Source of the DNA: Oerskovia flava | GTDB taxonomy: Bacteria > Actinomycetota > Actinomycetes > Actinomycetales > Cellulomonadaceae | Direction: 5' to 3' | Length of the DNA: 64,000 bases | Assembly (NCBI RefSeq): GCF_026163685.1 | Contig: NZ_JAOXSR010000003.1 | Location: 186,001 to 250,000, forward strand | Shown here: piece by piece, positions 1 through 64,000 of the stretch | Layout: each line of letters opens with the position of its first letter | Numbering within the stretch: position 1 is the stretch's first letter | Translations under genes and position numbers: made by a program | The notes under the pieces: model-generated | Databases searched by the model: none | What the model was told of the DNA's origin: nothing | The model's input: only the letters and a program-made list of their open reading frames with translations

Positions 1-44
1 GGCAGCAACGTCGTGTTCGGCGGCGAGGAAGGTCGTGCTCGGGG

Positions 45-641
45 TCAGTCGAAGAGGGTGTCCATGTCCCACGGGTCGGCCTGCTTGACCGTGCGCTCAC
101 CCGGTGCCCGGTCGTCGCCCGATGGGGTGCGGCCGTCGCCCGACGCGCGGCCCTCGCGGGCCGCGGCGGGGACGAGCTCCGGGACGAGCGTGCTGTTGAC
201 GTCGCCTCGCCCGGCGGCCCACTCCTGGGCGGCGAGACCGGCGAGCTGGTCCGCGCGCTCGTTGAACGGGTCGCCCACGTGGCCGCGGACCCAGCGGAAG
301 CGGACCGGGCCGCGACGAGCGGTGATCGCGGTGTCGATCGCCTGCACGATCTCGAGGTTCTTCACGGGGGTCCCGCCCGCCGTCTTCCAGCCCTTGCGCT
401 TCCACGCGACGACCCACTCGGACGAGCACTTGATCGCGTACTGGGAGTCGGACTCGATGAGCAGCGGCTGCTCCCCGGGGTGCGACCGGACCGCCTGGAG
501 CAGCGCCGTCAGCTCGGCGATCTGGTTGGTCCCGCTCGCTGCGCCGCCGGAGTCGAAGGTCCCGTCGTGGTTGATCCACGCCCATCCGATCGCGCCGCCC
601 GGGTTGCGCAGGCAGGAGCCGTCGGTGCTGACAGTGATCAC
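45..641 (-). CDS. rnhA: Ribonuclease HI with acidic C-terminal tail
   Basis: Cleaves the RNA strand of RNA:DNA hybrids in the cytoplasm (R-loops, Okazaki primers). The four acidic active-site positions of the family are visible: Asp in VSTDGSC near the start, Glu in AELTALLQA, Asp in ESDSQYA and Asp in ERADQLA, and the GHVGDPFNERAD block is typical. I chose the GTG at 641 because the family fold begins immediately at VITVSTDGS. The open frame upstream (to 728) adds 29 arginine/proline-rich residues that do not look like protein. After the ~150-residue catalytic domain comes a charged, probably disordered tail ending in DPWDMDTLFD. The tail is not needed for catalysis and its role is unknown. 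About 198 residues, slightly longer than E. coli RnhA because of the tail. Confidence 0.9.
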   Translation of the reverse strand: MITVSTDGSCLRNPGGAIGWAWINHDGTFDSGGAASGTNQIAELTALLQAVRSHPGEQPLLIESDSQYAIKCSSEWVVAWKRKGWKTAGGTPVKNLEIVQAIDTAITARRGPVRFRWVRGHVGDPFNERADQLAGLAAQEWAAGRGDVNSTLVPELVPAAAREGRASGDGRTPSGDDRAPGERTVKQADPWDMDTLFD

Positions 642-791
642 AGTGCGTCCTCGCTCGAAGGAGAAGGTATCCGTCGGGGGCCATTGTCCCCCGCGCGGCC
701 ACCTGCACGTGCACGTGCCCGGGGACACCTCAGGGTCGAACCGGGGGCATCACCCATGGTCGCGGCGTCGTCCACCACCCAGGCTGGGTCC

Positions 792-1502
792 ATGAACCTG
801 ATCGCCTCGTTGTGGGGTCGGCTCGAGGAGTGGCTCTTCGCCCTCGTGGAGTCGGTGTGGGCGCTGCCGACGCTGTTCGTCACGACGGCGGTCGACGGGT
901 TCTTCCCGCCGATCCCGGGCGAGACGGTGATCGTCATGCTCGCCGTCGCGGCGCGGTCAGGGCACGACGTCGCGCTGTGGGCGGTGCTCCTCGTCGCGGC
1001 GGCGGGTGCGTGGTGCGGCGACCAGATCGCGTACTCGATCGGTCGCGCCGTGGGCACGGAGCGGGTGCGCCTCCTGCGCGGGCCGCGCGGGCGGAGGGCG
1101 GTGGCGTGGGCGTCGGCGCACCTGCTGCGCCGGGGCGCGGCGTTCATCCTCGCCGCGCGGTACGTCCCCGTCGGCCGGACGGCGGTCAACGTCACAGCGG
1201 GTGCGGTGCGCTTCCCGCGGCGGCGGTTCATGGTGATCTCCGCGCTGGCGTCCGCGCTGTGGGCGGCCTTCTCGGTCGTCGTCGGAGTGCTGGCGGCGCA
1301 CTGGTGGGGCGCGCAGCCCTTGCTGGCCGTCGTCGTGGGAGTGGGAACGGGCACGCTGCTGGGTGTGGTCGTGGACCGGGTCGTCGCGCGCCGGCAGCGC
1401 CGGCCGCGGCCGCTCCCGAGCGCCGCCGCCGGACGACGAACGCCCCTCCCCGGTGCGGACCGGGAAGAGGCGTTGGTACGTCGTCGGGCGAGCGTCAGCT
1501 GA
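792..1502 (+). CDS. DedA family membrane protein
   Basis: Integral membrane protein of the DedA/VTT family, whose members act in lipid scrambling/flipping and membrane homeostasis. The family signature appears as the loop FFPPIPGETVIV (about residues 35-46), followed by hydrophobic segments, the GDQIAYSIGR block (about 75-84) and the second re-entrant motif AARYVPVGRTAVNVTAG. The C-terminal ~45 residues are arginine/proline-rich and cytosolic. The ATG at 792 is preceded 7 nt away by CAGGCT, resembling the -10 boxes of leaderless genes elsewhere in the window. An in-frame ATG at 756 is the alternative. The gene ends tail-to-tail with the FKBP gene, overlapping it by 8 bp. Confidence 0.85.
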   Translation: MNLIASLWGRLEEWLFALVESVWALPTLFVTTAVDGFFPPIPGETVIVMLAVAARSGHDVALWAVLLVAAAGAWCGDQIAYSIGRAVGTERVRLLRGPRGRRAVAWASAHLLRRGAAFILAARYVPVGRTAVNVTAGAVRFPRRRFMVISALASALWAAFSVVVGVLAAHWWGAQPLLAVVVGVGTGTLLGVVVDRVVARRQRRPRPLPSAAAGRRTPLPGADREEALVRRRASVS

Positions 1503-1866
1503 CGCCCAGCAGGTCGATCACGAAGATGAGGGTCTTGCCGGAGAGGCGGTGGCCCCCGCCGGCCGGGCCGTAGGCGAGCTCCGGCGGGACGACGAGCTTG
1601 CGACGCCCACCGACCTTCATGCCCGGGATGCCCTGCTGCCAGCCGGCGACGAGGTTGCGGAGCGGGAAGTTGATGGACTGGCCGCGGTTCCAGGAGGCGT
1701 CGAACTCCTCGCCGGAGTCGTGCTCGACACCCAGGTAGTGGACGTTCACGGTGGAGTCGGGGCCGGCCGCGGGGCCGTCGCCGACGACGATGTCCTCGAT
1801 GACGAGCTCGGTCGGTGCGGGGCCCTCGGGCGCGTCGATCTCGGGGCGGGTGAGTTCGTTGGTCAT
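1495..1866 (-). CDS. FKBP-type peptidyl-prolyl cis-trans isomerase
   Basis: Catalyses cis-trans isomerisation of X-Pro bonds as a folding helper. The 123-residue protein is one FKBP domain: VNVHYLGVEHDSGEEFDASW, LVAGWQQGIPGMKVGGRRKL, VPPELAYGPAGG and the closing strand TLIFVIDLLGV. These are the residues that line the proline/FK506 pocket. There is no signal peptide or lipobox, so it is probably cytosolic. Start is the ATG at 1866. Further upstream frame encodes low-complexity sequence. The stop overlaps the convergent DedA gene by 8 bp. Confidence 0.92.
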   Translation of the reverse strand: MTNELTRPEIDAPEGPAPTELVIEDIVVGDGPAAGPDSTVNVHYLGVEHDSGEEFDASWNRGQSINFPLRNLVAGWQQGIPGMKVGGRRKLVVPPELAYGPAGGGHRLSGKTLIFVIDLLGVS

Positions 1867-2036
1867 CCTCTGATCCAACCCCGCGCGGTCGGGGTCGGTC
1901 AACGCGAGGGGGTGCCGGCCCGTCGTCGGGCAGGCTGTCCGGGGGGACGGCCGCACTTCGAGAGCGGGGCGGACCCCCTGGGCATGTGCGGACGGACGAA
2001 GTCCGCCGGTCCCGGTTCCTTGCGATCATGGGGGAC

Positions 2037-3110
2037 GTGACCACACCCCCACCGACTGCGCGCGACGTGCGCCGCTGGCGCCGCAACCTGGCCGACGAAC
2101 GTGCTGAGGCGGCGGTCTACCGCGACCTGGCGAGCCGCCGCACGGGCGAGGAGCGCGAGATCCTCCTCGCGCTCGCCGAGGCCGAGGGGCGCCACGAGCG
2201 ACATTGGCTGGAGCTTCTCGGGGACGACGTCGGTAGGCCGCGTCCCGGACAGTGGCGCACCCGGGTCCTCGGCTGGCTCGCCCGCCGGTTCGGCGGGGTG
2301 TTCGTCCTCGCGCTCGCCCAGCGGGCGGAGGCGCGCTCGACGTACGAGACGGACGCGGACGCGACCGCCGCGATGGCCGCGGACGAGCGCATCCACGAGG
2401 AGGTCGTGCGCGGCCTGGCCACGCGGGGCCGCAACCGGTTGTCCGGCACGTTCCGCGCGGCGGTGTTCGGCGCGAACGACGGCCTGGTGTCGAACCTCGC
2501 GCTGATCCTCGGCATCGGGGCGTCCGGCGCGGCGAACTCGGTGGTGCTGCTCTCGGGGCTGGCCGGCCTGCTCGCAGGCGCGCTGTCGATGGGCGCGGGG
2601 GAGTACGTCTCGGTGCGGTCGCAGCGGGAGCTGCTCGACGCCTCGACCCCGAGTCCCCAGGCGTCCGCCGCGCTGCCGGACCTCGACGTCGACACCAACG
2701 AGCTCGCGCTCGTCTACCGGGCCCGCGGCCTCGACCCCGCCGCGGCGCAGGCGCACGCGGCGGAGGTCCTCGCGACCTACACGTCGAAGACGACGATCGC
2801 GCCCGCCATGCAGGGTGACGAGCACGAGACCCACGGCACGGCGATGGGCGCCGCTGTGTCCTCGTTCCTCTTCTTCGCCTCCGGGGCCGTCATCCCCGTG
2901 CTGCCCTACCTGCTGGGCCTGCACGGTCCGCAGGCGGTGCTCGTCTCGTGCGTCCTCGTCGGCCTCGCGCTCCTCGCGACCGGCGCGACGGTCGGCCTGC
3001 TGTCCGGGGCGTCACCCGTGAAGCGGGCGCTGCGCCAGCTCGCCATCGGGTTCGGTGCGGCGGCCGCGACCTACGCTCTCGGGCTGATCTTCGGGGCGAC
3101 CGTCACCTGA
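2037..3110 (+). CDS. VIT1/CCC1 family transporter with N-terminal ferritin-like domain
   Basis: Probable Fe(II)/Mn(II) membrane exporter. Residues ~1-135 form a rubrerythrin/ferritin-like helical domain with Glu/His positions expected for a di-metal site (DERAEAAVYRDLA, EAEGRHERHWLELLG, DERIHEE). Residues ~145-357 are a VIT1 domain: FGANDGLVSNLALILG, the SMGAGEYVSVRSQREL block and three further membrane helices at the C-terminus. The same domain order is known from MbfA-type bacterial iron exporters. I prefer the GTG at 2037 because the protein then begins MTTPPPTARDVRRWRR. An in-frame ATG at 2028 adds three residues. It stands alone, followed 37 bp later by the acyltransferase gene. Confidence 0.86.
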   Translation: MTTPPPTARDVRRWRRNLADERAEAAVYRDLASRRTGEEREILLALAEAEGRHERHWLELLGDDVGRPRPGQWRTRVLGWLARRFGGVFVLALAQRAEARSTYETDADATAAMAADERIHEEVVRGLATRGRNRLSGTFRAAVFGANDGLVSNLALILGIGASGAANSVVLLSGLAGLLAGALSMGAGEYVSVRSQRELLDASTPSPQASAALPDLDVDTNELALVYRARGLDPAAAQAHAAEVLATYTSKTTIAPAMQGDEHETHGTAMGAAVSSFLFFASGAVIPVLPYLLGLHGPQAVLVSCVLVGLALLATGATVGLLSGASPVKRALRQLAIGFGAAAATYALGLIFGATVT

Positions 3111-3147
3111 CGAGCGTGCCTGCGCCGCCGGCGCGCGCTGTGGAACA

Positions 3148-4866
3148 GTGGACGCCGTGCCCGGAGCCCTGACCCCCGACTTCGCCCCCTGGTCCTTCGA
3201 CTCGACCGCGACGCCGGAGCAGCGCGCGGCGAACGACGACCGGGTCCGTGCCCTGCGGGACGCGGGCCACCCGGTCGGGGACGGGTGCGTCGTGTCGGGT
3301 CTCGCCGACGTCGACGTGGAGTCCTTCGCGCTCGGCGACCGCAGCTACCTCGCCGCGCACACGCACGTCACGGGCGACGTGACGATCGGCGCCGACTGCT
3401 CGGTCAACGTCTCCGCCGCGGTGCGCGGCCTCGTCCGGATCGGCGACGCGGTCCGGATCGGCAGCCACACGAGCATCCTCGGGTTCGACCACGCGTTCGA
3501 CCGGACGGATGTGCCGGTGTTCCGGCAGGGTCTGACCTCGCGGGGCATCACGATCGGCGACGACGTGTGGATCGGCAGCCACGTCATCGTGCTCGACGGC
3601 GTCACCGTCGGTGCGCACGCCGTCATCGGTGCCGGCGCGGTCGTGACCCGCGACGTCCCCGCGTACGCCGTGGCCGTCGGCAACCCCGCGCGCGTCGTGC
3701 GCGACCGCCGCACCGGCGAGAAGCCCGCCGCACCCGACGACCTGGGTCGTCGCCTGGAGGCGTTCGGGTCGGCGGCGCTCGCCGGCATCCCGGCGTTGCT
3801 GGAGCGGGCCTTCGACGGCCACCGCTACCGCGACGCCCCGGGCGTGCCGCCCACGGTGCGGGCCCACTGCGACGCGGTCGAGCTCGCGGCGCTCGCGGGC
3901 GTCGTGCCGGCGCAGCTCTCGCGCGACGAGCACGTCGCGCGGCTGCGCGGCCTGGTGGGACCCACGGGCTGGGTCCCCGAGCTCGGCCTGGTCACGGACG
4001 CGGGGAGCGGCGGGCTGCCCGGCGGGGAGCCCGACGACGGGGTGCCCGACGGCGCGTGGCCGGGTGGTCCCGGCGCCTACCACGTGCTGTGCGTGGGTTA
4101 TGCGCTCGACCTTCTCGGCGCCCGGCTCCCGGCCGTCCCGTACACCGGTGCGCAGGCCGACGAGGTGACCGCGCTGCTCGAGGAGCTGTCGTGGTCGTCG
4201 AACGCCTGGGGTGCAGGGTCGACGGTCGACACGGTCGGCACCGCGCTCACCTGGGCGCGCGAGATCGGCGCTCTCGTCCCCGCCGGCGCCCGCGAGGCGC
4301 TGGTGGGATGGCTCGTGGAGCATCGCGACCCGGTCACCGGGCTGTGGGGTTCTCCTCGCGCACAGGACGGGTGGCGTGAGCCCGTCAACGGGACCTACCG
4401 CCTGGTGCGCGGCACGTTCGCCCAGTGGGGGTCCCACGTCGGGCTCGGGCGCGAGCTGACCGACACCGTCCTCCGACACGCCGCGACGGGAGTCCTCGAC
4501 GGCTCGCGCGTGACCGCCTGCGACGCGCTCGACGTCGTCCACCTGCTCTGGTGGGCGCGCCGCTGCGGCGCCGACGGCTACCGCGTCGATGCCGTCGACG
4601 CGGTCGCGCGCCAGGTGCTCCAGGGCGTCACCGGGCAGTGGGCACCCGAGGGCCTGGCCTTCGCCCCCGCGGGCCCGCGCACGGGCGCCGGAGGGACGTC
4701 GTCGGGTGTGCCGGAGGGCGCCCCGAGCCTCCAGGGCACCGAGATGTGGCTCGCGACCGCCTGGTACGCGGCCGACCTGCTCGGCCGCTCGGGTGTCCTG
4801 GGGTACACACCGCGCGGCATCCATGCCGCCGCGCCACGCGACGTCGGCCAGGCGTCGCGCCGCTGA
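3148..4866 (+). CDS. Left-handed beta-helix acyltransferase fused to a helical-toroid-like domain
   Basis: Residues ~45-195 form a hexapeptide-repeat (LbetaH) O-acetyltransferase of the CysE/LacA/NodL kind: repeats such as VTIGADCSV, VRIGDAVRIG, the active-site-like IGSHTSILGFDHAF, and the C-terminal cap DDVWIGSHVIVLDGVTVG / VTRDVPAYAVAVGNPARVV typical of maltose/galactoside acetyltransferases. Residues ~205-572 are not part of that family. They show periodic helical pairs with tryptophan/glycine turns (LSWSSNAWGAGSTVDTVGTA, HRDPVTGLWGS, QGTEMWLATAWYAADLLG), as in alpha/alpha-toroid proteins such as terpene cyclases or prenyltransferases. The acceptor is unknown and a surface or secondary-metabolite glycan/lipid is possible. 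GTG at 3148 is used. GTG at 3157 is equally plausible. Confidence 0.75.
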   Translation: MDAVPGALTPDFAPWSFDSTATPEQRAANDDRVRALRDAGHPVGDGCVVSGLADVDVESFALGDRSYLAAHTHVTGDVTIGADCSVNVSAAVRGLVRIGDAVRIGSHTSILGFDHAFDRTDVPVFRQGLTSRGITIGDDVWIGSHVIVLDGVTVGAHAVIGAGAVVTRDVPAYAVAVGNPARVVRDRRTGEKPAAPDDLGRRLEAFGSAALAGIPALLERAFDGHRYRDAPGVPPTVRAHCDAVELAALAGVVPAQLSRDEHVARLRGLVGPTGWVPELGLVTDAGSGGLPGGEPDDGVPDGAWPGGPGAYHVLCVGYALDLLGARLPAVPYTGAQADEVTALLEELSWSSNAWGAGSTVDTVGTALTWAREIGALVPAGAREALVGWLVEHRDPVTGLWGSPRAQDGWREPVNGTYRLVRGTFAQWGSHVGLGRELTDTVLRHAATGVLDGSRVTACDALDVVHLLWWARRCGADGYRVDAVDAVARQVLQGVTGQWAPEGLAFAPAGPRTGAGGTSSGVPEGAPSLQGTEMWLATAWYAADLLGRSGVLGYTPRGIHAAAPRDVGQASRR

Positions 4867-4936
4867 GCGCGAGCTCCCCGGCGCGCCGCTGCGCGCGAGC
4901 TCTCAGAGCACCACTACGCGCGAGCTCTCAGAGCAC
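4867..4936. repeat. Short direct repeat copying the 3' end of the LLM gene
   Basis: The 10-mer GCGCGAGCTC starts at 4867, 4893 and 4918. The last two copies extend to 19 identical bases (4893-4911 and 4918-4936). The right-hand copy contains the stop codon and last codons of the minus-strand gene ending at 4928, so the left copies look like slippage duplications of that gene end. Confidence 0.7.
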
Positions 4937-5905
4937 GGTGGCCAGCGAGTCGAGGGCCGCGATGCGGTCGGCGCCGAGCGGTGTGAGGACGGCGCTCGTC
5001 ACCCCGGCGGCGAAGAGCGCGTCGATCGTGGCCCGAGCCTGCGGCGGGGTGCCCGCGACGGCGAGCCGTCGTACCCAGGCGTCCGGGAGGCGCTCGACGA
5101 ACTCCTCCCGGGTAGCGCACGCCGCTCGCAGAGCGGCGAACTCGTCCGCGAAGGGCAGCGGGTCGATGTGCGGACGCCAGTCGGGTTCGCCGATCCACGC
5201 GAGACCCTCGCGGGCCTGCGCGAGGGCGGCGCCCTCGTCGTCGGAGACCGCGGCGACGTTGTAGGCGACCAGGCTGTGCGCAGCCGGCGCGTCGATCGCG
5301 CGCAACGCGGCACGGGCGTACTCGGGGGTCGTCGGCTCGGCGAGGATCGTGCCGTCCGCGACGCGGCCGGACAGCGCGAGCGAGCGCGGGCCGCGGACAC
5401 CCAGGAGCAGGGACGGCGGGACGGGCGGGACGGTGGCCGGGTCGAGCGCGACCCCGTCGACCTGCACGTACCGGCCGGCGACGTCGACGCTCGTGCCGCC
5501 CAGCAGCGACCGGAGCGTGGTGACGTACTCCTCGAGCAGGGTCAAGGGGCTCGCGGGCCAGGCGCCGACCGAGCGCATCCAGCCCGGCATGCCGTGGCCG
5601 ACGCCCGCGTCGACCCGGCCCGGGAAGAGCTCGGCGAGGCTCGCGAGCTCCATGGCCGCGAAGGCCACGTTGCGCGCCCCGACGGGCAGGAGGCCGATCC
5701 CCACACGGACGCGAGCCGTGCTCGCCAGCACCGCGGCCGCCTGGGCGATGCCACCGCGGAATCCCAGGTCCTCGACGATCCAGACCTCGTCGAAGCCGAG
5801 CGCTTCGGCGCGGCGCGCGAACGGCAGGACCTGGTCGCGGGGCAGGTCCCGGGGGAGCATCACGCCGACGGCGCCTGTGCGGGGGGTGGTGGTGGGTGTG
5901 GTCAC
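4928..5905 (-). CDS. LLM class flavin-dependent oxidoreductase
   Basis: Luciferase-like monooxygenase superfamily protein of 325 residues, a TIM barrel that uses FMN or F420. Visible family features are the N-terminal GVMLPRDLPRDQVLPFARRA, GFDEVWIVED, the VGIGLLPVGARN strand, GRVDAGVGHGMPGWM and the late AEPTTPEYARAALRA stretch. The substrate cannot be told from sequence. Many actinobacterial relatives bind F420, which is inference here. The GTG at 5905 sits 8 nt behind TAGATT, a leaderless-promoter arrangement. The open frame continues far upstream (to 8695), but that part is the antisense shadow of two repeat-rich genes. Confidence 0.85.
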   Translation of the reverse strand: MTTPTTTPRTGAVGVMLPRDLPRDQVLPFARRAEALGFDEVWIVEDLGFRGGIAQAAAVLASTARVRVGIGLLPVGARNVAFAAMELASLAELFPGRVDAGVGHGMPGWMRSVGAWPASPLTLLEEYVTTLRSLLGGTSVDVAGRYVQVDGVALDPATVPPVPPSLLLGVRGPRSLALSGRVADGTILAEPTTPEYARAALRAIDAPAAHSLVAYNVAAVSDDEGAALAQAREGLAWIGEPDWRPHIDPLPFADEFAALRAACATREEFVERLPDAWVRRLAVAGTPPQARATIDALFAAGVTSAVLTPLGADRIAALDSLATVL

Positions 5906-5912
5906 GACGGCA

Positions 5913-5918
5913 AATCTA
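5913..5918 (-). promoter_or_regulatory. -10 box (TAGATT) of a leaderless LLM transcript
   Basis: TAGATT on the minus strand ends 8 nt before the GTG at 5905, so transcription would begin at or next to the start codon. There is no Shine-Dalgarno sequence in between. Confidence 0.5.
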
Positions 5919-6025
5919 CCCGGTCGAACGTCCGGTGCGGGTGAAATCGGCTCGCCGGTTGGCGGGCCTGCGGCGCCGCACCTACTGTGTGTCACACGTC
6001 TCATCCGAGCACTGATTGGACGGGC

Positions 6026-7285
6026 ATGCAGGGGTCGAGCGACGCCACGGTCGCCGCAGCGGGGGTTACCCGGACGCGGCGCTGGCTGGCGCGCGGCCTG
6101 TTCCTCGGAGCCGGCCTGGGGCTCGGCCTGGCCGGGAGCATCGCTCTCGCCGGCGGCGCCACCGCCGCGGAGAAGGACCCGCTGGGACTGGGCAAGGTGC
6201 TGGCACCGGTGACGGACACCGTCAAGGACGTCGTCGTCGAACCTGTCCTGGAGCCCGTCGTCAAGGACGTCGTGGTGCCGGTCGTGGAGAAGGCGACCAA
6301 GCCTGTCGCCCCCGTCGTCGAGAAGGTCGTCGAGCCTGTCACGAAGCCGGTCGTCGAGAAGGTCGTCGAGCCGGTGACGAAGCCCGCTGCGCCGGTCGTC
6401 GAGAAGGTGGTCGAGCCGGTCGCACCCGTGGTGGAGGCCGTCGCTCCGGTCGTGGAGACCGTGACGAAGCCCGTCACCGGGGTCGTCGAGCCGATCGTCG
6501 CCGACGTCGTCGCCCCCGTGACGACGTCCGTCGCGCCGGTGACAGACCCCCTGCTGGAGGCCGTGGCGCCGGTCGTGGGTGGCGTGAGCGGGCCGCTGGC
6601 GCCGGTGCTCGACCCGGTCCTCGGCGCGGTCAAGCCTGTGACGGACCCCGTCCTGGGTGCGGTCGGCCCGGTGCTCGACCCGGTCCTGGGCGTGGTCCAA
6701 CCGGTCGTGAACCCCGTCGTCGACCTGGTGCACCCGGCCCTCCCGCCCGTGCTCGACGCCGTGACTCCCGCAGTCCCGCCGGTGGACGACCTCCTGACAC
6801 CTGGCGTCCCGCAGCCCGCCCCGGGACTCGCCCCCGTGCTGCCGGAGATCGTCTCGGTGGCCGGTGCCGGCGCCGGTGCGGTCGTGGCGGCCCCCCGTGC
6901 GGCCGGACCGCCTCCGGCTCGCGACGTCGGGGTCACCCCACCCTCCGTCGGCATCCTCGGCGGCACCGCACCAGGAGCAGGCCCGACGGCGATCGGCGCC
7001 CTGATGCCGTCGGCTGCCGTCGTGAGCGACAGCTCTGCCCAGATCTCGGCAGGCTGGTCCGGCACGCTCCGCGCCGCCTCGCCGCTCGGCGACCCGGCCC
7101 AGCTCGGCGCCTCGCTCGGTGGGGGCTCGTTGAGCTCCTCCCAGCGCGGTGGCGCCGGAGCCGACACGGCCCTCCTCGTCGCCGCGGGCCTCCTCGCGAT
7201 GGCCGGACCCTGGTGGCTCCCCGTCGCTGCCCGCCGACTGCGTCTTCCCCGAACCCTCGTCGAGGTCCCCGTCTCTCCTGCCTGA
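6026..7285 (+). CDS. Secreted Val/Pro/Glu-rich repeat protein with C-terminal membrane anchor
   Basis: No named family recognised. The ~419-residue product starts with a basic stretch and a hydrophobic signal segment (LFLGAGLGLGLAGSIALAG, then ATAAEKD as a likely cleavage site). Residues ~50-260 are a degenerate repeat of short units such as APVVEKVVEPVTKP and LDPVLGAV, with proline every 4-7 residues and valine at most other places, suggesting an extended, rigid stalk. A Gly/Ala/Pro-rich stretch follows, then a hydrophobic helix (TALLVAAGLLAMAGPWWLPV) and an arginine-rich tail. The layout is that of a surface protein anchored by its C-terminus, but I see no LPXTG or LAXTG before the helix. 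The chaplin-like gene starts 85 bp downstream on the same strand. ATG 6026 places the signal peptide at the N-terminus. Confidence 0.75.
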   Translation: MQGSSDATVAAAGVTRTRRWLARGLFLGAGLGLGLAGSIALAGGATAAEKDPLGLGKVLAPVTDTVKDVVVEPVLEPVVKDVVVPVVEKATKPVAPVVEKVVEPVTKPVVEKVVEPVTKPAAPVVEKVVEPVAPVVEAVAPVVETVTKPVTGVVEPIVADVVAPVTTSVAPVTDPLLEAVAPVVGGVSGPLAPVLDPVLGAVKPVTDPVLGAVGPVLDPVLGVVQPVVNPVVDLVHPALPPVLDAVTPAVPPVDDLLTPGVPQPAPGLAPVLPEIVSVAGAGAGAVVAAPRAAGPPPARDVGVTPPSVGILGGTAPGAGPTAIGALMPSAAVVSDSSAQISAGWSGTLRAASPLGDPAQLGASLGGGSLSSSQRGGAGADTALLVAAGLLAMAGPWWLPVAARRLRLPRTLVEVPVSPA

Positions 7286-7370
7286 GGTGGACGTCCCGCG
7301 CCCCGCGCGCGGAACGCCTTCGGCACAGCCCTCCGGGCGTGCCTCCACCTCGAGCAAGGAGAGATCACTC

Positions 7371-8774
7371 ATGTCTACTTTCATCAGGCGTGCGCTGAGG
7401 ACAGCGCTCGTCACAGGCGGCCTGCTGGTCGCAGGGGCCACAGCGGCCCACGCATCCGAGGGCGAGCTCCTCGGAGACATCGAGCTCGACCTGTCGGTCG
7501 ACGTCTCGCTCAGCGAGGTCGCGGACGTCCTGCCCGACATCGCGGTCGACGCCCCCGTCACCGTGCCCGTCGACGTGAACGACGTCGCGGTGGCGGTCCT
7601 CGGGGACGCCACGGTCGAGAGCGCACCGGCTTCCGAGCCGGCCCCGTCCCCGGCGCCTGCGCCTGTGCCCGAGCCGGCTGACGTCTCGGTGAATGCCCCG
7701 ATCACGGTTCCGGTGAACGTGTCGGACGTCGCGGTCGCCGTCCTGGGTGACGCTGCCGTGGAGTCGGGCTCGCAGGAGCCCGCTGAGGAGCCCGCTGAGG
7801 AGCCGGCTGAGGGGTCGGCGTCGGGTTCGGACGTGTCGGTGAACGCACCGATCACGGTTCCGGTGAATGTGTCGGACATCGCTGTCGGTGTGCTGGGTGA
7901 CGCCGTGGTCGGGTCCTCCGGCGGAGGCTCGGACGGGCCTGCGCAGGAGCCGGCTGAGGGGTCGGCGTCGGGTTCGGACGTGTCGGTGAACGCACCGATC
8001 ACGGTTCCGGTGAATGTGTCGGACATCGCTGTCGGTGTGCTGGGTGACGCGGTCGTCGGTGCAGGCGCGACCGGCGGCTCCGACGGGCTCCTGGGTGGCG
8101 GACTGGACCTCGACGACCTCCTCGCCGGGGACGGGCTGCTCGACCTCGACGGCGTGCTGGACCTGGACGGTCTGCTCGACGGTGACGGTCTGCTGGGCGT
8201 CCTGCCCAGCATCGACCTGAACGTGCCGGTGACGGTCCCTGTCGACGTCTCCTGCCTCGCCGTGGGCCTGCTGGGCGACGCCTCGGCCGGATGCGCGGCG
8301 GCGCTCGTGCCGACCGACCCGACCGACCCGACGGATCCCACGGACCCGACGGATCCCACGGACCCGACGGATCCCACGGACCCGACGGATCCCACGGACC
8401 CGACGGATCCCACGGATCCCACGGACCCGACGGACCCGACGGACCCGACGGACCCCACCGACCCGTCCGACCCGACGACCCCGGGAACGACGACCCCCGT
8501 GGTCAACGTGGTGGTCCCGGGTGCCGGTTCAGGTAACGCCGGCTCTGGCGTCGGTTCCGGTCTCGCCTCCGGCTCGGGCGCGACGAGCGCGAGCGGAGCG
8601 GCCACGGCGGGTGCGCAGGCCGCGCCCGGCGCGCTCGCCACGACGGGTAGCTCGGACATGGGTCTCCTGCTCATGGCCGGGATGTTCCTGGCCATGGGTC
8701 TGGCGACGCGTGCGCTGCGTCGTCGGTCGTGGACCGCGGACCCCGCGGCCTACGAGACGCGACTCCGCGGCTGA
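7371..8774 (+). CDS. Chaplin-like multi-repeat surface protein with LATTG sortase signal
   Basis: 467-residue secreted protein. It starts at ATG 7371 behind a clear AAGGAGAG ribosome site. A signal peptide ends near GATAAHA. Five copies of a ~25-residue unit follow, of the form APITVPVNVSDIAVGVLGDA, separated by Glu/Pro/Ser linkers. The fifth copy has a Cys pair (VSCLAVGLLGDASAGCA). The unit resembles the chaplin domain of Streptomyces (VPVNVCGNTVNVIG) in its alternating Val/Pro/Asn pattern and small C-terminal Cys pair, so an amyloid-like or adhesive surface role is inferred. Then come 17 Thr-Asp-Pro units, a Gly/Ser/Ala spacer, and LATTG followed by a hydrophobic helix and RRR. This is the LAXTG signal used by class E sortases. 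No sortase lies in the window. Confidence 0.8.
   Translation: MSTFIRRALRTALVTGGLLVAGATAAHASEGELLGDIELDLSVDVSLSEVADVLPDIAVDAPVTVPVDVNDVAVAVLGDATVESAPASEPAPSPAPAPVPEPADVSVNAPITVPVNVSDVAVAVLGDAAVESGSQEPAEEPAEEPAEGSASGSDVSVNAPITVPVNVSDIAVGVLGDAVVGSSGGGSDGPAQEPAEGSASGSDVSVNAPITVPVNVSDIAVGVLGDAVVGAGATGGSDGLLGGGLDLDDLLAGDGLLDLDGVLDLDGLLDGDGLLGVLPSIDLNVPVTVPVDVSCLAVGLLGDASAGCAAALVPTDPTDPTDPTDPTDPTDPTDPTDPTDPTDPTDPTDPTDPTDPTDPTDPTDPSDPTTPGTTTPVVNVVVPGAGSGNAGSGVGSGLASGSGATSASGAATAGAQAAPGALATTGSSDMGLLLMAGMFLAMGLATRALRRRSWTADPAAYETRLRG
7798..8050 (+). repeat. Two identical 106-bp direct repeats within the chaplin-like gene
   Basis: Bases 7798-7903 and 7945-8050 are identical by eye, offset by 147 bp (49 codons). 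Each encodes a linker end plus one VNAPITVPVNVSDIAVG unit. Identity at DNA level implies recent duplication or gene conversion. Confidence 0.85.
8313..8465 (+). repeat. Thr-Asp-Pro codon tandem repeat (17 units of 9 bp)
   Basis: Seventeen consecutive TDP triplets. Many alternate between ACGGATCCC and ACGGACCCG, giving a higher-order 18-bp unit. It encodes the extended stalk of the chaplin-like protein and would be prone to length change by slippage. Confidence 0.9.
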
Positions 8775-8788
8775 CGGAGCCGCCGTTC

Positions 8789-8822
8789 GCCGGGCCGTCC
8801 GGGTCACCCCGGACGGCCCGGC
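8789..8822 (+). terminator. Hairpin terminator after the chaplin-like gene
   Basis: Perfect 15-bp stem (8789-8803 with 8808-8822) and a TCAC loop, 15 bp past the stop codon at 8774. There is no T-run, as is usual in very GC-rich actinobacteria. Confidence 0.75.
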
Positions 8823-8930
8823 CTCCCGGCCGACCGCGCCACTGCGCCCGGTCGCGCCCCACCTCACAACAGCCGTCGCGGGATCGCCGCGCCGGCCCTG
8901 AAGCTGCCTCCGCAGAGCAAGGGTGCTGCT

Positions 8931-11414
8931 ATGTCGAACGGTTCACCTCGTCGTCGTTCCCGAGACCGTCGGTACGACGACGGCCCCCCGCACGGAGCCC
9001 GTGGTCGCGGTCTCGTCTCCGCGCCACCGCACCAGGTCTGGACAGAGCTGCGCACCGTCGAGCTCGACGCGCTCCGGGAGGTCGCGTGCGCCCGGCCGAC
9101 GACGTCGCAGGTGGGAGTCCTCGTCGTCGGTCCGGAAGGGTCGGGCCGCACGACCCTCCTCAGCAGGTTCGCGGCGAGCCTCGACGGCGTCGTGGTACGG
9201 GTGTCGGCGCGCCCGACCGACGGCGCGCCGCTGCGGCTCGCGCGCAGCGTCGCTCGTCAGCTGGCGGACGCGGCCCGCCACGGCGCCGCCGTGCATCCGC
9301 GCCTGCTGGAGCTCGCCGACGCGGCCGACAGCACCAAGACCGGCACGCTCTCGCAGGAGCCGGCCCTGACCCCCGACCAGGTCGAAGGCGAGGCCACGCC
9401 GTGCTGGGTGCTCATCGACGACGTCGAGCACACGGACCCGGACGGGCGCCGAGTGCTGGCGCTGCTCGCCACGCACGGTGCGGCGCTCGGGTGCGGGGTC
9501 GTGGCGACGGCGCTCGCCGGCAGCAGGGTGCCGGAGCTCCATGGATGGTCCCGGGTGCCGTTGGCGCCCGCCCGGCAGCGGCACGTCGCCGAGGCGGCCC
9601 TGCGCACGCGGGGGGTGCACGTGCCGGACGAGGTCGTTCGGGAGGTCCTGCGGGCGGGGGAGGGGAGCCTCGCCGTGGTGGACGAGATCCTCGGGTCGCT
9701 CGGCACCGCCCCCCTGCACGGGACGGGTTCCCTGCGGGACCCGCTGCCGCTCGGTCCGGTCGCGCGCGCCACGGCGCGCCGCCGGTTGGACCGCGTCCCG
9801 ACCGTCCACCTGCCGCTCCTGCGCGTGGTCGCGGCCGTCGGCCGCCTCGACCTCGCGATCGCCGACCTTCTCGCGGAAGGCTCGCGCTGGCCGTCCGTCT
9901 GCCAGGTCCCGCCGGGGGTGCTGACCGTCCGCGGCGGACGGGTCCGGCTCACGTCCGAGCTGGTGCGAGGGCTGCTGCGTGAGCGCATGACGCCCGACGA
10001 CGTCGCGGCGGTCCACCACAGGGTGCTCACCGAGTGCGCGGGGATGGAGGACGCGGAGTCGACGCGGCTGCGCCGTGCCGCCGCGTCACCGCACACCCCG
10101 GAGCTGGCGGACGATGTGCTCCGGTCGGCCGAGGAGGCGCTCGCGCAGGGCGAGGGCCGTCGTGCCCGAGAGCTCCTTGACCTCGGTGCGCGGCACGTCG
10201 CGGTGCGCCACCGCGCGCGGCTCGCCGTCCTCGAGGCACGTGTCGCGTTCGAGCGGGGTCACCTCGACGACGCCGTCGTGCTCAGTGCGCGTTCGCTGCC
10301 GAGGCTGCCGCCGTCGCCGGAGCGGCTGCGGATCGGGCGGGTCCACGTCATCGCGTCGACCCTCGTGAGCGGCGACGTCCCGGTCGACCTCGCGCACCGG
10401 CTGTGCCGTGAGCACGCCGGGACCGAGCCTGAGGAGACGCTCGGGTTCGCCTACGAGGTCGCGCAGATGTGCGTCCTGGCGGACCGCCTCGACGACGCGA
10501 GCGACTTCCTCGCCGTCACCGAGGGGATGTCCCCGATGTCGCGGCACGATCTCGCCGTGCACCAGCTCCTCGGCCAGCAGATCACCCCAGACGACCACTC
10601 GGCCAGGGCGATGCGCGACACCCGGGTCCGGGGGTTCCGCACGGACTACGAGCTCGTCGTGCGGGTGTGCGACCTGCTGCGATCCGGGCACAGCGCCGAG
10701 GCGTCGCAGGCGCTCGGCGCGGTCTCGCGCGAACGTGTCTCGGCGACCACGCGGCTGCTCCTGGCGATCGCGGGCTGCGAGGCGCTGCGCGCCGGGGGTC
10801 AGCCCTATGCGCTGCGGTCCGTGCTGCAGGAGCTCGACGCGTCCGTCTCGCTCGGGCGGTTCGCGACGGGACGCCGGGTGGCCCTCTGGTTCGAGACGGC
10901 GGCGTCCGCCGGGGCGTGGGTGCCCGACCACGTCGAGGTGGTGGCGCAGACCTGGCTGCGAGCGGCCGACGTCGGGCCGGCGCAGGCGAGGGTTCTGCTC
11001 GCCCGCGGCTGGTGGCACCTCGCGTGCGGGCGGTCCGAGCCCGCGCTCCAGGACCTGCTGCGGGCGTGGCGCTCGTGCGACGTGCCGGGTGTGCCGGCCC
11101 ACCGCGGCGAGCACGAGGTGCGGGCCGCGACGAGCGTGCTCCTCGTCGACGCGCTCGTCGCTCGCGGGCGGCCCGACGACGCGAAGCGGCACCGCGCAGC
11201 GGTCACCTCCTCGCCGGAGGTGCTCGGTGCGGCGGCGCCGCTCGTCGCCGCGGTGGGTGCGGCGTTCTGCGACCCGGACGCCGACGAGGGGCGGTACGTC
11301 GAGATCGCGCAGCACCTCCACGACGGGACGCACTCGCCGTGGTTGCGCCAGGTCGTCGCGGCGGCGTGCGAGCGTCGGCTCGTCGGGGACGTGCTCGCCG
11401 TCAGGCGAGCGTGA
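8931..11414 (+). CDS. STAND/LuxR-type ATPase without DNA-binding domain
   Basis: 827-residue cytoplasmic protein. A P-loop (VVGPEGSGRTTLLSRFA, about residues 63-79) and a Walker B (CWVLIDDVEHTD, about 157-168) define an AAA/STAND ATPase core. The next ~250 residues fit the winged-helix and sensor parts of MalT/LuxR-type STAND proteins. The C-terminal ~400 residues are helical repeats (ARELLDLGARHVAVRHRARL, LLARGWWHLACGRSEPALQD) like TPR/SNAP arrays. The LuxR helix-turn-helix normally found at the end is missing, so it may signal through a partner rather than bind DNA. ATG 8931 follows AAGGG. It lies directly downstream of the chaplin-like gene and convergent with gntP, overlapping it by 14 bp. 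Confidence 0.75.
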   Translation: MSNGSPRRRSRDRRYDDGPPHGARGRGLVSAPPHQVWTELRTVELDALREVACARPTTSQVGVLVVGPEGSGRTTLLSRFAASLDGVVVRVSARPTDGAPLRLARSVARQLADAARHGAAVHPRLLELADAADSTKTGTLSQEPALTPDQVEGEATPCWVLIDDVEHTDPDGRRVLALLATHGAALGCGVVATALAGSRVPELHGWSRVPLAPARQRHVAEAALRTRGVHVPDEVVREVLRAGEGSLAVVDEILGSLGTAPLHGTGSLRDPLPLGPVARATARRRLDRVPTVHLPLLRVVAAVGRLDLAIADLLAEGSRWPSVCQVPPGVLTVRGGRVRLTSELVRGLLRERMTPDDVAAVHHRVLTECAGMEDAESTRLRRAAASPHTPELADDVLRSAEEALAQGEGRRARELLDLGARHVAVRHRARLAVLEARVAFERGHLDDAVVLSARSLPRLPPSPERLRIGRVHVIASTLVSGDVPVDLAHRLCREHAGTEPEETLGFAYEVAQMCVLADRLDDASDFLAVTEGMSPMSRHDLAVHQLLGQQITPDDHSARAMRDTRVRGFRTDYELVVRVCDLLRSGHSAEASQALGAVSRERVSATTRLLLAIAGCEALRAGGQPYALRSVLQELDASVSLGRFATGRRVALWFETAASAGAWVPDHVEVVAQTWLRAADVGPAQARVLLARGWWHLACGRSEPALQDLLRAWRSCDVPGVPAHRGEHEVRAATSVLLVDALVARGRPDDAKRHRAAVTSSPEVLGAAAPLVAAVGAAFCDPDADEGRYVEIAQHLHDGTHSPWLRQVVAAACERRLVGDVLAVRRA

Positions 11415-12783
11415 ACGCCAACCAGGCGAGCGCGAAGCCCATGACACCGATCGCAGTCTCCATGACGGTCCACGTGCGCAGGGTCGTCTTGACGTCCATG
11501 TCGAAGAACCGGCCGACGAGCCAGAACCCTGAGTCGTTGACGTGGCTGAGGACGACGGACCCGGCGGCGACCGCGAGGACGATCGCGGCGAGCTCCACCG
11601 CGCCGTACCCGCCGGCGGCGACGGCCGGGGCGATGAGTCCCGCTGCGGTCGTCAGGGCGACGGTCGCGGAGCCCTGGGCGACGCGCAGGATCGCCGCGAC
11701 GAGGAAGCCAGCGACGATGACGGGGAGGCCGAGGTCGGAGAGCACGTCGGCCAGGGCGTCGCCGATGCCCGTAGCCCGCAGGACGCCGCCGAACATGCCA
11801 CCGGCACCGGTGATGAGGATGACGGAGGCGACGGGGCCGAGTGCCGAGTCGAGGGTCTTCTCGAGCGCGGTGCCGCTCACGCCACGGCGGCGTCCGAGCA
11901 CCCAGGAGGCGACCAGGACGGTGATGAGCAGCGCGACAGGCGTCGCTCCGATGGCGCGCAGGGCCTGCACGACGAGGCTCTCGCGGTCGACGAGTCCGGC
12001 CACGGCGGCGGCGTCGAGGCCGGTGTTCGCGAAGATCAGCACGAGGGGCAGCAGCAGCAGGAGGATGACCGTGCGGAACGCCGGCGGGTTCGCGATCTGG
12101 TCGTCGTCGGCGCGGCCCAGCAGGTCCGGGACGGGCAGCACGAACCGGCGACCGGCCCAGCGGGCGAAGAGGTAGCAGGTGACATACCAGGTGGGGACCG
12201 CGATGACGAGCCCGAGCGCGATGACGACGCCGATGTTCGCGCCGAGGAACTCGGACGCCGCGACCGGACCGGGGTGGGGCGGCACGAAGATGTGCATCAC
12301 CGAGAACGCACCGGCGACGGTGAGCCCGTAGAGGAGCAGCGACCCGCCGAGGCGGCGCGCGACGGAGAAGACGATCGGCAGCATCACGACGAGGCCGGCG
12401 TCGAAGAAGATGGGGAACCCGAAGATCAGGGAGGCCACACCGAGGGCCAGGGGCGCGCGCTTCTCGCCGAAGCGGTTGATGAGCGAGTCGGCCATGACCT
12501 GGGCGCCGCCGCTCGTCTCGACCAGCCGACCGAGCATCGCGCCGAGCCCGACGAGGAGCGCGACGCCGGCGAGCGTGCTGCCGAACCCGGCCGTGAGGAT
12601 CTCGACCACCGACCCGGTGGGGAGCCCGGCGGCGAGCGCGGTGAGGAGGCTGACGAGGATCAGCGCGAGGAACGCGTGCACGCGCAGCTTGATGATGAGC
12701 ACGAGCAGGACGGCGATCGCGCCGGCGGCGATGGCGAGCAGCGGGCCGGCGGTGAGCGTCTGGGTCCAGTCTTCGGGTGGCAT
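11401..12783 (-). CDS. gntP: Gluconate:H+ symporter, GntP family
   Basis: 460-residue inner-membrane carrier with about 12-14 hydrophobic segments that imports gluconate (or a related sugar acid) with protons. Family blocks include GFGSTLAGVALLVGLGAMLG, the FGFPIFFDAGLVVMLPIVFS segment, HPGPVAA and AGGMFGGVLRATGIG, with the terminal LSHVNDSGFWLVGRFFDMDV. It follows gntK by 45 bp on the same strand, with gntR divergent, so the three form a standard gluconate uptake and phosphorylation module. Its stop overlaps the 3' end of the convergent ATPase gene by 14 bp. Confidence 0.93.
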   Translation of the reverse strand: MPPEDWTQTLTAGPLLAIAAGAIAVLLVLIIKLRVHAFLALILVSLLTALAAGLPTGSVVEILTAGFGSTLAGVALLVGLGAMLGRLVETSGGAQVMADSLINRFGEKRAPLALGVASLIFGFPIFFDAGLVVMLPIVFSVARRLGGSLLLYGLTVAGAFSVMHIFVPPHPGPVAASEFLGANIGVVIALGLVIAVPTWYVTCYLFARWAGRRFVLPVPDLLGRADDDQIANPPAFRTVILLLLLPLVLIFANTGLDAAAVAGLVDRESLVVQALRAIGATPVALLITVLVASWVLGRRRGVSGTALEKTLDSALGPVASVILITGAGGMFGGVLRATGIGDALADVLSDLGLPVIVAGFLVAAILRVAQGSATVALTTAAGLIAPAVAAGGYGAVELAAIVLAVAAGSVVLSHVNDSGFWLVGRFFDMDVKTTLRTWTVMETAIGVMGFALAWLAFTLA

Positions 12784-12828
12784 GAGGTCTCCATCGACGG
12801 GTGGGTACAGGCGGGCGGGTGCTGCGGT

Positions 12829-13410
12829 TCAGGCGCGGGCGTCGAGGACCTGTCGGACGATCTCTTCCGGGGTGAGCCGGACGTCGATCGTCAGCCCGTC
12901 CTCGTCGTCGTCGAGGGGTTCGAGGGTGGCGAGCTGGGACGGGAGCAGCGACGGCGGCATGAAGTGTCCGGTCCGGCGCTGCATCCGCTCGGCGATCATC
13001 TCGACCGTCCCGGCGAGGTGCACGAACCGCACGCGCCCGTGCGCCTCGCGCAGCAGGTCGCGGTAGCTGCGGCGCAGTGCCGAGCAGGTGACGACGGCGG
13101 AGGTCCCCGCGTCGGCCTGCTCCGTGAGCCAGTCCCGCATCTGCTCGAGCCAGGGCCAGCGGTCCTGGTCGGTCAGCGGGGTGCCGGCGGACATCTTGTC
13201 GATGTTGGCCTGCGGGTGGAACTCGTCGGCCTCGGCGTAGGGCCGGCCGGTGCGTTCGGCGAGCAGTGCGGCGACGGTGGTCTTGCCGGACCCGGCGACG
13301 CCCATGACCACGAGGTGCTCGGGTGCGCCGGGTTCGAGCGCGGCACCGGTGGTGCGGGTGTCGAGGAGGTCGGGCGTTGCCTCGGCGTACGGGGTGACGT
13401 CTGCGTCCAT
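12829..13410 (-). CDS. gntK: Gluconokinase
   Basis: Phosphorylates gluconate to 6-phosphogluconate for the pentose phosphate pathway. The 193-residue protein has the GntK/shikimate-kinase-like P-loop VVMGVAGSGKTTVAALLA at about residues 35-52, then ADEFHPQANIDKMSAGTPL and DRWPWLEQMRDWL, which form the substrate site, and TCSALRRSYRDLLR. A ~30-residue N-terminal extension precedes the core. ATG 13410 was chosen. The frame further upstream runs through the operator region and lacks protein character. It is first in the gntK-gntP unit. Confidence 0.93.
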   Translation of the reverse strand: MDADVTPYAEATPDLLDTRTTGAALEPGAPEHLVVMGVAGSGKTTVAALLAERTGRPYAEADEFHPQANIDKMSAGTPLTDQDRWPWLEQMRDWLTEQADAGTSAVVTCSALRRSYRDLLREAHGRVRFVHLAGTVEMIAERMQRRTGHFMPPSLLPSQLATLEPLDDDEDGLTIDVRLTPEEIVRQVLDARA

Positions 13411-13489
13411 GGGTCTTCGCTCTCTGCGATGCGGTGTGACGGCGGTGTCGTGACGGCGGTGTCCAGGTGCGCGATCGAGCATGAACCAT

Positions 13490-13523
13490 TGGTGACACCT
13501 TTGGCAAGCCAATGGTGCGACCA
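13490..13523. promoter_or_regulatory. Paired FadR/GntR-type operator sites between gntK and gntR
   Basis: Two copies of the FadR-subfamily palindrome TGGT-N3-ACC(A/T) are present: 13490-13500 (TGGTGACACCT) and 13513-13523 (TGGTGCGACCA). Their centres are 23 bp apart, near two helical turns. A third palindrome, TTGGCAAGCCAA (13501-13512), lies between them. The right-hand site covers the -35 area of the gntR promoter. The GntR protein encoded next door is the obvious ligand-responsive binder. Confidence 0.6.
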
Positions 13524-13535
13524 ATCCAGGAGCCG

Positions 13536-13541
13536 TACTCT
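13536..13541 (+). promoter_or_regulatory. -10 box (TACTCT) of leaderless gntR
   Basis: TACTCT ends 7 nt before the ATG at 13548, placing the transcription start at the initiation codon. Confidence 0.55.
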
Positions 13542-13547
13542 CGTCGC

Positions 13548-14240
13548 ATGACTGCGACCGTGCTGCATACCCCGGTCCTGGACGCGCTCGGCGAGCGCAT
13601 CGCGAGCGGGGTCGCTCCTGCGGGTAGCACACTGACCCTCGAGTCGATCGGGGCGGAGTTCGGCGTCTCCCGCACCGTCACGCGCGAGGTCATGCGCATG
13701 CTGGAGAGCCTAGGCATGGTGCGCTCACGTCGCCGGGTGGGGATCGTCGTCCTGCCCGCCGACGACTGGAACGTGCTCGACCCGCGGGTGATCCGCTGGC
13801 GGCTCGCCGGCCCGGGACGTGTCGACCAGCTGCGCACCCTCACCGAGCTGCGCTGCGCCGTCGAACCGCTCGCCGCGGCCGGGGCGGCCCGCCACGCCAC
13901 CGACGACGCCCGCGCCGAGCTCTTGTCGCTCGCCGACCGCATGCGCGAGCTGGGAGAGGCCGGCCGGCTCGAGGAGTTCCTCGAGCTCGACGTCCGGATG
14001 CACGCGGTGCTGCTGCGGTCGAGCGGCAACGAGATGTTCGCCGCACTGACCGGCGTCGTCGCGGCGGTCCTCGCCGGCCGCACCCATCTCGGGCTGATGC
14101 CGCACGAGCCGGTCGACGAGGCGCTCGCCCTCCACGAGGAGGTCGCGCGTGCTGTCTCCGCCGCGGACCCGGTGCGCGCCGAGGCCGCGATGGCCCGGCT
14201 CGTCGGCGAGGTCCGCACCGCGCTCGATCCGCTGCCCTGA
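13548..14240 (+). CDS. GntR/FadR-family transcriptional regulator (gluconate)
   Basis: 230-residue repressor-type protein. The N-terminal winged helix-turn-helix includes LTLESIGAEFGVSRTVTREV and MLESLGMVRSRRRVGIVV. The C-terminal FCD all-helical domain (TELRCAVEPLAAAGAARHAT, ELDVRMHAVLLRSSGN) carries the Asp/His residues that bind a metal and a carboxylate ligand. Gluconate or 6-phosphogluconate is the likely effector, inferred from divergence with gntK-gntP. ATG 13548 has a TACTCT box 7 nt upstream and no Shine-Dalgarno, so the message is probably leaderless and autoregulated through the paired operators. Confidence 0.88.
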   Translation: MTATVLHTPVLDALGERIASGVAPAGSTLTLESIGAEFGVSRTVTREVMRMLESLGMVRSRRRVGIVVLPADDWNVLDPRVIRWRLAGPGRVDQLRTLTELRCAVEPLAAAGAARHATDDARAELLSLADRMRELGEAGRLEEFLELDVRMHAVLLRSSGNEMFAALTGVVAAVLAGRTHLGLMPHEPVDEALALHEEVARAVSAADPVRAEAAMARLVGEVRTALDPLP

Positions 14241-14341
14241 GCCGCGCGTCCGGCCCGGTCGGGGCCCGCGCGTTCGACGAGCGGGCAGGTGCGGCCGTCA
14301 CTAGTGTCGAAGGTGATGTCACGGCCGACGGGAGACCCCTC

Positions 14342-15841
14342 ATGAGCACAGGCAGCGGGACGCACAGCAGCTCCGGACCGGGCTCAGGCCCTGACCCGAC
14401 GGCAACGTCCCGGCTCAACGCCCGGGTCATCGGCATCTGTCTCGCCGCGGCGCTCGGCGGGTTCCTCTTCGGCTTCGACACGGCCGTCATCAACGGAGCG
14501 GTCGACGCCCTCGCCGACGAGTTCTCCCTCAACGCCGGGCTCAAGGGCTTCGCGGTCTCCTCCGCGCTCATCGGCTGTGCTGTCGGCGCCTGGTTCGCCG
14601 GACCGCTCGCGAACAAGCTCGGGCGCGTCAAGGTCATGCTGATCGCGGCGAGCCTGTTCCTTCTCTCCGCGATCGGGTCCGGGCTCGCGTTCGGCGTCGG
14701 CGACCTCATCCTCTGGCGGGTGATCGGTGGCCTGGGTGTCGGTGCGGCCTCCGTCATCGCCCCCGCCTACATCGCCGAGGTCTCGCCCGCGCGCGTGCGC
14801 GGGCGGCTGGGCTCGCTCCAGCAGCTCGCGATCGTCACCGGAATCTTCGTCGCCCTGCTCTCGGACGCCTGGCTCGCGGAGAGCGCGGGCGGCGCTGCCA
14901 ACACGCTGTGGCTCGGTCAGGAGGCGTGGCGGTGGATGTTCATGGCCGAGGCCGTCCCGGCGATCGCCTACGGCGCCTTCGCCCTGCGACTGCCCGAGTC
15001 GCCCCGCTATCTCGTCGGCAAGGGTGAGATCGAACGCGCGGCGCACGTCCTGCGGGACTTCACCGGCGTCTCTGACGTGACGCACAAGATCGAGGAGATC
15101 GAACGGTCCCTGAAGTCCGACAAGAAGGCGTCCCTGCACGACCTGCGCGGCAAACGTCTCGGCCTCAAGCCGATCGTGTGGTCCGGCATCCTGCTGTCCG
15201 TCTTCCAGCAGTTCGTCGGCATCAACGTGATCTTCTACTACTCCACGACGCTGTGGCGGTCCGTCGGCTTCACCGAGAGCGACGCGCTCACCATCACCGT
15301 CATCACGTCCGTGACGAACATCGTCGTGACCGTCGTCGCGATCATGCTCATCGACAAGATCGGACGTCGGCTGCTGCTGCTCATCGGGTCGTCCGGCATG
15401 TTCGTCTCGCTCGGGCTCATGGCGATCGCGTTCTCGAACGCGACGCTCGAGACCGCCGCGGACGGCACGACGTCGGCCACTCTCGACGGCGCGTGGGCGA
15501 CCGTCGCACTCGTCGCCGCGAACGCCTTCGTCGTGTTCTTCGGGGCGTCCTGGGGTCCGGTGGTCTGGGTGCTGCTCGGAGAGATGTTCCCCAACCGGAT
15601 CCGCGCGAGCGCGCTCGCGGTCGCGGCGGCAGCCCAGTGGATCGCGAACTTCGCCGTCTCGACGACCTTCCCCGCGCTCTCGGACCTGGGCCTGACGTTC
15701 GCCTACGGGCTGTATGCCTTCTTCGCGCTGCTGTCGTTCTTCTTCGTCTTCAGCAAGATCCCGGAGACCCGAGGTCAAGAGCTCGAGGACATGCGCGACG
15801 ACGCGATCATCAAGCGCGGCAAGATCGTCGAGCCCGCCTGA
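14342..15841 (+). CDS. Sugar porter family MFS transporter
   Basis: 499-residue proton-coupled or facilitative sugar carrier with 12 transmembrane helices. It has the family marks GFLFGFDTAVINGAV (helix 1), ARVRGRLGSLQQLAIVTG, PESPRYLVGKG after helix 6, QQFVGINVIFYYS (helix 7 sugar-binding motif) and the terminal PETRGQELEDM. Xylose, glucose, galactose or inositol are possible substrates. The ATG at 14342 has GGGAG upstream, and a TAGTGT -10 lies at 14302-14307. It follows gntR by about 100 bp on the same strand but seems to have its own promoter. It ends at the bidirectional hairpin shared with the response regulator gene. Confidence 0.9.
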   Translation: MSTGSGTHSSSGPGSGPDPTATSRLNARVIGICLAAALGGFLFGFDTAVINGAVDALADEFSLNAGLKGFAVSSALIGCAVGAWFAGPLANKLGRVKVMLIAASLFLLSAIGSGLAFGVGDLILWRVIGGLGVGAASVIAPAYIAEVSPARVRGRLGSLQQLAIVTGIFVALLSDAWLAESAGGAANTLWLGQEAWRWMFMAEAVPAIAYGAFALRLPESPRYLVGKGEIERAAHVLRDFTGVSDVTHKIEEIERSLKSDKKASLHDLRGKRLGLKPIVWSGILLSVFQQFVGINVIFYYSTTLWRSVGFTESDALTITVITSVTNIVVTVVAIMLIDKIGRRLLLLIGSSGMFVSLGLMAIAFSNATLETAADGTTSATLDGAWATVALVAANAFVVFFGASWGPVVWVLLGEMFPNRIRASALAVAAAAQWIANFAVSTTFPALSDLGLTFAYGLYAFFALLSFFFVFSKIPETRGQELEDMRDDAIIKRGKIVEPA

Positions 15842-15852
15842 ACGGCGAACTT

Positions 15853-15885
15853 CGCCTGACCCGTGCCGCGAGCACGGGTCAGGCG
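15853..15885. terminator. Bidirectional hairpin terminator
   Basis: Perfect 13-bp stem (15853-15865 with 15873-15885) around a 7-nt loop. It lies between the convergent sugar porter and response regulator genes, and the stop codon of the latter (15879-15881) is inside the right arm. Confidence 0.85.
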
Positions 15886-16607
15886 AGGCCCTCGTCGCGG
15901 GCGACGATCGCGGCCTGCATCCGGGAGACGACCCCCAGCTTCGCGAGGATGCGCGACACGTGCGTCTTCGCGGTGGCCTCGGTGATGAACAGCTCGGTGG
16001 CGATGGCCTGGTTCGACAGCCCCCGGCCGAGCACCCGCAGCACGTCGACCTCCCGCGGTGTCAGGTCTGCGATCCGCGACGAGGCCGCGGTCCCGCTGCC
16101 ACTGCCTGGCGCCGTCCCGTCCGCTGCTGTGCCCGCGTGCGACGGCGACCCCGTGCGCTCGGCGGTATAGGAGGCGAGGACGCGGCGCGTGACCTCGGGT
16201 GCGAGGACGCCGTCGCCGCGCGCGACCCGGCGGACGGCGTCGAGCAGCGCGGCCGGCTCGGCGGTCTTGAGCAGGAACCCGGCGGCCCCGGCGCGCAGCG
16301 CACCGTCGACGTACTCGTCGAGGTCGAACGTCGTGAGGACGAGGACCTCGCCGGTGCCCTCCGCGGTGATGGTGCGCGTCGCCTCGATGCCGTCGGTGCC
16401 GGGCATCCGCAGGTCCATGAGGACGACGTCGGGACGCAGGGCGCGCGCGTTCGCTACGGCAGCCGAGCCGTCGGCCGCCTCCCCGACGACCTCGATGTCG
16501 TCGGCCGCGTCGAGCAGCAGCCGCAGGCCGGCGCGGATCGCGGCGTGGTCGTCGGCGACGAGCACGCGTACGGCACGGTCCGTGCCGTACGCGACGCCGG
16601 GGGTCAC
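15879..16607 (-). CDS. NarL/FixJ-family response regulator
   Basis: 242-residue output partner of the kinase encoded just upstream. The receiver domain starts RVLVADDHAAIRAGLRLLL. The phospho-acceptor Asp is in VVLMDLRMPGTDG (about residue 62), followed by the conserved Thr/Lys positions (VLTTFDLDEY, FLLKTAEP). A Gly/Ser/Thr linker leads to a LuxR-type helix-turn-helix (LTPREVDVLRVLGRGLSNQA, ATAKTHVSRILAKLGV). The GTG start at 16607 shares GTGA with the stop of the kinase gene, a translational-coupling overlap. Target genes are not evident. Confidence 0.92.
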   Translation of the reverse strand: MTPGVAYGTDRAVRVLVADDHAAIRAGLRLLLDAADDIEVVGEAADGSAAVANARALRPDVVLMDLRMPGTDGIEATRTITAEGTGEVLVLTTFDLDEYVDGALRAGAAGFLLKTAEPAALLDAVRRVARGDGVLAPEVTRRVLASYTAERTGSPSHAGTAADGTAPGSGSGTAASSRIADLTPREVDVLRVLGRGLSNQAIATELFITEATAKTHVSRILAKLGVVSRMQAAIVARDEGLA

Positions 16608-17944
16608 GGCGCCTTCTCGGTCACGGTGTCGGTCGCGGTGCCCAGGCGAGCCGGGACGGGGATCGTCGCGCGGACGCACCAGCCGCCGTCCGGTGCGGCG
16701 CCGGCCTCCAAGGTGCCGCCCAGACCCTCGGCCCGCTCACGCATCGTCAGCATGCCGGTCCTCGCGCTGAGGGACGGGTCGACGAGCGGGTCGTGGACAC
16801 CGGGTGCGTCGTTGCGAACGACCAGGACGATACGCCCGCCCTCCCCGCCGGTGCCCGGTCCGTCGGGCGCTCCCTCGTGCCGCAGCCGCACGGCGACCGC
16901 TGCGCCCGGTGCGTGCTTGACGGCGTTCGTCAGCGCCTCCTGCGTGATGCGGTGCAGCGCCTGGTCCGCCGCGGCGGGCAGGGCCGCGGTCGTCACACCG
17001 TCGGAGTCGTCGAGGTGGACCTGCGCCCCGGTGGCCCGGGCGGCGTCGAGCACCGCATCGATCCGGCCGATCCGGCCCGGTGCCGCGACGGGGTCCGCGC
17101 GTTCGTCGCGCCGGGCGTCGGTGCGCAGGAGGAGGATCATCGAGCGCATCTCCTCGAGGGAGGCGACGGCGCTCGTCCGGACCTGCTCGAGCGCCGCCCG
17201 GTCCCGTGCGGCGGTGGGCGGCGCGGCGAGCGCGGCCCCGGAGTGGATCGCGATGGCGGACAGGTGCGACGCGATGACGTCGTGCAGGTCGCGGGCCATC
17301 GCCGCGCGCTCCATCTGGACGGCCTCCTGGCGGTCGAGCTCGCCCAGGCGTTCGAGGTCGGCGGCCCGGGCGCGCTCGAGTCCGACCTCACGGGCTGCGG
17401 TCGCGGCGGCCAGCGCCGCGAGATCCGCGCGCTCGCGCTCCAGCTCGGCGAGCTCGCTCTTCTGGCGCACGTTCGTCGCCCACCACAGCGGCACCAGCAG
17501 GACGGCACCGAGCTGCAGGCCCGTGAAGACGAAGGAGCGCACGTCGCGCGAGGCCTCGCCGGCGGCGACCGAGGTGACGACCGTGACGGCGACAGCCGAC
17601 CCCCACAGCCAGGCGCGCGCCGTCGGGCTCGACCACAGGGCCGCGGCGTACAGCAGGTCCCAGAGGACGAGCATCATGGCAAGGCTGCCGCCCCACCACA
17701 GGTCGACGCCCATCAGCAGGAGCCCGGCGCCGAGCGCCAGCATCGGCCGGGACCGCTTGACGAGCAGGAGCGAGCACCCGGCGGCGAGCAGCAGCAGGTG
17801 CCACCAGGGCTCTGGGTCGACGGTGCCGAGCGGGTCGGGGCCGTCGACGAGGTCGACGAGCCCCACCTGGTGGAGCAACCATCCCAGGGCGAACGTCACG
17901 ACGGCCGTGAGCACGTCCTTGCGGTGATCCTCGGTGCGCCACAC
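16604..17944 (-). CDS. Sensor histidine kinase, HisKA_3 (NarL-type partner)
   Basis: 446-residue membrane kinase of the DesK/LiaS type. About five hydrophobic segments span residues 10-165 with almost no extracellular loop. A coiled-coil (SELAELERERADLAALAAAT) joins them to the HisKA_3 dimerisation region, with the phosphorylated His in MARDLHDVIASHLSAI. The HATPase domain shows the N-box ITQEALTNAVKHAPG and a G-box around SARTGMLTMRERAEGLGG. The lack of a sensor domain suggests it detects membrane state. GTG 17944 was used. The gene is cotranscribed and overlaps the response regulator gene by 4 bp. Confidence 0.92.
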   Translation of the reverse strand: MWRTEDHRKDVLTAVVTFALGWLLHQVGLVDLVDGPDPLGTVDPEPWWHLLLLAAGCSLLLVKRSRPMLALGAGLLLMGVDLWWGGSLAMMLVLWDLLYAAALWSSPTARAWLWGSAVAVTVVTSVAAGEASRDVRSFVFTGLQLGAVLLVPLWWATNVRQKSELAELERERADLAALAAATAAREVGLERARAADLERLGELDRQEAVQMERAAMARDLHDVIASHLSAIAIHSGAALAAPPTAARDRAALEQVRTSAVASLEEMRSMILLLRTDARRDERADPVAAPGRIGRIDAVLDAARATGAQVHLDDSDGVTTAALPAAADQALHRITQEALTNAVKHAPGAAVAVRLRHEGAPDGPGTGGEGGRIVLVVRNDAPGVHDPLVDPSLSARTGMLTMRERAEGLGGTLEAGAAPDGGWCVRATIPVPARLGTATDTVTEKAP

Positions 17945-18082
17945 CTGTCCATCTCAGCACAGCGGGCCCTGGAGGGGATCGGCCGAAGGGAGGACGGGGG
18001 ATCCGGCCGGGCTCGCGTCGGGGCGGGAGGGTCCGTCCTTCGGCCGACGACGGCGGCGGGCCCTGGAGGGGAAGGTCGGGTC

Positions 18083-18886
18083 ATGAACCTCCTGGTGGAC
18101 CTTCCTCTCGGCGGACCGGGGGCCGGCCTCGCCGCGCTCGCCGGTGTGCTCGTCGTGCTGGCGCTGATCGACTCCACGAGCTTCGGGACGCTCCTGATCC
18201 CCGTGTGGTTGCTCCTGGCGCCCGGGCGGCTGCGGGCCGGCCGGGTCCTCGCCTACCTCGCCACGGTCGCGGCGGCGTACCTCGGGGTGGGTGTCGTCGT
18301 GCTGCTGGGTGCGGGCGCGTTCCTCGACCGGTTCGGTGACGTGCTCGAGACGAGGCCGGTCCTGATCGGGCAGCTCGTGCTGGGGATCGGGTTGTTCGCG
18401 CTGAGCTTCCGCGTCGACGGCAAGCGGGCGCGCGCCCGGCAGGCGGGCTCGGGGCGCCTCTCCCGGTGGCGCGAGCGGGCGCTCGGCGCCGCACCCGCGG
18501 GCGGTGCCGGGGGAGCGGGCGGGGGAGCGCCCCGGGTGCAGACACGGACCTCGATCCTCCCGCTGCTGGGGCTGGCGCTGACCGCGGTCGCGCTCGAGGT
18601 GGCCACGATGCTGCCGTACCTCGCCGCGATCGGCCTCGTGACGTCGTCGGGCATCGGGTGGCCGGGCTCCGCTGCTGTGCTCGCGGCCTACTGCGTCGTC
18701 ATGGTCCTGCCGGCGCTCGTGCTGCTCGCCGCCCGCCTGCTCGCCGCCCGGCTCGTCGACCCCTTCCTGCACCGGCTGGACCGCTGGTTGACCCGCAACG
18801 CCGCGGGCATGACCGGCTGGGTGCTCGGGATCGTGGGGGTGCTGCTCACTCTCGACGCGTTCGGCCGCCTCGGGTGGACAGGCTGA
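18083..18886 (+). CDS. GAP (SfLAP-like) family membrane protein
   Basis: 267-residue membrane protein with about six hydrophobic helices in two halves separated by a Gly/Arg-rich cytosolic loop (residues ~115-155). The opening VLALIDSTSFGTLLIPVWLL, the central LALTAVALEVATMLPYLAAI and the closing LTRNAAGMTGWVLGIVGVLL match the GAP/Sap family, which in mycobacteria assists export of surface glycolipids. The lipid handled here is unknown. ATG 18083 follows GAAGG. The gene is divergent from the kinase gene and convergent with the flotillin gene, with a long hairpin in between. Confidence 0.72.
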   Translation: MNLLVDLPLGGPGAGLAALAGVLVVLALIDSTSFGTLLIPVWLLLAPGRLRAGRVLAYLATVAAAYLGVGVVVLLGAGAFLDRFGDVLETRPVLIGQLVLGIGLFALSFRVDGKRARARQAGSGRLSRWRERALGAAPAGGAGGAGGGAPRVQTRTSILPLLGLALTAVALEVATMLPYLAAIGLVTSSGIGWPGSAAVLAAYCVVMVLPALVLLAARLLAARLVDPFLHRLDRWLTRNAAGMTGWVLGIVGVLLTLDAFGRLGWTG

Positions 18887-18892
18887 CCGGTC

Positions 18893-18946
18893 GAGCATGC
18901 GACTGTGGCCCGCCCGGAGCTCCGGACGGGCCACAGCCACATGCTC
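18893..18946. terminator. Long palindromic bidirectional terminator, copy 1 of a shared family
   Basis: A 54-bp imperfect palindrome centred at 18919/18920, with 26-nt arms and four mismatches. Its right half ends in CACAGCCACATGCTCGG, which recurs at the palindrome near 46.3 kb. It lies between the convergent GAP-family and flotillin genes. Confidence 0.8.
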
Positions 18947-18954
18947 GGGGGACG

Positions 18955-20439
18955 TCAGCTCTGCGTTGCGGACCCGTTCGTGCCCGTCGACGCGGGCTTG
19001 CTCGCGCCCGGGAGCGTGCTGCCCGCGAGCCCGGCGATGAGCTGGTTGATGTCGACACCGGTGAGCTGCTTGACGACCTCCTGGCCCTCGCCCAGCACCG
19101 ACGCGACGTTCTTCGTGATCGCGGACGCGCCGTCGGTCGAGATGACGGTCATGCCCTGGATCTTGCTGATCGGCTCGGCGGCGGCGCGGACGATCTCCGG
19201 CAGGCGCTCGATGAGCTCCTGGACGAGAGCTGCCTCGCCGTACTTCTTGAGCGCCTCGGCCTTGGCGTCCGTGGCGATGGCCTCGGCACGACCCTCGGCC
19301 TCGGTCGCGGCCGCGCGGGCCTCACCCTCGGCACGGATACCGGCGGCCAGGGCGACCTGACGGTCACGCTCGGCCTCACCCGAACGGCGCACGGCCTCGG
19401 CCGACGCCTCGGCGTCCTGGATCGCCGCGGTCTTGTTCGCCTCGGCGATCGTGGTGCGCTTGTACGCCTCGGCCTCGGTCGAGGCGTTGGTGGCGTCACG
19501 GCGTGCGTTCGCGTCCTGGACCTCGGCGTACGCCTTGGCCTCGGCCGGCTTGCGGATCTCGATGTCGAGCTTCTCCTGCGTCACGCGGGCCTGCTCGGCG
19601 AGAGCCTCGCGCTCCTGCTGGGCGACCAGGCGGTCCTGCTCCGCGCGGGCGAGCTGACCGGAGGCGTCGGCCTCGGCGTTGGCGCGGTCGGTGTCGGCCT
19701 TGATGATGGCGCGCTTGAGGTCGAGAGCCTTCTGCCGCTCGGCGATCTGCTCGGCCGCCTCGATGGCCGCGAACTCGGACGCCCGCTGCGCCTCGGCCTC
19801 GGAGACCTCGGCGACCTGGCGGGCGCGGGCGTTCTCGGCGCGCCCGAGGTTCGCCAGGTAGTCGGAGCCGGGCGTCGAGATGTCGGAGATGTTGAGCAGG
19901 TCGACCTGGAGGCCCTGCTCGGAGAGGTCCGTCTTCGTCGAGTCGACGACGCGGTCGGACAGGCCCTTGCGGTCCGAGATGATCTGCTCGATCGTCATGT
20001 CGCCGACGATGGAGCGCAGCGAGCCCTCGAGGGACTCCTTGATGATCTCGGTGAGCGTGCCCTGCTGGGAGAGGAAGCGCTGGCCGGCACGGCGCACGCC
20101 CTCCTCGTCACCACGGACCTTGAAGTTGATCGACGCCTTGATGGCGATCTTGATGCGGTTCTTGTCCACACCCTCGACGGTGATGCCGATCTGGCGCTGC
20201 TCGAGGGAGATCGAGAAGCCCTGCTGCAGGATCGGCCACACGAACGTCCGGCCGCCGACGACGACCTTCTGGCCGGTGCCCGAGGCCTCCTTGCGGCCCG
20301 CGCCGCGGCCGACGATGATCAGCGCCTCGTTCGGCGGGACCCGCCGGATGCGCTTGGAGATGAAGATGACGATCGCGAAGAACGCGACGATGAGCGCCAC
20401 GACGGCGATCGTGGTGATGAAGTTGGAGTCGTCGGTCAT
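18955..20439 (-). CDS. Flotillin-like SPFH-domain protein
   Basis: 494-residue scaffold of functional membrane microdomains, comparable to FloT/YuaG. Residues ~8-27 form one membrane helix (TTIAVVALIVAFFAIVIFI). The SPFH/band-7 domain spans ~35-230 (VPPNEALIIVGRGAGRKE, GFSISLEQRQIGITVEGVDK). The flotillin domain is a long Ala/Glu-rich coiled coil, ~235-400, with repeated EA/AE steps (AEAYKRTTIAEANKTAAIQD). The C-terminus has a small hydrophobic patch and a Gly/Ser/Thr tail. It is preceded on the same strand by the NfeD-like gene, the usual partner of flotillins. Confidence 0.92.
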   Translation of the reverse strand: MTDDSNFITTIAVVALIVAFFAIVIFISKRIRRVPPNEALIIVGRGAGRKEASGTGQKVVVGGRTFVWPILQQGFSISLEQRQIGITVEGVDKNRIKIAIKASINFKVRGDEEGVRRAGQRFLSQQGTLTEIIKESLEGSLRSIVGDMTIEQIISDRKGLSDRVVDSTKTDLSEQGLQVDLLNISDISTPGSDYLANLGRAENARARQVAEVSEAEAQRASEFAAIEAAEQIAERQKALDLKRAIIKADTDRANAEADASGQLARAEQDRLVAQQEREALAEQARVTQEKLDIEIRKPAEAKAYAEVQDANARRDATNASTEAEAYKRTTIAEANKTAAIQDAEASAEAVRRSGEAERDRQVALAAGIRAEGEARAAATEAEGRAEAIATDAKAEALKKYGEAALVQELIERLPEIVRAAAEPISKIQGMTVISTDGASAITKNVASVLGEGQEVVKQLTGVDINQLIAGLAGSTLPGASKPASTGTNGSATQS

Positions 20440-20520
20440 GGTCAGCGCGGAGGCGCTGCTCCTTTCGTGGGCGCCGCGGTGCGGCGTGCGGGTGGTGAGG
20501 TGCTGCGGTGGGGCGGGTGC

Positions 20521-20991
20521 TCAGTCGTTCGGGAAGTGCTGCCGGACGCGCACCCGCGACCCGGACTGCTCCACGACGACGACGCGCGCGCCCTCGGGGA
20601 CCGGCTCGTCCGACCAGGCGAGGCGGCGCTCGAGCTCGTGCGCGGCGTCGAGCGAGACCTCCCCGCGGGAGGGGTCGATCGCCGTCGTGGCGACGCCCTG
20701 GATTCCGACGAGCGAGACGGGCACGCCGTCCTCGGTGTCCTTCAGCCGCTTGATGAGGACCTGCACGAGCAGGACGGCGACGATCGCGACGACCGCGGAG
20801 CCCGCGTAGGCGAGCCACATCGGGAGGCCGTTGGCCGCCACGATGGCACCGATCGAGCCGTAGACGATCGCGCCGACACCGAGCGAGGTGCCGGAGACCG
20901 CGCCGTCCCCGAGCTCGAAGAGCTCGCCCACGAGCAGGGACAGCACGACGAGCGCGAGGCCGATGCTGCCGATGATGATGAACGTGAGCAA
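20521..20991 (-). CDS. NfeD-like membrane protein
   Basis: 156-residue partner of the flotillin encoded downstream. Three to four hydrophobic segments (LLTFIIIGSIGLALVVLSLL, SLGVGAIVYGSIGAIVAANG, AYAGSAVVAIVAVLLVQVLI) are followed by an OB-fold NfeD domain with LVGIQGVATTAIDPSRGEV and GARVVVVEQSGSRVRVR. The start is a TTG at 20991, with GGGGGC 5 nt upstream. It is chosen because the first membrane helix then begins at the N-terminus and no in-frame ATG/GTG fits. NfeD-flotillin order and close spacing (81 bp) suggest one operon. Confidence 0.85.
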   Translation of the reverse strand: MLTFIIIGSIGLALVVLSLLVGELFELGDGAVSGTSLGVGAIVYGSIGAIVAANGLPMWLAYAGSAVVAIVAVLLVQVLIKRLKDTEDGVPVSLVGIQGVATTAIDPSRGEVSLDAAHELERRLAWSDEPVPEGARVVVVEQSGSRVRVRQHFPND

Positions 20992-21176
20992 GGTGCCCCC
21001 TGTCGTCGGGCGCGGTGCGCGGGTGGGCGCCGGTGCGCGGTGTCCGGTGCGTGCGACGAGCAAGCGGTTCGCTTGGTGCTCTCGTGAACGCGACCGAACT
21101 CTATCGTGACGAGGTGCCGACGTTCAGGGGTGACCATGGGGACAACTCCCCCGTTCTCGGCTCGTGGACACCTGCG

Positions 21177-22190
21177 TCAGCGCTCGAGCTGGTCGAGCAT
21201 CACGTGGAGGTTCGCCCGCGCCGTGTCGCGGTACCCGGCGACCCAGTCGCCCTCGTACGCCCGGGGGACCACCTCGACCGCGAGGACCGCCGCGAAGTAC
21301 GCGCGGTACAGCAGCAGCCGCACGTCCGGGGAGGCGAGCGTGCTCGCCCCGGGCCGCTCCGGCCCGCCGACGGCGGCGCTCACCGGCAGCGTCCCGCCCG
21401 CCTCGCGGTAGCCGGCCGCGAGGTCCGGGTCGACCGGTCCGATGCCGAGCTGGTCCGCGCCGACGAGCTCGTAGAGCGGGTCTCCCCACAGGGCGCGCTC
21501 GGCGTCGACCACACCCGCGACGGTCCGGGCGACCGGGTCGAGGAGCACGTTGCCCGGCCACAGGTCCGCGTGCACCAGGTGGGGGACCCGGACCTCGGCG
21601 AGAGCCGTGTGATGGTGCGCCGCGACGTCGTGCAGACGGTCGAGGGGGAGGTGCACGTCCCAGCGGTCCGCGTCCTGCCGGAGCGCCGCGACCATACGCG
21701 CGAAGGCCTCCGGCCAGGTGCGGGCCGCCAGGCCCGACTCCGGCGCGGGGTACCCGAAGGCGTCCCCGGTGACGGTGTGCAGGCGGGCCATGTAGGCGCC
21801 GAGGTCGCGGCGGGCCGCGGCGTCGGTGGCCTCGTCGAGGCCGAGCCCGTTCCACACCTCACCGTCGAGGAACGTCACGACGAGCGCGTCGCCGTCCACG
21901 TGCGTGCGCGTACGGTCGGCGTGCAGGACGCGGGGCATGAGCAGGTCGGGGCGGTCGCCGGCCCGGCGGTACACCGCCTCCTCCGTCCCGAGGATCCCGT
22001 GCTCGTAGCGCAGCAGGCGCGAGGTGTCCGCCGGCGTGACCTTGACGACCACCCGCCGGCCGTCGGTGAGGTCCGCGCGGAACGTCGCGGCGAACATGCC
22101 ACCGGCGAGCGGCGCGCTCCGCTCCACCTGACCCACCGGGTCGAGCAGGGCCGCGAGCTGGTCGTCGCCGACCGCAGTCTTCGTGAGCAC
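21177..22190 (-). CDS. Aminoglycoside phosphotransferase/fructosamine kinase-like protein
   Basis: 337-residue protein with the kinase fold of the APH/choline/fructosamine kinase group. The N-lobe has VVVKVTPADTSRLLRYEHGI, with the ATP-binding Lys. The catalytic loop is LVHADLWPGNVLLDP (about residues 207-221), and the metal-binding Asp is in GVVDAERALWGDPLYEL. The substrate is unknown. A small hydroxylated metabolite is as likely as an antibiotic, so I would not call resistance. The GTG at 22190 is 7 nt behind TACGCT, consistent with a leaderless message independent of poxB upstream. Confidence 0.82.
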   Translation of the reverse strand: MLTKTAVGDDQLAALLDPVGQVERSAPLAGGMFAATFRADLTDGRRVVVKVTPADTSRLLRYEHGILGTEEAVYRRAGDRPDLLMPRVLHADRTRTHVDGDALVVTFLDGEVWNGLGLDEATDAAARRDLGAYMARLHTVTGDAFGYPAPESGLAARTWPEAFARMVAALRQDADRWDVHLPLDRLHDVAAHHHTALAEVRVPHLVHADLWPGNVLLDPVARTVAGVVDAERALWGDPLYELVGADQLGIGPVDPDLAAGYREAGGTLPVSAAVGGPERPGASTLASPDVRLLLYRAYFAAVLAVEVVPRAYEGDWVAGYRDTARANLHVMLDQLER

Positions 22191-22196
22191 GTGCCG

Positions 22197-22202
22197 AGCG
22201 TA
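22197..22202 (-). promoter_or_regulatory. -10 box (TACGCT) of the leaderless kinase gene
   Basis: TACGCT on the minus strand ends 7 nt before the GTG at 22190. Confidence 0.5.
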
Positions 22203-22217
22203 GGGCGTCGTGCTCGG

Positions 22218-22247
22218 CCTGTCACCGGTGCCAGCGCCCGTGACAGG
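22218..22247 (-). terminator. Hairpin after poxB
   Basis: CCTGTCAC (22218-22225) pairs perfectly with GTGACAGG (22240-22247) across a 14-nt loop that can pair further. It lies 15 bp past the poxB stop. Confidence 0.45.
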
Positions 22248-22262
22248 GCGGGAGGCTGCTCG

Positions 22263-24071
22263 TCAGGGCCTCGGGACGTTGCGGAGGTTCGACCGTGCCA
22301 TCGACACGACCTCGCCCATGCCGCCGCCGAGGATCTCCTTGCTCATCGCGGCGGCGAAGCCGCGGACCTGGCCCGCGGTGATGGTCGGTGGGAGGGACAG
22401 GGCCCGCGGGTCGGTGACGATGTCGACGAGGGCGGGCCCGGGGCGGGAGAGCGCACCCTCGAGCGCGCCGCGCACGTCCTTCGGGTTCTCGACCCGCACC
22501 GCGGGTATGCCGATCGCGGTGGCGACGGCCGCGTAGTCGACCGACGGGGACTCCGTCCCGAACGCCGGCAAGCCGTCGACGAGCATCTCGAGTCGCACCA
22601 TGCCGAGGCTGGCGTTGTCGAACAGCACGATCTTCACGGGCAGCGCGTACTGCCTGATGGTGATGAGCTCGCCGAGCAGCATCGCGAGCCCGCCGTCGCC
22701 CGCCATGGCGATCACCTGGCGGTCACGACCCTCACCCTGGGCCGCGGCGGCCACGCCGATCGCGTGCGGGACGGCGTTGGCCATGGACCCGTGCAGGAAC
22801 GAGCCGATGACCCGGCGGCGCCCGTTCGGGGTGATGTAGCGCGCGGCCCACACGTTGCACATGCCCGTGTCGACGGTGAACACGGCGTCGTCGGACGCGA
22901 CCTGGTCGAGGACGTCGGCCACGTACTCGGGGTGGATCGGCGTGTGCGTCTCGACCTTCTTCGTGTAGGCACCGACGACGCCCGACATCGCCTTCTCGTG
23001 CTTCGCCCGCATGCGGTCGAGGAACGCGCGGCTCTTCGCCTTCTTCACCAGCGGCAGCAGCGCACGCACGGTGGCTCCCGCGTCGCCGACCACCGCGACG
23101 TCGAGACGCGTGCGGCGACCCAGGTGGGTGGGGTCGACGTCCACCTGGGCGGTGCGGACGTCGTCGGGCAGGAACTGGTCGTAGGGGAAGTCGGTGCCGA
23201 GCAGCACGACGAGGTCCGCCTCGTGGAGGGCGTCGTGCGCGGCGCCGTAGCCGAGGAGGCCGGACATCCCGACGTCGAACGGGTTGTCGTACTGGATCCA
23301 CTCCTTGCCGCGCAGCGAGTGGCCCACGGGGGCGGCGATCTTGTCCGCGAGGGCGAGGACGTCGTCGTGCGCGCCGCGGACCCCGACGCCCGCGAAGATC
23401 GTGACCTTCTTGGCGGCGTCGATCGCCTCGGCCAGCTCCTGCACGGCGCGCGGGTCCGGGACCGACGTCGGCGCGTACGGGCGGCACGCGAGGTCCGCCA
23501 CAGGGGCGGGTGCGTCCAGGTCCGCGACGTCGCCCGGCAGGGTCAGCACCGCGACGCCGGGTCCACCGAGGGCGTGGTGGATCGCCGAGGCGATGACGCG
23601 CGGCGCCTGCTGGGCGGAGGAGATCAGCTCCGAGTAGACCGAGCACTCGGTGAACAGGCGGTCCGGGTGCGTCTCCTGGAAGAAGCTCGTCCCGATCTGC
23701 GCGCTGGGGATGTGGCTCGCGATCGCGAGCACGGGGACCTTCGAGCGGTTCGCGTCGTAGAGCCCGTTGATGAGGTGCAGGTTGCCCGGCCCGCACGACC
23801 CGGCGCACACCGCCAGGCTGCCCGTGACCTCGGCCTCGCCCGCGGCGGCGAACGCGGCCGCCTCCTCGTGGCGCACGTGCACCCACTCGATGCCCTGGCC
23901 CTCGCGGTCGCCGGAGTTCGAGCGTCGGACCGCGTCCACGATCGGGTTGAGGCTGTCGCCCACGATCCCGTAGATGCGCCGGACCCCCGCCTCGATGAGC
24001 TGGGCGACGAGCAGGTCCGCGACCGTCCGGTCGCGCTGGTCCTGGGGTGAACGACCGATTCCGAAGGGCAT
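22263..24071 (-). CDS. poxB: Pyruvate dehydrogenase (quinone)/pyruvate oxidase, TPP-dependent
   Basis: 602-residue TPP/FAD enzyme that oxidises pyruvate to acetate and CO2, passing electrons to quinones, or makes acetyl phosphate if of the oxidase type. The Pyr domain has GVRRIYGIVGDSLNPIVDAV and the catalytic Glu in HVRHEEAAAFAAAGEAE. The central FAD-type domain includes VTIFAGVGVRGAHDD. The PP domain has the TPP-binding GDGG motif starting AGDGGLAMLLGEL (about residue 454), with the Asn in VLFDNASLG. The C-terminal ~20 residues could form the membrane-binding helix of PoxB. ATG 24071 follows GGAGGT with ideal spacing. It lies 88 bp downstream of the TrxR-like flavoprotein gene. Confidence 0.9.
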   Translation of the reverse strand: MPFGIGRSPQDQRDRTVADLLVAQLIEAGVRRIYGIVGDSLNPIVDAVRRSNSGDREGQGIEWVHVRHEEAAAFAAAGEAEVTGSLAVCAGSCGPGNLHLINGLYDANRSKVPVLAIASHIPSAQIGTSFFQETHPDRLFTECSVYSELISSAQQAPRVIASAIHHALGGPGVAVLTLPGDVADLDAPAPVADLACRPYAPTSVPDPRAVQELAEAIDAAKKVTIFAGVGVRGAHDDVLALADKIAAPVGHSLRGKEWIQYDNPFDVGMSGLLGYGAAHDALHEADLVVLLGTDFPYDQFLPDDVRTAQVDVDPTHLGRRTRLDVAVVGDAGATVRALLPLVKKAKSRAFLDRMRAKHEKAMSGVVGAYTKKVETHTPIHPEYVADVLDQVASDDAVFTVDTGMCNVWAARYITPNGRRRVIGSFLHGSMANAVPHAIGVAAAAQGEGRDRQVIAMAGDGGLAMLLGELITIRQYALPVKIVLFDNASLGMVRLEMLVDGLPAFGTESPSVDYAAVATAIGIPAVRVENPKDVRGALEGALSRPGPALVDIVTDPRALSLPPTITAGQVRGFAAAMSKEILGGGMGEVVSMARSNLRNVPRP

Positions 24072-24159
24072 GACGTACCTCCACGAACTGGGGACGGGAC
24101 GTCTCCCATCGTGCGCCGGGAGCCGCCGGGCCGCAGCGCGAGGCGGCGACCCGGCGGCG

Positions 24160-25131
24160 TCACGCCCGTGCGGAGAACGGCGCCCGACGCCGCTCGGCGG
24201 CCCGTTGGGCGTCCTCCTGGACGAGCTCCGCGTTGATCCCGGCGCCAGCCATGACCCCTGCGGCCGCCGCCGCACCGACCATCGCGGACAGGTCGCTCGT
24301 GTTCCCGGCGGCCCAGACACCCGGCACGGTCGTCTCCCCGCGGGGACCCACGGGCACGAACCGGCCCATCGGGTGGTCCTCGAGCGTGCCGCCGAGCTGC
24401 TCGAACAGCTCACCGCGCGCCACCATGCGCGGCCCGACGACGACGGCCCCGGCCGGGAAGGCCGACCCGTCCTCGAGCACGACGCCGCGCAGTGCGCCGT
24501 CCTCGACGTCGAGGCGCGCGACCGTCCCCTCGACCACGCGCACACCCAGCGCGGCGAGCTGCTCCCACGTCGCGTCGTCGGGCTCGGGCGCCGTGTGCAG
24601 GTACAGGGTGACGTCGTCGCTGAGCTGACGGAACAAGAGCGTCTGGTGGACGCTCATCGCGCCGGACCCGAGCACGGCGATGCGCCGTCCCCGGGCCTCC
24701 CAGCCGTGGCAGTACGGGCAGTGCAGGACGTCGCGCCCCCACAGCTCGCGCACACCGGGCACGTCGGGCAGCTCGTCGACCAGGCCGGTCGCGAGGAGCA
24801 GGCGCCGGGCACGCACCGTGCTCACCTCTCCGCCCGCGCCGTCGATCTCGACCTCGAACTCTTCCCCGGCACGCCGGGCGCTGGTCGCCCGGCCCGACCG
24901 GATCTCCGCGCCGTAGGACTCGGCCTCGCGGCGGCCGGTCGCGAGCAGCTCGAGGGGCGCGACCCCCTCGCGGCCGAGCAGGTTGTGGGCGCCCGCGGCG
25001 GGGGCGTTGCGCGGCTCGCCGGCGTCGATCACGACGACGGAGCGCAGGGAACGGGCGAGCGTCACCGCGGCGGAGAGGCCGGCGGCTCCGCCGCCGAGGA
25101 CCACGGCGTCGTAGGTGCGGGTGGTAGGCAT
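24160..25131 (-). CDS. Thioredoxin-reductase-like NAD(P)/FAD oxidoreductase
   Basis: 323-residue flavoprotein. The FAD Rossmann motif is VVLGGGAAGLSAAVTLARS at the N-terminus. The redox-active pair is in VLHCPYCHGWEARG (about residue 138). The NADPH motif is IAVLGSGAMSVHQ, and the second FAD motif is VPGVWAAGNTSDLSAMVGAA. The CPYCHG form, rather than the CAxC of classical TrxB, marks the subfamily of stand-alone disulfide reductases common in actinobacteria. Its partner thiol protein is unknown. Start ATG 25131 has GGAG upstream. It lies between the methyltransferase and poxB genes on the same strand. Confidence 0.88.
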   Translation of the reverse strand: MPTTRTYDAVVLGGGAAGLSAAVTLARSLRSVVVIDAGEPRNAPAAGAHNLLGREGVAPLELLATGRREAESYGAEIRSGRATSARRAGEEFEVEIDGAGGEVSTVRARRLLLATGLVDELPDVPGVRELWGRDVLHCPYCHGWEARGRRIAVLGSGAMSVHQTLLFRQLSDDVTLYLHTAPEPDDATWEQLAALGVRVVEGTVARLDVEDGALRGVVLEDGSAFPAGAVVVGPRMVARGELFEQLGGTLEDHPMGRFVPVGPRGETTVPGVWAAGNTSDLSAMVGAAAAAGVMAGAGINAELVQEDAQRAAERRRAPFSARA

Positions 25132-25149
25132 GTGCTGCTCCTGGGTCCG

Positions 25150-25182
25150 GGGTGGTCTGCGGGTGGTCTCTGCGGGTGGTCT
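25150..25182. repeat. Three copies of GGGTGGTCT
   Basis: Copies start at 25150, 25161 and 25174. The last reaches into the stop codon of the methyltransferase gene. This looks like slippage duplication, with no obvious function. Confidence 0.6.
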
Positions 25183-26050
25183 AGCGGTGGGTGCTGTGCG
25201 GGCGCCGGGCCGCCCAGAGCGTGCGTCCGCTGCGCGCGCCCGGACCGTGCGGTGGGGGAGAGTCCGGCGCGGCGAGGAAGCCGTCGATCGCGGCGCGGTC
25301 CTCGGGGTCGAGGTGCTCGGCGAGCCCGGTCCGCTGGCGCTCGAGCACGACACGGACCCAGCGGGTGACCTCCGGGCCCGGTCCGGGCTCGGAGCGGAGC
25401 TCGTCGCGGGAGAGCACCTCGAGCCCCGCGGCCCGCAGGAACGGGGTCCAGTCCGGGTAGCGGTTCCACCCCGCGTGGGCCAGGGCCTCCTCGAGGCGTC
25501 GCTCGAACCCGGGGCGCGCCGCTCCGTCGGGCAGGACGGGGGTGGTGGCGGTCATCTCGACGACCGCGACCACGCCGCCGGGGGCGAGCGCGTCGTGCGC
25601 GCCGCGCAGGAGGCGCTCGGGGTCGACGACGTGGTGCAGCGAGGAGGCCGCCCAGACGAGGTCCGGGCCGGCCACGGGCGGCCAGCCGTCGTCGAGGTCG
25701 GCCTGCACCGTCCGGACCCGGTCGCCGATCCCGGCGGCGTCCGCGGCGGAGCGCAGGCGCGTGAGCATCGCCGCGGACGAGTCCACCGCCACGATCTCGG
25801 CCGCGGGGAATGCCTGCGCGAGGAGCAGCGTGCCGGTCCCCGTGCCTGCGCCGAGGTCGACCACCCGTGCGGCACCGGGCGCGAGCGCGGCGGTCCGGGC
25901 CACGACGTCGGTGAGCAGGTCGGCGAAGGCCGTGGCGTCGAGGTCGAGCAGCTCCGCCATCGCCTCCTCGGAGCGGTCGGAGCCGGGCTGCGGGTCGTGC
26001 GGATGTGGGTGGGGAGCCGGGCGGTGGTGCGGGGGGTGCGGTGTCGCCAT
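25181..26050 (-). CDS. Class I SAM-dependent methyltransferase
   Basis: 289-residue protein. SAM-binding motif I is VVDLGAGTGTGTLLLAQAF (about residues 64-82), motif II IVAVDSSAAMLTRLR, and motif IV near DLVWAASSLHHVVDPERLL. A His/Pro-rich N-terminus (HHRPAPHPHPHDP) precedes the domain and might bind metal. The substrate is unknown. It diverges from the HTH-cupin regulator with 47 bp between starts, so that protein probably controls it. ATG 26050 has GGAGGC directly upstream and TACCGT 7 nt away, so both leadered and leaderless initiation are conceivable. Confidence 0.85.
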   Translation of the reverse strand: MATPHPPHHRPAPHPHPHDPQPGSDRSEEAMAELLDLDATAFADLLTDVVARTAALAPGAARVVDLGAGTGTGTLLLAQAFPAAEIVAVDSSAAMLTRLRSAADAAGIGDRVRTVQADLDDGWPPVAGPDLVWAASSLHHVVDPERLLRGAHDALAPGGVVAVVEMTATTPVLPDGAARPGFERRLEEALAHAGWNRYPDWTPFLRAAGLEVLSRDELRSEPGPGPEVTRWVRVVLERQRTGLAEHLDPEDRAAIDGFLAAPDSPPPHGPGARSGRTLWAARRPHSTHR

Positions 26051-26056
26051 GCCTCC

Positions 26057-26062
26057 ACGGTA
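26057..26062 (-). promoter_or_regulatory. -10 box (TACCGT) of the methyltransferase gene
   Basis: TACCGT on the minus strand ends 7 nt before ATG 26050. It faces the divergent regulator promoter within a 47-bp gap. Confidence 0.45.
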
Positions 26063-26084
26063 GGCGAGCTGTGCGTGTGGAGCA

Positions 26085-26108
26085 TAGAGTCTTGCTCATG
26101 ACGCAAGA
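26085..26108 (+). promoter_or_regulatory. Leaderless -10 (TAGAGT) and overlapping inverted repeat at the HTH-cupin start
   Basis: TAGAGT (26085-26090) ends 8 nt before ATG 26098. TCTTGC (26090-26095) and GCAAGA (26103-26108) form an inverted repeat with a 7-nt centre that covers the start codon. This is a candidate autoregulatory operator. Confidence 0.5.
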
Positions 26109-26805
26109 AGTGGATCTGGACGCCGTGGTGCGCCAGCGAATCCGGGGGCTGCGGCTCGCACGCGGCTGGACGCTCGACTCCCTCGCCGCGCGCTGCTACC
26201 TCAGCCCCTCGACGCTCAGCCGGATCGAGACCGGCCACCGTCGGATCGCGCTCGACCAGCTCGTCCCGATCGCCCGTGCGCTGGGGACGACGCTCGACCA
26301 GCTCGTCGAACCGGTCGACGACGAGGACGTCGTGATCCGGCCCGAGCCGCAGCGCCACCCCGGTGTGACGATGTGGGTGCTCTCGCGCGAGCGCGCCGGC
26401 ACGACAGTCGCCAAGATGCGCATCACGACCGAGCGCCCCGCCGGGCCGGAGCACCAGCAGGTCCACCCGGGGCACGACTGGTTCACGGTGCTGTCCGGCA
26501 CGGCCGTGCTCTACCTCGCCGAGCGGGTCATTCTCGTCGAGGCGGGGCAGGCAGCGGAGTTCTCGACGATGGTGCCGCACTCGTTCGGCGCTCGCGGTGG
26601 TCCCGCCGAGATCCTCACGATCTTCGACCCGGACGGCGAGCGGGCCCACCTGAGCCAGGTGGCCGGCTCACCGCCGGCCGACCGGCTCCTGGACGGCTCC
26701 GCGCCGCAGCCACGGCAGGGCCACGAGGGTCGCGACGACGGCCAGCCCCGCCGCGGCGACGACGACCTCGAACCCGGCGTGGGACCCGGCCGCCTCGATC
26801 CGTGA
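26098..26805 (+). CDS. XRE-family HTH regulator with cupin domain
   Basis: 235-residue regulator. Residues ~10-65 form the helix-turn-helix (RIRGLRLARGWTLDSLAARC, YLSPSTLSRIETGHRRIALD). Residues ~95-185 form a small-molecule-binding cupin (HQQVHPGHDWFTVLSGTAVL, VEAGQAAEFSTMVPHSF) with His positions for a metal. Relatives usually stop soon after this domain, at about 190 residues. Here the frame continues ~45 residues through Gln/Arg/Asp-rich sequence that is antisense to the convergent MFS gene, giving a 138-bp overlap. This may be a lost stop codon. The leaderless start and the inverted repeat over it suggest autoregulation together with the divergent methyltransferase gene. Confidence 0.87.
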   Translation: MTQEVDLDAVVRQRIRGLRLARGWTLDSLAARCYLSPSTLSRIETGHRRIALDQLVPIARALGTTLDQLVEPVDDEDVVIRPEPQRHPGVTMWVLSRERAGTTVAKMRITTERPAGPEHQQVHPGHDWFTVLSGTAVLYLAERVILVEAGQAAEFSTMVPHSFGARGGPAEILTIFDPDGERAHLSQVAGSPPADRLLDGSAPQPRQGHEGRDDGQPRRGDDDLEPGVGPGRLDP

Positions 26806-27966
26806 ACCGGCGACCCATGCGCCGATCGAGACCCCGACACCCAGCGAGGTGCCGACCCAGGCGAGGCCCTCGGTGAGCTGCTGCGGCGCGACGATGTTCT
26901 GCACGAGCCCGTTGCCGTTGATGAGCGTCGGGGCGATCGCGAAGCCCGTGACGAACATGACCGCGGCGAGCACGGGCAGCGACGTGACGAAGAAGAACAG
27001 CGAGACCCCGGCTGCGAGGCCGAGGATCCCGATGACGAGGCGCCTCGACAGGGGCGAGACCCAATGCCTGGCGCCGTACAGCAGCCCTGAGATCAGGGAC
27101 CCCGTCGCGAAGATCCCGAGGATCAGGCCCGCGACGCCCGGGCTGCCCTGCTCCTCGGCGAACGCGATCGTCGAGACGTCGGTCCCACCGAAGACGATGC
27201 CCATGGCGACGAAGATCAGCGCGAGCACGACCATGCCGGGTGAGCGCATCGCCGACCGGCTGCGGCGACCTGGCACCGGCGGCGCGACGGGCGGCTCGGT
27301 GGCGCGCTGCGACAGGAACCACAGACCGCCGACGACGGCGCCCACGAGGGGCACGATCAGCCCCGCGGACGGCGTGACCGACGTCGCGAGGACGGTCGCG
27401 AGGACGGGGCCGACGACGAACACGAGCTCGTCGAACGCTGACTCGAGCGAGTAGGCGGTGTGCAGGCGGCGCGGGTCGTCGAGCACGTACGACCACCGGG
27501 CGCGGACCATCGACCCGTACGACCCGGCCGTACCGCCGGCGATCGCGGCGAACACGTAGAGCGTCCACTCCGGCTCCTGGCGCACCGCGGTGACGACGAG
27601 GCCGCTCAGCCCGAACGCCGCGGCGGCGAGCATCGGCAGCATCACCCGCCGCTGGCCCTTGAGGTCGACGAGCCGCGCGATCTGGGGCGAGCAGATCGCC
27701 TGCGCGACGATGAGGACGGCCGCGACCCGCCCGGCCAGCGCGTACGAGCCGTAGAGCCCCTGGACCATGAGGATCGTCCCGATGCCCACCATCGACATCG
27801 GCAGGCGGGCGATGACGGCCGAGACCGAGAACGACCATGCGCCGGGGACGCTCAGGACGGCCCGGTAGGGGTTGCGCGACGGCCGCGTCGAGGGCGGGGG
27901 AGAGGTGGCGTCCTCGACCGGGGGCGTGGTGCTCTCGTCAGGCGCAGGAGTGGGATCTTGGACCAC
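26668..27966 (-). CDS. MFS transporter
   Basis: 432-residue carrier with 12 predicted membrane segments and a Pro/Thr/Ser-rich cytosolic N-terminus. Visible features are AVIARLPMSMVGIGTILMVQ (helix 1), IARLVDLKGQRRVMLPML (the A-like motif between helices 2 and 3) and LYVFAAIAGGTAGSYGSMVR. The second half begins AMRSPGMVVLALIFVAMGI. No substrate can be assigned and a drug or metabolite exporter is possible. GTG 27966 was chosen as the start. The 3' end overlaps the convergent HTH-cupin gene by 138 bp. Confidence 0.83.
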   Translation of the reverse strand: MVQDPTPAPDESTTPPVEDATSPPPSTRPSRNPYRAVLSVPGAWSFSVSAVIARLPMSMVGIGTILMVQGLYGSYALAGRVAAVLIVAQAICSPQIARLVDLKGQRRVMLPMLAAAAFGLSGLVVTAVRQEPEWTLYVFAAIAGGTAGSYGSMVRARWSYVLDDPRRLHTAYSLESAFDELVFVVGPVLATVLATSVTPSAGLIVPLVGAVVGGLWFLSQRATEPPVAPPVPGRRSRSAMRSPGMVVLALIFVAMGIVFGGTDVSTIAFAEEQGSPGVAGLILGIFATGSLISGLLYGARHWVSPLSRRLVIGILGLAAGVSLFFFVTSLPVLAAVMFVTGFAIAPTLINGNGLVQNIVAPQQLTEGLAWVGTSLGVGVSIGAWVAGSRIEAAGSHAGFEVVVAAAGLAVVATLVALPWLRRGAVQEPVGRR

Positions 27967-28014
27967 CGTCCCAGTGTGGCACCGCAGGGACCGTCCAGGC
28001 GCGGGAACGCGGGC

Positions 28015-28044
28015 GGCGCCGCGGACCCGGAGGTCCACGGCGCC
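28015..28044 (-). terminator. Hairpin terminator of the lipoprotein gene
   Basis: 13-bp stem with one mismatch (28015-28027 with 28032-28044) and a CGGA loop, 19 bp past the lipoprotein stop and upstream of the MFS gene on the same strand. Confidence 0.7.
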
Positions 28045-28062
28045 GTAGCGGTGCGAGATGCG

Positions 28063-28809
28063 TCAGCTGATCGTGCCGGTGCCCTCGACCTCCTGGCGCA
28101 CGTCGTGGCGCAGGTCGCCCGCACTGTCGACGGGCACGAGGACCGCGGAGAAGGTGATCGGCGAACCGGACTGGTAGGCGAAGTTCTGCCCGTACGAGAA
28201 CGTCTGGCCGGGCTCGAAGACGTACACCGACGGGTCCACGTAGGAGCCCGCGGCGAGCCCTCCGTCGTTGACCTCCTGGGCCTCGAACAGCTCGCTGTCG
28301 ACGATCGAGTCCATGCCCTGCATGTACGGCCAGTCGTCGTAGCGCGCGCTGATGTTGACAAGGCTCGAACCGAGCTGGATGGGCTCGTCGCCGGTGTTCG
28401 TGATGACGTAGTTGACGAAGACGATCTCGTCACCCTCGTCGATCAGAGGCTCGTTCGTCTCCGGGTCCGCGAACTGCCCGGTCTTCGTGGCCTCCGTCGT
28501 GCCGACCTGGTAGACGTCGACCTGGAAGTCGTCGCCGCTGAGGCTGCTGATCTGCTCACCGGGCGTCGTGACGGGGTTGGCCCACTCGGGCACGTCGCCG
28601 GAGGCGGACGAGTCCACCTCCTCGGCGTCCTCGGTCTCCTCCTCAGCCGGCTCCTCGGTCTCTTCCTCGGAGACGTCCGCGTCGTCGGCGGTCTCCGCCT
28701 CGGTCGTGGCGGTGGCGTCGGCGGGAGTCTCGGAGTCTGCGCAGGCGGCGGAGCCGATCAGGACCAGCCCGGTGACGGACAGAGCGGCAAGGGTGCGGGG
28801 GATGCGCAT
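28063..28809 (-). CDS. Acidic lipoprotein with DUF4352-like beta-sandwich
   Basis: 248-residue exported lipoprotein. The signal is MRIPRTLAALSVTGLVLIGS and a lipobox (SAAC) places Cys at about residue 23. Residues ~24-75 are a strongly acidic Glu/Thr/Ala linker that lifts the domain through the cell wall. The C-terminal domain (about 85-248) contains EGDEIVFVNYVITNTGDEPI and other strands with an immunoglobulin-like pattern, as in DUF4352-type lipoproteins. Ligand and role are unknown. It is a single-gene transcript with a hairpin behind it. The downstream neighbour, MFS, starts 97 bp after its stop. Confidence 0.75.
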   Translation of the reverse strand: MRIPRTLAALSVTGLVLIGSAACADSETPADATATTEAETADDADVSEEETEEPAEEETEDAEEVDSSASGDVPEWANPVTTPGEQISSLSGDDFQVDVYQVGTTEATKTGQFADPETNEPLIDEGDEIVFVNYVITNTGDEPIQLGSSLVNISARYDDWPYMQGMDSIVDSELFEAQEVNDGGLAAGSYVDPSVYVFEPGQTFSYGQNFAYQSGSPITFSAVLVPVDSAGDLRHDVRQEVEGTGTIS

Positions 28810-28900
28810 GGTTCTCTTCTCGTGAAGGGTCGGGTGCTCACCGCAACCTTAGGTGGGACACCACTCTTGGCGCGCCCCCCGACCATGGGGAGAACTCCCC

Positions 28901-30583
<1,683 letters not shown>

Positions 30584-30675
30584 GGGTCGATCCTGCCAGG
30601 CCCGAGGTCGTCTGACACGCCCCGACCACGGTGGATGTCCCCGACGGCTCGGCGCGGACGAGGTGGGCGCGTGGA

Positions 30676-30681
30676 TAGACT
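30676..30681 (+). promoter_or_regulatory. -10 box (TAGACT) of a leaderless transcript
   Basis: TAGACT ends 8 nt before the ATG at 30689, in the 105-bp gap divergent from pgm. Confidence 0.55.
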
Positions 30682-30688
30682 GCGACGC

Positions 30689-31513
30689 ATGGCCAAGAAC
30701 ACCACCCCCGACTTCGTGCTGCGTCCCTTCGAGGGGCTCCCCGGTGAGACCGACTGGGTGGCGATGCGCGAGGTCGTGCCGTCGGCCAGTGCGACCGCCC
30801 GAACCACCCCGGAGCACGGTGCGCGCGACGTGCTGGTCGTGACCGTCCTGCCCGCCGGCTGGGCGGCCCTGCACCGTCAGGACGGCACGATCCTGCTCGC
30901 CGTGCAGACCCTCGCGGGCTCCGGCGACACGAGCCGCGACCTCGCCGCCGTGCTGCTCGAGGCCATCGACGCCGAGCCGGGGACGTCCATCGAGATGGGC
31001 GCGCTGCCCGGTGCCGGTCCGCGCCTGCAGGACGTGCTCGACGTCGAGGTCCCGTTCGAGGTCACCGTCCACGAGGACTTCGCCTACTGGCTCGACCCGA
31101 GCACCGAGGTCACACCCGACATCCAGGCGTCGCTCGACCAGGCGGCCGAGACGATGGTGCCGACCGTGAAGCTCGAGTCGGTCGACTCCGCCTACTGGTG
31201 CTCGATGAACCGTGAGTTCCTGCGCTGGGCGTTCCCCGCGGACGAGGACTCCCTCATCGACGCGATCTCCCGCCTGCACGCCCGGCGCGAGTCGGGTCTC
31301 GGCGGCGGCAAGTTCGTCGGCGCGTTCCGTTCGAGCGGGCTGCTCGTGCCCGTGTGGGAGCTGCCCCGTGGGACGACGGCGAGCGACCTGGAGGAGCCCG
31401 CCGTCGCGTTCCGCGACAGGCTGACGGCGGCGCTCGAGGTCTCGGAGCCGCTCGACGGGAACGAGCGTCGTGCGCGGGCGGGGATCGTCTCCCGTCAGGT
31501 CACGCTTCGCTGA
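30689..31513 (+). CDS. DUF5926-like actinobacterial protein
   Basis: 274-residue cytosolic protein. It resembles the actinobacteria-specific family often labelled DUF5926, though I cannot confirm this without a search. It starts [20 protein letters not shown] and has conserved-looking blocks ([69 protein letters not shown]). There is no signal peptide, membrane helix or known catalytic motif. In relatives it commonly sits next to a glycosyltransferase gene, as here (104 bp upstream of it). The start is fixed by a TAGACT box 8 nt away. Confidence 0.7.
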
Positions 31514-31604
31514 CCAGTTCACGCGTTCCCTTTGCGAGCCCGTAGACTTCTGGGCGACTTCACCACCGCAGGCGTGGCATTCTGCGGCCCACTCTTTGCA
31601 CTAC

Positions 31605-31610
31605 TAGGCT
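31605..31610 (+). promoter_or_regulatory. -10 box (TAGGCT) of the leaderless glycosyltransferase gene
   Basis: TAGGCT ends 8 nt before the GTG at 31618. No Shine-Dalgarno sequence lies between. Confidence 0.55.
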
Positions 31611-31617
31611 GGACGGC

Positions 31618-32571
31618 GTGAGCGAAGACCATCGGTCGACCGAGACGGGGACGAGCACGGAGGCCCCTGAGGGAGTCGGCGCGCCTCCGGGCGCCAGGTC
31701 TCCGGGCCGGGGTCCCGCACCCCGCACAGCGACCGCCACGACCCGTGCGGCGACCGCCACGACCCGTGCGGCGACCGCCACGACCCGTGCGGCGACCGCC
31801 AAGACCCCCCGGACCGCGCCCGCGCAGGGTTCACGCCGGCTCAAGCAGCGCGTGGCGGTCATCATCCCGGCGAAGGACGAGGCGCGGCGCATCGCCGCGA
31901 CCGTCCGTGCTGCGAAGGCGATCCCGCACGTCGATCTCGTGCTCGTGGTCGACGACGGGAGCGAGGACTCGACCCAGCACGTCGCGCGCGAGGCGGGCGC
32001 CGTCGTCGTGCGGCACTCGCACAACCGCGGCAAGGCCGCAGCGATGGAGACCGGGGCCGCGGTCGTCGCGATGCGCGACACGGCCGACCGGCCGCAGCGC
32101 CTCCTGCTGTTCGTCGACGGCGACCTGGGCGAGACGGCCGTGAACACGGCTCCGCTCGTGGCGCCCGTGCTCGACGGCGTCGCGGACGTCGCGATCGCAC
32201 TGCTCCCGCCGCAGCCCGGTGCGGGCGGGCGGGGGATCGTCGTGGGTGCAGCGCGCCGCGCGATCCAGTCGATGACGGGGTGGACCCCGACGCAGCCGCT
32301 GTCCGGGATGCGCTGCCTCACGCGCGAGGCGTTCGAGGCGGCGACGCCGCTCGCGCACGGCTGGGGGGTGGAGACCGGCATGACGATCGACCTGCTGCGC
32401 AAGGGCTACGTCGCGATCGAGGTCCCGTGCGACCTGCGGCACCGCGCCTCGGGCAGCGACCTCAAGAGCCAGCTGCACCGTGCGGCGCAGTACCGCGACG
32501 TGCAGCTGGCGGTCAACGCCCGGCGCGTGCGCGCGGTCGCCGGAGCGTTGAGCGGCCGCCGGGACCGGTAG
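31618..32571 (+). CDS. Family 2 glycosyltransferase
   Basis: 317-residue GT-A enzyme. The catalytic core starts at about residue 76: RVAVIIPAKDEARRIAATVR, the nucleotide-binding LVVDDGSEDSTQHVA, and the DXD-like metal site in LLLFVDGDLGE. Later motifs are PLSGMRCLTREAFEA and HGWGVETGMTIDLL. It lacks membrane helices and is close to the polyprenyl-glycosyl or glucosyl-3-phosphoglycerate type, but the donor and acceptor are not evident. The N-terminal ~70 residues are low complexity and include a 7-residue repeat (TTRAATA). The 3' end overlaps the convergent 1525-residue membrane protein gene by 59 bp. Confidence 0.85.
   Translation: MSEDHRSTETGTSTEAPEGVGAPPGARSPGRGPAPRTATATTRAATATTRAATATTRAATAKTPRTAPAQGSRRLKQRVAVIIPAKDEARRIAATVRAAKAIPHVDLVLVVDDGSEDSTQHVAREAGAVVVRHSHNRGKAAAMETGAAVVAMRDTADRPQRLLLFVDGDLGETAVNTAPLVAPVLDGVADVAIALLPPQPGAGGRGIVVGAARRAIQSMTGWTPTQPLSGMRCLTREAFEAATPLAHGWGVETGMTIDLLRKGYVAIEVPCDLRHRASGSDLKSQLHRAAQYRDVQLAVNARRVRAVAGALSGRRDR
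31729..31800 (+). repeat. 21-bp tandem repeat in the glycosyltransferase gene
   Basis: Three complete 21-bp units (starting 31729, 31750, 31771) and a partial fourth, each encoding a seven-residue Ala/Thr/Arg unit. Codon-identical copies imply recent expansion. Confidence 0.85.
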
Positions 32572-35500
32572 TCCCCGCCGGCCCGCCGAGCGGGTCGGGT
32601 GTGCTGCGCAGCGCGAGCATCCCCATGAGCGGCAGGGCCGCGACGAGCATCACGGTCGCGATCCGCACGCCGTAGTCGTTGACGATCGCGCCCCCGACGG
32701 CGGCGATGAGGAGCCCGACGAGCACCGGCCGGACGAGCGGCCACTGCTCCTCGACCCGCTCGAACCACCGCGGGCGCATCCTGGGGCCGCCCCACAGGAC
32801 GAGTGCCGTGGCGATCACCAGGGCGAGCGTGACCCAGGCGGGGATCCCGTTGGTCACGGTCGCGGCCGCGTACCCGCCCTTGCGGGCGATGGTCTCCCAC
32901 GCGGTCCCGTCGATCGCGGACTGGACGAACAGCCCGAGGTGCGTGCGCTCCGCCGCGGGCCGGAGCCAGTCGGCGATGCCGATGGCGGCGACGACGGCGA
33001 CCCCGCCGATCCCGATGAGCGCGAGGCGAGTCCAGGTGACGCGCACGTCCGCGACCGCGAGCACCACGATCGCCGCGGCGGGCACGAGCACGAGGCCGCC
33101 ACCGACGTCGGCCCCGAGGGTGGGCCACAGGTCGACGATCAACGCGACCGCGCCGATGCCGATGGCGGACCAGATCGCCGCGCGGCGTCGTCCCCGGTGC
33201 AGCAACCAGGTGGCGAGAGCCGCGGCCGTGATGAGCGCCGCGACGACGTACACGGAGTAGGTGGGGTTCCCGAAGCCGTAGTAGCGGCCGCCGAGCGTCG
33301 GGGCCGGGCCGAGCGGGCTGCCGCGGTGCAGGGGTGTGCCGAGCACGGCGTCGAGCGTGAGCACCGCGAACGTGATGCCGCTGATCAGGGCCGGCCCCAC
33401 CCAGGCCGGTCGCCAGGGCGCGAGCGCCCCGAGGCCGGCGACGATCGCGGTGCAGCCGACCAGCGACAACCACATCACTACGCCCGGGTCGTCGAAGCGC
33501 CACCACGACCAGGTCGTCATGAGGAAGAGCCCGGCGGGCAGCGACGCCAGGACGAGCATGGTCCCGTCGAGCGCGGATCGTGCACGGCGCGCGGCCGTCG
33601 GGGAGCGTCGGGCGAGCCGCGGGCCGAGGACGAGCGCTCCCGCGAGCAGCACGATCGCGACGTACAGCGGCACGGTCGTCACGCTGCCGGCGACCCCGCG
33701 CAGCGTGTGGTCCCGCACGGTGAGCTCGGCGAGCTGGTCGACGGCGGTGGCAGCGTCGGTCGGCCGCGGTCCGGCGGGCACGAGCGGCGCCCCGGTGAAC
33801 TCCGGCGGGTTCGGTGCGTCGACGGCGCCGAGGAGGGTCGTCGGCAGGTCGAGGAGGCGGACGGCCCCCTCCCAGCGCGTCGACGCGGCGGAGAGGAAGC
33901 GTGGCTGCGACTGCCCGTCGCCGTCCACGAGGCCGATGCCGAGGGACGGACGCCCCGGAGCGGGGTTGCCGGTGTCGACGACGATGACGGTCGCGTCGGC
34001 GGGGATCGACTGCAGGACACGGCGCACGGTGGTGTCGACCGCGCGGAGGGCGTCGTCGCGGCCGTCGACCCCGGTCGCTCCGGCGGCGAGCGCCGCGGGC
34101 ACGGACTCGGGGTCCGGGTGGTAGGGAGCGGCGCCCGCGTCGACGATCGTCACGGGGCACGCGAACGACTCCGCCGGGGTGCGCAGCGCGGTCTCGAGGT
34201 CGCGGTAGCGCTCCACGGTGCCGTCCGGGCCGGCGAGCGCGAGCGCCGCACCGGGCCCGACCGCCGTCGTGCAGGCGCTCGCGCCCCCGAGCGACGAGGC
34301 GAGGACCCCGAGCTCGGGGTTGAACTCGGACGCGGACTGACGGTCCACGAGGTCAGCCCAGCCCTCGACGGTCGCGTCGCCCTCGCTGCCGGGCGTGACC
34401 GTCCAGGGCGCGCACTCCCAGGTGCCGTCGACCCGTTCGCCCGTCACGGCGCCACGGCCCGACGACAGCGACAGCCAGCCGCCCGCCGGGCACTGCCCGT
34501 TCGCGCCGCTCGTCCCGACGGCGACGCCGGCCGCGCTCGCGCCGTCGCGCAGGAGACCCCACAGGGTCGGGGTGGTGGTGCGCGAGACGTCGGCCCAGCG
34601 GACCCCGCCGGTCCCGACGACGACCACGGGTGAGCCGTCGGCCGTGACCGACGTGCCGCGTCCCGAGGTGACGTCACCGGCCGCGACGAGCGGCGGGGGA
34701 GCCGGGACGGCGACGGCCGCGAGCAGGAGCGTCGCGAGCAGCCCGCCGCCGGTCGCGAGCAGGACGCCGGGCATCCGCCGCAGCGGAGCCTGCTGCTCGA
34801 TCTGCTTCTCCACCGGTCCCGTTGCCGGGCCGAACCACTGCGCACCGCACCAGGAGACGGCGAGCATCCCGAGGCCCACGAGGAGGACGACGCCCGCGAC
34901 GACGATGCCCGAGTCGTTGAGGACGGTCCCGACGGCGGCCGCGACGACCACGCTGGTCACCACGGGACGCAGCAGCGGCCAGGTCTCGTACGCGCGGCGC
35001 AGCGGGTCGGGACGGAAGCGCTCGGGCCCGACGAGGGCGAGGCACAGGGCGACGATCGCGACGGTCGCCAGCGCACCGAGCGGGTTGGCGACGGTTGCCC
35101 AGGCGCCGCTGGCCTTGGAGACGAGGACGCCGTACGCCTCGCCGTCGAGCACGCGGTCCACGAACTGCCCGAGGTGTGAGCTGGTCCCCGGGCGGGCCCA
35201 GTCGATGACGGCGACGACGCCGACGACCGCGAGCGTCGCGGCGGCGGCACCGAGCGCGCGCTTGGCCGTGACCGTGGCTCCCGCGACACCGAGCAGGAGC
35301 ACCACGAAGGCCGGGACCAGGGCGAGGATGCCGCCGAAGTCCGCGCCGAACGCGGGCCAGCCGTCGACGACGGTCGTCACGACCCCGACCCCCGCGGCGA
35401 GCCCCAGCGCCGCCCGGCGTCGCCCGCGGGCGAGCAGGAGGGCGGCGAGTGCCCCGGCGAGCACGAGCGCGCTGGCGGCGTACACGGAGAACGCGGTGTT

Positions 35501-37090
35501 GCCGAAGCCGTAGTAGCGGGCGCCGAGCGTGGGGGTCGCGCCGAGGATCGACCCTTGCTGCAGCACCGTGCCCGTGAGCCCGTCGACGGTCAGGACGAGC
35601 CAGGTCAGACCTGCGGTCGTGGCGCCCAGCCGCCAGGGGCTCGGCGGCAGCAGCCGGGACAGGCCCCAGGCGCCGAGCGCGAGGGCGAGGGTCGCGACGA
35701 TGGACCACAGGGTCGCGGCGAACATGGGCGCGGACCAGCCCCACCAGCGGGAGAGCGCGGCGAGGTAGGCGCCTGCGGGCGCACACGCGGCAAGGAGCAG
35801 GACGGCGGTGCTGACCCTGCGCGTCACGGGGCCCGGCCACGCGGGGCGGGCACCGGGGGACGCCAGCCGGTGGGCGCGGCGTCGGGCAAGGAGGAGCGCG
35901 CCGACCGCGGCGGCCCCGGCGAGGCCGACGACGACCACGAAGACCGGCATGAGGTGCGGGATCGTGTTGGTCATCTCGGTGAGGTAGCGGCGGTTCTCCA
36001 CCGTCCGCACCGGGCTCATCCGGCGTTCGGCGTCGACGACGAAGGGCGAGCCGTCGAGCTTGTCCACCGGGGCGCCCGCGGCCTGCGCCGCGGTCGCGGC
36101 GAGGTCCGCGAGGGTGATGATGCCCGGACGGCGCGTCGAGTCGGACACCAGCCAGCCGGCGGGCCCGCCGCCCTGGTGCCAGTCGACGACGACCTGCAGC
36201 CCGTGCTGCTCGACCGGGGTGTCCGAGACGCCCGCGACCACGACGCGCCATCCGGCCGGGACGGTGTCCACGAGCCAGTGCAGCACGTCGTCGAGCTCGT
36301 CGAGGGCGGCGCGGCGGTCCGTCGGCTCGTACGGGAGCTCACCGAGGTCGACCATCGTGACGGGGCAGCGGACGAGCTCGTCGTCGTCGAGCTGCGCGAG
36401 GTCGGGGACGTACCGCTCGACGTGACCGTCCGTGTCGGCGAGGGCCAGCGCGGCCCCGGGCCCGACGGCGGTCGTGCAGGTCCCGGCCTCGGCGATCCGC
36501 TCGCCGATGGTGCCCGGGACGCCGTACGCACCGGGGTGCTCGGCCGGGTCGGCGGTCAGGGACGACCAGTCGGCGACGTCGTGCGGGGAGGGGTCCTCGG
36601 CGCCGGCCTGCGAGGGCGCGACCTCCGGGACCGGCGGGCAGTCGACGGGCACGTAGGAGGGCTCGGTGTCCTCCGGGGCGTCGTCCGCGGTGGTGCCGTC
36701 GTCGGACTCCGGTGCGTCGCCGCTCGCGGACTCCTCCTGCGGGGCGAGGGTGCGTCGGCCGGCGGAGAGCGTGAGCCACGCGTCGAGGGGGCACGTCTCG
36801 GGGTTGACGGTGCGCACCGAGATCGAGGCCACCGAGCCTTCGGAGATCATCCGCCACAGGGTGGGTGTGCTCGTGCGGTCGACGTCCGTCCAGTGCAGGC
36901 CGCCGGTGCCGACGACGACGATCCCGTCCGCCGCAGGGGTCACGACCTCGTCCTCGGTCGACGCGTGGGCGGCCGCGGGGGCCACGAGCGCGGAGGTCAG
37001 CGCGAGCGAGGCGACGAGGAGGGCGCGCCACGGGGCGGCGGCACGAGCAGGAGCGGCCGCGCGGGGGCGGTCGGACGACACGAGGGGCAC
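32513..37090 (-). CDS. 1525-residue membrane protein built from two homologous halves
   Basis: Each half has an extracytoplasmic domain followed by a block of about nine membrane helices. Half 1 (residues ~1-770) begins with a signal peptide, then IVVVGTGGLHWTDVDRTSTP. Half 2 (~775-1525) begins with its own hydrophobic leader (MPGVLLATGGGLLATLLLAA), then VVVVGTGGVRWADVSRTTTP. Shared later motifs are CTTAVGPGAALALA, and, in the membrane block, LGATPTLGARYYGFGNTAFS versus LGPAPTLGGRYYGFGNPTYS. The TPTLWxxxxEG-like start and the following Thr/Ser-Gly motif recall the alkaline-phosphatase/sulfatase superfamily. That is inference, and metal ligands look degenerate. Likely acts on a cell-surface polymer. 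GTG 37090 lies 7 nt behind TACCCT. Adjacent GT2 and lipid kinase genes fit an envelope role. Confidence 0.8.
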   Translation of the reverse strand: MPLVSSDRPRAAAPARAAAPWRALLVASLALTSALVAPAAAHASTEDEVVTPAADGIVVVGTGGLHWTDVDRTSTPTLWRMISEGSVASISVRTVNPETCPLDAWLTLSAGRRTLAPQEESASGDAPESDDGTTADDAPEDTEPSYVPVDCPPVPEVAPSQAGAEDPSPHDVADWSSLTADPAEHPGAYGVPGTIGERIAEAGTCTTAVGPGAALALADTDGHVERYVPDLAQLDDDELVRCPVTMVDLGELPYEPTDRRAALDELDDVLHWLVDTVPAGWRVVVAGVSDTPVEQHGLQVVVDWHQGGGPAGWLVSDSTRRPGIITLADLAATAAQAAGAPVDKLDGSPFVVDAERRMSPVRTVENRRYLTEMTNTIPHLMPVFVVVVGLAGAAAVGALLLARRRAHRLASPGARPAWPGPVTRRVSTAVLLLAACAPAGAYLAALSRWWGWSAPMFAATLWSIVATLALALGAWGLSRLLPPSPWRLGATTAGLTWLVLTVDGLTGTVLQQGSILGATPTLGARYYGFGNTAFSVYAASALVLAGALAALLLARGRRRAALGLAAGVGVVTTVVDGWPAFGADFGGILALVPAFVVLLLGVAGATVTAKRALGAAAATLAVVGVVAVIDWARPGTSSHLGQFVDRVLDGEAYGVLVSKASGAWATVANPLGALATVAIVALCLALVGPERFRPDPLRRAYETWPLLRPVVTSVVVAAAVGTVLNDSGIVVAGVVLLVGLGMLAVSWCGAQWFGPATGPVEKQIEQQAPLRRMPGVLLATGGGLLATLLLAAVAVPAPPPLVAAGDVTSGRGTSVTADGSPVVVVGTGGVRWADVSRTTTPTLWGLLRDGASAAGVAVGTSGANGQCPAGGWLSLSSGRGAVTGERVDGTWECAPWTVTPGSEGDATVEGWADLVDRQSASEFNPELGVLASSLGGASACTTAVGPGAALALAGPDGTVERYRDLETALRTPAESFACPVTIVDAGAAPYHPDPESVPAALAAGATGVDGRDDALRAVDTTVRRVLQSIPADATVIVVDTGNPAPGRPSLGIGLVDGDGQSQPRFLSAASTRWEGAVRLLDLPTTLLGAVDAPNPPEFTGAPLVPAGPRPTDAATAVDQLAELTVRDHTLRGVAGSVTTVPLYVAIVLLAGALVLGPRLARRSPTAARRARSALDGTMLVLASLPAGLFLMTTWSWWRFDDPGVVMWLSLVGCTAIVAGLGALAPWRPAWVGPALISGITFAVLTLDAVLGTPLHRGSPLGPAPTLGGRYYGFGNPTYSVYVVAALITAAALATWLLHRGRRRAAIWSAIGIGAVALIVDLWPTLGADVGGGLVLVPAAAIVVLAVADVRVTWTRLALIGIGGVAVVAAIGIADWLRPAAERTHLGLFVQSAIDGTAWETIARKGGYAAATVTNGIPAWVTLALVIATALVLWGGPRMRPRWFERVEEQWPLVRPVLVGLLIAAVGGAIVNDYGVRIATVMLVAALPLMGMLALRSTPDPLGGPAGTTGPGGRSTLRRPRARAGR

Positions 37091-37096
37091 CCTGCC

Positions 37097-37102
37097 AGGG
37101 TA
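37097..37102 (-). promoter_or_regulatory. -10 box (TACCCT) of the leaderless 1525-residue gene
   Basis: TACCCT on the minus strand ends 7 nt before the GTG at 37090. Confidence 0.5.
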
Positions 37103-37175
37103 CGGGGGCGCCGGCGTCCGGCCGGTGGGTCAGCGGTGGACCGGGACACAACGCCCCGGAACGTTCACGAGGCGG

Positions 37176-38324
37176 TCACTGCACCCGCACCACGAGCGCC
37201 CCGGGGTCGACGCGCGAGACGAGCTCGACGGCCTTGCCGAGCACGTCACCGTCCACCTGCGCCTGCTCGCCGCCCTCGACGCGGACGTGCACACGCTTGG
37301 CCCGCGCGTGGTCGATGCGGCCGATCTTCGCGGGCAGGTCGTTCCGCAGCCCGAAGCCCTGCATGACGACCTCGCCGAAGAGCTGGGCCCAGCCCACGAT
37401 CCCGCCGCGGGTGTCGATGGCCGCGATGTCGTGGACGCCGTCGTCGATCACGGCGTCAGGCAGGAGAGTGATGCCGCCGGGCAGCTTGCCGCAGTTGCCG
37501 ATGAGCAACGAGCGCAGCCGCGCGCTGACGACGGGCTTGTCGTCGAGGGTGATCTGCGCGCGCATGCGGCTGCCGTGCAGGTGTCGGATCCCGGCGACGA
37601 AGTACGCGACCCAGCCGACGCGCGCCTTGAGGTCGTCGTCGGCGTCGGCGACCATGGCCGCGTCGAAGCCGAGCCCGGCGATGACGAGGAAGATGTGCTC
37701 CTTGTCCGTATCGAACGGCGTCCCGGTGGCGTCGGCGGTGCCCTCGGGCGGCTCGCTGGTGACGGGGTCCTCGGCGTACTCGAGGATCTGGGTCCAGCCG
37801 ACGTCGATCGGCCGGTCCTTGCCGGCGATGACGATGCGCAGCGCGGCGACGGCGTCGGTGACGGGCAGGTCGAGGTTGCGGGCGAGGAGGTTGCCCGTGC
37901 CGACGGGCAGGAGGCCCATGGGCTTGCCCGTGCCGGTCAGCGCCTCGGCGACGGCACGGACGGTCCCGTCGCCGCCGACGGCGACCACCACGTCCGCACC
38001 CTTCGACAGGGCGTCCTTCGTCTGTCCGAGCCCGGGGTCCTCGACGGTGGTCTCGAGCCACAGCGGATCGGGCAGCGCGGCCTCGGCGAAGGCGCGCCGG
38101 ACGGTCTCCTCGAGGTCGCCGACCCCCGGCTTGGACGGGTTCGCGACGAAGGCGACGAGCTCGCGCGAGTCCTCCTGCGGAGTCGCCCGGCGCCCGGACG
38201 CTGCGCCCGCGCGCGCGTCCTGCCGCCTCATCCGGCCCTGCTCGATGAAGATGCCGAGCGCGACGACGAGCGCCGCGACGGCGATGACGATCGCGACGAT
38301 GCCGAGCCAGAATTCCCATGCCAT
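37176..38324 (-). CDS. Diacylglycerol kinase-family lipid kinase
   Basis: 382-residue protein of the DgkB/YegS lipid kinase family, which phosphorylates diacylglycerol or related lipids. An N-terminal membrane helix (FWLGIVAIVIAVAALVVALG) anchors it. The catalytic domain has FVANPSKPGVGDLEETVRRA, the nucleotide loop DVVVAVGGDGTVRAVAEAL (GGDGT near residue 115) and LLPVGTGNLLARNLDLP. The C-terminal half has FLVIAGLGFDAAMVADADDD and GGITLLPDAVIDDGVHDI. ATG 38324 sits 8 nt behind TACGGT, a leaderless arrangement, and diverges from serS with 141 bp between them. Confidence 0.88.
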   Translation of the reverse strand: MAWEFWLGIVAIVIAVAALVVALGIFIEQGRMRRQDARAGAASGRRATPQEDSRELVAFVANPSKPGVGDLEETVRRAFAEAALPDPLWLETTVEDPGLGQTKDALSKGADVVVAVGGDGTVRAVAEALTGTGKPMGLLPVGTGNLLARNLDLPVTDAVAALRIVIAGKDRPIDVGWTQILEYAEDPVTSEPPEGTADATGTPFDTDKEHIFLVIAGLGFDAAMVADADDDLKARVGWVAYFVAGIRHLHGSRMRAQITLDDKPVVSARLRSLLIGNCGKLPGGITLLPDAVIDDGVHDIAAIDTRGGIVGWAQLFGEVVMQGFGLRNDLPAKIGRIDHARAKRVHVRVEGGEQAQVDGDVLGKAVELVSRVDPGALVVRVQ

Positions 38325-38331
38325 GTGGCAC

Positions 38332-38337
38332 ACCGTA
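38332..38337 (-). promoter_or_regulatory. -10 box (TACGGT) of the leaderless lipid kinase gene
   Basis: TACGGT on the minus strand ends 8 nt before ATG 38324. Confidence 0.5.
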
Positions 38338-38453
38338 GCCGCCGCAGGGCGCGGTGGCGCTGGCAGGGCCCGCGCGGGACCGTCAGCCGACCGGGTACGT
38401 CGGCAACCACGGCGGCCGTGCCGGACCCGGCAGGACCGGGGTGCGCAGTTCGT

Positions 38454-38459
38454 TAGGCT
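38454..38459 (+). promoter_or_regulatory. -10 box (TAGGCT) of leaderless serS
   Basis: TAGGCT ends 7 nt before the GTG at 38466. Confidence 0.55.
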
Positions 38460-38465
38460 GCACGG

Positions 38466-39740
38466 GTGATCGATCTTCGACTTCTGCGCGACAACCCCGA
38501 CGTCGTCCGCGCCAGCCAGGTGGCCCGCGGTGACGACCCCGACCTCGTGGACGCGGCGCTCGACGCCGACGCACGCCGTCGGGCCGCCCTCACCGACTAC
38601 GAGCAGCTGCGTGCCGAGCAGAAGTCCCTCGGCAAGAAGGTGGCGCAGGCCCAGGGCGAGGAGAAGCAGGAGCTCCTCGCGCACACCAAGCAACTCTCCG
38701 CCGACGTCAAGGCGCGCCAGGCCGACTCGGAGGCCGCCGACGCGGAGCTCAAGAAGCTGCTGTACTCGATCTCCAACGTCATCGCGGGCGCGCCCCCCGG
38801 CGGCGAGGACGACTACGTCGTCCTGCGCGAGGAGGGCACCATCCGCGACTTCGCGGCCGAGGGCTTCGCCCCGCGCGACCACCTCGACCTCGGCGAGGGC
38901 CTCGCCGCGATCGACACGGAGCGCGGCGCCAAGGTCTCCGGCGCGCGGTTCTACTACCTCACCGGCGTCGGCGCCCGCCTCGAGCTCGCGCTCCTCAACG
39001 CGGCGATGGACCAGGCGCTCGCGGCGGGCTTCACGCCCGTCATCACCCCGACCCTCGTACGGCCCGAGGTCATGCAGGGCACCGGGTTCCTCGGCGCGCA
39101 CGCGGACGAGATCTACCGGCTCGAGAAGGACGACCTGTACCTCGTCGGGACGAGCGAGGTCGCCCTCGCCGGCTACCACTCGGGCGAGATCATCGACCTC
39201 ACGGCCGGGCCGCGACGCTACGCCGGGTGGAGCGCCTGCTACCGCCGCGAGGCCGGCTCGCACGGCAAGGACACGCGCGGCATCATCCGCGTGCACCAGT
39301 TCCACAAGGTCGAGATGTTCAGCTACGTCGCCCCGGAGGACGCCGAGGCCGAGCACCAGCGCCTGCTCGCCTGGGAGGAGGCCATGCTGCGCAAGGCCGA
39401 GCTGCCCTACCGCGTCATCGACACCGCCGCGGGCGACCTCGGGTCGAGCGCGGCGCGCAAGTTCGACTGCGAGGCGTGGCTGCCCACGCAGGAGCGGTAC
39501 CTCGAGCTGACCTCGACCTCGAACTGCACGACGTTCCAGGCGCGTCGCCTCGGTGTGCGCGAGCGGACCGAGGCCGGGGACACCCGCACGGTCGCGACGC
39601 TCAACGGCACGCTCGGCACCACCCGCTGGATCGTCGCGATCCTCGAGAACCACCAGCAGCCCGACGGGTCGGTGCGCGTCCCCGAGGGGCTGCGGCCCTA
39701 CCTCGGCGGCCTCGAGGTGCTCGAGCCGGTCGCGCGCTGA
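38466..39740 (+). CDS. serS: Seryl-tRNA synthetase
   Basis: Class II synthetase of 424 residues that charges tRNA-Ser (two such tRNAs lie 16-18 kb downstream). Residues 1-~105 form the N-terminal antiparallel coiled-coil arm that grips the long variable arm of tRNA-Ser ([40 protein letters not shown]). Class II motif 1 is around [20 protein letters not shown]. Motif 2 is [20 protein letters not shown], then [10 protein letters not shown]. Motif 3 is [20 protein letters not shown]. Serine-binding TSEVAL is present. GTG 38466 follows TAGGCT by 7 nt. The stop shares a base with the start of the HAD gene. Confidence 0.97.
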
Positions 39741-40573
39741 TGACCGAGGTCCGGGGCGGGGGAGCCGACGGTCCGCTGCTCGTCGCGCTCGACATCGACG
39801 GCACGCTCATGTCGTACGACCAGGAGCTGTCGGAGGACGTGCGCGACGCCGTGGCGGACCTGCGCGCCGGCGGGCACCACGTCGTCCTCGCCACGGGCCG
39901 CTCGCTCCTCGCGGTCACCCCTGTCGCGGAGATCCTCGGGATCGACCGCGGCTGGGTGGTCGCGTCCAACGGCGCCGTCACGGCGCGCCTCGACCCCGAC
40001 GCTCCCGAGGGCTACGTGCTCGAGGACGTCGTGACGTTCGACCCCGGGCCCGCGCTGCGGCTGCTGCGCGACCAGCTTCCCGGCGCCCGCTACGCGGTCG
40101 AGGACATCGGTGTCGGCTTCCGGATGAGTGAGCTCTTCCCCGACGGCGAGCTCGAGGGTGTGCACCAGGTGGTGGACTTCGACGACCTGTGGGCCGGCGA
40201 GGTCACGCGTGTCATCGTGCGCAGCCCGGAGAGCACGAGCGACACGTTCCACGAGCTCGTCGAGCACCTGGGTCTCGACGACGTGACGTACGCCGTCGGC
40301 TGGACGGCCTGGATGGACCTCGCGCCCCTCGGGGTGTCCAAGGCGACGGCCCTCGAGCAGGTCCGGCGCGGGCTGCACGTCCAGCCGCACCGGACGGTCG
40401 CGATCGGCGACGGGCGCAACGACGTCGAGATGCTCGGTTGGGCCGCGCGCGGCGTCGCGATGGGCCACGCCGACGCGGTGGTGCGGGCGGCGGCGGACGA
40501 GGTCACCGGCAGTATCGACGACGACGGTGCCGTCACCGTCCTCCGCGGCCTGCTCCCCTCCCCGCCGAGATAG
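39740..40573 (+). CDS. HAD-superfamily (Cof-type) phosphatase
   Basis: 277-residue HAD-IIB hydrolase. Motif I is LLVALDIDGTLMSYDQELSE (nucleophile and acid/base Asp), motif II LATGRSLLAV, and motif III/IV HRTVAIGDGRNDVEMLGWA, preceded by the Lys in GVSKATALEQV. The C2B cap lies at about residues 85-190. Such enzymes dephosphorylate sugar phosphates, FMN or PLP, and the substrate is not evident. The ATG overlaps the serS stop (TGATG), so the two are co-translated. The TAG stop lies inside the first unit of the repeat cluster that follows. Confidence 0.9.
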   Translation: MTEVRGGGADGPLLVALDIDGTLMSYDQELSEDVRDAVADLRAGGHHVVLATGRSLLAVTPVAEILGIDRGWVVASNGAVTARLDPDAPEGYVLEDVVTFDPGPALRLLRDQLPGARYAVEDIGVGFRMSELFPDGELEGVHQVVDFDDLWAGEVTRVIVRSPESTSDTFHELVEHLGLDDVTYAVGWTAWMDLAPLGVSKATALEQVRRGLHVQPHRTVAIGDGRNDVEMLGWAARGVAMGHADAVVRAAADEVTGSIDDDGAVTVLRGLLPSPPR

Positions 40574-40687
40574 AACTCTGGCTGCCGAGGTAGAACTCTG
40601 GCTGCCGAGGTAGAACTCTGGTCGCTGACCAGGGTTCTACCTCGGCGGCTGCCGTTCTATCTCGCGGACAGGGGTTCTATCTCGCGG
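40564..40687. repeat. Cluster of six GAGRTAGAAC repeat units in both orientations, with terminator hairpin
   Basis: Three forward 20-bp units start at 40564, 40584 and 40604 (form GCCGAGGTAGAACTCTGGCT). Three inverted units follow at 40629-40646, 40653-40667 and 40671-40687 (form GGTTCTATCTCGCGG). Forward unit 3 and inverted unit 4 pair into a 19-bp hairpin (40605-40645) with a GCT loop and one T/G wobble. The stop codon of the HAD gene (40571-40573) is inside unit 1 and that of map (40677-40679) is inside unit 6. The cluster thus fills the whole gap between convergent genes and probably ends both transcripts. Confidence 0.88.
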
Positions 40688-41456
40688 TGAGGACGACCGG
40701 GCCGTCCTCCGTGATGGCGACGGTGTGCTCCGAGTGCGCGCCGCGCGAGCCGTCCACCGACCGCAGGGTCCAGCCGTCGGGGTCGGTGAAGATCTCGTCG
40801 GTCGTCTCGAGGAACCACGGCTCGATCGCGATGACCAGCCCTGGCTTGAGCGGGAAGCCGCGGCCCTTGCGGCCGTCGTTGGGCACGTGCGGGTCGCCGT
40901 GCATGGTGCGCCCGACGCCGTGGCCCCCGAAGTCCGTGTTGATCCGGTACCCGGCCTTGTGCCCGACGGCGGCGATCGCCGCAGAGATGTCGCCCACCTT
41001 GTTCCCGGGCCGGGCGGCGGCGATACCCGCGGCCAGCGCGATCTCGGACGTCTCGATGAGCTTCGCGTCCGAGGCGCCGCCGGCGCCGGGGCGGGGGTTC
41101 CCCACGACGAACGACGTCGCGGAGTCCGAGACCCAGCCGTCGACCGAGGCGGCGAAGTCGATGCTCAGCAGGTCGCCGTCGCGCAGGGCGTAGTCGTGGG
41201 GGAGGCCGTGCAGCACGGCGTCGTTCACCGAGGTGCAGATGACCTTGCCGAACGGGCTCGCGCCGAAGGACGGGTGGTAGTCGATGTAGCACGACTCGGC
41301 GCCGCGTTCGCGGATCATGCGGTGGGCCACCGCGTCGAGCTCGAGCAGGTTCACGCCGACCGCGGCCGCGTCCTTGACGGCGGTGAGGACGTCGGCGACG
41401 AATCGTCCGGCGGGCCGCATCTCCTCGATCTCGCGTGCGGTCCTCAGCTCGATCAT
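40677..41456 (-). CDS. map: Type I methionine aminopeptidase
   Basis: 259-residue metalloprotease that removes the initiator Met from nascent proteins. The five metal ligands of the pita-bread fold are visible in order: Asp in LLSIDFAASVDGWVSDSA (two Asp), His in GGHGVGRTMHGDPHVPN, Glu in VIAIEPWFLETTDE and Glu in GSRGAHSEHTVAITEDGPVV. The substrate His is in YHPSFGASPFGKVICTSVND. Start ATG 41456 has GAGAGG upstream. It diverges from the lacI-family gene, and the intergenic operators lie within 105-130 bp of its start. Confidence 0.95.
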   Translation of the reverse strand: MIELRTAREIEEMRPAGRFVADVLTAVKDAAAVGVNLLELDAVAHRMIRERGAESCYIDYHPSFGASPFGKVICTSVNDAVLHGLPHDYALRDGDLLSIDFAASVDGWVSDSATSFVVGNPRPGAGGASDAKLIETSEIALAAGIAAARPGNKVGDISAAIAAVGHKAGYRINTDFGGHGVGRTMHGDPHVPNDGRKGRGFPLKPGLVIAIEPWFLETTDEIFTDPDGWTLRSVDGSRGAHSEHTVAITEDGPVVLTAR

Positions 41457-41559
41457 CGTGGTCCTCTCGGTGGTCCTGCCCTTCGCGGGCGCGCGGTGCA
41501 CGCCCGGGCGACCACGATATCCGGGCTCCCGGAGGTCGCGCACCGAGGCTGCGGAGGTG

Positions 41560-41588
41560 TGGGAGCGCTCCCTGCCGCAAGCGCTTGC
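41560..41588. promoter_or_regulatory. CebR/CelR-type box and GCAAGCGCTTGC palindrome upstream of the LacI gene
   Basis: TGGGAGCGCTCCCT (41560-41573) differs by one base from the cellobiose-regulator consensus TGGGAGCGCTCCCA. GCAAGCGCTTGC (41577-41588) is a perfect 12-bp LacI-type palindrome only 4 bp away. A TATCGT -10-like box follows at 41594-41599. The second palindrome shares its half-site with two sites before the binding-protein gene at 42829. Confidence 0.65.
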
Positions 41589-41655
41589 ATCGATATCGTC
41601 TCAATCCGGCCCCGCCCCTCGCACGGTCGTGGAGAACGGGGCAGAATCAGCGTCC

Positions 41656-42672
41656 GTGGCAGGCATCGACGACGTTGCACAGGCGGCCGGGGTATCGACG
41701 GCGACCGTCTCCCGTGCGCTCCGCGGACTGCCGAACGTGTCGGAGGCCACGCGGCTGCGCGTCCTCGCCGAGGCGGCGCGCCTCGGGTACGTGCCCTCGC
41801 CGTCGGCGGCGTCGCTCGCCACCGGGCGGACGCGGACCATCGGCCTGCTCACGCCGTGGGTCAACCGGTGGTTCTTCTCGAACGTCATCGAGGGAGCCGA
41901 GCGCACGCTGCGGGGGCTGGGCTACGACGTCCTGCTCTACACGTTCGAGGTGAAGCAGTCCGCGACCCGCCGGCGCGTCGACCCGAACGTCCTGCGGCAC
42001 CGGGTGGACGGCACCCTCGTGGTGGGGCTGCCGCTGGACGACGACGAGGTCCGCTCGCTCGTCGACCTCGGGCGACCGCTCGCGTTCGTCGGGTCCGGGC
42101 CCGCGGACCAGGTGACCGCACGGCTCGACGACGTCAGCACCGGTCGTGAGGCGACGCGCCACCTGCTCGACCTGGGCCACCGGTGCGTCGGGCACGTGAC
42201 CGGTGTGCCGGACCTCGTCTCGTCCTGGTCCCCGCCGGCGGAGCGGTCGCACGGGTACACGCTCGAGCTGGCGGACGCCGGGATCGAGCCCGACCCGGAG
42301 CTCGTCGTGAACGGTGACTTCGACGTCCAGGGCGGGCGGGAGTCCACGCTGGGGCTGCTGCGGCGCCGCCCCGACGTGACCGCGGTCTTCGCGGCGTCGG
42401 ACGAGATGGCGATGGGGGCGATGCTCGCGGCCCGGGACCTGGGCCTCGACGTCCCGGGTGACCTGTCGGTCATCGGGGTGGACGGGCACGACCTCGCCGA
42501 GCTCGTCGGGCTGACCACGATGGCGCAGGACGCGTACCAGCAGGGGGCCGACGCGTCGCTGCTGCTCATGGAGATGATCAGCGGCGCTCCGGTGCCGGCC
42601 TCCCTGACCTACCCGACCGAGCTGGTGGACCGCGGGTCCACGGCCCCGCCGCGCGCGCCGGAGGCGGCGTAA
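41656..42672 (+). CDS. LacI-family transcriptional regulator
   Basis: 338-residue sugar-responsive repressor. The N-terminal helix-turn-helix is AGIDDVAQAAGVSTATVSRA with hinge RLGYVPSPSAASLATGR. The periplasmic-binding-protein-like effector domain follows (RTIGLLTPWVNRWFFSNVIE, DGTLVVGLPLDDDE, FAASDEMAMGAMLAARDLGL, DLSVIGVDGHDLAE). GTG 41656 puts the helix-turn-helix at the usual distance from the N-terminus. GTG 41629 is an alternative. It sits immediately upstream of a sugar ABC importer whose promoter carries matching half-sites, so it is the likely local repressor. The sugar is not determined. Confidence 0.9.
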   Translation: MAGIDDVAQAAGVSTATVSRALRGLPNVSEATRLRVLAEAARLGYVPSPSAASLATGRTRTIGLLTPWVNRWFFSNVIEGAERTLRGLGYDVLLYTFEVKQSATRRRVDPNVLRHRVDGTLVVGLPLDDDEVRSLVDLGRPLAFVGSGPADQVTARLDDVSTGREATRHLLDLGHRCVGHVTGVPDLVSSWSPPAERSHGYTLELADAGIEPDPELVVNGDFDVQGGRESTLGLLRRRPDVTAVFAASDEMAMGAMLAARDLGLDVPGDLSVIGVDGHDLAELVGLTTMAQDAYQQGADASLLLMEMISGAPVPASLTYPTELVDRGSTAPPRAPEAA

Positions 42673-42697
42673 CGGAATCGTTACTGAATATCGCCCT

Positions 42698-42733
42698 GTT
42701 TGCGCTTGCACGCGCGTGATGTAAACGCTTGCA
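42698..42733 (+). promoter_or_regulatory. Two LacI-type operator half-site repeats before the sugar-binding protein gene
   Basis: GTTTGCGCTTGCA (42698-42710) and TGTAAACGCTTGCA (42720-42733) share the (A/G)CGCTTGCA half of the palindrome upstream of the LacI gene. Their spacing of 23 bp is about two helical turns. GTAACG-GAAT-CGTTAC (42669-42684), an unrelated inverted repeat, overlaps the LacI stop codon. Confidence 0.6.
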
Positions 42734-42828
42734 TAGCGGTAGGGCGAGCGCACGCCGTGCACTCGCAGCACCGGGCGAGTCCCGTGCGCACCATTGAGGC
42801 AGCACCACGACGTTGTGGAGGGATGGTC

Positions 42829-44214
42829 ATGACCAGGACCATGACAGTGACGAAGCGCCGGACATATGCGGCGATCGCCGGAGGGGCGGCCCTCGCCCTG
42901 ACGCTGGCAGCCTGTGGCGGTGACGACGGCGAAGGCGGCGGGGGCGGCGGCGGAGACGACGAACCGACCGCCTCGTCGATCGACTGCGAGGCGTACGACG
43001 AGTTCGGGGACCTCGAGGGCACGACGGTGAACGTCTACACCTCGATCGTCGAACCGGAGCAGCAGACGCAGGAGGACTCCTACGACCCGTTCGAGGAGTG
43101 CACCGGCGTCGAGGTGAAGTACGAAGGGTCCCGCGAGTTCGAGGCACAGCTCCTCGTGCGGATCCAGGCCGGCAACGCGCCGGACATCGCCTACCTGCCG
43201 CAGCCGGGTCTGCTGCGCACGATCGTCGAGGACTTCGACGCGATCGTCCCGGCCCCGGACGCGACTGCGGCCAACGTGGACGAGTACTTCAGCGAGTCGT
43301 GGAAGGACTACGGCACGGTCGACGGCACCTTCTACGCGGCGCCCCTCGGGTCGAACGTCAAGTCCTACGTCTGGTACTCGCCGTCGATGTTCGCCGACGC
43401 CGGCTACGAGGTCCCCCAGACCTGGGACGAGATGATCGACCTCTCCGACCAGATCGTCGCCGACGGGCAGATGCCCTGGTGCGCCGGGTTCGGCTCGGGC
43501 GACGCGACCGGCTGGCCCGGAACGGACTGGATCGAGGACGTCGTGCTCCGCACGGCCGGGCCTGAGGTCTACGACCAGTGGTACACGCACGAGATCCCGT
43601 TCAACGACCCGCAGATCGTCGAGGCATTCGACACCGCGGGCGAGATCCTGAAGAACGACGAGTACGTGAACGCCGGTCTCGGTGGCATCGACTCCATCGC
43701 GACGACCGAGTGGACCGCCGGTGGTGTGCCGATCCTCGCCGGCCAGTGCTGGATGCACCGCGCGGCGAACTTCTACCAGACCCAGTGGCCCGAGGGCACG
43801 GAGGTCGGCGAGGACGGCGACGTCTTCGCCTTCTACCTGCCGACCAACCAGACCGACGTGCGCCCCGTGCTCGGCGGCGGCGAGTTCGTCGGCGCGTTCA
43901 ACGACCGGCCCGAGGTCCAGGCCTTCCAGACCTACCTCTCCAGCGCCGACTGGGCGAACGCCAAGGCCCTGACGACGCCCATGGGTGGCTGGGTCAGCGC
44001 GAACAACGGGCTCGACCCGGAGAACCTCGCGACCACGTTCGACCAGCTCTCGGCAGAGATCCTCGCGGACCCCGACGCGGTCATCCGCTTCGACGCGTCC
44101 GACCTCATGCCGGGTGAGGTCGGTGCCGGGACGTTCTGGACCGGGATGGTGGACTGGGTGACCGGTTCCAGCACGCAGGAGGTCGTCGACCGGATCGAAG
44201 CATCCTGGCCGTGA
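42829..44214 (+). CDS. Sugar ABC transporter substrate-binding lipoprotein
   Basis: 461-residue extracytoplasmic receptor (family 1 solute-binding protein). A signal peptide with lipobox LAAC places the lipidated Cys at residue 29, followed by a Gly/Asp-rich linker. Mature features include TVNVYTSIVEPEQQTQEDSY, YEGSREFEAQLLVRIQAGNA, PDIAYLPQPGLL and YGTVDGTFYAAPLGSNVKSY. The series resembles alpha-glucoside (AglE-type) binding proteins, but the ligand is not certain. I chose ATG 42829, six nt behind GGAGGG. ATG 42823 is too close to that site. It is followed by a strong hairpin and then two permease genes. Confidence 0.9.
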   Translation: MTRTMTVTKRRTYAAIAGGAALALTLAACGGDDGEGGGGGGGDDEPTASSIDCEAYDEFGDLEGTTVNVYTSIVEPEQQTQEDSYDPFEECTGVEVKYEGSREFEAQLLVRIQAGNAPDIAYLPQPGLLRTIVEDFDAIVPAPDATAANVDEYFSESWKDYGTVDGTFYAAPLGSNVKSYVWYSPSMFADAGYEVPQTWDEMIDLSDQIVADGQMPWCAGFGSGDATGWPGTDWIEDVVLRTAGPEVYDQWYTHEIPFNDPQIVEAFDTAGEILKNDEYVNAGLGGIDSIATTEWTAGGVPILAGQCWMHRAANFYQTQWPEGTEVGEDGDVFAFYLPTNQTDVRPVLGGGEFVGAFNDRPEVQAFQTYLSSADWANAKALTTPMGGWVSANNGLDPENLATTFDQLSAEILADPDAVIRFDASDLMPGEVGAGTFWTGMVDWVTGSSTQEVVDRIEASWP

Positions 44215-44233
44215 TCGTCGCACGAGCATAGAA

Positions 44234-44263
44234 CCGGGGGCCCGCCGATCGGCGGGCCCCCGG
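44234..44263 (+). terminator. 30-bp perfect palindrome between binding-protein and permease genes
   Basis: CCGGGGGCCCGCCGA (44234-44248) and its exact complement to 44263, 20 bp past the stop of the binding-protein gene. Probably a leaky terminator or mRNA 3'-end stabiliser that leaves the receptor more abundant than the permeases. Confidence 0.8.
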
Positions 44264-44324
44264 CCTTCCCCTCACGTTGAACCGAGTGCCCGTCGTCGTG
44301 GACGGGCGGTACGGAGGCTGACCG

Positions 44325-45314
44325 ATGGACTGGTGGAAGTACGCCGACACTCCGCTGGAGAAGTTCGGCCTGATGTTCCTGGCGATCGCGCTCTTCGTGA
44401 TCGTCATGGGCGTGATCCTCGTGGCGGTCGACCGGCCGAAACGCGTCCCCCGCTGGCTGGTGACCCTCGGGTTCGTGGGACCGGCGCTCCTGTTCATCAC
44501 GTTCGGTCTGGTCATCCCCGGTGTCAGGACGATCTACCAGTCGTTCTTCGACAACCGCAGCGTCGAGTTCATCGGGTTCGACAACTACGTCCAGGCCTTC
44601 ACGCAGGACCAGTTCCAGATCGTCCTGCGCAACACCGCGATCTGGGTCATCGTCGTCCCGGTCGCCGCGACGATCATCGGCCTGATCTACGCGGTCCTGG
44701 TGGACCGGACGCGCTTCGAGAAGCTCGCCAAGGCACTGATCTTCATCCCGATGGCGATCTCGATGGTCGGTGCGTCGATCATCTGGAAGTTCGTCTACGA
44801 GTTCCGCCCGGACCAGGGGAACATCCAGCAGATCGGTCTCCTCAACCAGGTCGTGGTGTGGCTCGGGTTCGAGCCCCAGCAGTTCCTCATCGGCCAGCCT
44901 GCCAACACGTTCTTCCTCATCGCCGTGATGATCTGGATCCAGACCGGTTTCGCGATGACGATCCTCTCGGCCGCGATCAAGGCCATCCCTGACGACATCG
45001 TCGAGGCGGCACGGCTCGACGGGCTCAAGGGTGTGCAGATGTTCCGCTTCATCACGGTCCCGAGCATCCGACCCGCCTTGATCGTCGTCCTCACCACGAT
45101 CGCCATGGGGACGCTGAAGGTCTTCGACATCGTGCGCACGATGACCGGTGGTCAGTTCGGGACCTCGGTGGTGGCGAACGAGTTCTACACGCAGAGCTTC
45201 CGGATGAACAACATCGGGCTCGGAGCGGCCCTCGCGGTCATCCTCTTCGTCCTCGTCATCCCGCTGGTGATCTACAACGTGCGCCAGCTCCGCATCTCGG
45301 AGGAGATCCGATGA
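44325..45314 (+). CDS. Sugar ABC transporter permease (AglF/MalF-like)
   Basis: 329-residue inner-membrane subunit with about eight hydrophobic segments. The first, FGLMFLAIALFVIVMGVIL, precedes the usual six-helix core. The cytosolic EAA loop that docks the ATPase is EAARLDGLKGVQMFRFITVP (about residues 226-245). RTIYQSFFDNRSVEFIGFDN is the typical periplasmic start. ATG 44325 is 7 nt behind ACGGAGG. It overlaps the next permease gene by ATGA. No ATPase is encoded nearby, so a shared MsiK-like ATPase elsewhere is inferred. Confidence 0.92.
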   Translation: MDWWKYADTPLEKFGLMFLAIALFVIVMGVILVAVDRPKRVPRWLVTLGFVGPALLFITFGLVIPGVRTIYQSFFDNRSVEFIGFDNYVQAFTQDQFQIVLRNTAIWVIVVPVAATIIGLIYAVLVDRTRFEKLAKALIFIPMAISMVGASIIWKFVYEFRPDQGNIQQIGLLNQVVVWLGFEPQQFLIGQPANTFFLIAVMIWIQTGFAMTILSAAIKAIPDDIVEAARLDGLKGVQMFRFITVPSIRPALIVVLTTIAMGTLKVFDIVRTMTGGQFGTSVVANEFYTQSFRMNNIGLGAALAVILFVLVIPLVIYNVRQLRISEEIR

Positions 45315-46264
45315 CCAGCACACCGACCCCCCCGATCGCGAGCGAGGACTCCCTCACCACCCAGGGCGCGTCCGGCGGCCCCCGTCCGGTCAAGAAGCTC
45401 AGCCGTCTGGAGAAGCGCGCGATCGCCGCCAAGGGCAAGCTCAGCTCGCCGTGGGCATCCGGTATCGCGATCCTGCTCGCGATCCTCTGGACCGTTCCCA
45501 CCGTCGGCCTGCTCGTGACGTCGTTCCGTCCCCAGATCGACATCCTCAGCAGCGGATGGTGGACGACGCTGCGCGATCCCGAGTTCACCCTGAGCAACTA
45601 CGAGCAGGCTCTCTACGGCAGCTCGGCGAACCTGGCGACGTACTTCGTCAACTCGATCGTCATCACGCTCCCCGCGGTCGTCATCCCGATCACGCTCGCG
45701 CTGCTCGCCTCCTACGCGTTCGCGTGGATCGACTTCAAGGGCCGCAGCATCCTGTTCGTGGCGGTCTTCGCGCTGCAGATCGTGCCGATCCAGATCACCC
45801 TGATCCCGCTGCTGCGGCAGTACGTGCAGTGGGACATCGCCGGCACGTTCTGGACGGTGTGGCTCTCGCACTCGATCTTCGCGTTGCCGCTCGCGATCTT
45901 CCTGCTCCACAACTTCATGAAGGACATCCCGCCGTCGCTCGTCGAGGCGGCGCGGGTCGACGGTGCCGGGCACGTGAAGATCTTCTTCCGTGTGCTCCTG
46001 CCGCTTCTCGTCCCGGCCATCGCGTCCTTCGCGATCTTCCAGTTCCTCTGGGTGTGGAACGACCTGCTGGTCGGTCTGACGTTCGCGAACCCGGACTCGC
46101 GGCCGCTGACGGTGGCCGTGGCGGACCTGGCCGGATCACGCGGTGGTGACTGGCACCTGCTGACGGCCGGAGCGTTCATCTCCATGATCGTGCCGCTGGT
46201 CGTCTTCCTGGCGCTGCAGCGGTACTTCGTCCGCGGGCTCCTGGCGGGCTCGGTCAAGGGCTGA
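45311..46264 (+). CDS. Sugar ABC transporter permease (AglG/MalG-like)
   Basis: 317-residue second membrane subunit. A ~50-residue charged N-terminus leads to six membrane helices. ITLALLASYAFAWIDFKGRS is typical of MalG-type proteins, and the EAA docking loop is EAARVDGAGHVKIFFRVLLP (about residues 213-232). The C-terminus ends GLLAGSVKG, the family-typical close. Translationally coupled to the first permease by a 4-bp overlap. A perfect palindromic terminator follows 29 bp after the stop, ending the operon. Confidence 0.93.
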   Translation: MTSTPTPPIASEDSLTTQGASGGPRPVKKLSRLEKRAIAAKGKLSSPWASGIAILLAILWTVPTVGLLVTSFRPQIDILSSGWWTTLRDPEFTLSNYEQALYGSSANLATYFVNSIVITLPAVVIPITLALLASYAFAWIDFKGRSILFVAVFALQIVPIQITLIPLLRQYVQWDIAGTFWTVWLSHSIFALPLAIFLLHNFMKDIPPSLVEAARVDGAGHVKIFFRVLLPLLVPAIASFAIFQFLWVWNDLLVGLTFANPDSRPLTVAVADLAGSRGGDWHLLTAGAFISMIVPLVVFLALQRYFVRGLLAGSVKG

Positions 46265-46292
46265 CCCCGCCGCACTTCCACCCGTCGACCAG

Positions 46293-46334
46293 GTGGCTGT
46301 GGCCCGTCAGGAGCTCCTGACGGGCCACAGCCAC
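46293..46334 (+). terminator. 42-bp perfect palindrome, copy 2 of a shared terminator family
   Basis: Perfect inverted repeat with no loop mismatch, centred at 46313/46314. It shares the central GGAGCTCC, the GGGCCACAGCCACATGCTCGG flank and the stem core GGCTGTGGCCCGTC (one mismatch) with the element at 18893-18946. It ends the sugar transporter operon. Confidence 0.88.
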
Positions 46335-46379
46335 ATGCTCGGCCGGGCGGGTCGGGTCCGGTCGTCGAGGCAGCGGCTC

Positions 46380-46385
46380 TAGAGT
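46380..46385 (+). promoter_or_regulatory. -10 box (TAGAGT) of the leaderless EamA gene
   Basis: TAGAGT ends 7 nt before the GTG at 46392. Confidence 0.55.
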
Positions 46386-46391
46386 CGACGG

Positions 46392-47273
46392 GTGCCGTCG
46401 AGACCTGGACAGGTGCTGGACCGTGTCCCGCCGCCTCTGCTGTTCGTCGCCTCCGGACTGACCCAGTACCTCGGTGCCGCGATCGCGGTGGGACTCTTCG
46501 CCGTCGTCGGGGCGCCGGAGGTGGGCTGGCTGCGCATCCTCTTCGCGGCGGCCCTGCTCCTCGCGTGGCGGCGGCCCTGGCGTCGTCGGTGGGCGCGGCG
46601 CGAGCTGGCGTGGGTGGTCGTGTTCGGGGTGGCGCTGGCCGCGATGAACGTCGCGTTCTACGTCGCGATCGACCACCTGCCCCTCGGCACGGCCGTCGCG
46701 ATCGAGTTCCTCGGACCGGTCGCGGTCGCCGCGATCACCGGCCGCGGGTGGCGCGAGCGCGGCGGCATCGCCGTGGCGGCGTGCGGCGTCGTGCTGCTGG
46801 CGGGTGTCACGCTGACGTCCGACCTGCCGCGCGAGGACGCGGTCGTCGGGCTCGTCGCGATCGGGGTCGCCGCCGCCTGCTGGGCGGCCTACATCCTCCT
46901 GGGGCGGCGCGTCGCCCTCGGCGGGTCGGGCGTGACGTCGCTCGCGGTCGCCATGGCCGCGGGTGCGCTCGTGCTCGCGCCGTTCTTCGCGCCGTCGACC
47001 GGCGCGGTGTGGGGTGACTGGCGGCTGCTGCTCGCCCTCGTCGCGATCGGCCTGTTCTCCTCGGTGGTCCCGTACGGCATGGAGCAGGTGATCCTCCGGC
47101 GGGTGAGTGCCGCGACCTTCTCCGTGCTGCTCGCGCTCCTGCCGGCGACGGCCACGGCCATCGGCGCGGTCGTCCTGCGCGAGATCCCGACCCTGCCGGA
47201 GGTCGTGGGCCTGCTGCTCGTCTCCGGCGCGATCGCGATGACGGCACGACGCGCGGACCCGCCACCCGTCTGA
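46392..47273 (+). CDS. EamA/RhtA-type metabolite exporter
   Basis: 293-residue protein with ten predicted membrane helices arranged as two EamA repeats. The first includes LFVASGLTQYLGAAIAVGLF and AMNVAFYVAIDHLPLGTAVA, and the second VAAACWAAYILLGRRVALGG and SVVPYGMEQVILRRVSAATF. The GTAVAIEFLGPV motif is typical of RhtA-like threonine/homoserine exporters, though other small metabolites are possible. GTG 46392 follows TAGAGT by 7 nt. The gene is convergent with bpa (55 bp between stops). Confidence 0.85.
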   Translation: MPSRPGQVLDRVPPPLLFVASGLTQYLGAAIAVGLFAVVGAPEVGWLRILFAAALLLAWRRPWRRRWARRELAWVVVFGVALAAMNVAFYVAIDHLPLGTAVAIEFLGPVAVAAITGRGWRERGGIAVAACGVVLLAGVTLTSDLPREDAVVGLVAIGVAAACWAAYILLGRRVALGGSGVTSLAVAMAAGALVLAPFFAPSTGAVWGDWRLLLALVAIGLFSSVVPYGMEQVILRRVSAATFSVLLALLPATATAIGAVVLREIPTLPEVVGLLLVSGAIAMTARRADPPPV

Positions 47274-47328
47274 CCTGCGGGTCGGCCGAGTGCCGGGTGG
47301 TGCCGGGCGAAGGTCGGGCGACGGCAGA

Positions 47329-47880
47329 TCAGAGGTACTGGCCGGGCGTCGGGCGCCCGTCCTGGCCGTCCTGGCCCTGTGCGCCGGGTGCACCGTGCCC
47401 CGCGGAGGGGTGCGCGTCCGGTGGCAAGGACCCGGCCGGCAGCGCCCGCCGGATCTGCGTGAGCTGGGCCTGCGCCGCCATCTGCTGCGCGACGAGCGCC
47501 GTCTGGATGCCGTGGAACAGGCCCTCCAGCCAGCCCACGAGCTGCGCCTGCGCGACCCGCAGCTCGGCGTCGGACGGGACGGTGTCGTCGCCGAACGGCA
47601 GCGTGATGCGGTGCAGCTCGGCGACGAGCTCGGGGGAGAGCCCTTCTTCGAGCTCCCGGAGCGAACGCTCGTGGATCTCGGCGAGCCGCTCCCGCGCGGC
47701 CTCGTCGAGCGGGGCGTCGCGCACCTCCTCGAGGAGCCGCTTGATCATGCCGCCGATGCGCATGACCTTCGCCGGCTCCTCGATGGCGCTCTCCGGGCCG
47801 CGCGACGTCGCCGCGACCTCACCGGCCGTCTCGTCGGTGCGGTCGTCCGTCAGGTCGTCCGTGCTGTCGTTCTCCGCCAT
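47329..47880 (-). CDS. bpa: Bacterial proteasome activator (Bpa/PafE)
   Basis: 183-residue ATP-independent activator that forms a ring on the 20S proteasome and feeds damaged or unfolded proteins into it. The helical core runs VMRIGGMIKRLLEEVRDAPL to VGWLEGLFHGIQTALVAQQM. A Gly/Pro-rich flexible stretch leads to the C-terminal GQYL, the docking motif that opens the proteasome gate. The acidic N-terminus is disordered. The ATG at 47880 is 7 nt behind CAGACT, probably another leaderless start. Its presence indicates that the organism has a 20S proteasome, which is not in this window. Confidence 0.92.
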   Translation of the reverse strand: MAENDSTDDLTDDRTDETAGEVAATSRGPESAIEEPAKVMRIGGMIKRLLEEVRDAPLDEAARERLAEIHERSLRELEEGLSPELVAELHRITLPFGDDTVPSDAELRVAQAQLVGWLEGLFHGIQTALVAQQMAAQAQLTQIRRALPAGSLPPDAHPSAGHGAPGAQGQDGQDGRPTPGQYL

Positions 47881-47924
47881 GTGCCCAGTCTGTCGTCATC
47901 CGCGACCGGGCGCGACGCTGCGGC

Positions 47925-48902
47925 TCACGGCACGAGCAGCACCTTGCCGAACACCTCGCCCGAGTCGAGCAGCCGGTGGGCCTCGGCCGCCTCGTCGAGC
48001 GGGAGCCGCGCGTGCACCACGGGGCGCACGCGGCCGTCCTCCACGAGCGGCCACGCGTGCGCGAGCACGTCGCGCACCAGCCGCGCCTTCCAGGCGGCGG
48101 GGCGGGAGCGCAGCGTCGTACCGGTCACGCTCGCGCGCTTGGCGAGCAGGGCGCCCAGGTCGAGCTCGCCCGTCCGCCCCTTCTGCAGGCCGATCACGAC
48201 GAGCCGGCCGTCCGTGGCCAGGACGCGGACGTTGTCCTGCAGGTAGGCCGCGCCGACGACGTCGAGCACCACGTCCGCACCCTGCCCGCCCGACGCCTCG
48301 CGGACGGCGGCGACGAAGTCCTCGTCCCGGTGGTCGACGGCGAGCTCGGCGCCCAGGGCGCGGCACCGTGCGACGCGCTCGGGGCCGCCCGCCGTGACGG
48401 CGACGTGCGCTCCCAGGGCGGCGCCGAGCTGCGTGGCGACCGTCCCGACCCCGCCCGAGCCGCCGTGCACGAGGAGCCACTCGCCGGCGGCGAGCCGCCC
48501 GACGTCGACCAGGTTGCTCCAGGCCGTGCACACGGCCTCGGGGAGCGCCGCCGCGTCGACGAGGTCGACGCCGTCGGGCGCCGGGAGCACCTGCGTGGCG
48601 GCGACGCGGACCTGCTCGGCGTACCCGCCGCCGTCGAGAAGGGCGACCACCCGGTCACCGACGTCCCACCCAGTGAGACCGGTCGCGACCGCCCGGACCG
48701 TCCCCGCGACCTCGAGACCGGGCCACTCGGGTGCACCCGGCGGCGGAGGGTAGTGGCCGGCGCGTTGTAGCAGGTCAGCACGGTTCACGCCAGCCGAAAC
48801 GACGTCGATGACGACCTCGCCGGGCAGGGGGGTCTGGTCATCGAGCGTGGAAACGGCTAGTTTCTCAGGGCCACCTGGGGCGGATATCGTGACGGCTCGC
48901 AC
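47925..48902 (-). CDS. NAD(P)H:quinone oxidoreductase (zinc-independent MDR family)
   Basis: 325-residue medium-chain dehydrogenase/reductase of the QOR/PIG3 type. N-terminal GroES-like fold (AVTISAPGGPEKLAVSTLDD, VNRADLLQRAGHYPPPPGAP), then the NADPH-binding Rossmann motif LLVHGGSGGVGTVATQLGAA (about residues 141-160), and GADVVLDVVGAAYLQDNVRV. The structural-zinc cysteines of alcohol dehydrogenases are absent. GTG 48902 is 8 nt behind TAGTCT on the same strand, consistent with a leaderless message. It ends 45 bp before bpa begins on the same strand. Confidence 0.88.
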   Translation of the reverse strand: MRAVTISAPGGPEKLAVSTLDDQTPLPGEVVIDVVSAGVNRADLLQRAGHYPPPPGAPEWPGLEVAGTVRAVATGLTGWDVGDRVVALLDGGGYAEQVRVAATQVLPAPDGVDLVDAAALPEAVCTAWSNLVDVGRLAAGEWLLVHGGSGGVGTVATQLGAALGAHVAVTAGGPERVARCRALGAELAVDHRDEDFVAAVREASGGQGADVVLDVVGAAYLQDNVRVLATDGRLVVIGLQKGRTGELDLGALLAKRASVTGTTLRSRPAAWKARLVRDVLAHAWPLVEDGRVRPVVHARLPLDEAAEAHRLLDSGEVFGKVLLVP

Positions 48903-48909
48903 GTCCACG

Positions 48910-48915
48910 AGACTA
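48910..48915 (-). promoter_or_regulatory. -10 box (TAGTCT) of the leaderless quinone oxidoreductase gene
   Basis: TAGTCT on the minus strand ends 8 nt before the GTG at 48902. Confidence 0.55.
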
Positions 48916-49072
48916 CGTCGCCGGGGGTCGCGGGGGGCTGACGAATTAGGTCTGCACGGGAAGTGCACCGATAGTTAGTACGCACACCGGGGGTCGTCGC
49001 GGGAGCGAGGTCGCACACGACCGGCTCCCGAGCGGCCTCTGGATCTGATCAGGGTGATGGAGAGAGGTACGT

Positions 49073-52000
49073 ATGCTCCGCAGGTTGAGCGTTCGCGGGA
49101 AGATCCTTGCGGCTCTCGCCGTGCCCGTCCTCGTCCTCTTCGTCGCCGCCGCGATCATCTCCGCGCAGGCGATCAACGACGCCCGGGTCGCGAACCAGGT
49201 GAGCTCCCTCGTGGAGGCCCTGGCCGTGCAGGACACCGCGGGCAGGGCTCTCGCCGCGGAGCGTGGCGCGTCGATGCTGGCGGCGTCGAACGTCGACGGT
49301 GCCGACGACCTGGTCGTCGAGGCGCGTGCCGCCACCGACCAGGCGCTCGCCCAGCGTGACCGGCGCTTCCGGGACCTGGACACGTCCGCGCTCGACGCCC
49401 GCGTCGGTGAGGCGCTCGACCGGACGCTCGCGGACGTCGACGAGCTCGACGTGCTGCGCACCCAGATCGACAACCGGTCGAGCCTGGAACTCGCCAGCAC
49501 GCAGCGGTACTCCGAGTTCATCACGAACGCACTGCGTGTTCAGGAGCTCCTCGCGGAGACGTCCGGCAACCGTGAGGTCGCGCAGTACCTGACGACGTAC
49601 ACCTCCGTGAACCTCATGATGGACCAGCTCGCGCTCGAGCGCCCGTTCTACGGGCTGCTCATGGCCTCGGCGCAGCGCGGCCAGCTCACGCCGACCTCGT
49701 CGCTGCGTGGTGCGACGACGGTCGTGCGCGGCTACGAGCTGAACAACGACGCGCGGCTGGCGGTCGAGGCGCTGCGGCTCGAGGACGCACGTCTGCCCCT
49801 GCCGCCCGCCAGCTACACGACGGTCCGCACCAACATCGGCAGCCAGGCACCGCAGGCGGTGCCCGCCACCAACCGGGACGCGTGGGACGAGACCGCGACC
49901 GAGTACCTCAACGAGGTCACCCCGGTCCGCGACACGATCCGCCAGGCGTCGGTGGAGCGTGTCTCGGAGGTGGCCTCCGCCGAGGTCACCCGGACCGCCC
50001 TGACGATCATCTTCACCCTGCTGGCGGTCGTCGCGTCCGTCGTCATCGCGGGTCTGATCTCGCGCGGCATCGTGAACCCGCTGCGTCGTCTGACGAGCGC
50101 CGCGGCCGACGTCCGGCAGGAGCTCCCGAAGCTCGTCGAGCAGGTCGCCGTGCCGGGTCAGGGACCGGGCATCAGCCTGGCCCCGATCACCGTCGAGTCC
50201 AACGACGAGGTCGGCCAGCTCGCGGCCGCGTTCAACGACGTGAACACCACGACCATCCAGGTCGCCCGCGAGCAGGCCGCTCTGCGTGGCTCGATCGCCG
50301 AGATGTTCGTCAACGTCGCCCGCCGCGACCAGGTGCTCCTCAACCGCCAGCTCGCGTTCCTCGACGACCTCGAGCGGTCCGAGGAAGACCCGAACACCCT
50401 GTCGAACCTCTTCCGCCTCGACCACCTCGCGACCCGGATGCGACGCAACGCGGAGTCGCTGCTGGTCCTCGCGGGGATCGACTCGGGTCGTCGTGTCCGC
50501 CAGCCCATGCCGGCCTCGGACGTCATCCGTACGGCGTCCTCCGAGATCGAGCTGTACGACCGGGTCCGTCTGAACCTGGCCATCGACCCGCTGATGCTCG
50601 GGCACAACGCCCTGAACGCCGCGCACCTCATCGCCGAGCTCCTCGAGAACGCGACGATGTTCTCCGAGCCGCACACCCCGGTCGAGGTCTCCACGGCCCG
50701 CGACGACCGCTACGTGAAGGTGGTCGTGCGCGACCACGGCCTCGGGATGACCGCCGAGGAGATCGTGGACGCCAACCGGAAGGTCGCGACGCACGCAGCC
50801 TCCGAGATCGTCGGTGCGCAGCGCCTCGGGCTCTACGTGGTCGGTCGACTGGCCGAGCGTCTCGGGGCGAACGTGGTCTTCACCGCCGGCTCCGACGGCA
50901 CCGGAACCGAGGTCACGGTCAACTTCCCCGCCGCGCTGTTCGTCCCCGACTCCAACGTGCCGCTCCCACAGCCGACCGACCCGCTGGAGACCGCGACGCA
51001 GTCGGCCGTCCAGCAGCGTGGCGCCGCGCCCGCGCCCGCCCCCGCTCCGGTGGCAGGTCCGCCGACGGCCACGACGCCCGTGGTGGAGCCCGAGGCGCCC
51101 GTCGCCGTGCCGGTCGACCTCGACGCGCTCACGGACGGTACGACGCAGACAGGCATGCCGCGCCGTCGCTCGCGCGGTGTGGACCCGGCAGGCTCGGCCC
51201 CGAGCGCGTCGTTCGCCCAGGGTCCGCAGACCGGGGCGATCGTCCTCCCGCCTCTCGCGACGCCGTCGCTCCCCGCCGACCTTCCGGTGGCCGACGACGC
51301 GTGGACCCCGCCCGAGGACGTCACCCCCGCCGACCCCGCGCTCCCGAACCGCGCGCTCCCGAGCCGTCGACGCCCGGCCGAGGCCGACAGCGCCGCGGCG
51401 CCGACTCTGCCGCCGGCCCCGGAGTCGAGCGAGATCCCGGTGCTGGACGTCAGCACGCGCAGCGCCTTGTTCTCGAGCTTCCGGTCGCTCGCCGACCTGG
51501 ACGCCCCGGCGGCGAACCCGGTCGAGCTTGAGGCGGCACCCGAGGTGGGCGCCTCCGACATCGTCGTCCCGGACTTCGTCCCGGACTCCGACTCGTGGGC
51601 GCCGACGTTCTCGATCGGCAGCGGCGGTCCGCTCGGACAGGGCGCCGACCCGGCGACCGCGCACGGCGAGGGTTCGGGTGACGCTTCCGTGGAGCCGGAT
51701 CAGTACCCCGCCACGCAGCCGCTGGACGATGACACGCGGACCATGGAGCCCGTCGCGCCGTCGCCGGAGGGCTCGCAGCAGGAGTCGTACGAGCCGCAGG
51801 CGTACGCGCCCGAGGCGTACGTCCCCACGGAGAACGCTCACGCCGCACCGCAGGCCGAGCAGGCCGGGTGGCAGCCCGCGGAGCAGGTCGGCTGGCAGCC
51901 GGAGCAGGCGCCGGGAGGCTACGACGACCTCGTGAGCGGTGTTCCGGACACGGCGGCCTACGATGCCGACGCGTCCCCTCGCGAGCAGGCGGCGCCGACC

Positions 52001-53137
52001 GCGACGCCGGCACAGGGTGTCCCGCACGCCCAGCAGTCGTCCGTGCCCGAGGTGGCTCACGAGACGGCCGCTCCTCAGGAGCCCGCTCGTGAGGAGATCC
52101 CCGAGGAACTGACGTTCGAGGCGCTCCCGAAGTTCGAGGAGCTGATGGCGGACCTGCCGACCCGTAGGTCCCTGCGGGAGAGCGCGACCCGCAAGCGCGG
52201 GCTGTTCGGGCGTCGCGCCCGCCCGGTCGCGACCCGGACCGAGCCCGGCGCTCCTCCGGCCACGGTGACTCCTCGCCCGCCGGCCGGGCAGCCCTACGCA
52301 CCGCAGGCACCCGTGCAGCAGCCATCCGCCCCGCAAGCACCTGCCGCAGCGGCGCCCGCTGCGCAGGCACCCACGGCCGGCCCGGCACGGGCGAGTGCGT
52401 TCTCGACCGCGCCGAGGACCTTCGCGCCGCCGACCGAGGCGTACTCGCCGCAGTTCGCGCCGCCGGACACTCCCGCCGACGTGCCTGCCGCGCCCGTCGA
52501 GCGCAGTGCACAGACCCCTGCGCCCGCCTCGAACGGGCAGCCGTGGGAGCCGCGACGACCGGGCTCCGTCGGGCAGCAGCAGCCGAACCCTTACGACGCC
52601 TTCCTGGGTTCCGGGGGCTCGGGGAACGCAGACGCTGCGACCCGGGCTCCGGCTGCTGCACCTGCCGAGCCAGGCGCCCCGGCTCCGGACCTCGCCGGTG
52701 GCTCGGCTCCGCTGGCCCGTCGCCAGCCGCGCGACGGGCTGCAGCCGCTCGACCCTACCTACGTCTCCGACTCGGTCGAGGCGCGCTCGGACTGGATGGC
52801 GTCCGCCGTCCTGTACGAGGAGATGTCCACCCTGCTGAGCAGCACCGACGACCTCCAGGACTCGACGTTGGGCGACCAGAACCACTCGTACCGGCCCGAG
52901 ACGATTGCCACGGCCGGCGGCGGCCTGGCGCGGAGAGCTCGCAGCGGGCCGAGCGACGACTACGTCGACCGCTTCACGGCGCGCATCGATCGCGACCCGG
53001 AGCAGCTGCGGGCACGTCTCGCGGCGTACCAGTCCGCGACCGCCCGCGGTCGTGTCGAGGCCGGCGACGAGACGGGCTCGACGTGGGACACCCAGACCGT
53101 GGATCATGTCCCTGACTCAGCGCCGCAGTCGCGGTGA
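49073..53137 (+). CDS. cvnA: Conservon sensor kinase-like protein (CvnA type), with very long C-terminal tail
   Basis: 1354-residue membrane protein, first gene of a conservon. Helix 1 is LAALAVPVLVLFVAAAII. An extracytoplasmic nitrate-sensor-like helical domain (about residues 35-300) has VQDTAGRALAAERGASMLAA. Helix 2 (TIIFTLLAVVASVVIAGLIS, about 305-325) leads into a HAMP region and a coiled coil. The HATPase domain (about 500-625) shows AELLENATMFSEPHTPVEV, VRDHGLGMTAEEI and RLGLYVVGRLAERLGANV. A classical phospho-His box is not evident, as in CvnA proteins. The last ~700 residues are Pro/Ala/Glu/Gln-rich, apparently disordered, ending in conserved-looking WMASAVLYEEMSTLL and YVDRFTARIDRDPEQLRARL segments. 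ATG 49073 has GGAGAGAGG upstream. Confidence 0.88.
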   Translation: MLRRLSVRGKILAALAVPVLVLFVAAAIISAQAINDARVANQVSSLVEALAVQDTAGRALAAERGASMLAASNVDGADDLVVEARAATDQALAQRDRRFRDLDTSALDARVGEALDRTLADVDELDVLRTQIDNRSSLELASTQRYSEFITNALRVQELLAETSGNREVAQYLTTYTSVNLMMDQLALERPFYGLLMASAQRGQLTPTSSLRGATTVVRGYELNNDARLAVEALRLEDARLPLPPASYTTVRTNIGSQAPQAVPATNRDAWDETATEYLNEVTPVRDTIRQASVERVSEVASAEVTRTALTIIFTLLAVVASVVIAGLISRGIVNPLRRLTSAAADVRQELPKLVEQVAVPGQGPGISLAPITVESNDEVGQLAAAFNDVNTTTIQVAREQAALRGSIAEMFVNVARRDQVLLNRQLAFLDDLERSEEDPNTLSNLFRLDHLATRMRRNAESLLVLAGIDSGRRVRQPMPASDVIRTASSEIELYDRVRLNLAIDPLMLGHNALNAAHLIAELLENATMFSEPHTPVEVSTARDDRYVKVVVRDHGLGMTAEEIVDANRKVATHAASEIVGAQRLGLYVVGRLAERLGANVVFTAGSDGTGTEVTVNFPAALFVPDSNVPLPQPTDPLETATQSAVQQRGAAPAPAPAPVAGPPTATTPVVEPEAPVAVPVDLDALTDGTTQTGMPRRRSRGVDPAGSAPSASFAQGPQTGAIVLPPLATPSLPADLPVADDAWTPPEDVTPADPALPNRALPSRRRPAEADSAAAPTLPPAPESSEIPVLDVSTRSALFSSFRSLADLDAPAANPVELEAAPEVGASDIVVPDFVPDSDSWAPTFSIGSGGPLGQGADPATAHGEGSGDASVEPDQYPATQPLDDDTRTMEPVAPSPEGSQQESYEPQAYAPEAYVPTENAHAAPQAEQAGWQPAEQVGWQPEQAPGGYDDLVSGVPDTAAYDADASPREQAAPTATPAQGVPHAQQSSVPEVAHETAAPQEPAREEIPEELTFEALPKFEELMADLPTRRSLRESATRKRGLFGRRARPVATRTEPGAPPATVTPRPPAGQPYAPQAPVQQPSAPQAPAAAAPAAQAPTAGPARASAFSTAPRTFAPPTEAYSPQFAPPDTPADVPAAPVERSAQTPAPASNGQPWEPRRPGSVGQQQPNPYDAFLGSGGSGNADAATRAPAAAPAEPGAPAPDLAGGSAPLARRQPRDGLQPLDPTYVSDSVEARSDWMASAVLYEEMSTLLSSTDDLQDSTLGDQNHSYRPETIATAGGGLARRARSGPSDDYVDRFTARIDRDPEQLRARLAAYQSATARGRVEAGDETGSTWDTQTVDHVPDSAPQSR

Positions 53138-53178
53138 ACGAACAACTCGCCAACTGCGGCAACTGACTAGGAGGAAGT

Positions 53179-53628
53179 GTGAACGCGCTCAGCACCGAAG
53201 CAACCAATTTCGGGTGGCTGCTCGACAACTTCGTGCGCACGGTGCCGGGAAGTCGACACACCCTGGTGGTGTCGGCGGACGGCCTGCTCATGGCGATGTC
53301 CGACCAGCTCGATCGCACGAGCGGTGACCAGCTCGCCGCGATCGTCTCCGGGATGTCGAGCCTCACCCGAGGCGCCGCCCGGCACCTCAACGGCGGGAAC
53401 GTCCGTCAGTCCATCATCGAGATGGACAACGGCTTCCTGTTCCTCATGAACGTCTCGAACGGGTCGGTGCTGGGCGTGGTCGCCGAGGCGAACTGCGACA
53501 TCGGCCTGATCGGCTACGAGATGGCTCTGCTCGTCTCCCGGACCGAGGCGACACTGACGCCTCAGTTGATCTCGGAGATGCGCGGTAGCCTGCCTGTTGA
53601 CGGAGCAACACGAGCCCCGGTGGGATGA
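53179..53628 (+). CDS. cvnB: Roadblock/LC7-domain protein (CvnB)
   Basis: 149-residue roadblock/LC7 (MglB-like) protein that in conservons acts on the small GTPase CvnD and contacts CvnA. Typical blocks are FGWLLDNFVRTVPGSRHTLV, SADGLLMAMSDQLDRTSGDQ, VSGMSSLTRGAARHLNGG and FLFLMNVSNGSVLGVVAEAN, matching the alternating strand-helix pattern of the fold. GTG 53179 lies 4 nt behind a full AGGAGG. It is 41 bp after cvnA and 10 bp before cvnC, all in one operon. Confidence 0.93.
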   Translation: MNALSTEATNFGWLLDNFVRTVPGSRHTLVVSADGLLMAMSDQLDRTSGDQLAAIVSGMSSLTRGAARHLNGGNVRQSIIEMDNGFLFLMNVSNGSVLGVVAEANCDIGLIGYEMALLVSRTEATLTPQLISEMRGSLPVDGATRAPVG

Positions 53629-53638
53629 GGTCTGATCG

Positions 53639-54055
53639 ATGACGAACGCTCCTTTTGGCAGCCTGGGTGCACACAGCGCTGACTCGTACGAGGCGTCGAC
53701 GGTGCGCCCCTACGCGGTCACCGGCGGACGTGTGCGCTCGGCGACGTCCGACCTGCCGCTCGAGGCCCTCGTCGAGGTCATGCCGGGTGCCGTGAACAGC
53801 TTCGGGCTACCGCCCGAGAAGCGGGCCATCCTCCAGCATGCCGCGCACACGTACGTCTCGATCGCGGAGCTGTCGGCGCTGCTGCGCCTGCCGCTCGGTG
53901 TGACGCGGATCCTGGTCGCGGACCTCGCGGACGACAACTACCTGACCGTGCACACCTCGACCCCGCTGAACGTCCACACCGGACATGGCAGCAGCAACTC
54001 GGGTCTGTCCCTGAGCGTCTTGGAGAGTGTTCTCAATGGCATTTCCACCCTCTGA
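53639..54055 (+). CDS. cvnC: DUF742-domain protein (CvnC)
   Basis: 138-residue DUF742 protein with a winged-helix-like fold. VRPYAVTGGRVRSATSDLPL, AHTYVSIAELSALLRLPLGV and TRILVADLADDNYLTVHTST are the conserved parts. It is the third conservon component and is thought to bridge the GTPase and the sensor protein. Start ATG 53639 has GAGG 8 nt upstream. It overlaps cvnD by 20 bp, indicating translational coupling. Confidence 0.93.
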   Translation: MTNAPFGSLGAHSADSYEASTVRPYAVTGGRVRSATSDLPLEALVEVMPGAVNSFGLPPEKRAILQHAAHTYVSIAELSALLRLPLGVTRILVADLADDNYLTVHTSTPLNVHTGHGSSNSGLSLSVLESVLNGISTL

Positions 54056-54935
54056 CGGTGCGACCGGTCAGCCGCGGAACGCTGGCCAGGCGCCCGGGGT
54101 GATCCACTCGGTGCCCAACGGCCCTGGTGCGCCGATGGCGCGGCAGAGCAGCGTTCTCGGCGGCGGTGCACAGCAGCCGCCCCAGGCGCAGCAGCAGGCA
54201 CCCCAGCAAGCCCAGCAGCCGACACCCCAACAGGCGCCGGCACGGCCGCAGCAGTACCCCCAGGGCGTTCCTGCTCAGCAGGCGCAGCAGCCGACGCCGC
54301 AGCAGCCGGTGACGGCCGCGCCGGTCGCCGTGCAGCGGCCCGCGTCCGCGCAGCCGGCACCCGGCCAGCCCCGCACGGCGCCGACCGTCGTGAAGATCGT
54401 CGTCGCCGGTGGTTTCGCGGTCGGCAAGACGACCTTCATCGGCTCCATCTCGGACATCGAGCCGCTGAACACCGAGGCCGCCATGACGGAGCACTCGGTG
54501 GGCGTCGACGACGCCGGCGGAGTGTCCGACCGCAAGACCACCACGACGGTCGCGATGGACTTCGGCCGGATCGAGCTCCCGGGTTCGCTGTGGCTCTACC
54601 TGTTCGGCACCCCGGGGCAGGACCGCTTCCTGTTCATGTGGGACGACCTGGTGCGCGGTGCCATCGGTGCCGTCGTGCTCGTGGACACCGATCGCCTCGA
54701 GCAGTGCTTCCCGGCCATCGACTACTTCGAGTCGCGCAACATCCCGTTCGTGGTCGGGGTGAACTGCTTCGACGGCGTCGCCAAGCACAAGCTGGACGAC
54801 GTCCGCGAGGCTTTGCAGATTCCCGCGCACGTGCCCATGCTGTACACGGACGCACGGTCGCGCGCGGCGACGAAGCAGACGCTCATCTCGCTCGTGCAGC
54901 TCGCGATGCGTCAGCTGCGCTCCGGCGCCGCCTGA
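54036..54935 (+). CDS. cvnD: Conservon small GTPase (CvnD) with N-terminal Gln/Pro extension
   Basis: 299-residue GTP-binding protein. The G domain begins at about residue 110: VKIVVAGGFAVGKTTFIGSI (P-loop), switch II LFGTPGQDRFLFMWDDLVRG, then GAVVLVDTDRLEQCFPAIDY and VVGVNCFDGVAKHKLDD for base recognition. Most CvnD proteins are ~190-200 residues. Here ~105 extra N-terminal residues are Gln/Pro/Ala-rich (QQAPQQAQQPTPQQAPA), apparently disordered, like the tail of CvnA. ATG 54036 is used, with GGAG 10 nt upstream inside cvnC. A GTG at 54027 is less likely. Confidence 0.92.
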   Translation: MAFPPSDGATGQPRNAGQAPGVIHSVPNGPGAPMARQSSVLGGGAQQPPQAQQQAPQQAQQPTPQQAPARPQQYPQGVPAQQAQQPTPQQPVTAAPVAVQRPASAQPAPGQPRTAPTVVKIVVAGGFAVGKTTFIGSISDIEPLNTEAAMTEHSVGVDDAGGVSDRKTTTTVAMDFGRIELPGSLWLYLFGTPGQDRFLFMWDDLVRGAIGAVVLVDTDRLEQCFPAIDYFESRNIPFVVGVNCFDGVAKHKLDDVREALQIPAHVPMLYTDARSRAATKQTLISLVQLAMRQLRSGAA

Positions 54936-55011
54936 GGTCTCGTCGCACACACCGTCCGCCGCGTGCCAGAATGTGCGACGGAGCCGGCTGCGTCACGTCG
55001 CGGTCCGGCCG

Positions 55012-55096
55012 GGAGGGCTGACAGAGCGGCCTAATGTGACGGTCTTGAAAACCGTTGTGCGGCAACGCACCGGGGGTTCGAATCCCTCGCCCTCCG
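55012..55096 (+). tRNA. tRNA-Ser (anticodon TGA)
   Basis: Acceptor GGAGGGC (55012-55018) pairs with GCCCTCC (55089-55095), with discriminator G. The anticodon loop CTTGAAA gives TGA. The long variable arm of class II tRNAs is present before the GGTTCGAATCC T-loop. CCA is not encoded. A hairpin terminator lies at 55156-55180. Confidence 0.96.
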
Positions 55097-55155
55097 CCGT
55101 GAGATGAGGTCGAGGCATCGCCACGCGATGCCCGGTGTCATCGGTGATACTGACG

Positions 55156-55180
55156 AGAGCTCGGCCATCGGCCGGGCTCT
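55156..55180 (+). terminator. Hairpin terminator after tRNA-Ser(TGA)
   Basis: AGAGCTCGGCC (55156-55166) pairs with GGCCGGGCTCT (55170-55180) with one wobble and an ATC loop, followed by TTGTTC. Confidence 0.75.
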
Positions 55181-55307
55181 TGTTCGTGGTGCGGGGCTCG
55201 CTCACCGTCGTCGAGGTCCCCGGAGACGGGCCCGCGGGACTGAGCACCTGACGACGTCGGGCCCTCGGTCCGTGGTGGAACGGGCGGGGGACCGGGATCA
55301 TGGACCC

Positions 55308-56597
55308 GTGAGCACCCAGGGAAGCGAGAGGGGGCGCGGCCCTGACGAGTCCGCGCTGGAGCCGGTCGAGCTCATCCGACAGTCGGGCACGGTGCTGCGG
55401 ATCGGGAGGTTGGCGCTCTCGGCGGGTACGGGCTCCTACCGCGTGAAGTCCCACATGGCGCGGACTGGCAGGGCGTTGGGCCTCGATCGGATCGCCGCGC
55501 ACGTGACCCTCACGGAGATCACCGCGACGTCCTACCGGGGGCCGATCTTCCGTACCGAGGTCGCGGAGGTGCGCAATGTCGGGATCAACGCCGACCGGCT
55601 CGCCCGCCTCGAGCTGCTCGCGTCGAGCCTGCCGGCACGCGCGTCCTCTCGGGACGTGGACGCGGCGCTGGACGACATCGCTGCGCGCCCCCCGCTCTAC
55701 GGGGTCCTGCTGAACGCCTTGTGGGCCGCACTGGCCTGCGCGGCGTTCGCGTTCCTCAACAACGGTGGCGTCGTGGAGTGCGGTGCCGTGCTCGTCGCGG
55801 CGGGACTCGGCCAGATGGTGCGCCGGACCATGATGCACCGGGGCATCAACCAGTTCGGGGTGACGATGCTCGCCGCGGCCGTCGCGAGCATCGTGTACCT
55901 GCTGGTGGTGCTCGGCCTGGGCGAGCTCGCCGGCGTCGAGGGCGGTCACGAGGCGGGCTACGTCTCCGCGGTCCTGTTCCTCGTCCCGGGCTTCGCCCTG
56001 GTGACAGGAGCCCTGGACCTCGCGAAGCTCGACTTCTCGGCGGGCATCGCACGCCTGACCTACGCGCTGATGATCCTCGCGTCGGCGGCGCTGGCGGTGT
56101 GGGCGGTCTCCGCGGTCGCGGGGTTGCAACCGGACCCGCCGCCACCGCCCGTCCTCGACGAGACGCTCCTGCTGGCGCTGCGTGCGGTCGCGAGCCTCGT
56201 CGGGGTGCTGGGCTTCGCGCTCATGTTCAACAGCCCCTGGCGGATGGCGCTCGGTGCGGCGGGCGTCGGGATGCTGGCGAACGTCGGGCGCCTCGCCCTG
56301 CTCGACGTCGGTCTGGTCCCGCAGGCCGCCGCGGCGGCGGCCGCGCTCGCCGTGGGTCTGCTCACCGCGCTGGTCGCGCCCGCGCTGCGGGTGCCTCGTA
56401 TCACGGTGTCGGTGCCCGCCGTCGTCATCATGGTGCCGGGCGTCACCGCCTACCGGGCGGTGTACGAGTTCAACAGCGGCGAGACGGCACAGGCCCTGGG
56501 GTACGCGGTGGACGCCGGCCTGGTCATCGTCGCGCTGTCGATCGGCCTCGCCGTGGCCCGGATGCTCACCGACCGGACATGGACCTTTGAGCGCTGA
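55308..56597 (+). CDS. ThrE-family threonine/serine exporter
   Basis: 429-residue carrier combining both ThrE modules: an N-terminal DUF1212 cytosolic/membrane part (LIRQSGTVLRIGRLALSAGT, GTGSYRVKSHMARTGRALGL, HVTLTEITATSYRG) and a C-terminal DUF3815 membrane part with VPAVVIMVPGVTAYRAVYEF. About ten hydrophobic segments run from residue ~140 to the end. Corynebacterium ThrE exports threonine and serine, so the same role is inferred. The start is uncertain. GTG 55308 was chosen because the frame upstream overlaps the tRNA terminator region and is arginine-rich. It lies between two tRNA-Ser genes, probably by coincidence. Confidence 0.85.
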   Translation: MSTQGSERGRGPDESALEPVELIRQSGTVLRIGRLALSAGTGSYRVKSHMARTGRALGLDRIAAHVTLTEITATSYRGPIFRTEVAEVRNVGINADRLARLELLASSLPARASSRDVDAALDDIAARPPLYGVLLNALWAALACAAFAFLNNGGVVECGAVLVAAGLGQMVRRTMMHRGINQFGVTMLAAAVASIVYLLVVLGLGELAGVEGGHEAGYVSAVLFLVPGFALVTGALDLAKLDFSAGIARLTYALMILASAALAVWAVSAVAGLQPDPPPPPVLDETLLLALRAVASLVGVLGFALMFNSPWRMALGAAGVGMLANVGRLALLDVGLVPQAAAAAAALAVGLLTALVAPALRVPRITVSVPAVVIMVPGVTAYRAVYEFNSGETAQALGYAVDAGLVIVALSIGLAVARMLTDRTWTFER

Positions 56598-56683
56598 CGT
56601 CCGAGCGCTTTTGCTCCGCGCGCCGATGGACGGGTACCCTGTCGAAGCGCCGTAGGTTGGGACTCGTTCGAGCCGCTGCGCGA

Positions 56684-56772
56684 GGAGACGTCGCATAGTC
56701 AGGTCTAGTGCGCCACCCTGCTAAGGTGGTAACGGGGCAACCCGTTCGAGGGTTCAAATCCCTCCGTCTCCG
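56684..56772 (+). tRNA. tRNA-Ser (anticodon GCT)
   Basis: Acceptor GGAGACG (56684-56690) pairs with CGTCTCC (56765-56771), with discriminator G at 56772. The anticodon stem CCACC/GGTGG encloses CTGCTAA, giving GCT. A long variable arm is present and CCA is not encoded. Confidence 0.96.
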
Positions 56773-56780
56773 CTCAGGAA

Positions 56781-56811
56781 GGTCCCGGCCGCGCAGAGCC
56801 CGGGGCCTTTT
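56781..56811 (+). terminator. Rho-independent terminator after tRNA-Ser(GCT)
   Basis: GGTCCCGG (56781-56788) pairs with CCGGGGCC (56800-56807), followed directly by TTTTCTGTT. Confidence 0.8.
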
Positions 56812-56834
56812 CTGTTGCCCGACAACCTCTCCGT

Positions 56835-58202
56835 TCAGGCCGGTTGCTCGACCACCGAGCGCACCACGAACCGTGAAGACGCCGCGCCGGCGAGCACCAG
56901 GCCCGTCGCGGCGGCGACGCTCAGGAGGAACTGGACGACGACGCCGACGTTCTGGAACGTGCTGAACCCGAGCACCGGGACCATGAACATCAGCACGGCG
57001 GCGGTCGAGACCCCGACGCTCGTGGCGAGCGGGATGACGGTCTCGCGCATGCGTGCCGCGTGGAGCGTAGCGGCGTCCGTGCCGGCGAGGACGAGGGTGC
57101 GGTACTCGCCCCGCTGGTCGATCACCCGACCGGCCTGCATCACACCCGTCGAGACGGCTGCGAGCACGCCGGCGATCGCGAGCGTGAGGAACCCGCCGGT
57201 CTTCACGTCGGTGAGGAGCTCGATCTCGGCGGGGTCGCCGCCCGTTCCCGGGTCGAACAGCGCGAAGATGCTCGTGAGACCGGCGATGAAGGTCGCGAGC
57301 GCGACACCGCCGACGGACCGCCACGCGGTCTTGGGGCTGTCGACGATGCGCCGGCCGGCGAGCAGCGTGGGGACGCGACGAGCCCGGCGCGCGGCGATCT
57401 TGCCGATCAGCCAGATGACGAACGGTCCGACGACGTTGAGGGTCGCGAACCCGATGACGAGGATCATCACGAGCACGGTGATCGCGACCGCGCTGGAGCC
57501 GAACGACACGTTCGTGGCGACGATCATCGCCACGAAGGCGACGCCGATCGTCAGGAGCCTCAGCGCCTTCATCCCCGGGGGTGTGACGCGTGCGGCGACC
57601 CCGAGCGGGGTGATGGCCACCCGGCGCAGGGAGGCCATGGCGGAGACCAGCGCGACGAGCACGACACCCAGCGCCGCGAGGAGCAGGGTGGGGACGCCGA
57701 CCCACAGCTCCCCGAGGTCGAAGGTGCGCCCCTGGAAGCGCAGCCGGGCGACGAGCGGCAGGAGCGCGCCGTACCCCGCGATGCCGGCGAGCGCGCCCGT
57801 GAGCGCCTGAGCGCTGGCGTCGAGCACCGTGAGGGTCGCGACCTGGCGGGTCGTGGCGCCGGCCAGGCGCAGGGACGCGAGCCGGGCGTCGCGGCGTGCC
57901 ACGGCGAGCCGTGCGGCCGCGCCCCCGAGGGTGATGAGCGGGACGAGGAGTAGCAGCGCGGCGATGGCGGCGAACATCGGGTACTGGGTGGCGTTGTCCG
58001 TGTAGGTGCCGCTGAGGCCCTCGGTCATCCCGTCGACGCCGCCGGCGCGCGCGAGGAACGCCCCGAAGCCGCCGATCACCACCAGCAGGACGGCGGTGGT
58101 GACGGCGAACGCGACGACGGCCAGGACGCTGGTCAGCTTCTGCGGGTCGCGGGCGTCCGCGCTCCGGCGGCGCAGCAGCCACCACAGGTCGAGGGTTCTC
58201 AT
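56835..58202 (-). CDS. FtsX-like ABC transporter permease
   Basis: 455-residue membrane subunit with about nine hydrophobic segments and two FtsX-type regions. The N-terminal SVLAVVAFAVTTAVLLVVIG is followed by RRDARLASLRLAGATTRQVA, the characteristic cytosolic coupling segment (RxxxxALRLxGAT). The second half has QRGEYRTLVLAGTDAATLHA, the equivalent copy. Proteins of this kind with a MacB/LolD-like ATPase often export or sense antimicrobial peptides or act on the cell wall. Its ATG shares ATGA with the stop of the ATPase gene. Confidence 0.88.
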   Translation of the reverse strand: MRTLDLWWLLRRRSADARDPQKLTSVLAVVAFAVTTAVLLVVIGGFGAFLARAGGVDGMTEGLSGTYTDNATQYPMFAAIAALLLLVPLITLGGAAARLAVARRDARLASLRLAGATTRQVATLTVLDASAQALTGALAGIAGYGALLPLVARLRFQGRTFDLGELWVGVPTLLLAALGVVLVALVSAMASLRRVAITPLGVAARVTPPGMKALRLLTIGVAFVAMIVATNVSFGSSAVAITVLVMILVIGFATLNVVGPFVIWLIGKIAARRARRVPTLLAGRRIVDSPKTAWRSVGGVALATFIAGLTSIFALFDPGTGGDPAEIELLTDVKTGGFLTLAIAGVLAAVSTGVMQAGRVIDQRGEYRTLVLAGTDAATLHAARMRETVIPLATSVGVSTAAVLMFMVPVLGFSTFQNVGVVVQFLLSVAAATGLVLAGAASSRFVVRSVVEQPA

Positions 58203-58945
58203 CGGGCGACCTCCCGGTTGCTGGTGCCGGGTGCGTGGTACTCGCCCGCGACGAGGCCGTCGCGCATCGTGACGGTGCGCGAGCAGTGCCGGGCGACGCC
58301 GGCGTCGTGCGTGACGATCACGAGCGCGGCACCGGACGACCTCGCCGCGGTGGTGAGCACCGAGAGGACCTCGTTGCCGGTGGCCTGGTCGAGCGCCCCG
58401 GTGGGCTCGTCGGCGAACACGACGCCGGGAGAGCCGACCAGCGCCCGCGCGATCGCTACGCGCTGCGCCTGGCCGCCCGAGAGCTCGCCGGGTCGGCGGT
58501 CTTCCATCCCCGCGAGGCCGAGGTGCGCGAGCCAGCCGGCGGCGGCCCGGGTCGCCTCCTGGCGGGACGTGCCGCCCAGCATGAGCGGCAGCGCTGCGTT
58601 CTCGACGGCCGGCAGCTCGGGCAGGAGCTGGCCCGACTGGAACACGAAGCCGAAGTCCTGGCGGCGCAACGCCGTGCGACGGGTCTCGCCGAGGGTCGTG
58701 ATGTCGGTACCGCGCCACGCGACCGTGCCGGACGTGGGCGTGACGATGCCGGCGAGGCAGTGCAGGAGCGTCGTCTTGCCGGACCCGGACGGGCCCATGA
58801 TCGCGACCGACTCGCCGGGCGCCACCGTGAGGCTCACCCCGGCGAGCGCGTGGGTCGCGGTCGGACCCGTGCCGTAGACCTTCGTCAGGCCGGACGCGAC
58901 GAGCGCGGAGTGCTGCGGGGGTGGGGGAGCGGTGGTGGGCGTCAT
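58199..58945 (-). CDS. ABC transporter ATP-binding protein (MacB/LolD type)
   Basis: 248-residue ATPase for the FtsX-like permease encoded downstream. Walker A is IMGPSGSGKTTLLHCLAGI (about residues 49-67). The Q-loop is GFVFQSGQLLPELPAVEN, typical of LolD/MacB proteins. The signature is LSGGQAQRVAIARALVGSPG, Walker B VVFADEPTGALDQATGNE, and the switch His VIVTHDAGVARH. It is first in the two-gene operon and overlaps the permease gene by 4 bp. ATG 58945 lies after a Pro-rich leader-free region. Confidence 0.93.
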   Translation of the reverse strand: MTPTTAPPPPQHSALVASGLTKVYGTGPTATHALAGVSLTVAPGESVAIMGPSGSGKTTLLHCLAGIVTPTSGTVAWRGTDITTLGETRRTALRRQDFGFVFQSGQLLPELPAVENAALPLMLGGTSRQEATRAAAGWLAHLGLAGMEDRRPGELSGGQAQRVAIARALVGSPGVVFADEPTGALDQATGNEVLSVLTTAARSSGAALVIVTHDAGVARHCSRTVTMRDGLVAGEYHAPGTSNREVAR

Positions 58946-59148
58946 GTGTCCAGCCTGTCCCGGGAAGGCGGGGTGGCGCGTCGGGCCGTGGTCTGGACCT
59001 GCCCGACGTCGGCTCCGCCCCTGGGTGGAGCGCCGTGTGCACCCAGCGGCGTAGGTGGTGGGCGTCACGCCTATCGGTTTGGGTTGGCGGCGCGGACACG
59101 GTAGTCTTCTCGACGGCCGGTGAGTGATCGGCGGCCATCGCAGGACCA

Positions 59149-59221
59149 GCGCCCGTAGCTCAACGGATAGAGCATCTGACTACGGATCAGAAGGTTGGGG
59201 GTTCGAATCCCTCCGGGCGCA
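59149..59221 (+). tRNA. tRNA-Arg (anticodon ACG)
   Basis: Acceptor GCGCCCG (59149-59155) pairs with CGGGCGC (59214-59220), with discriminator A. D-arm TAGCTCAACGGATAGAGCA. The anticodon stem TCTGA/TCAGA encloses CTACGGA, giving ACG. T-loop GTTCGAATC. CCA is not encoded. Confidence 0.96.
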
Positions 59222-59226
59222 CAGCA

Positions 59227-59259
59227 GAAGCCCCCGAACCGCAACGGTTCGGGGGCTTC
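59227..59259 (+). terminator. Terminator hairpin after tRNA-Arg
   Basis: Perfect 15-bp stem (59227-59241 with 59245-59259) and a CAA loop, starting 6 nt after the tRNA. Confidence 0.88.
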
Positions 59260-59486
59260 GTCGTTCTCGGCCCGACGGATCCTGCAGCAATCCGTGGAGC
59301 AGCTCCCCCGGCCCGGGTCGCCGGGGGCGGCGGTCGGTTCGCAAACGACCACCGGACTCCACGAATGTCATCGCAAGAGAAGCGATCCACGGGTCAGGCG
59401 ACCGAACGTTCATCGCGACGGAGAAGTTCCACGCGATCACGGCCCCGACGGGGTCGGTGCGACCTGATGCCCAGGTCGACGTGACG
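59260..59486. other. Non-coding stretch between tRNA-Arg and the MarR gene
   Basis: The 227-bp interval holds no convincing gene, tRNA fragment or integrase remnant. Its middle (about 59340-59400) is less GC-rich than the surroundings. I see nothing else in it. Confidence 0.6.
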
Positions 59487-59924
59487 TCAGTCGTCGTCCT
59501 CCGCCAGTGATCGCAGGAGTGCGGGGAGCGCGATCGCCAGCGCTTCCTGCTCCCGTGCGCTGAGCCTGTCGAGCATTCGGCGGTGTCGGTCGAGCATGGC
59601 CTGCTCGACCGTGGCCGCGGCGGCCTGGCCTGCGGCGGTCAGGGCGACGATCTTGATCCGGCGGTTCTCCGGGGCCGGTGACCTGCTGACCCACCCCTTG
59701 GTGTGCAGACCGTCGACCAAGCGGCTGATGGTGCTCTTCTCGAGCCCGAGGAGCTGCCCGAGCTCGTGCTGGCTCAGCGGCCGCTCCTGGAGCCGGGTGA
59801 GGGCCAGCGCCTCGGACACCGAGGCGTCCACGCCGGCCGAGACCCCCGAGGAGTCGAGCAGCCCGCGGAACTGCACCAGCCGACGCAGTCCCTGGTCGAG
59901 CTGGTGCAACATCTCGGTGTGCAT
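59487..59924 (-). CDS. MarR-family transcriptional regulator
   Basis: 145-residue dimeric winged-helix regulator. The helix-turn-helix is LSQHELGQLLGLEKSTISRL, with VDGLHTKGWVSRSPAPENRR forming the wing, followed by IKIVALTAAGQAAAATVEQA and the C-terminal dimerisation helix. Start ATG 59924 is behind AAGGAGGC. It diverges from the membrane-protein gene at 60016. The 91-bp gap contains two GTTG-N7-CAAC sites, so it most likely represses both genes until it binds a small ligand. Confidence 0.9.
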   Translation of the reverse strand: MHTEMLHQLDQGLRRLVQFRGLLDSSGVSAGVDASVSEALALTRLQERPLSQHELGQLLGLEKSTISRLVDGLHTKGWVSRSPAPENRRIKIVALTAAGQAAAATVEQAMLDRHRRMLDRLSAREQEALAIALPALLRSLAEDDD

Positions 59925-59939
59925 ACGCCTCCTTCAATA

Positions 59940-59995
59940 GTTGTTCCATGCAACCATGACGGATACTCTTCGCGGTGACAGTTGCACTGTACAAC
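59940..59995. promoter_or_regulatory. Two GTTG-N7-CAAC sites and a rightward promoter (MarR operator region)
   Basis: GTTG-N7-CAAC occurs at 59940-59954 and 59981-59995, 41 bp apart. The second is a near-perfect 15-bp palindrome. A rightward promoter TTGTTC (59941-59946), 17 bp, TACTCT (59964-59969) overlaps the first site, so binding would cover the -35 element. Confidence 0.6.
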
Positions 59996-60015
59996 AATGA
60001 GCGGAGACAGATCTC

Positions 60016-61341
60016 GTGAACTCACCTGCACCTCGATTCTGGTGGCCGACCCTGTGGAGCACCACGGCGACCACCGCACTCGTGACCATCCACCACGTCT
60101 TCCGGCTCGGTCCGGAGCTCATCGTCCCCGGCCTGCTGCTCGTCGCGCTCCCGATCCTGCTCCTGCTCTGGATGCGCGCGCGGGGCAGCCTCCTCGCCAC
60201 CGGACTCCTCGGTGCGCTCGTCGCCCTGATGTTCTTCTGGTTCGGCATCGTCGACGGGGTGATCGACCACGTGTTCAAGGCCGTCGGCCTGGAGCACGTG
60301 ACGCTGCTTCCCGGTGGGGGCGCCGAGGTCGTCGCGACGTACTACTCGCTCGGCTCGACCTCGGCGAGCGCGGCGTTCTACGAGGGCACCGGCGTCGTCC
60401 AGGCCGTCGCCAGCATGGTGATGCTCGGTGTCGCGGCAGCTCTCGTGGCCTCGCAGGTCACGACGCGTCGCCGGGGGTCCGGGCGGGTCGCTGATCCGCG
60501 ATCGGGCACGTCGCGGGCGAGGACGAAGCGATGGGTCGAGCAGGGCGTCCGTGTGCGGTTCTCACGAGATCCTCACGTCCGGGCAGCCACACGGCTCGGC
60601 CTGGCACGTACTCTTGCGGCCATGGTGGTGCAGGGCGTGACCCGATGGGCCTGGAGCGAGTCTCGACGCGTCGGAGCTCCGCCGTCGTCGGTCGCGACGG
60701 GCCCGTCGTGGGTGGTGCCCCTGGTGCTGGACGACGCGGGCGGGCACGAGGGCTCGGTCGCCGCGGCCTGCACGGCGGCCGTCCGAGCGGTCCGAGGTCA
60801 TGGCGCCCATCCCGCGTGGGAGCCGTGGCGCCACCGCCGCGCCGTGTCGGTCCTGCGGGCCGCACCTCGCGCGCTGGACGGCGTCGCCCGCCTCGCGGCG
60901 CAGCACGACGCCCCGCGCGGCTACGGCCGCACCCCCTCGGGAAGGGCGCTCGTGCTCGCACCTGCGCGCCCGGAGCTGCTGCCGGAGCCCCTGGTGTCCC
61001 TGCCGTCGGGCGAGATCACCCGGCCGCGGCACGGGCTCGTCCCCACGGACCGTGGGCTCGCGCTCGTGGTCAGCACCGAGCTGAGCACGACGGCCGCCGT
61101 CCGCGCCGCCGTCCAGGCAGCCTCGGCGTGGGCGAGCGTCGTGCCGTCCGACGAGCTCGATGCCTGGTCGGCGGATGTCGTCGTCGCCGTCCACGTCGTC
61201 CCCCCGCGCGACGTCGTGCGCGCGTACCTCGAGCACGTCGAGACCGCCCACCACGCCCCGCCCGTGGTCGGCCCGTCCGGGTCCGGGCCGAGCGTCGTCC
61301 TCCTGCCGCCCGCGTCGAGACGTCCTCGCCGGGCCCGCTGA
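60016..61341 (+). CDS. Fusion of a four-helix membrane protein and a peptidyl-tRNA-hydrolase-2-like domain
   Basis: One 441-codon frame joins two unlike parts. Residues ~1-145 have about four membrane helices (STTATTALVTIHHVFRLGPE, LLLVALPILLLLWMRARGSL, LLGALVALMFFWFGIVDGVI, VVQAVASMVMLGVAAALVAS). The linker (~146-200) is arginine-rich. Residues ~203-441 resemble actinobacterial proteins with a Pth2-like fold (SWVVPLVLDDAGGHEGSVAA, later AVRAAVQAASAWASVVP and VVVAVHVVPPRDVV). The catalytic GKxxAQxxHA pattern is degenerate, lacking the Lys and His. A TACTCT box 8 nt before an in-frame ATG at 60622 suggests that the second domain may also be made alone as a ~239-residue protein. GTG 60016 follows GCGGAGA. 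The membrane part is the likely MarR target. Confidence 0.7.
   Translation: MNSPAPRFWWPTLWSTTATTALVTIHHVFRLGPELIVPGLLLVALPILLLLWMRARGSLLATGLLGALVALMFFWFGIVDGVIDHVFKAVGLEHVTLLPGGGAEVVATYYSLGSTSASAAFYEGTGVVQAVASMVMLGVAAALVASQVTTRRRGSGRVADPRSGTSRARTKRWVEQGVRVRFSRDPHVRAATRLGLARTLAAMVVQGVTRWAWSESRRVGAPPSSVATGPSWVVPLVLDDAGGHEGSVAAACTAAVRAVRGHGAHPAWEPWRHRRAVSVLRAAPRALDGVARLAAQHDAPRGYGRTPSGRALVLAPARPELLPEPLVSLPSGEITRPRHGLVPTDRGLALVVSTELSTTAAVRAAVQAASAWASVVPSDELDAWSADVVVAVHVVPPRDVVRAYLEHVETAHHAPPVVGPSGSGPSVVLLPPASRRPRRAR
60609..60614 (+). promoter_or_regulatory. Internal -10 box (TACTCT) before in-frame ATG 60622
   Basis: TACTCT ends 8 nt before the ATG at 60622, the same geometry as the other leaderless genes in the window. 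It would allow separate expression of the C-terminal hydrolase-like domain (60622-61341). Confidence 0.5.
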
Positions 61342-61516
61342 GCGGGTGACTTTTCCGACCTGGACGCCAGTCCGTTTGGGCCGGGCGCTGCCGATGTGTC
61401 ACCGTGGGGTCCTGACCTGCGCGGACGAGGCAGTCCGCCGTCAGGGGATCGGACCTCCGTGAAGTTGGACGCTCGTCCGAAATGCAGATTTTCTTCTATT
61501 GTGTGACCCTTCTCCC

Positions 61517-61705
61517 ATGGTGTGGGTTGTCGTGGGGTGGGCGCTTCTCGTGATCGGTGCCACCGTGGCGATCACGGTGGTCCGGCGCGCACGTCGGCAC
61601 GGGTCGACCGGGGCCGAGGGTATGGCCATCGGGTGCGGCGGCGGACTGGCGATCTGGGGCGGGATCATCGTCGTCGTCGCGACCGTCCTCAACACCCCGG
61701 GCTGA
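61517..61705 (+). CDS. Small two-helix membrane protein
   Basis: Not recognised. 62 residues: a hydrophobic helix (VWVVVGWALLVIGATVAITV), a short basic loop (RRARRHGSTGAEG) and a second helix (GGLAIWGGIIVVVATVLNTP), i.e. a hairpin with both ends outside. An unusually AT-rich stretch (about 61480-61502, with TATTGT at 61497) lies before ATG 61517 and could be its promoter. There is no clear ribosome site, so the call depends on membrane-protein composition. Confidence 0.5.
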   Translation: MVWVVVGWALLVIGATVAITVVRRARRHGSTGAEGMAIGCGGGLAIWGGIIVVVATVLNTPG

Positions 61706-61888
61706 GTGCCCCGCCGCGCGCCGTCGCACTTCCCACCCGTGCGACGGAGGTCGCGAGGAACCCTGGTGGAGAACGTGTGACTCTGGCGCGTGTGCACAGG
61801 TCGGGAGCAGGTCCCCGGGTCACGATGGCGGGACGTCGATGGCCGGGCCGGGACGGCGGCCCGTGCGAGACGCGACCCGGGAGGCGAC

Positions 61889-62686
61889 ATGACCGACCTG
61901 CTCCGCACACGGCGGCAACGGCGTTCGGCGGCCAGATCTGCCACGACACCGACCACCGCATCAGAGCCGACAGGGGAGCGGGTCCCCCGCGCCCAGCCCA
62001 CGCACCCGTTCCTCCCCGTCGCCCGCGGCAGCTCCTCCTCTACGGACACGTGGGTGCAGGCGCTCGTCGTGGCCGACGACGGTGATCACCTCGCGACCCT
62101 GCGCACCGCCGCGACGGCGACCCTCGCACTGCACCTGGCGACGATCACCCACCCCGGCTGGGCGACCGACGCGCTCGACCTGTGGCTGTGCCGGGCAGGG
62201 CGAGGCCACCTGGCCGCGCTGGGCGACGTCGCGACCGAGGCCTCCGTGCCGCACCGGGTCGTGACGGCCCGCCGCGCCGCCGTGCTTGCGCTGCCCCCCG
62301 CGCCCGCGCAGGGCCTGCCGCCCGACATCGCGCGCCTGCTCGTCCCGGACCTCGACCTGCGGCACGGTCGCGCACTCCCCGACGGGGCGGCCGAGGACGT
62401 GCGGGTCCCCGCTGCGGCCGGGGACGTGCTCCTCTGCGTCGCCGAGGACCTCACGACCGGGCGCGCGTGCGCCGCCGGGATCGGCGCGCTGCGCTCGTTG
62501 GTGCGCTCGGGCGGGCTGGACGCCCGGCCGGGCACGACCGTCGCCGTCCACCTGGTCCCTCCCGCCGAGCTGCGGACGGCCGCCGGCGAACCGGGGGCGC
62601 ACGTCGCGGGGACGCCGGGTACGGGCGCGGTCGCGTTCGCACCCCGGCGCGCACGGCACGCGGGCCGCGGCCCCCGGGCCCGCTGA
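61889..62686 (+). CDS. Peptidyl-tRNA-hydrolase-2-like paralogue
   Basis: 265-residue cytosolic protein, starting at ATG 61889 right after GGGAGGCGAC. After ~45 residues of Arg/Ser/Thr-rich leader, the sequence TWVQALVVADDGDHLATLRT aligns with SWVVPLVLDDAGGHEGSVAA of the gene upstream. Both then have an HPGW/HPAW segment and end with VAVHLVPPAEL/VAVHVVPPRDV. The two are therefore paralogues. The region matching the Pth2 GKxxAQxxHA helix reads GRACAAGIGALRSLV and lacks the catalytic Lys/His, so hydrolase activity is doubtful. Function unknown. It is 183 bp downstream of the small membrane protein gene. Confidence 0.65.
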   Translation: MTDLLRTRRQRRSAARSATTPTTASEPTGERVPRAQPTHPFLPVARGSSSSTDTWVQALVVADDGDHLATLRTAATATLALHLATITHPGWATDALDLWLCRAGRGHLAALGDVATEASVPHRVVTARRAAVLALPPAPAQGLPPDIARLLVPDLDLRHGRALPDGAAEDVRVPAAAGDVLLCVAEDLTTGRACAAGIGALRSLVRSGGLDARPGTTVAVHLVPPAELRTAAGEPGAHVAGTPGTGAVAFAPRRARHAGRGPRAR

Positions 62687-62700
62687 CGCGGCGCGGAAGT

Positions 62701-64000
62701 CTACGTGCTCGGGGCGCGCGCGCCGTCGGGCACGAGGAACGGCTCCAGGAGGCCAGGCGCCGCCGCGACGGCGAAGGCGAGCGCCTCGTCCGCCTCGATG
62801 TCGGGCGCCTCGTAGGTGCCCCACCCCGCGGCGGTCATCGCCGAGACGGTCTTCAGCCCGAGCCTGCGCTGCAGGATCGACTGCCGCAGCGCGATCGTGC
62901 TCACCGCGTCGCGGCGCAGCGCCGTCGTCGCCCGTGACGTGAGCCCCGACCGCACGACGAGGTGGTCACCGGAGATCGTGTGCCCGAGCGCCCGGTACGC
63001 GACCAGCGCGCCGAGCAGGGCGAGCAGCCAGAGTCCGCCGCCCCACCAGGCGGCGGAGTGCGGGGCCACACCGTTCGTCGCGCACCACCACAGCGCGGCG
63101 GTCACGGCCGCGCTCGTGGCGGTCGCCCACCAGAGCCGACGGCGGAGCGCCCCCGCCGGGTGCCGGCGCAGCGGCTCGCCGAAGGGGTCCGGGTCGGCGT
63201 CGAGCACGGCGGCCGAGACCGGCAGCGCGACGGAGCGCGGCCCCCGCGGAAGGATGGTCGTCGGCTGGGAGGCCGACCACACGGACAGCCCGGTCGTGAT
63301 GACGTTCGTGTCGGCCATCCGCATCCAGCGCCAGAGCACCGGCTCGGAGACCGTCACACCCCGCAGCCGCCGGTCGTCGCGGTTGACCTCGCGCGTCGTC
63401 AGCAGGCCCTGGCGGGTCCGCAGCTGGGTGCTCTTCTCCCCGGGGACGCGGGCGAGGACAAAGCCCCAGTGGGTCGTGAAGAAGTTGACGGCCATCCCGA
63501 CCGCTCCGAGCGCACCCGTCGCGAGCAGCGCCACGGCGATGGTCCCGGGCCAGCCGAGGGCCTCCCAGTCGAGCAGCCCTTCGATCCAGCCGGCCGGGTC
63601 GAGGCCGAACGTCGAGGTCAGCCAGAACGCGCCCCACAGCAGGCCCGCCGCCATGACGTACGCCCAGATGCTGACCATGTTGTAGACCACCCACCAGGGG
63701 CGGAACCGGGCGAAGACCTCGCCCTCCTCGTCGTCGACCGAGGCCGTCGAGATCTCGCTCCCAGTGCCAGTGCCAGTGGCGGGCTCGACCTCCTCGCCCG
63801 CGGCGACCGCTGCGGGGACCCGGTGCCCGCCGAGCAGCTCGCGCCGCAGGGCCTCGGCGTCGGCGCGGAGCACGGCGTCGAGCTCCAGGGCCGACTCGCC
63901 GGCACTGAGCTGCTGGCCCGCACCGACGAGCACGACGCGCAGCCCCGCGACCCGGTGTCGCAGCCGGGCGGTGACGTCGACGCTGCGGATCCGGTCGCGG
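62701..64000 (-). CDS. Bacterial PH-domain (YdbT-like) membrane protein, 5' end beyond the window
   Basis: Membrane protein with repeated bPH2 domains, cut at the right edge. The open frame continues past the GTG at 63933 to the last base (RDRIRSVDVTARLRHRVAGL is read from 64000 leftwards), which is the typical bPH2 ending, so the true start lies outside. Visible parts: the end of one PH domain, a Thr/Gly/Ser linker, two helices (about 63420-63700), a second PH domain (VLARVPGEKSTQLRTRQGLL to DTNVITTGLSVWSASQ), two more helices, and a third (HLVVRSGLTSRATTALRRDA, then a strand near LGLKTVSAMTAAG). YdbT in Bacillus relates to envelope defence. The role here is unknown. The stop lies 14 bp from the convergent paralogue gene. 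Confidence 0.82.
   Translation of the reverse strand, partial: RDRIRSVDVTARLRHRVAGLRVVLVGAGQQLSAGESALELDAVLRADAEALRRELLGGHRVPAAVAAGEEVEPATGTGTGSEISTASVDDEEGEVFARFRPWWVVYNMVSIWAYVMAAGLLWGAFWLTSTFGLDPAGWIEGLLDWEALGWPGTIAVALLATGALGAVGMAVNFFTTHWGFVLARVPGEKSTQLRTRQGLLTTREVNRDDRRLRGVTVSEPVLWRWMRMADTNVITTGLSVWSASQPTTILPRGPRSVALPVSAAVLDADPDPFGEPLRRHPAGALRRRLWWATATSAAVTAALWWCATNGVAPHSAAWWGGGLWLLALLGALVAYRALGHTISGDHLVVRSGLTSRATTALRRDAVSTIALRQSILQRRLGLKTVSAMTAAGWGTYEAPDIEADEALAFAVAAAPGLLEPFLVPDGARAPST

Follow-up and report, generated by a model that had tools for sequence, protein, structure and literature searches.

The open reading frame (ORF) at 32513-37090 on the reverse strand of the window, a stretch of 64,000 nucleotides from Oerskovia flava, encodes a single chain of 1525 residues in which one unit occurs twice. 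This unit of approximately 750 aa consists of a leader, an extracytoplasmic domain and an 11-helix membrane block, in that order. From structural models, we lean towards viewing the unit as an as yet unnamed membrane glycosyltransferase of actinobacteria, with the SEDS/O-antigen-ligase (GT-C_B) type of structure and a dead phosphatase-fold domain, doubled and fused in this lineage.

The ORF stays open over its 1525 codons from a GTG start. When residues 1-790 were compared with residues 791-1525 using BLASTP, the halves aligned with 264 bits and an E-value of 2e-81 (256 of 716 columns identical, 36%). Their local alignment scored 959, whereas 200 shuffled versions of the second half reached no more than 110. 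Each half carried VVxVGTGGxxWxDVxRTxTP, then CTTAVGPGAALALA, then LGxxPTLGxRYYGFGN. The initial annotation of this DNA had claimed that the halves are homologous throughout, with the same motif order and a signal-like leader in the second half, and all three points held. Indeed, hydropathy revealed a leader at residues 22-44 of unit 1 (36959-37027, reverse strand, as for all features of this gene) as well as an internal leader-like helix joining the units at residues 773-799 (34694-34774), the latter modelled with low confidence. RYYGFGN was located at residues 525-531 (35498-35518) in unit 1 and 1269-1275 (33266-33286) in unit 2, and these were the only two matches to its DNA pattern in the whole genome.

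Relatives were sought within Actinomycetota, and family matches were found in 78 of 197 genomes of the class and 83 of 246 genomes of the phylum. Single relatives of about 750 aa were common and adjacent split pairs of units also existed; both arrangements had been named earlier as worth looking for in other actinobacteria. The fused form was present at 38 of 80 named loci, in Cellulomonas, Isoptericola, Oerskovia, Cellulosimicrobium, Promicromonospora and their kin. As both motifs lay in one ORF at these 38 loci and dN/dS was 0.11-0.30 in both halves (10 close pairs), the doubled gene is not a gene-calling accident, and the doubled unit is confirmed as real. The whole protein received no assignment from Pfam (best E 0.24) or NCBIfam (best E 0.17). 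For 23 members (21 relatives plus both halves of the window protein), the top rows of a Pfam table that gives no cut-offs were PelG (E 0.00078, one member), Phosphodiest (0.0029, three members) and SGSH_C (0.0056, five members), and NCBIfam returned none at E 0.01. Among 10 relatives chosen from 29 loci outside the window's genome, three had Pfam rows, none of which reached the cut-off (two to SGSH_C and one, in relative L201, to DUF6056 at E 0.0015), and NCBIfam gave no row. DUF5693 (PF18949), considered as a candidate, had no match in the window's genome at E 1. A plasmid collection contained one matching record, without annotation at that place. A literature search, with subscription journals mostly outside its coverage, found no paper on this protein. 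This is a protein family without a curated model, and its members are conserved, unannotated envelope proteins.

When half 2 was modelled (pLDDT 90.4 over the whole half), the soluble domain of unit 2 (residues 818-1108; 33767-34639) showed the fold of the alkaline phosphatase superfamily. Among the 50 VIA-align matches listed, Z reached 18.2 over 221-249 residues, with phosphoglycerate mutase, NPPs and sulfatases as partners, and the best Foldseek E-value was 2.9e-4. The equivalent domain of unit 1 (residues 56-370; 35981-36925) was assigned by alignment with half 2. The model thus bears out the fold of a soluble domain previously described as AlkP-like. The conserved metal ligands (Asp/His) and nucleophile (Ser/Thr/Cys) of the superfamily were not recovered. 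Asp occupied the first metal-ligand position in one of 99 rows, and no more than 18 of these rows carried His at any one soluble column of the reference. The metal and nucleophile positions were mapped by eye and with one weak profile alignment (E 0.0012, 22 Phosphodiest proteins). Relatives in other classes lacked the same site residues by eye, with the exception of L203 at the first Asp position. Since the metal and nucleophile positions are not conserved, the domain is probably non-catalytic and not an active phosphatase, contrary to its earlier reading as an enzyme.

The membrane block of unit 2 (residues 1113-1495; 32606-33754) was modelled with 11 predicted membrane helices (pLDDT 93.0), and that of unit 1 (residues 371-755; 34826-35980) was placed by alignment with half 2. 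Eight of the 997 chains aligned by VIA-align had Z 8 or more, the next being at 6.8. These eight were RodA (6bas 11.0, 6bar 10.8, 6pl6 9.8, 6pl5 9.6, 8tj3 9.1), FtsW (8p1u 9.8, 8bh1 9.1) and WaaL (7tpg 10.8, rmsd 5.5, 244 residues aligned); all, including the seven SEDS entries, are lower than about 13, below which Z can be chance for helical proteins. With Foldseek, WaaL had the highest probability among the matches listed (0.84), yet an E-value of 0.22; no match was at E 0.001 or less, and transporters ranked first. GT-C_A folds were absent among the 50 VIA-align matches listed, which excludes nothing. Model comparison alone suggests a GT-C_B-like membrane fold. As the closest solved folds are RodA, FtsW and WaaL, the polymer-processing part of an earlier proposal, a polymer-processing or exporting machine, is plausible.

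Sequence profiles did not confirm the GT-C_B link. Neither the window protein nor any relative scanned gave a Pfam match to PF04932 (Wzy_C), and the window protein gave none to SEDS (PF01098). Using hhalign, the membrane profile matched a set of 23 Wzy_C proteins (from 30 loci, 25 were taken and two of these dropped at contig ends) at E 0.005, or 0.003 with distant relatives added, which is not significant next to one-side-reversed nulls of 0.003-0.018. Against 28 SEDS domains (of 30, two dropped), E was 0.04 and 0.06 with nulls of 0.13-0.30, also not significant. With both sides reversed, which keeps the real comparison, values were 0.0007 and 0.0002 for Wzy_C and 0.035 twice for SEDS. The SEDS and Wzy_C sets matched each other at 1.5e-7. 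An idea that RYYGFGN parallels an R-G-N stretch in Wzy proteins was rejected, as one of 23 proteins fitted the tested expression.

RYYGFGN, previously called invariant, is nearly so: R and G were found in 99 of 99 rows, Y in 97 and N in 93. In the model of half 2, the motif and other invariant polar residues sit in outward loops, and there is a long outer loop near the C-terminal end. Conserved polar residues in outer loops and a long outer loop near the C-terminus are described for RodA/FtsW/WaaL-type enzymes (PMC10920833, section 11). The WaaL residues compared were the pair of outer Arg that bind diphosphate and the His of its long outer loop. By interpolation, His1384, conserved in 93 of 99 rows, lies at relative position 0.70, WaaL His313 at 0.71 and RodA Asp255 at 0.68. 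Where interpolation puts the two WaaL Arg, the family carries Asp1247 and Asp1328 instead of Arg, and Arg1269 is invariant but offset. On the model, the active site is likely in the membrane block, not in the soluble domain. Ten of the eleven residues examined were kept in 30 of 30 C halves and the other, Arg1377, in 28; first halves kept Arg1377 in 8 of 32 rows, and unit 1 of the window gene retained all eleven. The residue set is preserved in the C half, whereas N halves from many genera have drifted, so the double protein probably combines one fully catalytic unit with a second that is altered or regulatory.

Tail to tail with the doubled gene is a GT2 glycosyltransferase gene (31618-32571, forward strand; Glycos_transf_2, E 1e-12), whose start is not fixed and whose conserved part begins near 31828. 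A GT2 gene lay within 2 kb at 61 of 80 loci (47 downstream convergent, 14 upstream co-directional), and 58 of the 60 genomes carrying the GT2 also had the family gene. Conversely, 20 of 78 genomes with the family gene had no GT2 match, and 16 of 80 named loci showed no GT2, with 4.4 kb or less of downstream sequence examined in seven of them. Upstream, on the same strand as the doubled gene, is a diacylglycerol-kinase-like gene (37176-38324, reverse strand, start chosen by us; DAGK_cat, E 3.7e-18), with a match at 44 of 80 loci.

In the mechanism we propose, the neighbouring GT2 enzyme would make or extend a lipid-linked donor in the cytoplasm, and a polyprenyl-linked sugar or oligosaccharide would enter an outward-facing cavity of the membrane block. 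Loop residues, in half 2 numbering, would bind the donor phosphate and activate the acceptor: Asp1247, Arg1269 and Asn1275 of RYYGFGN, Asp1328 of GADxGG, Asp1374, Arg1377, His1384 and Lys1404 of the long loop, and Asn1471-Asp1472. The phosphatase-fold domain, its catalytic centre lost, may bind or position the acceptor, or have a regulatory role. In Cellulomonadaceae and Promicromonosporaceae, two such units are fused.

How the double gene arose is unproven. The two homologous copies do stand in tandem, as the term tandem duplication in the initial annotation implied, and each half of the fused form made its own tree group. In a tree of 36 rows chosen from 116, the N and C halves without the Kribbella copy were rejected as a clade (p-AU 0.004), a result carried by that single distant row; N, C and Kribbella together formed one side of a branch. 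The double gene may therefore have come from a duplication in place, or from two older paralogues that became fused.

Other explanations were weighed against the glycosyltransferase reading. By analogy with YejM/PbgA, the protein could be a sensor or regulator: its dead phosphatase-fold domain would bind a lipid or glycan of the envelope, and the membrane block would signal or hold partners. The phosphatase fold without its usual active-site residues agrees with this, as do the YejM periplasmic domains (6vat, 6xlp) among the Foldseek rows of the soluble domain. Nevertheless, we consider such a role unlikely, as the most conserved polar residues lie in the outer loops of the membrane block, where a pure sensor would not need them, and the best matches of this block are glycosyltransferases. 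It is less probable still that the block is a transporter or flippase for a lipid-linked glycan or some other substrate and that the soluble domain is its outer gate. Its first Foldseek rows, such as SLC19A3 (E 0.05) and URAT1, and the weak match to the exporter PelG in one of 23 members point that way, but these Foldseek rows have E-values from 0.05 upwards, rmsd close to 20 and TM-scores around 0.2, and no transporter came near the RodA/WaaL group among the 50 VIA-align matches listed. The exporting part of the earlier proposal has these weak Foldseek rows as its only counterpart.

We regard as improbable a membrane-anchored, active phospho- or sulfo-transferase or hydrolase of the alkaline phosphatase superfamily with unusual catalytic residues. 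The fold matches and the weak Phosphodiest and SGSH_C rows would suit it, as would the Thr that 55 of 99 rows have at or near the place of the nucleophile; the near absence of Asp at the first metal position, the scarcity of His and the similar state of most other-class relatives argue against it.

A broader form of the glycosyltransferase reading is offered tentatively, as a possibility that we would not yet expect to hold in full. The unit could represent a new phylum-wide actinobacterial family of SEDS/O-antigen-ligase type, in which the dead phosphatase-fold domain replaces a partner protein (penicillin-binding protein or co-polymerase) for acceptor handling, and one lineage has fused catalytic and regulatory halves, acting on an envelope glycan whose lipid-linked donor comes from the adjoining GT2. 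If the glycosyltransferase reading is true, it would bring a further family into the small group of outward-facing transferases that use lipid-linked sugars to build bacterial envelopes, and would point to an unrecognised surface glycan in many actinobacteria. It would also supply a naturally fused dimer with which to ask if these enzymes act in pairs, and would show clearly that a phosphatase fold can be reused as a non-catalytic glycosyltransferase module. Even without the glycosyltransferase reading, a conserved unannotated envelope protein is present in 78 of the 197 class genomes sampled.

Among known systems, the alkaline phosphatase superfamily shares the fold of the soluble domain, whereas here the metal and nucleophile positions are not conserved and an 11-helix membrane block is attached. 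YejM/PbgA, which functions in LPS control, is also an envelope protein whose phosphatase-fold domain lies outside the membrane. In YejM, a small membrane part precedes the soluble domain, whereas here a large block matching RodA and WaaL follows it. WaaL/Wzy_C (PF04932; GT121) includes one of the best-scoring matches to the membrane-block model, and the family here has a conserved His at a matching interpolated position, but it has no Arg at the two interpolated Arg positions of WaaL, and profile similarity is not significant. The best-scoring matches to the membrane-block model come from the SEDS proteins RodA and FtsW (PF01098; GT119), in which conserved residues also lie on the outer face and a long outer loop is found near the C-terminus. 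Their profiles likewise show no significant similarity to the family described here, which has, by interpolation, His where SEDS has Asp, a phosphatase-fold domain fused on, and the unit doubled in one chain.

The minus-strand ORF at 32513-37090 encodes a protein of 1525 residues, and its doubling is real: an alignment of the two halves spanned 716 columns, 36% of them identical (E 2e-81), and the local alignment scored 959, when the best of 200 shuffles reached 110. In each half, a hydrophobic leader preceded a soluble domain of about 300 residues, after which came a membrane block carrying the motif RYYGFGN (residues 525-531 and 1269-1275), bearing out the repeated order described in the initial annotation. 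Neither Pfam (best E 0.24) nor NCBIfam (best E 0.17) assigned the protein to a family, and its scanned relatives gave only weak rows in Pfam and none in NCBIfam. The family to which it belongs is nevertheless widespread, though no curated name covers it: with the second half as query, members turned up in 78 of 197 class genomes; with the first half, in 51 of 59 closer relatives (fused and single forms pooled); and with family profile A1, in 83 of 246 genomes from the phylum. A scan of named genomes matched at least 594 stretches, of which 539 of those listed encoded a relative. Among the best 80 of these (at least 539) relative-encoding stretches, 38 had both motifs within one ORF, in Cellulomonas, Oerskovia, Isoptericola, Actinotalea, Cellulosimicrobium, Xylanimonas, Sediminihabitans, Promicromonospora, Puerhibacterium and their kin. 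One motif was found in the remaining 42, the majority being single genes (Nocardiopsis, Actinomadura, Herbidospora, Jiangella and others), with three loci (L079, L097 and L104) beginning at a contig end. A frame change, either a sequencing error or real, lies inside the gene at L081 (Paraoerskovia; 4637-6834) and L104 (Cellulosimicrobium), and Myceligenerans (L100) had a C-type unit only within the 13.5 kb examined. In other classes, two adjacent copies occurred as separate reading frames (genome and contig G364:C83, G344:C125, G452:C108, G461:C443 and G432:C7), indicating that pairs there arose or persisted without fusion. Single-copy homologues and split pairs, which the initial annotation had suggested seeking, both exist. 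One relative (L143, NZ_LT559118.1) comes from the plasmid collection, where its Nonomuraea record is titled plasmid I; at 11.85 Mb, that record looks by its size like a chromosome rather than a plasmid.

In a 116-row tree, built by a quick search without bootstrap, the 38 first halves all grouped together (SH-aLRT 100), and a second group (SH-aLRT 99) took in every one of the 40 second halves along with the rows from Myceligenerans and Paraoerskovia that were labelled single. A single event older than the radiation of the fused-form genera is thus enough to explain the fused gene. In a 36-row tree, the halves and a Kribbella copy made up one side of a branch (100/100), and a grouping of the halves without Kribbella was rejected (p-AU 0.004); the event could have been a duplication in place or a fusion of older paralogues. 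In the 116-row tree, both halves from a record titled Sphaerisporangium cinnabarinum (L082) clustered with Cellulosimicrobium, suggesting a mislabelled genome. Purifying selection acts on both halves, with dN/dS of 0.11-0.30 in 10 close pairs; values for the window and its more distant relative L063 were 0.42 and 0.40 (dS about 0.7).

The two halves differ in what they retain. Ten of eleven examined membrane-block residues (numbered as in the second half) were kept in all 30 second-half rows and the eleventh, Arg1377, in 28, whereas first halves kept Arg1377 in 8 of 32 rows (counts for which the surrounding sequences were checked), and in 22 of those 32 rows they kept Asp1374. In Promicromonospora, six first halves (L090, L091, L092, L095, L096 and L098) also lacked Asn1275, Asp1328, His1384, Lys1404 and Asn1471-Asp1472, so that most conserved membrane residues were gone, last helices included; they are still constrained (dN/dS 0.20-0.29, three pairs). 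All eleven residues were kept in 31 of 37 rows labelled single and in both halves of the window protein. This pattern suggests that many members combine one putative catalytic half with one altered half.

A glycosyltransferase gene (GT2; plus strand, from a putative start at 31618 to 32571, its conserved part beginning near 31828) meets the doubled gene tail to tail, with a 59-base overlap at 32513-32571. A GT2 gene was found at 64 of the best 80 named loci: at 47 it lay downstream and convergent, no more than 2 kb away; at 14 (Cellulomonas, Actinotalea, Promicromonospora) it lay upstream and co-directional, again within 2 kb; and at three it lay further off. No match was found at the other 16, several of which had little downstream DNA. 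Because the two genes have remained neighbours in two different layouts, their association probably reflects a functional link and not just conserved gene order. Across the 197 genomes, 58 had both genes, 2 GT2 alone (E 1e-20), 20 the family gene alone and 117 neither (Fisher p 6e-30, without a correction for relatedness). Of the 60 GT2 matches, 44 lay within 5 kb of the family gene, 39 of them convergent downstream. The nearest solved relatives of GT2 were GpgS/MpgS (E 3e-8), and its NCBIfam rows, all below cut-off, included AglJ, a lipid-phosphate sugar synthase, and PpgS, another by its listed name. Other genes near the 80 loci were SerRS (54), DGK (44) and PheA (27). Elsewhere in the window, an ORF of 1354 residues (49073-53137, plus strand) carries NIT sensing, HAMP and histidine-kinase-type ATPase domains, and tRNA genes Ser-tga, Ser-gct and Arg-acg lie inside 4.2 kb (55012-59222, plus strand), two of them overlapped by opposite-strand ORFs (54993-56696 and 56566-58185) without a Pfam match.

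The best-supported reading is that the protein is a putative outward-facing lipid-linked-sugar transferase joined to a dead phosphatase-fold domain; it competes with three others, in which the protein would be a YejM-like sensor, a transporter or an unusual phosphatase-type enzyme. The second half was modelled from 99 rows, comprising both window halves and 97 of the 114 domain rows, with a mean pLDDT of 90.4 and pTM of 0.90, pLDDT being below 50 at residues 1-31 of the model. In this model the soluble domain has an alkaline-phosphatase-superfamily fold, in line with the AlkP-like character first proposed: Foldseek ranked sulfatases and nucleotide pyrophosphatases highest (E from 2.9e-4 upwards), and VIA-align gave Z up to 18.2 against phosphoglycerate mutases, NPPs and sulfatases, the 50 rows shown aligning 221-249 residues at rmsd 3.2-4.3. 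Such a fold would suit an unusual phosphatase-type enzyme or a YejM-like sensor. The usual catalytic centre of the superfamily, however, is not kept. Position 828, mapped by eye to the first metal Asp of active relatives, was Asp in 1 of 99 rows; His occurred in at most 18 of 99 at any soluble column of the reference; and the likely nucleophile position, mapped through one weak profile alignment with 22 Phosphodiest proteins (E 0.0012), was Thr in 55 of 99. Members from other classes had the same loss by eye, with L203 the sole exception. A phosphatase-type enzyme would thus have to work without that centre, and a sensor would leave the residues retained in the membrane block to be accounted for. 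Cys867 and Cys893, invariant across the 99 rows, may form a disulfide.

The membrane block was modelled over residues 1100-1500, from an alignment that omitted eight loci as well as the first halves from Promicromonospora, and the model reached pLDDT 93.0 and pTM 0.92. Foldseek returned no match at E <=0.001 and ranked transporters first, which would favor a transporter, at TM-scores near 0.2; WaaL, at rank 6 (E 0.22, TM 0.37), had the highest probability shown (0.84). Among 997 chains, VIA-align gave Z >=8 for eight, a range in which (Z below about 13) the tool warns of a common helical arrangement: RodA (6bas 11.0, 6bar 10.8, 6pl6 9.8, 6pl5 9.6, 8tj3 9.1), WaaL (7tpg 10.8) and FtsW (8p1u 9.8, 8bh1 9.1), followed by designed helical barrels (6.8) and receptors (near 5). 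The membrane-block profile matched Wzy_C proteins no better than reversed nulls and SEDS proteins without significance, whereas SEDS against Wzy_C gave E 1.5e-7 by the same procedure. The putative assignment to the GT-C_B type thus draws on predicted structure and anatomy.

Counting predicted helices from a soluble domain placed outside by the leader, SWWRFDD (inner in the helix printout), RYYGFGN, GADxGG, the DWLRP...HLG...RK loop and NDSG would face outward and the Arg-rich loops inward. In the CAZy analysis, conserved residues of GT-C_B-type enzymes are all on the outer face, a long outer loop lies close to the C-terminus in clans GT-C1 and GT-C2, and O-antigen ligase carries Arg191, Arg265 and His313 and SEDS an Arg and an Asp (PMC10920833); FtsW mutations indicate the same outward cavity (PMC8765783). 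By interpolation between aligned ends, His1384 (0.70) matches the place of WaaL His313 (0.71) and RodA Asp255 (0.68), with Arg1269 at 0.39. Asp1247 (0.33) and Asp1328 (0.55) similarly lie near the two Arg positions of O-antigen ligase (0.34 and 0.56), agreeing in place but differing in residue type.
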